The translations under genes and the position numbers were made by a program. From IMG/VR virus record IMGVR_UViG_3300029908_000125, positions 1-26,964 of that record: a DNA stretch of 26,964 bases; one strand, 5' to 3'. The notes under the pieces were generated by a model, which was not told the origin of the DNA, did no database searches, and saw only the letters and a program-made list of their open reading frames with translations. Shown here one piece after another: positions 1 through 26,964 of the stretch; the stretch's first letter is position 1; each line of letters opens with the position of its first letter. The stretch comes from a virus.

Positions 1-1
1 A

Positions 2-913
2 CATGACCAGAAACGCGATGCGAACCTTGCAGCGCTCCGGGCGATGTTGCTGAATAAAACCTATAAGGCAGGCGGTTATGATGTGTTTAAAATACATGAA
101 CCAAAGGAGCGCGAGGTATACAGATCGGATTATTATCCGCACCGGATATTGCACCATGCGATACTGAATCACCTGGAGCCGGTGCTTACATCCATTTTTA
201 CAGCGGATACTTATAGCTGCATAAAGGGAAAAGGCATACACGGGGCTTTCTATGCGGTAAAACGGGCATTTAAGGATGTGCCAGGCACAACGTATTGCCT
301 GAAGATGGATGTGCGGAAATTCTACCCTAATGTAGACCATGATATACTTATGGATCTGCTGCGAAGGAAGTTTAAGGATAATGATCTTTTGTGGCTGCTG
401 GAGGAGATTATACGGAGCGCACCGGGCTTGCCCATCGGCAACTATCTGAGCCAGGGACTGGCTAATTATTACCTCGCGGGGTTTGATCACTGGATCAAAG
501 AGGTAAAGGGTGTAAAATACTACTTCAGGTATGCTGATGATCTTGTGATCCTGGCACCGGATAAACCTACGCTGCACCAACTATTGGCAGATATAAGAGA
601 GTATCTGGCTACGAAGTTGAAGCTGGAGGTAAAGGGTAACTACCAGGTATTTCCGGTAGATAAGCGTGGACTGGACTTTGTGGGGTATGTGTTTTTCCAT
701 ACGCACATCCTAGTGCGTAAGCGGATCAAGAAAAACTTTGCCAGGAAACTGAAGAAAAGTAAAGACCCGGCAATGATCGCCTCGTACAATGGCTTTTTGA
801 AGCATGGGAATTGCAGACACCTAAAAAAGAAACTATTACATGAAAAGATTCAGCGACCTGAACATAACGATAGCAGACGGGCCATTCACGGGAAAGAAAA
901 AGGAAATGGATGA
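2..913 (+). CDS. Reverse transcriptase, DGR type, 5' end outside window
   Basis: This is an RNA-directed DNA polymerase. The frame is open from base 2 through the ATG at 44, and the residues before that ATG read as part of the protein, so the true start lies left of the window. Counting from the Met at 44, palm motif A is KMDVRKFYPNVDHD (Asp 89), the catalytic motif is FRYADDLVIL (YADD 163-166), and the motif before it is PIGNYLSQGLAN (130-141). GNxxSQ at that place, in the position where group II intron enzymes have QGxxxSP, is typical of diversity-generating retroelements (DGRs). No maturase or endonuclease domain follows. The last 25 or so residues are Lys/Arg/His-rich and overlap the next gene by 74 bp, which is unusually long. 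Assignment as a reverse transcriptase is certain. DGR membership is likely, but no template or variable repeat is visible here. Confidence 0.9.
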   Translation, partial: HDQKRDANLAALRAMLLNKTYKAGGYDVFKIHEPKEREVYRSDYYPHRILHHAILNHLEPVLTSIFTADTYSCIKGKGIHGAFYAVKRAFKDVPGTTYCLKMDVRKFYPNVDHDILMDLLRRKFKDNDLLWLLEEIIRSAPGLPIGNYLSQGLANYYLAGFDHWIKEVKGVKYYFRYADDLVILAPDKPTLHQLLADIREYLATKLKLEVKGNYQVFPVDKRGLDFVGYVFFHTHILVRKRIKKNFARKLKKSKDPAMIASYNGFLKHGNCRHLKKKLLHEKIQRPEHNDSRRAIHGKEKGNG

Positions 914-1142
914 ACTTTTTGACCAGGAGATTGAAATACATGATTACAGAGTGGTTGATTCCAAGTTCCCGAAGCCAGGATGCGAAAAGTGCCTGCATAT
1001 GCAGATAGCTATTGACGGCAAAAAATATGTTGCTTTCTGCTCATCGAAAAACCTGATCAGAAACCTAGATCAGATAGTAAAAGAGGACTTCCCGATAGTA
1101 ACAACAATTAGAAAAGACGGTAAAAAATTCATATTTACATAA
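840..1142 (+). CDS. Small protein encoded beside the reverse transcriptase
   Basis: A 100-residue protein that I do not recognise by name. It starts at an ATG inside the 3' end of the reverse transcriptase gene (74-bp overlap, different frame) and ends 10 bp before the next small gene. The composition suggests a small beta-rich domain: it has a GCEKCLHMQIAIDGKKYV stretch with a CxxC pair (residues about 48-51) and ends in KKFIFT. It has none of the long helices expected of the DGR accessory protein Avd. The overlap suggests co-expression with the polymerase, so it may be an accessory factor such as a nucleic-acid-binding partner. That role is inferred from position only. Confidence 0.7.
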   Translation: MKRFSDLNITIADGPFTGKKKEMDELFDQEIEIHDYRVVDSKFPKPGCEKCLHMQIAIDGKKYVAFCSSKNLIRNLDQIVKEDFPIVTTIRKDGKKFIFT

Positions 1143-1151
1143 ACAGCAGTT

Positions 1152-1344
1152 ATGTTACGAACAACTAAACCTAACAGGAGGTATTATCTAAACAGGCGTG
1201 TAAAGGGCTTTGCGCGGCTTAATTCGGGCGCTCATATTATCTCCCTTAGTTCTGCGCAATGGGGGGGGGGTAAATAGTCAGCAAATGGCCTATATGCATG
1301 AGCTGCGCGATAAATACGGATACGCAATACAATTGGAGCTGTGA
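1152..1344 (+). pseudogene. Small conserved-looking gene frameshifted at a G10 tract
   Basis: From the ATG at 1152 the frame reads a basic peptide (about 40 residues, including RRYYLNRRVKGFARLNSG) into a run of ten G at 1261-1270, then stops at the TAG at 1275-1277. With nine G instead of ten, the frame continues through VNSQQMAYMHELRDKYGYAI and ends at the TGA at 1342-1344, giving a 63-residue protein. Both halves look like real coding sequence, so one gene is broken by a single extra G. The cause could be a sequencing or assembly error in the homopolymer, slipped-strand variation, or a fixed mutation. The function is unknown. It sits between the reverse transcriptase partner and the ATPase gene, all on the same strand. 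Confidence 0.55.
1261..1270 (+). repeat. G10 homopolymer tract
   Basis: Ten consecutive G bases within the small gene at 1152-1344. Nine G restores one continuous frame. It is the longest G run noticed in the window, and it is the kind of tract that varies in length by slippage. Confidence 0.9.
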
Positions 1345-1381
1345 CCCCATAATACTTACCCTTTAATACTACTATAATTTA

Positions 1382-2158
1382 ATGTCGACCCTTGGAACGG
1401 AACAATTACTTGCAAAGAAATTTACACGACTGGAACTGAGTGATGAATGGAGTGGTACAATGGGTAACCTGGCGGAGGTGTTTATGATCATCATATACGG
1501 GGAAAGCGGAGAGGGGAAAACGGAGTTCTGTTATCAATTGGCAAAGGAGCTATCCCGGTTTGGGAATGTGAAGTGGATGGGTTATGAGACGGGCCATGCT
1601 GCCAGTATACAAGACGGGGTGGCAAGGAATAGCCTGAAAGGACTGCCGATAACATGGGATGACCCATGGGATGAAAAGCCAAAGGACAAAAAAGCTATTG
1701 ATGCGTTTGTGCCGCCTGCGGATATGCCAATGAGTAAGAATATAAACGCTAACCGACTATTCATAGCTCTATACCTACAAATGAGTAAGGCGAAGAGCGC
1801 AAAATATTGGTTCCTTGACAGCGCTGACGCCACCGGGTTTACTGAACAGCAGGTTTTGTGGCTATGGGCGCAATTCAAGAAAAAGAAGGGTGTTATATAC
1901 ATAGCTCACGGGGAGGGAAAGAAGCCACTGAAAGCTGTAAGCAGGGCCATAGAATTTTATGGTGATGCAGGTATAGTGGTGAAGAGCTTTATAGCGCGGC
2001 CTTTGAAAAGCAGGTTTGGAGGGTTTAAGCCCAGGGTAGTGTTTGAGGATAAGGCCAGGGAGCTAGACCCATTGTTTTTTGAAAAGATAGATGAGGCGAA
2101 TAAAAACCAAGCGCCAAAGAAAAAGAAAAAAGAGAAAGCACCTAAAGTAACTGACTGA
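1382..2158 (+). CDS. Phage P-loop ATPase (RecA/Sak4-like)
   Basis: A 258-residue ATPase. Walker A is GESGEGKT (residues 40-47), Walker B is YWFLDSAD with Asp near 146, and IYIAHGEGKK (about 171-180) fits a sensor strand. The tail is very Lys-rich (KKKKKEK near the C-terminus), which suggests nucleic-acid contact or disorder. Known relatives with this architecture are phage RecA-fold recombination ATPases (Sak4/AAA_24 type). In a Mu-like phage the transposition ATPase B would be an alternative, but no transposase is present to support it. The start is the ATG after an A/T-rich leader. Its stop overlaps the next start (TGATG), so the two genes are translationally coupled. Probable role: DNA replication, recombination or transposition early in infection. 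Confidence 0.75.
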   Translation: MSTLGTEQLLAKKFTRLELSDEWSGTMGNLAEVFMIIIYGESGEGKTEFCYQLAKELSRFGNVKWMGYETGHAASIQDGVARNSLKGLPITWDDPWDEKPKDKKAIDAFVPPADMPMSKNINANRLFIALYLQMSKAKSAKYWFLDSADATGFTEQQVLWLWAQFKKKKGVIYIAHGEGKKPLKAVSRAIEFYGDAGIVVKSFIARPLKSRFGGFKPRVVFEDKARELDPLFFEKIDEANKNQAPKKKKKEKAPKVTD

Positions 2159-2604
2159 TGACAAAATTTGTACTTATACCGGAATCGTTTAGCGGGAATA
2201 TCAGCTTCATTTATAACGGGGCTGGATTATTAATGGAGTTCTGTGTTAATAGCTGGGATATAGCCGGTGAGCTTCATGTAGGGGTATTGCACAGTCTGCG
2301 TCATTGCCTGACTGACGCGCAGCTACTGGAATTTGCAAAGAAGCATGGATATAAGATACGCAGGGAGCAGATAGACCTGAGTTTTGAGCGGTTTAAAATA
2401 ATGTATGGTATAGCACGAGACACTTTCAGGGCGGAGCCGCTGTGGAATAAAATGAAGGAAAAGGAACAATATCATACACTAATAAACCTGAAGGCTTATA
2501 AACGTTTCTGCAAGCGCAACCCGACCTATATACAGATGTACCCTGCTGCTTACCTGAGAGCGCATACAAAGGATGATTGGGATAAGGTGCCTGACTTCAA
2601 ATAA
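2158..2604 (+). CDS. Hypothetical early phage protein
   Basis: A 148-residue protein of unknown function, coupled to the ATPase gene by a TGATG junction. It is mixed alpha/beta with a charged helical second half (KMKEKEQYHTLINLKAY region) and no signal peptide or membrane segment. The N-terminal half contains VNSWDIAGELHVG, after which it becomes mainly helical. Its place after the ATPase suggests the same replication or recombination unit. I see no catalytic motif. The stop runs into an A/T-rich repeat at 2603-2638. Confidence 0.7.
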   Translation: MTKFVLIPESFSGNISFIYNGAGLLMEFCVNSWDIAGELHVGVLHSLRHCLTDAQLLEFAKKHGYKIRREQIDLSFERFKIMYGIARDTFRAEPLWNKMKEKEQYHTLINLKAYKRFCKRNPTYIQMYPAAYLRAHTKDDWDKVPDFK

Positions 2605-2638
2605 TTTGAAAATGTGAAAATTTGAAAATATGCAAATT
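2603..2638 (+). repeat. Short tandem-type repeat (TTTGAAAAT family)
   Basis: The junction between two genes consists of imperfect repeats of a TTTGAAAATgTGAAAA-like unit. This type of repeat is, from general familiarity, common between genes in Bacteroidota chromosomes. It begins at the stop codon of the upstream gene and contains the ATG (2630) of the downstream gene, so it supplies that gene's start codon and first few codons. Confidence 0.6.
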
Positions 2639-3046
2639 GAGAAAGAGCAAATAAAGCAGATACATACCATACTGGCGCGGATGGGTAAGGCTAATGAGAA
2701 ATCTTTTAAAATGGAGCTGGTACAGGACTATACCAATAAAAGGGAAACGAGCACTACCGGACTGACGTATGAGGAGGCTACAGCTATGATCGCTGACCTG
2801 AACCGGCTGGCCGGGCTTACGCCCGACCAGATAAAAGCAAATGCCAAGAGGTGGCGTATACTGGCCTATGCTCACCAAATGGGTTGGGAAGTGACTGGCG
2901 GTAAAGTGGATATAGCGCGTGTGGATGGGTGGTGTATAGAATATGGCTACCTGCATAAGGCACTTAATGATTATAGCCTGGTAGAACTGAGCAAGCTAGT
3001 GTGGCAGATGGAAATGGTGTATAAAAGCTATTTAACTTCAATTTGA
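2630..3046 (+). CDS. Early protein, possibly GemA-like (DUF1018)
   Basis: A 138-residue helical protein. It opens with KEQIKQIHTILARMGKANEK, followed by a segment containing GLTYEEATAMIADLNRL (about 44-60), then a second half starting KRWRILAYAHQMGW. That layout (an N-terminal KxIH helix, an LTxxEA helix that selects rows, then a domain starting with a WRILAYAHQ-type helix) resembles the Mu gp16/GemA family, but the resemblance is loose and judged by eye. GemA proteins are early Mu-type regulators. The start codon lies inside an A/T-rich repeat. It follows the ATPase gene and one hypothetical gene on the same strand. Alternative: an unrelated early protein. Confidence 0.6.
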   Translation: MQIEKEQIKQIHTILARMGKANEKSFKMELVQDYTNKRETSTTGLTYEEATAMIADLNRLAGLTPDQIKANAKRWRILAYAHQMGWEVTGGKVDIARVDGWCIEYGYLHKALNDYSLVELSKLVWQMEMVYKSYLTSI

Positions 3047-3068
3047 TACCTTTACAAAAACCAATGTT

Positions 3069-3575
3069 ATGAAAAAACTGATATTATTTATTGTATGCCT
3101 GATGGTAGTTATTGGCGCAGAGGCGCAGCTACAAGGCCGCGCTTATTTAGACAGTGTTTATAATGCTCCTGATAATAAAAGGGCTGATGTCGCAAGGGAA
3201 AAAGAGAATTCAATTATAAAAAAACATTATAAAGATTCAGTTCTTTTAGCTGGGGAAAGGCAACAACTTGCTATCGTACAGCATTATAATGATTCTATAA
3301 GTAAAATTGGATCTGCAAAAAACGACAGAATCAATGCGGCTTATCCTGGTAAGATGATCAAAAAATATGGTAAAGCAGCGTATGATAATGCCGTAGCCGG
3401 TAAAATATGGATTGGCATGCCGGATGAGTTATGTGTACGGTCTTTAGGAACGCCGAACCGTTCAGAGACAAACTATACGAATCGCGGCACGTCCGAAACA
3501 TGGATATATAACGGTAGAGATTATGTAATTACTTTCAAGAATCATAAGGCAATTGCCATAACTACAAATGAATAA
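3069..3575 (+). CDS. Exported protein with SmpA/OmlA-like C-terminal domain
   Basis: A 168-residue protein with a clear Sec signal peptide: MKK, a hydrophobic core to about residue 16, and probable cleavage at AEA/Q near 19-20, with the Gln typical of Bacteroidota. The middle (about 25-90) is charged and helical. The last 60 residues (KIWIGMPDELCVRSLGTP, then ETWIYNGRDYVITFKNHKA) match the pattern of small SmpA/OmlA (BLIP-like) beta domains. The DNA is more A/T-rich than the neighbours. An imperfect Bacteroidota -7 box (TACCTTTA, 3047-3054) lies just upstream. With the next two genes it forms a group closed by a terminator, so it looks like a moron expressed in lysogeny. Possible role: altering the cell envelope or excluding other phages (inference). 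Confidence 0.7.
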   Translation: MKKLILFIVCLMVVIGAEAQLQGRAYLDSVYNAPDNKRADVAREKENSIIKKHYKDSVLLAGERQQLAIVQHYNDSISKIGSAKNDRINAAYPGKMIKKYGKAAYDNAVAGKIWIGMPDELCVRSLGTPNRSETNYTNRGTSETWIYNGRDYVITFKNHKAIAITTNE

Positions 3576-3741
3576 GCGATCACAAAAATATTTTTTACAG
3601 AAACGGCAAATAATGTTGCCTGCTAAAATTGTGCATGTGGGTATGGCTGATGTGATCAGGACGGAGCCGGTGAACTATGTGGCGACTAAAAAACGTAATG
3701 CTCCGGGGGAGTATGAAATAACCAAGGAGAAAAGAAATTAG
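3568..3741 (+). CDS. Small basic protein (57 aa)
   Basis: The ATG at 3568 overlaps the end of the exported-protein gene by 8 bp and the frame runs to the TAG at 3739-3741. The product is about 57 residues and very basic (starts MNKRSQKYFLQKRQIMLPAK, ends EITKEKRN), with no membrane segment. The start of the next gene lies 1 bp after the stop. The tight packing and even codon use support a real gene. No family is recognised. Confidence 0.55.
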   Translation: MNKRSQKYFLQKRQIMLPAKIVHVGMADVIRTEPVNYVATKKRNAPGEYEITKEKRN

Positions 3742-3742
3742 T

Positions 3743-4018
3743 ATGGCTGTATTTTTACACAAACGAGGATTCGGCTGTAGCCGACCAGGAGCACATGAGA
3801 CTGAATATATCAATCTCGTTAACTGCCCCCGTTGCATTAAATGGATGAATGAAATTGGTGGCTATGAACGTAGTAGAAAATCTGAGGCGGATCAATTTGC
3901 TTATGATATCACTATGAATGCACCACTACTTGCATCAAGGGCTGAAATGGACGATTATAACAAAAGGCTTGAAGATAATAGGGCAAAGGCATATAAGCTG
4001 TTTAGGGTAATAGAGTAA
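3743..4018 (+). CDS. Small Cys-rich hypothetical protein
   Basis: A 91-residue protein that starts 1 bp after the previous stop. The N-terminal third carries Cys 12, His 18, Cys 28 and Cys 31 (NCPRC), which could bind zinc. The rest is a charged helix ending in KAYKLFRVIE. It is the last gene of the A/T-rich group and is followed by a terminator. The function is unknown. A small DNA- or RNA-binding protein is one possibility but is not established. Confidence 0.65.
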   Translation: MAVFLHKRGFGCSRPGAHETEYINLVNCPRCIKWMNEIGGYERSRKSEADQFAYDITMNAPLLASRAEMDDYNKRLEDNRAKAYKLFRVIE

Positions 4019-4060
4019 AGACGCTTTAAGCTAATGCATAGCTAGCTTCAGCAAATAGAA

Positions 4061-4085
4061 AGCCTCGCAAGTCGGGGCTTTTTTT
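4061..4085 (+). terminator. Rho-independent terminator
   Basis: A seven-base-pair stem (AGCCTCG with CGGGGCT, one G-T pair), loop CAAGT, and seven T at 4079-4085. It closes the rightward early/moron unit. The leftward unit ends at 4089, so transcription converges here. A short T-rich stretch on the other strand could make it act in both directions. Confidence 0.85.
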
Positions 4086-4088
4086 ATG

Positions 4089-4412
4089 CTACCACTCATA
4101 AAATGGCCATTTTTTTTTGAAGTCTTTGGCGGATGGGGATTCTTTTCGGAGGGCAAGTATGGCGTTGGAATTATCATCAAGCACCTGGGCAATGCGCTTT
4201 GTGGAAATGCTGAACTCGAAGCGAAGGTTTTTGAGTACATCGTTCGTGAGTTTCTTTTTCATGATCGTGTGGTAATAGTAACGTGCTACGAGCTTGTCGT
4301 TACGTTCCTGGTATAGTTCACTGTCTTGTGGTGGGTTTGCCAGCTCCTGATCAAATAGGGAGGGTGAAATACTCTGTGTAAGCTGTAGTAGTTTGTTCTT
4401 GCCGTAAGCCAT
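4089..4412 (-). CDS. Small helical phage protein, possibly DNA-binding
   Basis: A 107-residue protein and the last gene of the leftward unit. The core RNDKLVARYYYHTIMKKKL, then DVLKNLRFEFSISTKRIAQVL (about 37-78), reads like a helix-turn-helix-type fold in which a short turn separates two helices. I recall similar RN-x-LVARYYY proteins in Bacteroidota phages, without a known function. It starts at an ATG 72 bp after the upstream gene ends. A TATCTTTG box on the minus strand (4426-4433) is too close to the start to be convincing as its promoter. Confidence 0.65.
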   Translation of the reverse strand: MAYGKNKLLQLTQSISPSLFDQELANPPQDSELYQERNDKLVARYYYHTIMKKKLTNDVLKNLRFEFSISTKRIAQVLDDNSNAILALRKESPSAKDFKKKWPFYEW

Positions 4413-4484
4413 GTTGTGAGTATGACAAAGATAAGCGGGAATTTCAATATTATAAAATTACAACATCAAAATGTTAAACTTTCT

Positions 4485-4997
4485 TTACAAATCCATTTCG
4501 ATGTCTGGCGGCGCTGATGATCCGGGGATTAGTGTCCTTGTGCGTTGCGCAGAGTAGTCCTGGAAGTTGCACGAATATCTAAGGATGCGAACTTTCATAC
4601 CGGGCCGTCTGTTGTCACTACCGGCTTTGACGCGGCCCATTGGTGCGATGCCATCTGCGGGTGACCAGCCGTGCAGGGCTATGTTTAAATCGTATTCCAA
4701 ATCAAGTATTGATATTGCATCCTGTAAAAAGGTAGTTGGTGTATGGGCCTCGCTTGAGCTGTAGGGGTTGGTGAACAATTTTATAGTAATGTAGCCATCG
4801 CCTTCCTGGGCGAGGTTTGAAAGGTCGGAGAAATCCCACTCCGGGAAGTCTATAAGCACTCCGGGAAAGGTGACTGCGGGACGTTCTCTTGCTTCGAGCT
4901 GACCATAATCCAGGTCGATGAAATTTGCGAGGGCCGGAACCTGTGCGGTTATGCGCGCCTGAATGGCCTGGTAGATAACTGCAAATGGGCTGTTCAT
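4485..4997 (-). CDS. Probable tail terminator / gp37-like neck protein
   Basis: A 170-residue protein directly downstream of the G-like morphogenesis gene. It begins with a helix (SPFAVIYQAIQARITAQVP), then FIDLDYGQLEARERPAVTFPG, and continues with strands (GYITIKLFTNP). This helix-then-beta arrangement, with a PAVTFPGVLIDF strand, is typical of phage tail terminator or completion proteins, which cap the tail tube and join it to the head. In Mu the equivalent position is held by gp37. The assignment rests on position and general fold, not on a diagnostic motif. Confidence 0.6.
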   Translation of the reverse strand: MNSPFAVIYQAIQARITAQVPALANFIDLDYGQLEARERPAVTFPGVLIDFPEWDFSDLSNLAQEGDGYITIKLFTNPYSSSEAHTPTTFLQDAISILDLEYDLNIALHGWSPADGIAPMGRVKAGSDNRRPGMKVRILRYSCNFQDYSAQRTRTLIPGSSAPPDIEMDL

Positions 4998-4998
4998 G

Positions 4999-5559
4999 TT
5001 ATTTTATTTTAAAGGCGTTTGTAATATCTGTGGTGAACATAGTGCTGATGTCCCTGGTTAGCCTGCGGCTGTTGCCGAGGAACTTACGTTGCGGCATTTT
5101 AGTAGTGTATTCTTTGAAGCTGGCGCGACGGATGGTCTTTATGCCTCGCTGCTGCTGTACTGTTCTTGCCTTACCAAACCGCCATCTGCCATTTGTGGGG
5201 GCATGATCGAAATTGAGTATCTGGCCGTGTGCATAGTGCAGCGCTGTGCCTCCCTCATTGTGTATTTTGGCATATGGTACGTTAGTGCCTACTGTGACGC
5301 TATCGACTGTGGTATTTATTACTCTTATGCTCCTGCGGAGGCGACCGGTGAGTACCAGGATGGCGCGGCCTTCGTCTTTAGCCTTTTTGCTTTGGATAGG
5401 TGTCCATGGTTCAAATGAGTCGTCTGTCCAGCCGCCCAGGACAAATGCCTGGTTAGAATGCTGCACGATGATAGCGCCTGCCTTGGTCGGTAATGCGGCA
5501 AGTGTACGCTCCAGGTTGCGGCGTATCTGTGCAATAGGTATGGCTAACGGATCAGGCAT
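4999..5559 (-). CDS. Phage virion morphogenesis protein (Mu G-like)
   Basis: A protein of about 186 residues of the Mu gpG / phage tail S family, needed for head-tail joining. Diagnostic stretches are LVLTGRLRRSI, VGTNVPYAKIHNEGG and MPQRKFLGNS near the C-terminus. I chose the ATG at 5559, which overlaps the F-like stop by 8 bp. A TTG at 5577 would add six residues and increase the overlap to 26 bp. It follows the F-like gene and precedes the probable tail terminator, the same order as F-G in Mu. Confidence 0.85.
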   Translation of the reverse strand: MPDPLAIPIAQIRRNLERTLAALPTKAGAIIVQHSNQAFVLGGWTDDSFEPWTPIQSKKAKDEGRAILVLTGRLRRSIRVINTTVDSVTVGTNVPYAKIHNEGGTALHYAHGQILNFDHAPTNGRWRFGKARTVQQQRGIKTIRRASFKEYTTKMPQRKFLGNSRRLTRDISTMFTTDITNAFKIK

Positions 5560-6340
5560 CAGGGAGGTTTTTATCAACCCATTTGTTTAATTTTTTCTTT
5601 GACACTCCGTCATAGTATGGGTGATCGGGCGGAACGGCAAGCATTTTCTGTGCGAGGTTGACCCGGAATATTTTAGGTATGGCATCGGGCAGTGGTATCT
5701 TATCGGCGGGTGTAGCTTCGCCCGATGCGAGCTGGAGCATGCGGCAACGATCACGGAAATGGAGATCGCCATAGGCATATGACCAACACGGATCATCTAT
5801 AGGTGCGGTGAGGCCATCGTATACGGCGCATATCTGGCATTCCTTGGCATCGTGAACACCACTGCGGGTAATGAGCGGCATACTTTCCTCATTAGCCTTA
5901 AAACGCACGTAATCGGCGTTATGCTGCGAGGTGCTGAGTATGGTGGTGTATTCTGATTGTGCATATGCATTGTTCCAGGTATCCACGAGCTTAACAGCCT
6001 CGCGCCTCCAGTCGGTATATTCACGGACATGATCACCGTCCTTTAAAAGGAGGCTCAGCTCTTTGTTTACCTGATAGCTTTTGGCGGCGCTGAACTGCCA
6101 AACGTTGCGCTCCATAGAGGCAAGCATTTCAAAGTCGGGGGTGGTATAATCGACCTCCTCTAGGGTAGTGCCGTAGCCTTCCGTTACCGCTTTCATGTTG
6201 GACTCGGCGATACTAATCGCTGTGTCGGTATCTATATCACCTGCTGTAACTGCTCCATCATATATGTTTTGCAGGAGGGTTTCCCATATTTCGGGAAGCT
6301 TTGCAGCTTCGCCGGACTGATCGGCGGCGAGGGGGTGCAA
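5552..6340 (-). CDS. Phage head morphogenesis protein (Mu F-like); normal start missing
   Basis: A minor head protein of the Mu F family. The domain runs from EIWETLLQNIYDG through TPDFEMLASMERNVWQFSAAK to a Cys/His pattern (HDAKECQICAVYDG, then FRDRCRM) and PKIFRVNLAQKM. The first usable start is a TTG at 6340. The same frame is open upstream to 6484 and encodes IRADLENLYHGHSPSCGC, which looks like the family's normal N-terminus. No ATG, GTG or TTG occurs in that stretch. An ATA at 6463-6461 overlaps the portal stop as ATAA, where ATGA would be usual, so the start codon may have mutated. Codons 6347-6393 of the extended frame are a copy of the dispersed hairpin repeat. The gene may be initiated at AUA, start at TTG with a shortened N-terminus, or be impaired. 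Confidence 0.85.
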   Translation of the reverse strand: MHPLAADQSGEAAKLPEIWETLLQNIYDGAVTAGDIDTDTAISIAESNMKAVTEGYGTTLEEVDYTTPDFEMLASMERNVWQFSAAKSYQVNKELSLLLKDGDHVREYTDWRREAVKLVDTWNNAYAQSEYTTILSTSQHNADYVRFKANEESMPLITRSGVHDAKECQICAVYDGLTAPIDDPCWSYAYGDLHFRDRCRMLQLASGEATPADKIPLPDAIPKIFRVNLAQKMLAVPPDHPYYDGVSKKKLNKWVDKNLPDA

Positions 6341-6346
6341 AGCACA

Positions 6347-6393
6347 ACCACCTCCCCCTTCGGGTACTCCTCCTTGAACTAAGGAGGAGAGTT
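6347..6393 (+). repeat. 47-bp dispersed hairpin repeat, copy A
   Basis: The same sequence occurs at 13646-13692 and 17311-17358: a C-rich head (CCACCTCCCCCTTCGGGTA), then a CTCCTCCTT / AAGGAGGAG stem with a short loop. This copy differs only in its loop (AACTAA). Unlike the others, it lies within the open frame of the F-like gene, where it would encode about 16 Gly/Ser-rich residues on the minus strand. Confidence 0.85.
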
Positions 6394-6459
6394 GGCAGCC
6401 GCACGAAGGGCTATGGCCATGGTACAGGTTTTCAAGGTCAGCCCGGATACTGGCCGGGC

Positions 6460-7884
6460 TTATGCGAAAAAATCGCGAACAGTTCTAATGAGTGAGCGAA
6501 GCGTTGGCTTCCCATGATCCGGCTGCACCTGGCGGCGATTTACATTATTCAACTGCCTTTGCAGGGCATTTAATTGCTGTTTAATGTCCTTTTTAGTAAC
6601 GGGCTTTTTGGCGGGAACGTTGGTAGGATCGTTCTGAATATCGTCCACCCCTTGCAGAGCCTTTTGCCTTTTTTCTATTTCTTTCTTCAGCTCATCGTAA
6701 TTATCAGGCTTAGGCACTCCGAATGTATCATACCAATCGTCGTCTGAAATAGGTAACGTTTCGGGAAGCTGTACCCAAATAGCTATGAGCCTTTCGAGAA
6801 ATTCGATATTTAATTCCTGCTTGATCTCGAACTCGCCACCTTCCACATCAAAGCCATAGGATTTGAGGATCAAGAGGAACTGATCACTATTGAGCCAGCT
6901 AGTGAGGTAGAACATATCGGACAGGGAAACTTCGTCCTGCTGCTGTTTATGCACTTTGCTCTTCGCCTGGCTACCGGTCTGACCGTTGGTAGTGGTCTCG
7001 GTATTGCCGAGGACTATAATTGAGTTTTCCTGATTGCAGGTGTCTATAAATGTCTTCTGGAGCTTACCGTCGCCATTGGATTCTTTGCCATCCATTAACT
7101 CAAATTCCACGCCATTAGGTATCATTAACTCCAATGCGCCACCGGACTCCTTTAGTGTTTTTCTGAGTTCTATTTTGGCCTGTTGATCTGTGGCATCATA
7201 TTTCATTACCCTGATGGGCTGGCCGAATATTGTAATGTATTGGGCGTAGTCGCCAAAACAGTTACGCTTGTAGATGACGTATGCGCAACATTTGAGGAGA
7301 AAGCCAAGGTCTTCGGGTTCACCAACAATAAGGATATTTTTAGCAGTGGTATAGTCGATGCCTTCTTTTCCTGACTGCTCAAATGATATTACCTGCCATT
7401 TGGGTTTGATATGCTTGCGGGGGATGAAGCGGGGGGAGAATACAGGCCCCGGTTCAAATTCAATACCTGATATACCCCATTCCTGCGATTCGAGGATAGT
7501 GCGGCAGGTATTGCGAAATGCGACGCTTTTTATGAGCGTTTTAAATGAGTCGTCCGGTTTGCCATTACGCTTGAACTCTATTTTTTTATTAAGGACAGTA
7601 TCCCAGCGCTTACCGATAATTCCTGTAAGGTGCCCATCCAGGAGACAATCATCATAGAGATCATAAAGCCATATACGGTTAGGGAAATAGCGGCTTTCGG
7701 CATTAATATGTGCGGCGCGCCATCTTTGAATATCAAGCGGTATGCGTACGACCTGCCGAACAATGGTCTCATTAATGACGAGCTTCAGTTCTTTTGGGTC
7801 TAACGGCTTGTGGCTGTATTGGGTTTCCTGACCATCATGCTGATCAAAATCCGTGGCCTTTATCTCTACACTATTCTCTGTCAT
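6460..7884 (-). CDS. Portal protein (DUF935, Mu gp29-like)
   Basis: A 474-residue protein of the DUF935 portal family, which forms the dodecameric ring for DNA entry and exit at the head vertex. Supporting stretches are YDLYDDCLLDGHLTGIIGKR (about 74-93), EWGISGIEFEPG, RNCFGDYAQYITIFGQPIRV and a SDMFYLTSWLNSDQ region. The length fits the family, at about 470-520 residues. The C-terminal 80 residues are charged and probably coiled. The ATG is immediately downstream of a GATTAGCTAAT repeat, and the stop (TAA) overlaps the frame of the F-like gene. Confidence 0.9.
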   Translation of the reverse strand: MTENSVEIKATDFDQHDGQETQYSHKPLDPKELKLVINETIVRQVVRIPLDIQRWRAAHINAESRYFPNRIWLYDLYDDCLLDGHLTGIIGKRWDTVLNKKIEFKRNGKPDDSFKTLIKSVAFRNTCRTILESQEWGISGIEFEPGPVFSPRFIPRKHIKPKWQVISFEQSGKEGIDYTTAKNILIVGEPEDLGFLLKCCAYVIYKRNCFGDYAQYITIFGQPIRVMKYDATDQQAKIELRKTLKESGGALELMIPNGVEFELMDGKESNGDGKLQKTFIDTCNQENSIIVLGNTETTTNGQTGSQAKSKVHKQQQDEVSLSDMFYLTSWLNSDQFLLILKSYGFDVEGGEFEIKQELNIEFLERLIAIWVQLPETLPISDDDWYDTFGVPKPDNYDELKKEIEKRQKALQGVDDIQNDPTNVPAKKPVTKKDIKQQLNALQRQLNNVNRRQVQPDHGKPTLRSLIRTVRDFFA

Positions 7885-7909
7885 TGATTAGCTAATTGGC
7901 TGATGATTA
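7885..7909. repeat. GATTAGCTAATTGGCTGAT intergenic repeat, copy 1
   Basis: The junction between the portal start and the gp36-like stop is made of GATTAGCTAATTGGCTGATGATTA, closely related to 13014-13050. Such TTAGCTAAT / GCTGATTAG strings are, from general familiarity, frequent between genes in Bacteroidota chromosomes. Confidence 0.6.
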
Positions 7910-8365
7910 AAAATGTTCCCTGCGGCGTGGGTTTGAATTTGAATAAATAGCATCGCCCTGCGGAGCGGTTTCGCCAGTAGTGTCCTTGTATGGCCATGTA
8001 CCTTGTTCGGGCATCATAATGCCTTTTTGTATTTTCTCCAGGGTTTTTATAGCGTCTTTATACCAGGTATAGGCCAACTCGGTATCTACGTTTGGATTAG
8101 CCAAACGGAATAGGTGCCATATACTTATGGATTTGCATAGGTCATTAAGAAACTCATCATAAACGGTAGCCATTACATTAAGACTTACAGAGCCGAATAA
8201 CTGTACGGTATCGAACTTAGACAGGTACATCTTCATTTCTGAAATGGCGCTGTTAATGGCCTTTGTGGGTATAGTATTGTCACCACGGGTAATTATAGCT
8301 GTAACCTCGGCGTATTGCTGGGTGTAAAGGTCTGCGGGTGCGATAATTGGTGCGTATACTGCCAT
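7907..8365 (-). CDS. Head-completion protein (DUF1320, Mu gp36-like)
   Basis: A 152-residue helical protein. The series ADLYTQQYAEVTAIITRGD, INSAISEMKMYLSKFD (about 38-53) and FLNDLCKSISIWHLFRLANP (about 72-91) is the usual helix layout of DUF1320 proteins, which sit at the connector below the portal. The C-terminus is a loose, charged tail (SNSNPRRREHF). In Mu, gp36 follows the capsid gene. Here it lies between the terminase and the portal, which is a rearranged order. Confidence 0.75.
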   Translation of the reverse strand: MAVYAPIIAPADLYTQQYAEVTAIITRGDNTIPTKAINSAISEMKMYLSKFDTVQLFGSVSLNVMATVYDEFLNDLCKSISIWHLFRLANPNVDTELAYTWYKDAIKTLEKIQKGIMMPEQGTWPYKDTTGETAPQGDAIYSNSNPRRREHF

Positions 8366-8366
8366 G

Positions 8367-8558
8367 TTATGCTACTGCTGGATTGATTGTGAATGATGGT
8401 GGGGTTTCGTTAAATGCATAGGGTAAGTTGAATGAGGTACAGAGGCTAATGAGGTCTGCAACAGTGAGGGGTGATGCAGGGTCTTCGAGCTGATCCATAT
8501 CCCATGGATAGATAACAACCTGATTGCCGCATTTGGCTTTTTCAATTTTTTCATACAT
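8367..8558 (-). CDS. Small hypothetical protein in the packaging unit
   Basis: A 63-residue protein between the large terminase and the gp36-like gene. The ATG at 8558 follows the terminase stop after one base. A TTG at 8591 would overlap the terminase by 32 bp and is less likely. The sequence includes GNQVVIYPWDMDQL and LTVADLISLCTSFNLPYAFN, so it is probably a small alpha/beta fold. It has no membrane segment and no recognised family. Tight packing with its neighbours supports it as a real gene of the head module. Confidence 0.65.
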   Translation of the reverse strand: MYEKIEKAKCGNQVVIYPWDMDQLEDPASPLTVADLISLCTSFNLPYAFNETPPSFTINPAVA

Positions 8559-8559
8559 T

Positions 8560-10122
8560 TTAAAAGCGTTTATTGTTTGTAGGGCGATCAAATAATTCTA
8601 TACCTCCTGCGTATGCCTGCCGGGTATTGGTTATCCATACAGCGCCTTCTAAGGCATCAGGGCCATCCATTGTTTTAGAGCGGGGAGAGACTGATTTTAG
8701 CTGAGTGACTAATAGTTTCATGCTTTCATCGTCCTGTTCGGCTTCATTAAAAATCAAATTACCGAGCCTATTAGGCGGTTCTAGCGTCCCCTCTATACGG
8801 GTATACTTGTCCGGCTTGACGCGTTTATCTGGAATAATGGATACCATGACATTGTATTCCAGCGCTTTTTTATAGAATAAGTCACGGAATACCTGATCAT
8901 AAAAAGGGTCTTGGAGGCTGTTGTTCTCTATATAGCTGAACAATTGCGCGCGATGGTTGACAAACTTTTCTATGTTGTAAAAGCACTCTATGAAATTGGC
9001 ATTTGTCATTTGATTGACATGTGCCTTTATAACATAGTAGTTCTGATCCAGCATCCCGACTAATACGACCGCTTTATATGACGATTTACTATTGCCTTTG
9101 CCGGTATCCTTATTTGATGTGGCAGGATCGCCGTACTGTACCAGCCATGGGAATTTATGCAGCGGCGGTACTTTGCCCCATTTTACTTTTTTGAACGCCT
9201 TGCCGTCTGTGTATGGGTTATTATAGCACTCCGTTTGCTGCGATGACCATGGCAGTGTGCTGAGGTAGCGCTTAATAGATTCAGGGGTATCGCGCTCCGG
9301 CCAAGATGGTACACCATCCACGTCTATATTGATGGTATCTACATGATCTGCGAACTCCTCCGCCCTGACTACGCAGCAATCCTCGGCTATGACGTTGCCA
9401 TTCCAACGGACGATGGTGTGCTTTGATATATCGCGTGTAGGTATTGCGGCGCGGGTTACAAAGTTCCATGTCTTGGTGATGATATCGGCATTAAGGCAAT
9501 CCTCATCCGTATCCAGATCATCAAACTCAATGATGTCCGGGCGAATGTTTCTTTTCTTAGTACCACGTATAACGCCGGAGCCAAACGCTTTGATGTAGAA
9601 ACCGGAGCGGCTTGCTATATCTCCTGACTTCCATGCGCCTACTTTCTCCTGGGTGCCATAGTCATTTATGATGCGTGGATTGGTCTCCAGGTGTATCATG
9701 TACGGCATAAATAGTTTTTCAGCCGCATCGTAACTAGAGGATATGATGATCTTGAACCGCTTCTTTTCACGGGCGGGTTTGCCATTTATGACAACGGGAT
9801 GGCCCACGAGCATTAAAAAAAGGTCTTCCATCATGGAGCGGGTAGACTTAGCAAATGAGCGCGCCCAGTGGCGTACCTCATACCATTCAGGATTATTGAT
9901 AATGCGCCTTGTGGCTGCTTTATGGAAGGCCGCAGGCTCGGATGAGGAATCCTCGCCAAAGTAGTATTTAAACCACTCTTCGGGGTGCTTTTCGAGCCTG
10001 GTGATACGTGCTTTCTTTTGATCAGACGTTTCGCTGGTATCCACGGTAGCTGAGTTAAGGATGCTTTCCTTAAATTCCAGCCATATTTCGGCCCATTGTT
10101 TTTTAGTGAGCTGCTCTTTCAA
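8560..10122 (-). CDS. terL: Terminase large subunit
   Basis: A 520-residue ATPase-nuclease motor that packages DNA into the prohead. The Walker A-like P loop is WARSFAKSTRS (residues 86-96), the Walker B motif is DIIEFDDLD with Asp 201-202, and the RNase H-like nuclease domain begins at VQYGDPATSNKDTG (Asp 332), with MDGPDALEG near the C-terminus. The length is normal for phage large terminases. It begins at a TTG overlapping the small terminase stop as TTGA, so the two are coupled. The Mu-like neighbours suggest the gp28 type of terminase. Confidence 0.92.
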   Translation of the reverse strand: MKEQLTKKQWAEIWLEFKESILNSATVDTSETSDQKKARITRLEKHPEEWFKYYFGEDSSSEPAAFHKAATRRIINNPEWYEVRHWARSFAKSTRSMMEDLFLMLVGHPVVINGKPAREKKRFKIIISSSYDAAEKLFMPYMIHLETNPRIINDYGTQEKVGAWKSGDIASRSGFYIKAFGSGVIRGTKKRNIRPDIIEFDDLDTDEDCLNADIITKTWNFVTRAAIPTRDISKHTIVRWNGNVIAEDCCVVRAEEFADHVDTINIDVDGVPSWPERDTPESIKRYLSTLPWSSQQTECYNNPYTDGKAFKKVKWGKVPPLHKFPWLVQYGDPATSNKDTGKGNSKSSYKAVVLVGMLDQNYYVIKAHVNQMTNANFIECFYNIEKFVNHRAQLFSYIENNSLQDPFYDQVFRDLFYKKALEYNVMVSIIPDKRVKPDKYTRIEGTLEPPNRLGNLIFNEAEQDDESMKLLVTQLKSVSPRSKTMDGPDALEGAVWITNTRQAYAGGIELFDRPTNNKRF

Positions 10123-10577
10123 AACTTACGGTTTAACTCCTGCATGATAAAAGCATCGAAATAGTTTGTAATCTCCTTTGCCAGCTCGTTATTGTCTTTT
10201 GAAACGAAGCGAATAAAAGGGATGCCGGTTTCATACATCTGCCCGGCTGAGGTTTCGGTTTCCAGATTTTTTACAGCGGCGGTATATTTCACGTACATAT
10301 CTGCCAACTTAGTATCCCCGTAACCGCCTTCAGTATCTTCTATTTTCTTAGTGACGGCATCCAATATGTCATAAGCCCTGCGGAGCTGATCGCTTTTGGA
10401 TGTAAGTAGTGACTTGCACAGGTATTTCCACATGCCCTCCTCTATCCATTTAGCAATGGTTTTTTCATTTACTTCTACGCGCTGGGCGATCTCTTTCTGG
10501 TTAAGATCGCCGGTGATATACAGCAGTTTGGCGTACTCTTTTTTTTGCTGTAATGACTTGCTTTTATCGCCTTTCAT
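10119..10577 (-). CDS. terS: Terminase small subunit
   Basis: A protein of about 152 residues with an N-terminal helix-turn-helix (LYITGDLNQKEIAQRVEV, then NEKTIAKWIEEGMW), the DNA-recognition domain of small terminases. A helical middle (SDQLRRAYDILDAVTKKI) suits oligomerisation. It lies directly upstream of the large terminase and is the first gene of the leftward unit. I chose the ATG at 10577. A GTG at 10592 would add five residues. Confidence 0.85.
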   Translation of the reverse strand: MKGDKSKSLQQKKEYAKLLYITGDLNQKEIAQRVEVNEKTIAKWIEEGMWKYLCKSLLTSKSDQLRRAYDILDAVTKKIEDTEGGYGDTKLADMYVKYTAAVKNLETETSAGQMYETGIPFIRFVSKDNNELAKEITNYFDAFIMQELNRKF

Positions 10578-10735
10578 TAGCACAAAATTCACTTATATAA
10601 AGGGCGCGTAAAAAATGCTGATTTGTAATTTTTAGAAAACTGGACATGATTGCCACTTTCATTTCCACAAGTGCGGAAACGCTGAAATGCTTATTTGGCA
10701 AGTGTTTGCGGGGTATGCAATTTTACATCGTGAAA

Positions 10736-10772
10736 GGAAGCGCCCAGGACGATGTGAAGTAGCGGCGCTTCC
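10736..10772 (+). ncRNA. Large stem-loop in the divergent control region
   Basis: GGAAGCGCC (10736-10744) and GGCGCTTCC (10764-10772) are perfect inverted repeats of 9 bp around a 19-base loop. A terminator hairpin follows at once, so a short rightward RNA or leader with two stem-loops would end here. It could be a small RNA or a leader attenuator of the capsid unit. No promoter was identified with confidence, so expression is inferred. The rest of 10593-10735 holds no gene; it probably contains the two divergent promoters. Confidence 0.4.
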
Positions 10773-10789
10773 CCCCGCGAGGGGTTTTT
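10773..10789 (+). terminator. Terminator-like hairpin upstream of the capsid unit
   Basis: CCCC, loop GCGA, GGGG, then five T (10785-10789). It lies only 26 bp before the protease gene start, so it would stop a rightward transcript just before the late unit unless it is bypassed. This suggests attenuation or antitermination of late transcription. Confidence 0.65.
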
Positions 10790-10790
10790 G

Positions 10791-10813
10791 AAGTTAAAAG
10801 GTTAAAAGGTTTA
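10791..10813 (+). repeat. Tandem GTTAAAAG leader repeat
   Basis: GTTAAAAG occurs twice in a row, followed by GTTTA, directly before the ATG at 10815. Strings of this type are common in Bacteroidota intergenic DNA. Here it provides the A/T-rich leader for translation. Confidence 0.55.
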
Positions 10814-10814
10814 C

Positions 10815-11831
10815 ATGGCCGATAAGTCAAAGAAGATAGAAAAGGATTTTGTACTGAGCGATAGCAGTGTTAACTGTTATGGCTTTCGTTTATTGACCTC
10901 CGGCTATCAGCTTGCTTCTTATGGAAAGAACCCAATAGGTTATTATATGCACAATCGTGATGGTGGTGTATTGGTAAAATGGGAAGACTTGCGCATAGAA
11001 GGTGACCAGGTATTAGGCAAGCCGGTTATTAACTTATCAAATGCACGTGGGCAACAAACTGTGGATGAAATAGAATCGGGTTTCCTTAATGCTGCCAGCA
11101 TGGGGGAGTTTGTTGTTTTGGAATATAGCCTTGACCCTGCATTAATGCTTGAAGGGCAAACAGGCCCAACCATTACCAAGTGGTATAATGGCGAAAATAG
11201 CCTTGTAGATATTCCGGGTAATGGCAATGCACTCTGCAAACTGTTCAACCAAAAAGGAAATGAAATTAAGCTGGCCGATCTGATGGCCGGTATAGATGAT
11301 ACTCAAAAAAACAATACGAATACTATGCACGAAATCAAACTGAGCCTGCCAGACCTGGTAGCAATCAAAGAATTGGGATTGACCGTGGCTGATGGTGCCG
11401 GTCTGATAGCCCAGATAAAGGAATTGAAGCTAAAGCATGATAATGCCGTATTAGCTAATACGACCTTAACGACCGAAAAGACGGCGCTTGAAGTGAAACT
11501 GGCCGGCGTGAGCAAACAGGAAGTAACCGATATGCTCAAAGTGGCATTGGACGGTAAGCAGATCACCGTGGAGCTGAGCAAGCAATTTGAAACGGACTAT
11601 GCTACAAATCCAACCGGCTTAAAAACAATACTGGCTAACCTGAAGGGCTATACCAGCGTGGTAGATCAGATCGCTAACAAAGGCGGCGACTTACCTGCAT
11701 TGTTTAAGGACAAGACATGGGATGAGCTGCACCAGGCTGATTTGTTGCCTAAGCTGAAAAAAGAGCATTTTGATTATTTCAAGACGCTTTATGAAGGGCA
11801 TTATAAAACCGTTTATATACCACAGGCGTAA
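10815..11831 (+). CDS. Prohead protease-scaffold fusion (Mu I-like)
   Basis: A 338-residue protein and the first gene of the rightward late unit. The N-terminal 150 residues resemble a caudoviral prohead protease: VNCYGFRLLTSGYQLA, then PIGYYMHNRDGG (candidate catalytic His 46) and GFLNAASMGEFV (candidate catalytic Ser 96). The second half is helical and rich in Leu, Lys and Asp, with a coiled-coil-like stretch (IAQIKELKLKHDNAVLANTT), as in scaffold proteins. Mu makes protease I and its scaffold Z from one frame, and the layout here is the same. The capsid gene follows. Confidence 0.8.
   Translation: MADKSKKIEKDFVLSDSSVNCYGFRLLTSGYQLASYGKNPIGYYMHNRDGGVLVKWEDLRIEGDQVLGKPVINLSNARGQQTVDEIESGFLNAASMGEFVVLEYSLDPALMLEGQTGPTITKWYNGENSLVDIPGNGNALCKLFNQKGNEIKLADLMAGIDDTQKNNTNTMHEIKLSLPDLVAIKELGLTVADGAGLIAQIKELKLKHDNAVLANTTLTTEKTALEVKLAGVSKQEVTDMLKVALDGKQITVELSKQFETDYATNPTGLKTILANLKGYTSVVDQIANKGGDLPALFKDKTWDELHQADLLPKLKKEHFDYFKTLYEGHYKTVYIPQA
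11325..11831 (+). CDS. Possible internal scaffold protein (Mu Z-like)
   Basis: An in-frame ATG at 11325 (residue 171 of the protease-scaffold protein) has a very A/T-rich leader (CAAAAAAACAATACGAATACT), like other starts in this phage. Translation from it would give a 168-residue helical scaffold lacking the protease. This is an inference from Mu, where gene Z starts inside gene I. Confidence 0.4.
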   Translation: MHEIKLSLPDLVAIKELGLTVADGAGLIAQIKELKLKHDNAVLANTTLTTEKTALEVKLAGVSKQEVTDMLKVALDGKQITVELSKQFETDYATNPTGLKTILANLKGYTSVVDQIANKGGDLPALFKDKTWDELHQADLLPKLKKEHFDYFKTLYEGHYKTVYIPQA

Positions 11832-11888
11832 TCCGGGGTAAGGGCATAAGGACATCTAAAATCTGTTTTAAACATAAAATAAGTGATA

Positions 11889-13016
11889 ATGAAAAGTGTA
11901 GGGAAATTCTTGGTTTCGTTTATAGCATGGCTTCTTATAGCCTCCTATGCCTCTAAGCAGGCGTTTGTGAAGTTTGGTATGTCGCCGATGGTAAGCATTG
12001 GGGCATTGCTGATAGTGACGATGATACTTGCCGCCTTCGGGGGTAAGAAGATCGCGGATGGAGAATTTGGGCCTGCCCGTATGGAAACAACGAATGTGGT
12101 ACAATGGGCACGGCTGATCATTGAGCACTTTTTTAAGGATAACAAATTTCTTAACTACTGCGTCCGTGCGGATGAGTTTGTAGTGCACAATACTGCGGTG
12201 GTAATTCCTAACCCTGGCAGCCTTCCAACGGTGATAAAGAATAACGTTTCTTTCCCAATGGTGGCCGTGCAGAGAACGGATAACATTGTGATGTATGCGC
12301 TGAATACGTATGTAACGGTGCCTACTTTCATAACGCTTGATGAGCTGGACGCCATAAGCTATGATAAGAGCGAGAGCGTATATAATGATCATTTTAAAAC
12401 GCTTGTGCAAACGGCTGCTGATGACCAGGTTATAAACTGGGCCAACGGACTACCGGGTGCAACGAATGTGGTATATACTACCGGGCCTGCTACCGGAATG
12501 CTTGAGACGGGCCAGATGGGCAATCGTAATACTTGCCAATACCAGGATGTGAAGGCGCTGCAACGCTTAATGAATAAAAACAATGTTCCGATGGACAACC
12601 GCATATTGCTTATGGAAGCGAATATGTATGACCAATTGACGGACAGCCTTTCAGCAACTGCTTATAGAGACTTCTCCCGTGAGTATGATGCTAAGACCGG
12701 TGCAATGGGTAATCTATTCGGATTTACGATTATGACACGTAGCTCTGTGATCACGGCTACAGCGGGATTAACTACTGGCAACCTTGCACTAAATGCGCTT
12801 AATGCGGCATTAGGAGCTACTGATAATGTGGGATGCCTGGCATGGCAGAAACAGAGCCTGGAACTGGCAATGGGTAGTGTGCATTTATTCAGCAGGGAAA
12901 ACGATCCACTGTATACCGGTGACATTAAGAATGTGCGTATCAAGGCAGGTGGCCGCGTGCGCAGGGCTGATAACCTGGGTGTATATGCACTGATGCAGGG
13001 AACGCCTGCGGGTTAA
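11889..13016 (+). CDS. Major capsid protein with hydrophobic N-terminal extension
   Basis: A 375-residue protein of the HK97-fold capsid type seen in Bacteroidota Mu-like phages. From residue 65 (METTNVVQWARLIIEHFFKD) the sequence follows that family: FPMVAVQRTDNIVMYALNTY, LDAISYDKSESVYNDHFKTL and a late TGDIKNVRIKAGGRVRRADN. The 64 residues before it are atypical. They form two predicted membrane segments (about 5-20 and 32-50) followed by GGKKIADGEF. The upstream start has the A/T-rich leader usual in this genome, whereas the ATG at 12081 does not. A GTG at 11883 is also possible. The extension could be a delta-domain-like segment removed by the protease, or a membrane anchor. Confidence 0.85.
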   Translation: MKSVGKFLVSFIAWLLIASYASKQAFVKFGMSPMVSIGALLIVTMILAAFGGKKIADGEFGPARMETTNVVQWARLIIEHFFKDNKFLNYCVRADEFVVHNTAVVIPNPGSLPTVIKNNVSFPMVAVQRTDNIVMYALNTYVTVPTFITLDELDAISYDKSESVYNDHFKTLVQTAADDQVINWANGLPGATNVVYTTGPATGMLETGQMGNRNTCQYQDVKALQRLMNKNNVPMDNRILLMEANMYDQLTDSLSATAYRDFSREYDAKTGAMGNLFGFTIMTRSSVITATAGLTTGNLALNALNAALGATDNVGCLAWQKQSLELAMGSVHLFSRENDPLYTGDIKNVRIKAGGRVRRADNLGVYALMQGTPAG

Positions 13017-13050
13017 TTAGCTGATTAGCTAATGTGATGATTAGCTGATA
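13014..13050 (+). repeat. TTAGCTGATTAGCTAAT intergenic repeat, copy 2
   Basis: Starting at the capsid stop codon, the DNA reads TTAGCTGATTAGCTAATG, then TGATGATTAGCTGAT. It is the same string family as 7885-7909 and lies after the capsid gene. Confidence 0.6.
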
Positions 13051-13093
13051 CCAATGATTTGAAACATTAAACAATAATATTCCATACCAATAG

Positions 13094-13131
13094 CCCGTAG
13101 CCTGATAAGGCACGGGCCATTGGCGGCAAAA
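13094..13131 (+). promoter_or_regulatory. Hairpin plus TTGGCGGCAAAA element, copy 1
   Basis: A nine-base-pair stem (CCCGT/ACGGG and GCCT/AGGC, one bulged A, loop GATA) at 13094-13116 is followed by TTGGCGGCAAAA at 13120-13131, 14 bp before the next ATG. The same arrangement occurs at 16605-16633 and 19266-19296. No T-run follows the stem, so a simple terminator is unlikely. It may protect the 3' end of the capsid transcript or control translation of the next gene. Confidence 0.6.
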
Positions 13132-13145
13132 GAACAATTTACGAT

Positions 13146-13646
13146 ATGAAAAAGATACTTTTTGTTACGATGCTCTTCTGTTCGTTTTTGAGCATTACGG
13201 CCAGTGCGCAGATTGCGCAGTATAAGGTGAGCAATCCTCATTCGGTAATACCGGCAGGCGGGTATTCGCAACCGGCGCAATATTCTCCTGTAAGCGCGGT
13301 AGGTGCTCCTGAGACATTCCCCTGGTATACTAAGACGGACACGGTGATCAATACAGCTGTGGATACGTTTAAGGGTAAGCTGATAGGGCCGCAGGAGAGT
13401 GTATATACCTGGGTGCATGTAACCGGCATTAGCGGGACAAATACAAGTTGCACGGCTAAACTATGGGTAAGCGCTGATAGCTCCGCAGGTGTGGACTTCA
13501 TACCTATACAGACGTTTACCGTGAGCGCAACTAACCCTGTGGGGTTTTACTTATGGACAGGATGGCCTTATACGAATTGGTTCTGGACGTTTACCGGATC
13601 AGGGACGCAGGAGAGTTCTTGGTATAGCGGGTTGTATGTGAAATAA
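13146..13646 (+). CDS. Exported beta-rich protein encoded after the capsid gene
   Basis: A 166-residue protein with a strong signal peptide: MKKILFVTMLFCSFLSITASA, with cleavage probably at ASA/Q near 21. The mature part is rich in Thr, Ser, Gly and Trp (FYLWTGWPYTNWFWTF near the C-terminus) and looks all-beta. Its position right after the capsid gene would suit a head decoration protein, but a signal peptide does not fit cytoplasmic assembly. It is bracketed by a hairpin/TTGGCGGCAAAA element (13094-13131) and a 47-bp repeat (13646-13692). Its family is not recognised. Confidence 0.75.
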   Translation: MKKILFVTMLFCSFLSITASAQIAQYKVSNPHSVIPAGGYSQPAQYSPVSAVGAPETFPWYTKTDTVINTAVDTFKGKLIGPQESVYTWVHVTGISGTNTSCTAKLWVSADSSAGVDFIPIQTFTVSATNPVGFYLWTGWPYTNWFWTFTGSGTQESSWYSGLYVK

Positions 13647-13692
13647 CCACCTCCCCCTTCGGGTACTCCTCCTTGAAAAAGGAGGAGAGTTT
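13646..13692 (+). repeat. 47-bp dispersed hairpin repeat, copy B
   Basis: Starts at the last base of the exported-protein stop codon. It has the C-rich head, then a CTCCTCCTT / AAGGAGGAG stem with an A-rich loop, then AGTTTT. It matches copy C almost base for base. It could act as a weak terminator or RNA stabiliser, though only four T follow. Confidence 0.85.
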
Positions 13693-13716
13693 TAGCTAAG
13701 TCGTAAGTCAATAGTC

Positions 13717-13938
13717 ATGGAAATGAATTTTGAGACCGGTAACCATAACAATTTGTATCTGAGCATTGGTAGTTGCATAGGGTCAATCATGAGCTTCTTT
13801 GTGTCGTTTGTGACGGACTACCATATCATGGGGCTTCTTGGGATGGTGTGTGTGACGGTGTCCATATGGGCCGGTATACTGACGATCAAAGAAAAGCGCA
13901 TGAGTATGCGGAAGATGGAAAAGGACGATAAATCTTAG
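13717..13938 (+). CDS. Holin-like membrane protein
   Basis: A 73-residue protein with two membrane segments, about 17-33 (SIGSCIGSIMSFFVSFV) and 38-56 (MGLLGMVCVTVSIWAGIL), and a charged C-terminal tail (KRMSMRKMEKDDKS). That size and shape fit class II holins, which open the inner membrane at lysis. It is the first gene of a tightly packed lysis module containing the endolysin. The start could be the ATG at 13717 or the one at 13723. Confidence 0.65.
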   Translation: MEMNFETGNHNNLYLSIGSCIGSIMSFFVSFVTDYHIMGLLGMVCVTVSIWAGILTIKEKRMSMRKMEKDDKS

Positions 13939-13939
13939 T

Positions 13940-14011
13940 ATGATAAACGCATTGATTGTTATCGGGATGGGAGTTCTTGGAACGGTGGCGGCAATGGTAA
14001 AAGGTAAGTAA
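13940..14011 (+). CDS. 23-residue membrane micropeptide
   Basis: The ATG at 13940 is 2 bp after the holin-like stop. The frame encodes a 23-residue hydrophobic peptide (MINALIVIGMGVLGTVAAMV, then KGK) and ends in TAATG, sharing its last base with the next start. One membrane helix fills it. It is probably a lysis regulator or antiholin-type peptide (inference). Confidence 0.5.
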   Translation: MINALIVIGMGVLGTVAAMVKGK

Positions 14012-14253
14012 TGAGAAAGTGGACGAAGACAACGTGGGGAATGATCATACTTGTGGTGTGCCTTTTGGCTCTGATCGGCTTTGGTATAGCTGCTTTCCGT
14101 TCGGGTAAAACACTTGAGGGCGTGGGAATGATCATCATGGCGCTATCATCTACAGTAACAGACCTGAAGGGGTACTTCTGGGGTAGCAGCGATAAAGGCA
14201 CGGTAAAAACGATTGATACGGCTACAGGCCCTGTTGATATAAAAGAACAATAG
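14011..14253 (+). CDS. Second holin-like membrane protein
   Basis: An 80-residue protein. One strong membrane segment covers about residues 9-29 (WGMIILVVCLLALIGFGIAA) and a weaker one about 37-48 (GVGMIIMALSST). The C-terminal half is soluble and includes DLKGYFWGSSDKG. It is coupled to the micropeptide by TAATG and followed 2 bp later by the spanin-like gene. Possible holin or holin partner. Its similarity to the first holin-like protein is in shape only. Confidence 0.6.
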   Translation: MRKWTKTTWGMIILVVCLLALIGFGIAAFRSGKTLEGVGMIIMALSSTVTDLKGYFWGSSDKGTVKTIDTATGPVDIKEQ

Positions 14254-14255
14254 TT

Positions 14256-14867
14256 ATGCGGTATTTAGGATGTATTTTAATAGGAATGTTGCTTGGTGGG
14301 GCATTTGTGGCAGACCTGCGGTGTAACCATGGCAGTAAAGCGCATATAGCGAAGGTGGCCCAAAAGGCGGCTGTGGCTGAGGTGGCTAATATAGTGAAGC
14401 ATGAGTTTGATAGTGTGCAGTACTACCGTGACCTGTATAACCAGGAGCATGCCGATAAGGTGCTGATACAGGGTAATGCTAAAGTGATCAGGATATTCTA
14501 CAAGCATCGTGAGGATAGTATTTGTAATGTGCTCCGCATAAGACCTGCACAGCTCCAAAGCATGCAGGATGTGGTGAGCCAGGTAAACGGACGGTTCACC
14601 GCGCCAACCCAAAGAGTGGGTGAGCTAACGGTTCAGGGCTTAATGCCTGCCTATGCATTTACTTACAAGGATGATTTTATAGATGAGGAGGGGATTGTGG
14701 ATAGCCTGCAAACGGTTGTGGACTATCACCTGACTATACCGGTGAAGATCACTACCTACTGGAAACGCAAATGGTTCCTGGGCAGGAAGCATTACAAAAT
14801 AGACGGCTATTCGCCTAATAAGAACGTGCATATTACCGGGCTAACCGGTATTGAGATAAACAAATAA
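14256..14867 (+). CDS. Spanin-like (Rz-type) lysis protein
   Basis: A 203-residue protein with one N-terminal membrane segment (about 3-19, GCILIGMLLGGAFVA), a helical, charged middle (about 30-100), and a beta-type end (IPVKITTYWKRKWFLGRK, then a NKNVHITGLTGIEI strand). One anchor plus a periplasmic coiled stretch fits an inner-membrane spanin, which joins inner and outer membranes at the last step of lysis. Its place between holin-like and endolysin genes agrees. I recall similar proteins in Bacteroidota phages as a family of unknown function. Confidence 0.6.
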   Translation: MRYLGCILIGMLLGGAFVADLRCNHGSKAHIAKVAQKAAVAEVANIVKHEFDSVQYYRDLYNQEHADKVLIQGNAKVIRIFYKHREDSICNVLRIRPAQLQSMQDVVSQVNGRFTAPTQRVGELTVQGLMPAYAFTYKDDFIDEEGIVDSLQTVVDYHLTIPVKITTYWKRKWFLGRKHYKIDGYSPNKNVHITGLTGIEINK

Positions 14868-14873
14868 TTTTTT

Positions 14874-15338
14874 ATGAATACTACAGAGATCAAGATCATT
14901 GATTGGGTGAAGGTAGAGGCTGCAAAGCTGACCAAGGAGATACCGGCAGTAGTAAAGCTGTATGGTAATGAGGGCCTTTCGGTTTGTAACCAGATCAAGG
15001 CGCTCCTGGCATCGCCAACTGTGCAGCTCATTGAGGTAGGTGTGCAGGTGCTGATACCCGGAACATGGGAAGCTACCGTGATCGCTGCTATTACCAAGGC
15101 TGTGGGCATTGCCATACCGATGCTTACGGAACTCGTAGCAAATAGCGGTGAGAGCCTGGACTCACAGGCAGTGGCGTTTGTGCAGTATTTACAGACACTT
15201 AGCCCTAAACTTCGAAATGCGGCCATCATGAAGTTCCTGAGCTGCATATTCATGGCTCTTGACCCATCGCTGATAGAAGTGGAGGCGGATGATGCAGCGC
15301 AGCTCGCGTATTCGATAAGTGTGAAAAAGGCAGCATAA
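14874..15338 (+). CDS. Hypothetical protein in the lysis module
   Basis: A 154-residue, mostly helical protein. Two hydrophobic helices (SPTVQLIEVGVQVLIPG, then EATVIAAITKAVGIAIP, about 47-82) may insert in or lie on a membrane. The remainder is amphipathic, with LRNAAIMKFLSCIFMALDP. No signal peptide and no catalytic motif are seen. It starts 6 bp after the spanin-like stop and ends 36 bp before the endolysin. An antiholin or lysis-timing role is possible but unproven. Confidence 0.6.
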   Translation: MNTTEIKIIDWVKVEAAKLTKEIPAVVKLYGNEGLSVCNQIKALLASPTVQLIEVGVQVLIPGTWEATVIAAITKAVGIAIPMLTELVANSGESLDSQAVAFVQYLQTLSPKLRNAAIMKFLSCIFMALDPSLIEVEADDAAQLAYSISVKKAA

Positions 15339-15374
15339 TGCTGTGTATTGTTTGATAAGTAATAAGTTTTTCCA

Positions 15375-15926
15375 ATGGCAGAGTTTGTGGCGGCATTTAA
15401 GTATGCTGAGATCAACGAGGGCGGTTATTGCAAGGTTCCGGGAGACCGGGGCGGCGAAACTTATAGGGGTATATCAAGGATCAGCCATTCAGATTGGGAC
15501 GGCTGGCCGCTTGTAGACAGCTTTGAGCCACTGGAGTATAACGAGGTGATCAATGACCCTGCACTGGAGAGTAAAGTCCGAGTGTTCTATAAAAAGGAGT
15601 TTTGGGACAAGATGCAGGGCGATAAGATAGACAGCCAGGTATTTGCTGCATACTTCTTTGATTGGTTAATCAACAGCTCCAGTAAGGCCGTAGAAAAGCT
15701 TCACGAGGTGTTGGGTATGGGTGACCTGGCTTTGAAATTTCCATTTGACCAGGTGGGTGTGGACAGGATCAATGAGTTCGGTGATAAGCTGCTGTTGTCA
15801 ATACACGAGCGCCGGTTGAAGTTTTACAATGACCACGTGGCTGTAGTGCCTGCTGATGCTAAGTTTCTGAAGGGATGGCTGGCAAGAGCCAATAATTTGT
15901 ATAACGTTTTAAGTAACCATATATGA
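15375..15926 (+). CDS. Endolysin, GH108-type N-acetylmuramidase
   Basis: A 183-residue muramidase that should cut the glycan strand of peptidoglycan. The N-terminal INEGGYCKVPGDRGGETYRG (residues 13-32) is the hallmark of the GH108 family, with Glu 15 as the likely catalytic acid. VFAAYFFDWLINSSS (about 84-98) and the final helix LKGWLARANNLY match the helical fold and the peptidoglycan-binding end. There is no signal peptide, so it needs a holin to cross the inner membrane. The last four bases overlap the next gene's start (ATGA). Confidence 0.88.
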   Translation: MAEFVAAFKYAEINEGGYCKVPGDRGGETYRGISRISHSDWDGWPLVDSFEPLEYNEVINDPALESKVRVFYKKEFWDKMQGDKIDSQVFAAYFFDWLINSSSKAVEKLHEVLGMGDLALKFPFDQVGVDRINEFGDKLLLSIHERRLKFYNDHVAVVPADAKFLKGWLARANNLYNVLSNHI

Positions 15927-16594
15927 GAAATGTATTAGTAGCATTATTGGCAGCAGCGCTGCTAGAGCTGAGCGCGATAGAAGCGAACGCCCAGGACACG
16001 ATCAAGGTAGAACACACGACTTATACCTCTGAGTGGGTGAAGAGCGCGCATATACCGGTGCTGGTGACGTATACGCTTACGGCGGCTGATCTGGACTGTA
16101 AGGACGCTGTGGGTAGAAAGGCGGGTATGACTGCTGATCCGCTGGTGCCGGGTACGAACCTGAATGGTGACTATAAGGGTAGCGGGTATGATAAGGGCCA
16201 TAACATGAGCAGCGATGATAACCGGTGCAATGAAACGATCCAGGATGAGTGTTTCTATTTCACGAACATGTATCCGCAGGTGCATGAGCTGAACGCGGGT
16301 ATATGGCTGGCCCTGGAACGCAACGAGCGGGATAGCGCTACTACCTATGGCAGTGTGATCACGTTTGTGGGGTCGTTTGGCAAGGATGGGGAGATAGGGC
16401 CGGATAAAGTGTTTGTGCCTGCTTACTGCTGGAAGGTGATGTATATACCGAAGGTGAAGCGCTGGCATGGGTACATATTCCCGAATAAGGATTGCGGTGG
16501 TGTACCGGACGACTGGACACAATTTACAGGTGAACAGGCGCGGTGGGTGAAGTATATCGTGAGAAAGTATGGCGGTATGAAGTGGAATAATTAA
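15923..16594 (+). CDS. Secreted DNA/RNA non-specific endonuclease (NUC1 family)
   Basis: A 223-residue nuclease with a signal peptide (MRNVLVALLAAALLEL, cleavage probably at ANA/Q near 23). The NUC1 signature is present: YDKGHNMSSDDNRCN, with the DxGH motif at 90-93 and His 93 as the general base, then YFTNMYPQVHELNAGIW with the metal-binding Asn at about 115. The family degrades DNA and RNA without sequence preference. Export would keep it away from the phage's own DNA. Coupled by ATGA to the endolysin, it is probably produced at lysis. Confidence 0.88.
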   Translation: MRNVLVALLAAALLELSAIEANAQDTIKVEHTTYTSEWVKSAHIPVLVTYTLTAADLDCKDAVGRKAGMTADPLVPGTNLNGDYKGSGYDKGHNMSSDDNRCNETIQDECFYFTNMYPQVHELNAGIWLALERNERDSATTYGSVITFVGSFGKDGEIGPDKVFVPAYCWKVMYIPKVKRWHGYIFPNKDCGGVPDDWTQFTGEQARWVKYIVRKYGGMKWNN

Positions 16595-16604
16595 TAGCAG
16601 CTAA

Positions 16605-16633
16605 CCCGCCTCGTGCGGGATTTGGCGGCAAAA
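16605..16633 (+). promoter_or_regulatory. Hairpin plus TTGGCGGCAAAA element, copy 2
   Basis: CCCGC, loop CTCGT, GCGGG at 16605-16619, then TTGGCGGCAAAA at 16622-16633, 25 bp before the next ATG. It shares both parts with 13094-13131 and 19266-19296. Confidence 0.6.
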
Positions 16634-16658
16634 AGCAATAACGTTTAAAAACCATTTT

Positions 16659-17309
16659 ATGAATAAGAAGCAATTATATTATTTCGTCAACCATCCTGCG
16701 GTAAATACTTTTTACTTCACGAGCGATGGACAGGCGTTTACCACTACTCCTGCGGCTGCTCCACATGCTGCTAATCTGCAAGCGGCAAATAAGGCTGATA
16801 AAACAGCGGGTGTTGTAACTACTGTAACGCGTGATGCTATCATGGCGTGGTGGGCTACAGAAGCGCCTAAGGAAGTGATTGCTGCCGCTGATAAACTGGC
16901 AAAGGCGCAAGCCGATGAGCTGACGGCACAGAAGGCTGTAAATAACCTGACAACCGGCAATACGCCATCGCAAAGAATGAGCGCTAACCTGGTATTAAAG
17001 ACGGCGACCGACAATGTGGCGAAAGCCCAGGCGGAACTGGATGCGGCTAACAAGGCTGTTGCGGCATTGCCTGCGGCTGCACAGGCTACCCCGGACGCTG
17101 ATCCTGAAACTCCTTTAACCAAGGATGAGTTGCAAAAGAACCTGGACACTGCAAACAGTAACCTTGAGATCGCTACTAAGGCGCAGGCTGATCTGCTTGC
17201 AACCGGTACGGCAACTGCTCAAGATAAGGTCAGGGCAACCAATGCTGTAAAGGCTGCTAAGAAAGCGGTGGACGAAGCAACGCTGGCGCTGGATAATGCG
17301 GCTGAATAA
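16659..17309 (+). CDS. Ala-rich coiled-coil phage protein
   Basis: A 216-residue protein of unknown function. A short N-terminal part (YYFVNHPAVNTFYFTSDGQAF, residues 7-27) is followed by a long Ala/Lys/Asp/Thr-rich helical region. This contains at least three related stretches (KAQADELTAQKAVNNL, KAQAELDAANKAVAAL and KAAKKAVDEATLALDN) that look like duplicated coiled-coil units. It is bracketed by a hairpin/TTGGCGGCAAAA element upstream and a 48-bp repeat downstream, like the gene at 13146. It lies just before the sheath gene, so a structural or chaperone role is possible. Confidence 0.7.
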   Translation: MNKKQLYYFVNHPAVNTFYFTSDGQAFTTTPAAAPHAANLQAANKADKTAGVVTTVTRDAIMAWWATEAPKEVIAAADKLAKAQADELTAQKAVNNLTTGNTPSQRMSANLVLKTATDNVAKAQAELDAANKAVAALPAAAQATPDADPETPLTKDELQKNLDTANSNLEIATKAQADLLATGTATAQDKVRATNAVKAAKKAVDEATLALDNAAE

Positions 17310-17310
17310 T

Positions 17311-17358
17311 ACCACCTCCCCCTTCGGGTACTCCTCCTTGAAAAAAGGAGGAGAGTTT
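17311..17358 (+). repeat. 48-bp dispersed hairpin repeat, copy C
   Basis: Begins 2 bp after the coiled-coil gene's stop. It is identical to copy B except for one extra A in the loop. The stem is CTCCTCCTT / AAGGAGGAG. Confidence 0.85.
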
Positions 17359-17416
17359 GCCTGACTGCGAATGTTGACTGACAAAGTGAAGTTTGGACAA
17401 TAAAAAAAATTTATAG

Positions 17417-18772
17417 ATGAGAAAGAGTCTGAGGTTTATAGGTAAGTGTTTTATGGCACTGTTTGGTGTCGGGATGATGGGGCCGGTGGCACAGAAGCAT
17501 AGTTTTATTCTATCCCTTTTGTGGGTGACGTTTGTGATCTATGCGCTCATGACACCTGTGAAGCTCCGGGCAGGAATGCAGACGATGGGCGGCGTGTCGA
17601 TCAGCCTGAGCAATGGCGGCCTGGGTGGTACACTACAGACAAATGACGGTGTGGTGGGATTTGTGACAACGATGGTGAGTGAGGCAGGTGGGTATACCAT
17701 AGGGACGCCATTGCTGCTAACCGGGATGGCCAGCGTGGCAACGGCGGGAATAACGCAGGCGAACAATCCTTATGCCTTCAGGCACATTACGGAGTTCTAT
17801 AACCAGGCACTGGACGGCGCAGAGCTTTACTTTATGGGCGTGGCCGATACACAGACCATAGCAATGATATGCTCTGAAAGCAATGCGAGTGGTGCTATTA
17901 AGTTACTGAACTATGGGGCCGGTAATATCAAGGTAATAGGCTGTATAACTGATGACGTGGCTGTGAACGGGGTAACTGCAATAACCATAACGAATGGTAT
18001 TAATGCGGATTGCTATACGGCAGCAGCTAACCTGAAGGTGATGCTGACGCAATTTACCGCGAACCAGCAGCCATGCCGTGGCCTGATCGGCGGTACTTCT
18101 TATAACGGTACTGCAAGTGCGCTGACCAATGAAACGGCAGGTACTACCAATAACAGGGTGGGAATGATAATAGGCGATACGCAGGTATGGGATGCTACGC
18201 ATACAAGTGCCGCTATGGGCTTGTGCCTGGGCACAATAGCATCGCTACCTGTGCAAAGGAAGATAAGCCGAGTTAAGAACGGCCCGCTTACTAACCTTAC
18301 TTGCTACCTGGGTACTGTGGCCCTGATCAACGGTAACCCGGATGTAACTACCATAAGCGGTAAGGGTTATATCACTTTTACAACCTACGTAAATAAAGCC
18401 GGTTTCTTTTGGCAGGGTGACCCGATGCTGACTGCAACTACGGATGATTATTGCAGCCTTAGTAATGGCCGTGTGGTAGATAAGATGCAGGTTATAACCT
18501 ATAGTGTGTATATAGAAGAGGTGGACGATGAAATACCTCTAAACACGGACGGAAGCGGGACAATGCTGGCAACGTATGCGGCCTACCTGCAACAGGAGGT
18601 GATAGACGCCATCAATACTGAAATGGTTGTGACCAATGAGATTAGCGGCTTTAACTGCTTTGTAGACCCTACGCAGGATGTAGTAACGCAAGGGGGAACG
18701 AATATAGTTGAAACGGCGACACCGGTGGGATACAACGGGCAGATAAACGTATTGCTGGGGTTTCAGCAGTAA
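17417..18772 (+). CDS. Tail sheath protein (DUF2586-like) with hydrophobic N-terminal extension
   Basis: A 451-residue protein. From about residue 54 (MQTMGGVSISLSNGGLGGTL) it follows the Bacteroidota DUF2586 sheath family, whose members usually begin near that point. The C-terminal half carries VQRKISRVKNGPLTNLTCY, KAGFFWQGDPMLTATTDDYC and VVDKMQVITYSVYIEEV, as in contractile sheath proteins. The first 53 residues are unexpected: a basic start, then two hydrophobic stretches (about 7-24 and 29-46). The leader before 17417 is extremely A/T-rich, like normal starts here. The leader before the internal ATG at 17576 is not. The tube gene follows. Confidence 0.85.
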   Translation: MRKSLRFIGKCFMALFGVGMMGPVAQKHSFILSLLWVTFVIYALMTPVKLRAGMQTMGGVSISLSNGGLGGTLQTNDGVVGFVTTMVSEAGGYTIGTPLLLTGMASVATAGITQANNPYAFRHITEFYNQALDGAELYFMGVADTQTIAMICSESNASGAIKLLNYGAGNIKVIGCITDDVAVNGVTAITITNGINADCYTAAANLKVMLTQFTANQQPCRGLIGGTSYNGTASALTNETAGTTNNRVGMIIGDTQVWDATHTSAAMGLCLGTIASLPVQRKISRVKNGPLTNLTCYLGTVALINGNPDVTTISGKGYITFTTYVNKAGFFWQGDPMLTATTDDYCSLSNGRVVDKMQVITYSVYIEEVDDEIPLNTDGSGTMLATYAAYLQQEVIDAINTEMVVTNEISGFNCFVDPTQDVVTQGGTNIVETATPVGYNGQINVLLGFQQ

Positions 18773-18801
18773 TTGAATAACGATTTTTAAAAACGTGCTG
18801 T

Positions 18802-19236
18802 ATGAGTGTGGTGAATTTTATGAATACCCCGGAGGTAACCTGGAAAGAATTTACCATAGCGATAAGCGGGGGTACGGTGATCAAGATACGCGGTATTGAA
18901 TACTTCGTGGAGGACGAGGACGAGTTGTTGTATGCAGCAGGTAGTGAGCCTTTGGATATACAGACCGGGAATACCAAGTATGGCGGATCGTTAAAGATGC
19001 TGAAGGGAGCGCTTGATGATCTCCAGGTGGCAGCGAAAGCGGCGGGAGCGGGTGTACTAACCAAAATAAGGTTTACTGCCACGATTACCTATCTACCAGC
19101 CGGATCAAGGGTATTGATGACCGATACGCTGGCTAACTGTAAGATAAGTAAGTGGAATAAGAAATGGGATCAAGGTGCGAAGTTTATGGAGATTGATTGT
19201 CCCATACTGTTTACGAGCCTGACGACGTCACCATAA
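18802..19236 (+). CDS. Tail tube protein
   Basis: A 144-residue protein directly after the sheath gene, as expected for the inner tube (Mu M-like position). It has the beta-rich pattern of Hcp-like tube proteins: VIKIRGIEYFVEDEDEL, LTKIRFTATITYLPAGSRVL and CKISKWNKKWDQGAKFMEI. There is no signal peptide or membrane segment, unlike the sheath. A stem-loop with TTGGTGGCAAAA follows it. Confidence 0.75.
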   Translation: MSVVNFMNTPEVTWKEFTIAISGGTVIKIRGIEYFVEDEDELLYAAGSEPLDIQTGNTKYGGSLKMLKGALDDLQVAAKAAGAGVLTKIRFTATITYLPAGSRVLMTDTLANCKISKWNKKWDQGAKFMEIDCPILFTSLTTSP

Positions 19237-19265
19237 AGAAGCTGTAACTGTTGACACAAACCTTG

Positions 19266-19296
19266 CCCCGCCTTAGTGCGGGGTTTGGTGGCAAAA
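19266..19296 (+). promoter_or_regulatory. Hairpin plus TTGGTGGCAAAA element, copy 3
   Basis: CCCCGC, loop CTTAGT, GCGGGG at 19266-19283, then TTGGTGGCAAAA at 19285-19296, 7 bp before the chaperone ATG. This is the third copy of the element at 13094 and 16605. Confidence 0.6.
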
Positions 19297-19303
19297 CACA
19301 GTT

Positions 19304-19678
19304 ATGATAAAGCAATATTTATTTATGAGGAATGCCGACGCGCACAGTAATGGTGGCGGAGAAACAAAGGCCATCCTGACTGGAGAAGCTTCGCCTGAAG
19401 AGATCAAGGCATGGAAGGCAACGTATAAACAGGGCATATACCAGGTGGTTAATGGCAACTATGTGGCTTACTTCCAGAACCCAACGCGCATACATATGAA
19501 TATTTCCATGAGCCAAGCTAAAGCCGAGGCCGCGCTTGATATGTATGAAATGCTTGCCAAGCTGACGAAAATAGGCGGGGCAGAGGAGCTGCTTACTGAT
19601 GATGAAATGTTTTATGGCCTGACTGCTGATCTGAAGGTGAAAATGGACGGCAAACGTGGCGTACTAAAAAACCTCTAA
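19304..19678 (+). CDS. Tail assembly chaperone, short form (G-like)
   Basis: A 124-residue protein between the tube and tape measure genes, the fixed place of tail assembly chaperones. Its GEASPEEIKAWKATYKQGIY and MSQAKAEAALDMYEMLAKL stretches give an alpha/beta and then helical fold. Near its end the mRNA reads CTA AAA AAC in frame, which contains the -1 slippery heptamer A AAA AAC (19666-19672). Most ribosomes would stop at the TAA at 19676-19678. A minority would continue into the -1 frame to make the long form. Confidence 0.8.
   Translation: MIKQYLFMRNADAHSNGGGETKAILTGEASPEEIKAWKATYKQGIYQVVNGNYVAYFQNPTRIHMNISMSQAKAEAALDMYEMLAKLTKIGGAEELLTDDEMFYGLTADLKVKMDGKRGVLKNL
19666..19672 (+). promoter_or_regulatory. 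-1 ribosomal frameshift site A AAA AAC
   Basis: A canonical X XXY YYZ heptamer in the correct phase of the chaperone frame. After slipping, reading continues from 19672 in an open frame that ends at the TGA at 19858-19860. Frameshifted G/GT chaperones before the tape measure gene are a conserved feature of many tailed phages. Confidence 0.8.
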
Positions 19679-19860
19679 AGGATTACCGGAAACGTTCAGC
19701 CGCTGATCCGCTTGGGTTTATGAACGCAACGATATCCCGCTACCTGAGTTATACCAAGAGTGAAATAGACGGGATGACCGATGAAGAGTATTTGAATACC
19801 TATTGTCATATACAAGTGATAATGGATAAAGAACAGGAAGAAGGTAAAAAAAATGAATGA
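19672..19860 (+). CDS. Tail chaperone -1 frame extension (T-like)
   Basis: The -1 frame from the slippery site reads PLKDYRKRSAADPLGF, continues MNATISRYLSYTKSEIDGMT and ends KEQEEGKKNE, adding 62 residues to give a long form of about 185 residues. It has an ATG at 19720, so independent initiation of a 46-residue peptide is possible, but the sequence from 19672 to 19719 is also coding-like, which favours frameshifting. It overlaps the tape measure start (19853) by 8 bp. Confidence 0.75.
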   Translation, partial: PLKDYRKRSAADPLGFMNATISRYLSYTKSEIDGMTDEEYLNTYCHIQVIMDKEQEEGKKNE

Positions 19861-21739
19861 GACTCTGACATTCGTACTGCAACTGCGGGAAATGGTGAGT
19901 GGTGGAATGGCGAAGATAGCTACCACCACTCGCTCTGTTTTTGGCGAGGTTGATAAGCGCATATCTAATACGCAACAGCGTATGGCTATGGCAGGCCGCG
20001 GTGCGACTGATCTGAATGGCCGTCTCGAGGCGCTGACCCAACGGCGCAACATCATGCTCAACACGAGCGATATAGCCAGGGCAAACCGGGAAATAATGGT
20101 TCTTGAGACCAGGATAAACAAGCTGAACAATATTGGGGTGAATCGAGGCGGTGGGGGCGGTATGCGCCTGCCTTGGTGGCTGAGCGGCGCTGTATTAGGT
20201 GGTGCGGCCCTGATGGGCACCATGGCGATGATTAAGACCGGTGCCGATCAGCAGCGGGATATTGTGGGCCTCAGCACTTTTATGGGGAAGGATAAGGCCA
20301 CCGCCTATTATACCCAGGTGCAACAGGATGCGCGTGTGACCCCGTTTGTGACACATGACCTTATGGCGGCTAACCGGATGTTGATAAGCACCGGCATGAG
20401 CGCTACCCGTGCAAGGGGTGATATCATGAACCTTGCTAATGCCGTAGCGGCAACCGGTGGCAGCAACTTTGCCCTGGAGCGGATGGCCCAGCACCTACAG
20501 ATGATCAGGAGCATGGGGCATGCCAGCTACCTGCAACTGAAGGAGTTTACCACAAATGGTATCAACATCATGCAATTGCTGAGTGATGCCACCGGTAAAC
20601 ATATAAAAATGGTGCACGGTATGACCGTGAGCTATAACTCAATAGAAAAGGCGCTGGCACATGCTGCTGAAAAGGGAGGGTTGTTTTATAACGCCCTATA
20701 TGCGCAAAGCCAGACGATATGGGGAAAGTGGAGCACGTTTGTAGATGACCTACAGATAAGCGCCGGTAAGGTAGTAACGAGCCAATCATCTGCCATAACA
20801 GGGTTGCTTGATGTGTTTGATAAATACGCTCAGCGGCTACCGGCAATGGCTGAACAGTATAGCGGTGCCATATCGAATATCGTGGGACATGTGGTGTCAT
20901 TTGTAGTGCATTTAATAGAGCTTGCAAAATGGCTATATCATAACTGGAGCTGGCTGAAGTATGTAGTGGCGGGTGTAATTGCTTTTAAAGTAGCCATCTG
21001 GGCCGCAACAGGCGCAATAGGGATATATAACACTATAATGACCCTTGCTGCCATCAGGGCAACGTACCTGGCAGCAGCGGAAACGGAGGCAGCAGTTGCA
21101 GCCGAGGCGCTTGATATAGCGATGGCTGCAACGCCATGGGGGGCAATAGCCCTGGGTGTAATGGGTGTGGGTGTGGCAATAGCCGCTCTTGTAGTTGCAA
21201 GTAAGAATGCCGGGACGAAGATCACCGAGAACCTGACGCCAAAGGCGCAGCATATGAAGGATATCACCAACATTGATAAAAACAATGCGGCGATTGTAGA
21301 GGCGAAAAGAAAGGCGAGACTACCGGAAGAGTTTAACCGGTATTATGGCAAACCTAAAGCGGGGTATCACTGGGAAGAGCATGGATATACTGCTGTGCAG
21401 GTTAAGAATGGAATTGACCCGTCGCAGCCGTTAATGTTTGCACCGAAACCGGTGAACCCATATGCAGCACCACAGGGCGGATTTGTTACTACACAAACTG
21501 CCGCGCAAATGATCGCCGCCAAAAATAAAGATATGGCGGGAGATAAGGATGAAGCAGATGAAGGTGAGGGAAGTAGTGTAGCGGGTGGCGGGAGCAAGAA
21601 GATCATATTTCATATAGGTAAGATGATAGACCATCTTGATGTGCATGTGGACAGTGCGGCAGAGGCATTGAGTGTGAGTGTAGATAAATTGGAAGAGCCT
21701 TTAATGAGGCTATTGTATAGTGCGAAAAGTGCAATGTAA
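19853..21739 (+). CDS. Tail tape measure protein
   Basis: A 628-residue protein that sets tail length. The N-terminal half has the tape-measure domain pattern: IVGLSTFMGKDKATAYYTQV, then VTHDLMAANRMLISTGMSAT and MRSMG-type helices (positions about 140-240). Residues about 360-440 hold strongly hydrophobic stretches (VVAGVIAFKVAIWAATGAIG and AIALGVMGVGVAIAALVVAS), as in proteins that help DNA cross the membrane. The C-terminus is a charged linker with a GSSVAGGGSKK stretch. At the usual rule of about 0.15 nm per residue, the tail would be roughly 90-95 nm. It overlaps the chaperone extension. Confidence 0.88.
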   Translation: MNETLTFVLQLREMVSGGMAKIATTTRSVFGEVDKRISNTQQRMAMAGRGATDLNGRLEALTQRRNIMLNTSDIARANREIMVLETRINKLNNIGVNRGGGGGMRLPWWLSGAVLGGAALMGTMAMIKTGADQQRDIVGLSTFMGKDKATAYYTQVQQDARVTPFVTHDLMAANRMLISTGMSATRARGDIMNLANAVAATGGSNFALERMAQHLQMIRSMGHASYLQLKEFTTNGINIMQLLSDATGKHIKMVHGMTVSYNSIEKALAHAAEKGGLFYNALYAQSQTIWGKWSTFVDDLQISAGKVVTSQSSAITGLLDVFDKYAQRLPAMAEQYSGAISNIVGHVVSFVVHLIELAKWLYHNWSWLKYVVAGVIAFKVAIWAATGAIGIYNTIMTLAAIRATYLAAAETEAAVAAEALDIAMAATPWGAIALGVMGVGVAIAALVVASKNAGTKITENLTPKAQHMKDITNIDKNNAAIVEAKRKARLPEEFNRYYGKPKAGYHWEEHGYTAVQVKNGIDPSQPLMFAPKPVNPYAAPQGGFVTTQTAAQMIAAKNKDMAGDKDEADEGEGSSVAGGGSKKIIFHIGKMIDHLDVHVDSAAEALSVSVDKLEEPLMRLLYSAKSAM

Positions 21740-21765
21740 TGTCCTTCGATAAACTCAGGATGACA
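21740..21765. repeat. CCTTCGATAAACTCAGGATGAC repeat
   Basis: The 40 bp between the tape measure stop and the next gene are mostly TGTCCTTCGATAAACTCAGG ATGACA, an incomplete palindrome. From general familiarity this is a common intergenic repeat of Bacteroidota genomes, usually seen as a longer palindrome around TCGA and CTCAG. Confidence 0.6.
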
Positions 21766-21779
21766 AAAAATGAAATGCA

Positions 21780-22439
21780 ATGGATGGTACTGATAAGAAT
21801 TTAGATTTAATAGCGGCTTTTATAAAACGGTTTGGGCCAGATGCCCCGACGTTTAAACCGAACCTGCCTGCGGTGAGCGGTGACCAACCGAGCAACTGGA
21901 TAGCTTTTGGTGCCAGTGGCAGCCCGTATTATGCTAAAGACCTGACCATAGGTACGGAGTACTTTATGCCGGTGACGTTTACTTACCCGACCGGTGATCC
22001 GGGAGACGGACTAATAGGTGCCAGCGGAGAAACCTCCAGTAATGGGGTGACAACGTGGAACCTGCCGTTCCCGATCATGTCGATAAAGCTGAAAAAGATA
22101 ATTATAAAAACGCCGCTGACTGAAAGAACGGGTACTGTAAAGGAGCTGATACAATGTGAGGATGTAGAGATAAAAATACGGGGTTACCTGATAGCGGCCA
22201 CACAGGACTATCCGGAGAATCTTGTTACTACACTTCGTGACCTGTTTGAGCAAAATGTAGCGATAAATATAAAGAGTCCACTGACGGATATATTCCTACT
22301 TCGCCCGGATAGGAGCGGTAGTGACCAGGTGGTGATCACCGATCTTGAAATAGTGGAGAAAAAGGGTGTAAAGAATGTAGTGGAATACAGGATGGAATTG
22401 CTGAGCGATGCCCCGTTTTCACTTTTTGATATAAGCTAA
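21780..22439 (+). CDS. Baseplate-region protein (DUF6046-like)
   Basis: A 219-residue protein after the tape measure gene. A PFPIMSIKLKKIIIKTPLTE stretch (about 97-116), VKELIQCEDVEIKIRGYLI and VITDLEIVEKKGVKNVVEYR suggest a beta-barrel-type component. It resembles a family annotated in Bacteroidota phages as DUF6046, placed where Mu has its N/P baseplate proteins. Its start lies in a cluster of overlapping ATGs, and the one at 21780 gives the long frame. Its stop TAA overlaps the next start (TAATG). Confidence 0.7.
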   Translation: MDGTDKNLDLIAAFIKRFGPDAPTFKPNLPAVSGDQPSNWIAFGASGSPYYAKDLTIGTEYFMPVTFTYPTGDPGDGLIGASGETSSNGVTTWNLPFPIMSIKLKKIIIKTPLTERTGTVKELIQCEDVEIKIRGYLIAATQDYPENLVTTLRDLFEQNVAINIKSPLTDIFLLRPDRSGSDQVVITDLEIVEKKGVKNVVEYRMELLSDAPFSLFDIS

Positions 22440-23569
22440 TGAAAAGTATTTTAATCATAGTTATGTGCTTACGGGTATTGTGCAGTGACATTACAATTGG
22501 GACGTTCCGATTTGCCGGGGTGAATGAGGTGCGTGTGAAACGTTCCCTACATAGCTATGCAGATACGGCATTTATCAAAATACCGAGTATAAGCAAGATC
22601 GTGCAGGGTAAGCGATCATCATCGGTGGTACAGACCACGGCAAACCTGTTTAACGACGGTGACCCGGTGACTATAAATGTGGGTTACCTGGACGGGAACG
22701 CATGGCAGAAACTGGCACCATGGAGTGCAGGCGCTACGCCGATAATAGCAGCGGGTACTAATTCTCCTCTTTGTACGGTATTCCAGGGATTTGTAAGGCG
22801 GCGGGATATGAATATGCCGCTGGAGGTAGAGTGTGAGGGCTACGTGCGGCAAATGCGCCTGAATATGGCTGAAAATGGGTTTTATGCGAGTACGAGCAGC
22901 TCGGCACTCCTTAAGCTGATATCGGCAGCATGCCCGGACATCACTATACAGATGGGGCCGGGAGGGAATATACCGTTTTTGAATATTACACTAAACGAAG
23001 CTAACGGGGCAGATATATGCGATAAGATCAAGGAGCTGAGCCAGGGTGTATTGAGCGTGTTCTTTATAAACCCGACCACGCTGTGGTGCGGCCTTACGTA
23101 TACACCTTATATGAATAATACCGATCCATTTGCTTTGGGCCTTGTAAACTATGAGCTCGGGTATAACGTGGTAAAGGATAACGGGCTTAAAGAGCGAACT
23201 ACAGAGGATCAGCCTGTGCAGGTCATCATAAACGGTTGCTATGCTACCGGCCAAAAGATAACTACTGCCAGCCAGACGAAGTACCAGGGGAGAAAAGCAA
23301 AGTCGTTTGTGAATAATATAGGTGATAAGCCTACACTGCAAGCAATAGCGAATGAGAAGCAATACCAGATGAATTATGCAGGGTATGAAGGGGCATTAAA
23401 TACTTTTTTGCAGCCTTATTGTGCTCCGGGATATAAGGCCAATACAATAGACGACCGATACAAAGTTAGGAACGGGGTTTATATGGCAGAGAGCACCGAC
23501 ATAACGTATGGGATGAAAGGGGGAAAGATAAAAGTAGAAATAGGGCCTAAAATAGGATTTGTACCGTGA
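22439..23569 (+). CDS. Baseplate hub protein with signal-like N-terminus
   Basis: A 376-residue protein of the late-control-D / gp27-like hub type. The body starts at about residue 17 (DITIGTFRFAGVNEVRVKRS) and includes YADTAFIKIPSISKIVQ, the charged VQVIINGCYATGQ region and a GNGVYMAE-like end. The first 16 residues (MKSILIIVMCLRVLCS) are hydrophobic and unlike the family's usual start. An internal ATG at 22463 (Met 9) is possible. Hub proteins form the trimer that carries the spike. It is coupled to the DUF6046-like gene by TAATG and to the spike gene by GTGA. Confidence 0.75.
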   Translation: MKSILIIVMCLRVLCSDITIGTFRFAGVNEVRVKRSLHSYADTAFIKIPSISKIVQGKRSSSVVQTTANLFNDGDPVTINVGYLDGNAWQKLAPWSAGATPIIAAGTNSPLCTVFQGFVRRRDMNMPLEVECEGYVRQMRLNMAENGFYASTSSSALLKLISAACPDITIQMGPGGNIPFLNITLNEANGADICDKIKELSQGVLSVFFINPTTLWCGLTYTPYMNNTDPFALGLVNYELGYNVVKDNGLKERTTEDQPVQVIINGCYATGQKITTASQTKYQGRKAKSFVNNIGDKPTLQAIANEKQYQMNYAGYEGALNTFLQPYCAPGYKANTIDDRYKVRNGVYMAESTDITYGMKGGKIKVEIGPKIGFVP

Positions 23570-24177
23570 GCCAGAACAGCAGGATCATAGCGCAACTGAT
23601 ACGGGAAATAGCTGAAGGGGCTGCTGATTTGCGGTTTCCGGTAATGAGTGGAACTGTAGTGGCAGGGAGTACCGATACTGACAACATGGTATGCACGGTG
23701 CTGCTGAGTGTGAGTGATGATAGTGCGGAGACAAGCGGCATAATGCTGAATGCGGTGACGCTGAATAGTAACGGGCTGATCCTGTACCCGGCAGATGGCA
23801 GCAATGTGTGGGTGGCGGAAGTGGATGGGCCGGGGAAGTGGGGAATAGTAAAATGTAGTGACCTGGTAAAGATGGCCGTGACAATAGGGCAAACAACGTT
23901 TGTGATAACGGACGGACAGGTACAGGCGGCTGATGGAAGTGGTGGGCAGCTTACAATGACAGGTGGGAAGTTGCAGTTTAAGAATAACAGCGGGAGCCTG
24001 TTTAATATGCTGAGTACGCATATACAAAATCTGCAAACGCATATCACGAATATAGATGCCCTGACTGTAGACACGGCTGTAGGGCCTAGCGGAGTGCCGG
24101 AGAATATAGCTGAGTTCGCGCTTGACTATTCGAACATGGGACAGGATTTAAATGCATTAGGGGAAATACTTGATTGA
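23566..24177 (+). CDS. Baseplate spike protein (gpV / Mu gp45-like)
   Basis: A 203-residue protein starting at a GTG that overlaps the hub stop as GTGA. An N-terminal helix (SRIIAQLIREIAEG) is followed by an OB-like domain (LRFPVMSGTVVAGSTDTDNM, then LILYPADGSNVWVAEVDG), then DGQVQAADGSGGQLTMTGG, whose short repeats resemble the beginning of a spike helix. Such proteins puncture the outer membrane. It is short compared with classic spikes, and there is no clear metal-binding HxH apex. Its stop is coupled to the fibre start (ATGA). Confidence 0.7.
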   Translation: MSQNSRIIAQLIREIAEGAADLRFPVMSGTVVAGSTDTDNMVCTVLLSVSDDSAETSGIMLNAVTLNSNGLILYPADGSNVWVAEVDGPGKWGIVKCSDLVKMAVTIGQTTFVITDGQVQAADGSGGQLTMTGGKLQFKNNSGSLFNMLSTHIQNLQTHITNIDALTVDTAVGPSGVPENIAEFALDYSNMGQDLNALGEILD

Positions 24178-26300
24178 TGAAAAGGATTATAACCATATTG
24201 TTTTGTTTGTGCTTCATGGCCGGTTATGGGCAGAGCGTGCCACATAGGATCATTGTGCTGAATGGGGTAACTATAGACCTTACTGCTAATGGCACGTACC
24301 TGCTTCCGGGGTTGGGTACTTATACTTTATCTCCTTTGGACACGAGCTGGGTGACAGGCTTAGCAGGTGATACTGCCGGTGTTATCAGGACATGGGACTT
24401 ACTGACGTTCTTGACTTATGGCGATACATCTACGTTCCTGGTAACGGATGCAGGGCTGAATAGCAGGGGTTATATTACCTCATCGGCATTGACAGGGTAT
24501 GCTACAACGGTGGCCGTGGGTGATAGTGCCGGTGTTATCAGGACATGGGACTTACTGACGTTCCTGACTTATGGCGATACGTCTACATTCCTGGTAACGG
24601 ATGCGGGGTTGAATAGTCGGGGTTATATTACTTCGTCTGCATTGACCGGGTATGCTACAACAGTGGCTGTGGGAGATACCGGTGCGGCTATCAGGACATG
24701 GGACTTACTGACGTTCTTGACTTATGGCGATACATCTACGTTCCTGGTAACGGATGCAGGGCTGAATAGCAGGGGTTATATTACTTCGTCTGCGCTGACC
24801 GGGTATGCTACTACGGTGGCCGTGGGGGATAGTGCCGGTACGATCAGGACGTGGGATTTGCTTACGTTCCTGACTTATGGCGATACTTCTTCGTTCCTGG
24901 TAACGGATGCAGGGCTGAATAGTCGGGGTTATATTACCTCATCGGCATTGACAGGGTATGCTACAACGGTGGCCGTGGGTGATAGTGCCGGTGTTATCAG
25001 GACATGGGACTTATTGACGTTCCTGACTTATGGCGATACTTCTTCGTTTTTAGTGACGAATGCTAAACTGAACAGTAAGGGATATTTGACAAGCGCTGTA
25101 ACAAGTATACAGATGGTAAGTAATGTAGCTGCTTACTCAGTGACACCAACAAGCGCTGTTACGAGCACGGGGGTGTATAGCTTTATGGCTACAGGGGTGA
25201 TCACACAGCTTGTGCGTGGTGACGGCAGTTTGTTTAACCTCGGCGCAAATGGTTATGTGCTGGGCGTTGTTTCAGGGGCGCTCTCCTGGGTGCTAGCGCC
25301 TTCGAGTGGTGGGGTGACCGTTGGCGGTAGTGATGGGTCTTTTCAGTTTGATAATGCTGGGTCATTGGGAGGATCGGCTTACTGCTTTAATGCAACTGAT
25401 GGTAATTTTAGAATGCTGAGCCAGACTACTATACCGGCTGCTCCATCTTCTGGTAACTTAAAGCTATATAGTAATAACGGTATTGGTATAGATGAGCTGC
25501 ATGAAATACCGTCATTAGGGACTGAATATATTTTGCAGGCATCGCTGAGTCAACACCGAGTAAGTAAGCTATACCCACAGGATGGAAGTGCCTCATTATT
25601 GCCGGAAGGAACAGACTTTACGTATGCGGGAGGTTCGATATACGCATCTATAGGGAGTGCCACTACAGTGAATTCGACTTATGACGCTACCAATGCACTG
25701 CCGAATGTTTTTACTGTGAAAGCCGCTTCGGCTGCATCTGCCAACTCCTCGGCAGGTTGGTATTACGCCTCGGCGATATCTACTAATCCTGTGCTGATAC
25801 AGAATACTGCATATTCGGGCGCAACGAGGTTAACTATTGAATTTGGATTGAGTGTTTACGCATCGACCCAGAGAATATTTATTGGCTATAATACCAACAG
25901 TAATGCAGCCCCAACGGCGTCCGCTGATCCATCAGCCAGTTTAAATGTTATTGGACTTAGTAAGGATGTCGCAGATGGTACATTTCAGTTTTTAACTAAT
26001 GGAGCGTCAGGAACCGGGACGAAGATAAATACGGGGATTACTCCTAACCAGAATAACTGGTATAGGCTTACGATATTCCTGACACCAGCGGCGGGGGCAT
26101 CTACTTCAACGGGGGTATACGAGGAACTGGATGTAATGACAAAATCGGCGAACCCGACAGTCGTATACAGCGGCGCAATTACGACAAAGATACCGGCAGC
26201 GGGTACACTTATGGAGCCTGTGATATGGGTGAATACAGGGACAGGTGCAGCCACAGTAGGTATTAATTTTATGCAAATGTTGCAAGAAAGATTTTGGTAG
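24174..26300 (+). CDS. Tail fibre protein with signal peptide and repeated shaft
   Basis: A 708-residue protein. It begins with a Sec-type signal peptide (MKRIITILFCLCFMAGYGQ, Gln near 19), unusual for a virion fibre. A beta-type N-terminal part is followed by a shaft of about five 51-residue repeats (WDLLTFLTYGDTSTFLVTDA, then NSRGYITSSALTGYATTVAV; about 66-316). A variable linker and a C-terminal jelly-roll-like domain (about 520-708, LTIEFGLSVYASTQRIFIGY near 564) would bind the receptor. It is coupled to the spike gene by ATGA and precedes the gp25-like wedge, so it belongs to the baseplate-fibre unit. No C-type lectin or diversified end is seen. Confidence 0.75.
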   Translation: MMKRIITILFCLCFMAGYGQSVPHRIIVLNGVTIDLTANGTYLLPGLGTYTLSPLDTSWVTGLAGDTAGVIRTWDLLTFLTYGDTSTFLVTDAGLNSRGYITSSALTGYATTVAVGDSAGVIRTWDLLTFLTYGDTSTFLVTDAGLNSRGYITSSALTGYATTVAVGDTGAAIRTWDLLTFLTYGDTSTFLVTDAGLNSRGYITSSALTGYATTVAVGDSAGTIRTWDLLTFLTYGDTSSFLVTDAGLNSRGYITSSALTGYATTVAVGDSAGVIRTWDLLTFLTYGDTSSFLVTNAKLNSKGYLTSAVTSIQMVSNVAAYSVTPTSAVTSTGVYSFMATGVITQLVRGDGSLFNLGANGYVLGVVSGALSWVLAPSSGGVTVGGSDGSFQFDNAGSLGGSAYCFNATDGNFRMLSQTTIPAAPSSGNLKLYSNNGIGIDELHEIPSLGTEYILQASLSQHRVSKLYPQDGSASLLPEGTDFTYAGGSIYASIGSATTVNSTYDATNALPNVFTVKAASAASANSSAGWYYASAISTNPVLIQNTAYSGATRLTIEFGLSVYASTQRIFIGYNTNSNAAPTASADPSASLNVIGLSKDVADGTFQFLTNGASGTGTKINTGITPNQNNWYRLTIFLTPAAGASTSTGVYEELDVMTKSANPTVVYSGAITTKIPAAGTLMEPVIWVNTGTGAATVGINFMQMLQERFW
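24369..25133 (+). repeat. 153-bp tandem repeats in the fibre shaft
   Basis: The units begin near 24369, 24522, 24675, 24828 and 24981 (spacing always 153 bp, 51 codons). The first four are highly alike and the fifth degrades after about 95 bp (DAGLNSRG becomes NAKLNSKG). Differences are mainly synonymous, with a few substitutions (TAGVIRT, TGAAIRT, SAGTIRT). The repeats are long and close together, so recombination could change their number and shorten or lengthen the fibre. Confidence 0.9.
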
Positions 26301-26302
26301 TT

Positions 26303-26557
26303 ATGAGACAGATACAACCGATAGTTTGGACAAATGGAGGACTGACAGCTACGCAACTGCTGGTGACAGGAGGTGCGGATGATTATGCTACTCAGCGAAC
26401 TTATGTGTGGGTGTTACTGACGGCTGAAGGTGCGCCCGTAGATGGTGGAACAATAGACGAAATAGGGGCAACTTATACACCGGTAATAGCCAGTGTAGAC
26501 TATGCATATAACTATGTGGCTGCTAATTTATCACAACCATTAACGATAGTAAGTTAG
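26303..26557 (+). CDS. Small fibre-associated protein
   Basis: An 84-residue protein directly after the fibre gene. The ATG at 26303 is 2 bp past the fibre stop. A TTG at 26294 would overlap it. The sequence (RQIQPIVWTNGGLTATQLLV, then YATQRTYVWVLLTAEGAPV) looks like a small beta-sheet protein. It may be a fibre chaperone or attachment factor, judged from position only. Confidence 0.65.
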   Translation: MRQIQPIVWTNGGLTATQLLVTGGADDYATQRTYVWVLLTAEGAPVDGGTIDEIGATYTPVIASVDYAYNYVAANLSQPLTIVS

Positions 26558-26558
26558 T

Positions 26559-26858
26559 ATGGCGACACAGGAATTTGATATAGCACTAGACGGTGATGGT
26601 GACCTACTGATAACGGGGGGTGACCTAAGTAGTGTGGAAAGTACGGCGGCTCACCAAATGAGCCTGATACTTGATGCGCCAGGAGACTATAAGCAAAACC
26701 CCAATATAGGGGTGGACGCATTTAACTATATAATGGATGATGGCCCTCCGGGTGACCTAATACGGGCTATAACAATGCAATTTACGCAGGATGGAATGAA
26801 TGTAAAGAGTGTGACGCTGAACAATGGCGTGATAAATAGTGATGCATATTATAAGTAA
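26559..26858 (+). CDS. Baseplate wedge protein (gp25-like, Mu gp46 type)
   Basis: A 99-residue protein with the gp25/gpW pattern: an acidic strand start (FDIALDGDGDLLITGGDLSS, residues 6-25), then AAHQMSLILDAPGDYKQNP (about 31-49) and the GPPGDLIRAITMQFTQDGM helix. Such proteins join the wedge to the sheath in contractile baseplates. It lies between the fibre-linked small gene and the next tail gene, and Mu gp47-type baseplate J would be expected soon after. Confidence 0.75.
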   Translation: MATQEFDIALDGDGDLLITGGDLSSVESTAAHQMSLILDAPGDYKQNPNIGVDAFNYIMDDGPPGDLIRAITMQFTQDGMNVKSVTLNNGVINSDAYYK

Positions 26859-26861
26859 CTG

Positions 26862-26964
26862 ATGGCAACAACGTATAAAAGTTTACCGAACCAAACCATA
26901 CCTGATATAGTGCTGATGACCACCGGCAGTATAGAGGCGGCTAATCAGTTTATGCTAGATAACA
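26862..26964 (+). CDS. Start of a further tail gene (3' end outside window)
   Basis: The ATG at 26862 begins 3 bp after the gp25-like stop and reads ATTYKSLPNQTIPDIVLMTT, then GSIEAANQFMLDN to the window edge. The short NQTIPDIVLxxTGS stretch is compatible with a LysM-like small tail protein, which Bacteroidota phages often have here. Only 34 residues are visible, so this is tentative. Confidence 0.45.
   Translation, partial: MATTYKSLPNQTIPDIVLMTTGSIEAANQFMLDN

Follow-up and report, generated by a model that had tools for sequence, protein, structure and literature searches.

The major capsid proteins (MCPs) of tailed phages are usually treated as soluble cytoplasmic proteins, and the site in the cell at which the prohead is built is an open question outside T4. 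In T4, the portal on which the prohead begins to form is bound to the inner membrane, at its cytoplasmic face, and the process involves YidC in addition to the gp20/gp40 initiator (PMC9958956). Among phages of Bacteroidota, the capsids of the Nixviridae of Porphyromonas gingivalis have predicted signal peptides, likely cut by the prohead protease, and Q-rule signals on phage proteins have already been published (PMC10367356). The MCPs of Mu-like Bacteroidota phages (phrog_267; PF11651), such as those of the Winoviridae Peternella, lotta8-1 and FPSV-S27, share their core and gene order with the locus described here. Peternella and pippi8-1, the type phage of lotta8-1's genus, form ordinary-looking myovirus particles (PMC8776804, PMC7077304).

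The stretch of DNA analysed here, referred to as the window, is a virus record of 26,964 bases from IMG/VR (G000). By its gene order, the layout is Mu-like with a contractile tail, which is typical of Bacteroidota phages. The minus strand carries the portal/terminase block, and the plus strand carries the protease, capsid, lysis genes, sheath, tube, tape measure, and baseplate. Among annotated relatives, a similar order is found in Flavobacterium phages lotta8-1 and FPSV-S27, in Winogradskyella phage Peternella (Winoviridae), and in one phage each of Porphyromonas and Elizabethkingia. In an initial annotation of the window, five late proteins (capsid, the protein after the capsid, sheath, hub, and fibre) were treated as one set with signal peptides or hydrophobic N-terminal extensions. 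Four of them do carry such a start, while that of the hub depends on the choice of start codon, and the five fall into three classes: hairpin anchors (capsid and sheath), Sec signals (post-capsid protein and fibre), and a start artefact (hub).

The capsid protein and its N-terminal leader

The capsid frame from position 11889 on the plus strand encodes 375 residues. The match to phrog_267 (7e-19) starts at residue 74, and PF11651 (P22_CoatProtein) scores above its cut-off over residues 207-304 of the 377-residue frame from 11883; therefore, about 64 residues precede the core. The AlphaFold2 model, which was run with 45 sequences, shows helices at residues 2-29 and 33-51 with block pLDDT of 83-92, a linker at 53-67 below 50, and a confident core whose first helix begins at 70. 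A Foldseek comparison matched this fold to tailed-phage capsids in the PDB (E value 7.5e-14). Profile and fold together assign an HK97-fold (P22-like) MCP, with a two-helix hydrophobic leader and flexible linker (11889..12080, plus strand; residues 1-64) in front of a core that starts at the internal Met65 (12081..13016, plus strand). The two hydrophobic segments reported earlier for residues 1-64 are thus confirmed, and the core boundary placed near residue 65 agrees with a beginning at about 65-74. The A/T-rich context claimed for the upstream start was also borne out, with an A/T fraction in the preceding 20 nt of 0.85 at 11889 and 0.40 at Met65. On the sequence evidence, the leader of the window capsid is real and translated.

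Conservation of the capsid leader

The nearest relative, L002, has the same leader arrangement and 65% identity over the capsid core. Wider scans yielded 107 further loci, from which 105 distinct capsids were left after the removal of duplicates. Of these, 68 bear a leader that is about 35-65 residues long, so that comparison with relatives, proposed in the initial annotation as a test of the extension, did not refute it for the capsid. The remaining 37 capsids are unextended, a count that includes L024, in which the leader is interrupted by Ns; they begin exactly at the leader/core boundary, usually with MA[ILV][QN]xEIW. Extended capsids include those of Chitinophagaceae, Sphingobacterium, Litoribacter, Capnocytophaga, and most environmental contigs, and unextended ones include Prevotella and rumen Bacteroidales loci. 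On a tree of the cores, at least 9 changes between the two states are needed, versus 30 with shuffled labels; therefore, the leader is an inherited trait with repeated gain or loss. Since just over one third of the relatives have no leader, this type of capsid can do without it. A like leader was not seen in other Bacteroidota capsids (6H, RAP44, Hankyphage, and a Porphyromonas phage).

Two N-terminal hydrophobic segments occur in 57 of the 105 capsids versus 5 of 530 other ORFs of at least 250 aa on the same contigs, and two of these five are the sheaths of the window and L002. Values of dN/dS for the leader lie between 0.02 and 0.36 in all pairs with a finite value, by which measure it is under purifying selection, with weaker constraint than the core.

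The start context is likewise shared among the relatives. In the 20 nt before the start, the A/T fraction is 0.79 at the upstream ATG and 0.76 at the starts of unextended capsids versus 0.43 at the internal core Met (upstream ATG versus core Met, p = 2e-20). The core Met is kept in at least 56 of the 68 extended capsids and the boundary Met is missing in about 10 (a script listed 12, but L002 and L022 were included owing to alignment offsets). Most of the extended capsids that host genomes later yielded lack it as well. In L004 and L127, none of ATG, GTG, and TTG occurs within 25 codons of the leader/core boundary. A capsid with no start codon in this region can only be made if its leader is translated.

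These data bear on two other explanations. The core starts might be the real ones and the upstream open frames a product of chance, as a 48-codon frame of like composition is open by chance in about 10% of cases. This deserves next to no credence, given 68 leaders of one architecture, the purifying selection, the start context, and the capsids with no usable internal start, and for the capsid an annotation artefact is already refuted on these grounds. Alternatively, one frame may yield a long membrane-bound capsid and, from the internal Met, a short soluble one, with the minor long form nucleating heads at the membrane. The frequent retention of the core Met would suit such a dual start, to which we nevertheless give a small chance: the context of the internal Met is far from that of the phage's starts (0.43 versus 0.79), and the boundary Met is lacking in those roughly 10 of 68 and in most host-genome capsids of the extended type.

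Several possible correlates of the leader were rejected. A three-frame reading of the gap upstream of unextended capsids in 15 loci revealed neither a hidden or shifted leader nor a separate small two-helix gene, L024 excepted. No link to the type of upstream protease emerged, as a Clp-type match accompanies some extended capsids and is missing for others under a coarse classification. A membrane protein adjacent downstream is present in 59 of 63 extended and 30 of 35 unextended loci. Between L048 and L049, identity drops inside the core instead of at the leader/core boundary, where a recombination breakpoint had been considered.

Predicted topology of the capsid leader

Topology was predicted from Kyte-Doolittle hydropathy windows and charge counts. 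The first hydrophobic segment is present in all 68 leaders and the second (mean hydropathy of at least 1.2) in 67, although its hydropathy is below 1.6 in 12. The mean hydropathies of the two helices, 2.45 and 2.01, are in the range of membrane helices. Mean positive and negative charges over the 68 leaders are +1.96/-0.03 in the N-terminal flank, +0.09/-0.22 in the turn, and +1.5/-1.4 between helix 2 and the core; by the positive-inside rule, this pattern implies a hairpin with both ends in the cytoplasm (N-in/C-in). With two hydrophobic helices, a short uncharged turn, and positive flanks, the capsid leader is a predicted hairpin, and it is predicted to act as an anchor, not as an export signal.

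It may also be proposed that the leader is a cleavable Sec signal, and that capsid, sheath, post-capsid protein, and fibre are exported, with assembly taking place beyond the cytoplasm or on its outer side. The leaders of L004 ('FASPAFA') and L022 ('VGHAFGA') do resemble signal peptides, and the post-capsid protein and the fibre have true Q-rule signals. This proposal is still very improbable. In nearly all capsids, the second segment and the positive flank behind it would bring the core back into the cytoplasm; the capsid leaders show no consistent Q-rule site, and DNA packaging needs cytoplasmic ATP and DNA. Both capsid and sheath differ from the Sec/Q-rule type in having two segments, a positive C-terminal flank, and no consistent A-x-A before Gln. 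The suggestion that the extensions were acquired from host secreted genes is not supported for these two proteins, since the capsid leader is found in 68 of 105 distinct relatives and neither leader resembles a cleavable Q-rule signal; such an origin may apply to the post-capsid protein and the fibre.

Sheath, hub, and proteins with Q-rule signals

The sheath gene likewise begins with a two-segment hydrophobic leader (17417..17584, plus strand; residues 1-56), which is found only in the window and L002. PF10758 (DUF2586) matches residues 57-450 with 3.1e-42, which identifies the core as a tail sheath (DUF2586, phrog_907; 17585..18772, plus strand). The hydrophobic start described previously holds, with two segments in residues 1-45, but the Met that lines up with the start of unextended sheaths is Met57 and not the Met54 then given (MGGVSIS, alongside MGGVNIT of L073). 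The upstream start is A/T-rich as claimed, with 0.90 at 17417 versus 0.35 at both internal Mets. This leader has a counterpart on the L002 sheath, whose boundary lacks a Met; the sole GTG there lies inside the conserved core start QGVTI. Among 68 distinct sheaths, these two are the only extended ones, and among 395 bacterial genomes of one class, 14 had sheath matches, none clearly extended. The hairpin in the structure model of the sheath is of low confidence, with blocks at pLDDT 34-75 over the first 70 residues. We regard the sheath leader as real but confined to one lineage. It appears to be alike in design to the capsid leader, although homology between the two could not be shown. Across the relatives, there was no convincing case of a leader on the tube, the hub, or the DUF6046-family baseplate protein (21780-22439 in the window), where a few weak flags were raised.

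For the baseplate hub (22463..23569, plus strand), the hydrophobic residues 1-16 that were reported are probably a start-codon artefact, as they are present only when the upstream alternative at 22439 is used. The likelier start is Met9 of the long frame, at 22463, where the A/T fraction of the leader is 0.85 versus 0.75 at 22439. From this start, the protein begins MCLRVLCSDITIG, which matches MAFFKLCSDITIG of L002 in sequence and length. By this comparison, the hub probably stands outside the extended set.

The post-capsid protein (13146..13646, plus strand) and the repetitive 'fibre' (24177..26300, plus strand) are set apart from the hairpin class by Sec signals of the Q-rule type, MKKILFVTMLFCSFLSITASA followed by Q and MKRIITILFCLCFMAGYG followed by Q, respectively. 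By inspection, each has a Lys-rich start, one hydrophobic core, and Ala or Gly before Gln (ASA before QIA in the former and GYG before QSV in the latter). The Sec signal first noted in the post-capsid protein, which ends in ITASA before QIAQ, is confirmed and is kept in L002; the two proteins are 46% identical, and both signals end before Gln (CA before QGV in the relative). Beyond the L002 counterpart, no homologue was found in 12 host genomes or in viral contigs, apart from one weak match in L093. The signal of the 'fibre' also stands (MAGYG before QSVPH), but not its identity, since no family assigns it as a fibre. Its leader context is weak (0.60-0.65 A/T), and the fetched loci contained no homologue of it. 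Two further genes in the window, that at 3069 and the endonuclease at 15923, have Q-rule signals as well by inspection.

Possible role of the leader

A proposed role for the leader can be potentially described as follows. The capsid would be made with a cis-acting hairpin, in which a Lys-rich N-terminus, a helix, a short uncharged turn, a second helix, and a linker precede the core; the linker, positively charged or rich in Pro/Gly, would lead into the HK97 fold. With its two ends inside the cell, the leader would insert into the cytoplasmic membrane or press onto it. Newly made capsid subunits would thereby gather at the cytoplasmic side, where the prohead may assemble. The leader would then be lost at the linker, most simply through the prohead protease encoded just upstream, and the product would be the same core as relatives with no leader produce from the outset. 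The sheath would have gained a leader of like design in the window and in L002, and tail assembly may have been drawn to the same site. We put a probability of roughly 50% on the reading that the leader tethers the nascent capsid, and here also the sheath, to the cytoplasmic membrane, and that the capsid leader is then lost at the linker. Hairpin shape, charges, conservation, and start context speak for, but do not prove, the membrane-directed assembly of capsid and sheath that the initial annotation suggested. What the sequences show is translation, conservation, the start site, the charge pattern, and a predicted hairpin fold; that the leader enters the membrane, that assembly takes place there, that the leader is cleaved, and that the phage benefits is inferred.

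Because the N-terminus of an HK97-fold shell protein points into the prohead, an anchor that stayed in the membrane would be sterically awkward. Removal of the leader is consistent with the flexible linker, with a protease encoded upstream, and with the start of unextended capsids, which is identical. The gene directly upstream of the capsid (10815..11831, plus strand), a putative prohead protease or scaffold-position gene, is a candidate for this function; its position is kept in annotated relatives and its C-terminal half is coiled-coil-like, while Pfam and NCBIfam searches with it gave no match. Cleavage by the prohead protease is plausible, as the disordered linker and the unextended starts at the core are consistent with it, and the capsid leader is probably removed at the linker, perhaps by this enzyme. 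One conserved cleavage motif is not evident, as the leader/core boundary of the capsid is variable except for a small residue, and such cleavage does not naturally explain the sheath leader.

The same features suit an assembly domain like the delta domain of HK97, which would pack through hydrophobic contacts inside the prohead, help to set shell size, and be digested by the protease, with the membrane uninvolved. The N-terminus of the fold faces the lumen, the delta domain is itself N-terminal and helical, the AlphaFold2 model has an N-terminal helical hairpin on a flexible, cleavable-looking linker, and the upstream gene occupies the prohead protease position. However, hydropathies of 2.45 and 2.01 are membrane-like, unlike the charged pre-sequences of the Bacteroidota phage capsids L130 and L132, and the upstream gene appears to bring its own scaffold-like half. 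An internal scaffold also leaves the sheath aside: a leader of the same design sits on a protein that forms no closed shell and has no lumen, and targeting is favoured for this reason. We therefore consider a delta-like domain unlikely, though not negligibly so.

More broadly, targeting to the membrane might mean that many tailed phages of Bacteroidota build heads there via an anchor in every MCP, and that one lineage put a like anchor on its sheath, so that heads and tails form at one site. This wider scheme is tentative, and we rate its chances as somewhat short of even. A conserved leader of membrane type on the virion protein of highest abundance, found in cultured phages such as Peternella and lotta8-1, would open assembly at the membrane to direct tests in non-model hosts. 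Annotation tools may truncate these capsid genes or misread their products as membrane or secreted proteins, and expression for structural work may require removal of the leader.

Comparison with known systems

In a limited search of the open-access literature, which is weak evidence of absence, no description of a hydrophobic hairpin leader on a tailed-phage capsid was found. The nearest published remark found, that on Nixviridae (PMC10367356), concerns a different capsid and pre-sequence. The capsid of a Porphyromonas phage, which we infer to belong to Nixviridae from its layout and name series (L130:11330-13342), has 670 aa, a short amphipathic start, and a charged delta-like region, with no hairpin. 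The Q-rule signals of Bacteroidota (PMC10367356) have their counterpart in the post-capsid protein, the fibre, the endonuclease at 15923, and the 3069 gene, which expose Gln, whereas the capsid and sheath leaders do not.

The Winoviridae capsids that were read have a hydrophobic N-terminal leader of the same kind as that of the window, of which PMC8776804 and PMC7077304 make no mention; virion proteomics of leader-bearing phages was not found in these two papers either. Sheaths of the Winoviridae type have no leader, unlike the window sheath. Since Peternella particles are ordinary, the leader does not prevent a normal virion; it was read in Peternella, not in pippi8-1.

The leader resembles the HK97 delta domain and other cleaved pre-sequences in being N-terminal, helical, and placed before the N-arm on a flexible linker. 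The delta domain is a charged helical scaffold, while the leader is a strongly hydrophobic two-helix hairpin whose removal is only proposed. The conserved capsid leader points to the cell membrane as the place where heads, and here perhaps also tails, are built in these phages. Head assembly in T4 likewise begins at the membrane, but there the portal is attached, with helpers, whereas here the capsid and the sheath would themselves bear the anchor.

Putative recombination in the head genes

Directly upstream of the capsid, in the position of a prohead protease or scaffold, the window carries a single gene without a Pfam match (10815-11831), whereas its counterpart on the contig of the nearest relative (L002:8570-9747) is made up of two genes, one for a Clp-type protease and one that is scaffold-like. 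Since the capsids are 65% identical despite these differing neighbours, it appears from the sequences that head modules are exchanged.

In two Capnocytophaga prophages (L048 and L049), the hydrophobic capsid leader and the adjoining upstream DNA are ~97-99% identical, whereas the mid-core of the capsid is only 63-80% identical. This contrast points to recombination inside the capsid core.

Other features of the window

A 47-48 bp sequence, ~96-98% identical among its three copies (6346-6393, 13645-13692, and 17311-17358), contains an inverted repeat in each copy. Two of the copies form direct repeats on either side of the block of lysis genes, which lies between the capsid and sheath genes. 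It is possible that they are terminators or traces of a moved cassette. Within the lysis block lies a DNA/RNA non-specific endonuclease (15923-16594; PF01223), and a predicted secreted nuclease is unusual among lysis genes; both this protein and the product of a small early gene (3069-3575) have predicted Q-rule Sec signals. The putative fibre (24177-26300) contains near-identical repeats of ~50 residues (GDTSTFLVTDAGLNSRGYITSSALTGYATTVAVGDSAGVIRTWDLLTFLTY).

The reverse transcriptase at the first end of the record, where it is incomplete (2-913), could belong to a diversity-generating retroelement; however, its best NCBIfam score, below the cut-off, is to a group II or defence reverse transcriptase, and a search of the window for a template/variable repeat pair gave none. 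The enzyme has IGNYLSQ where QGxxxSP is usual.
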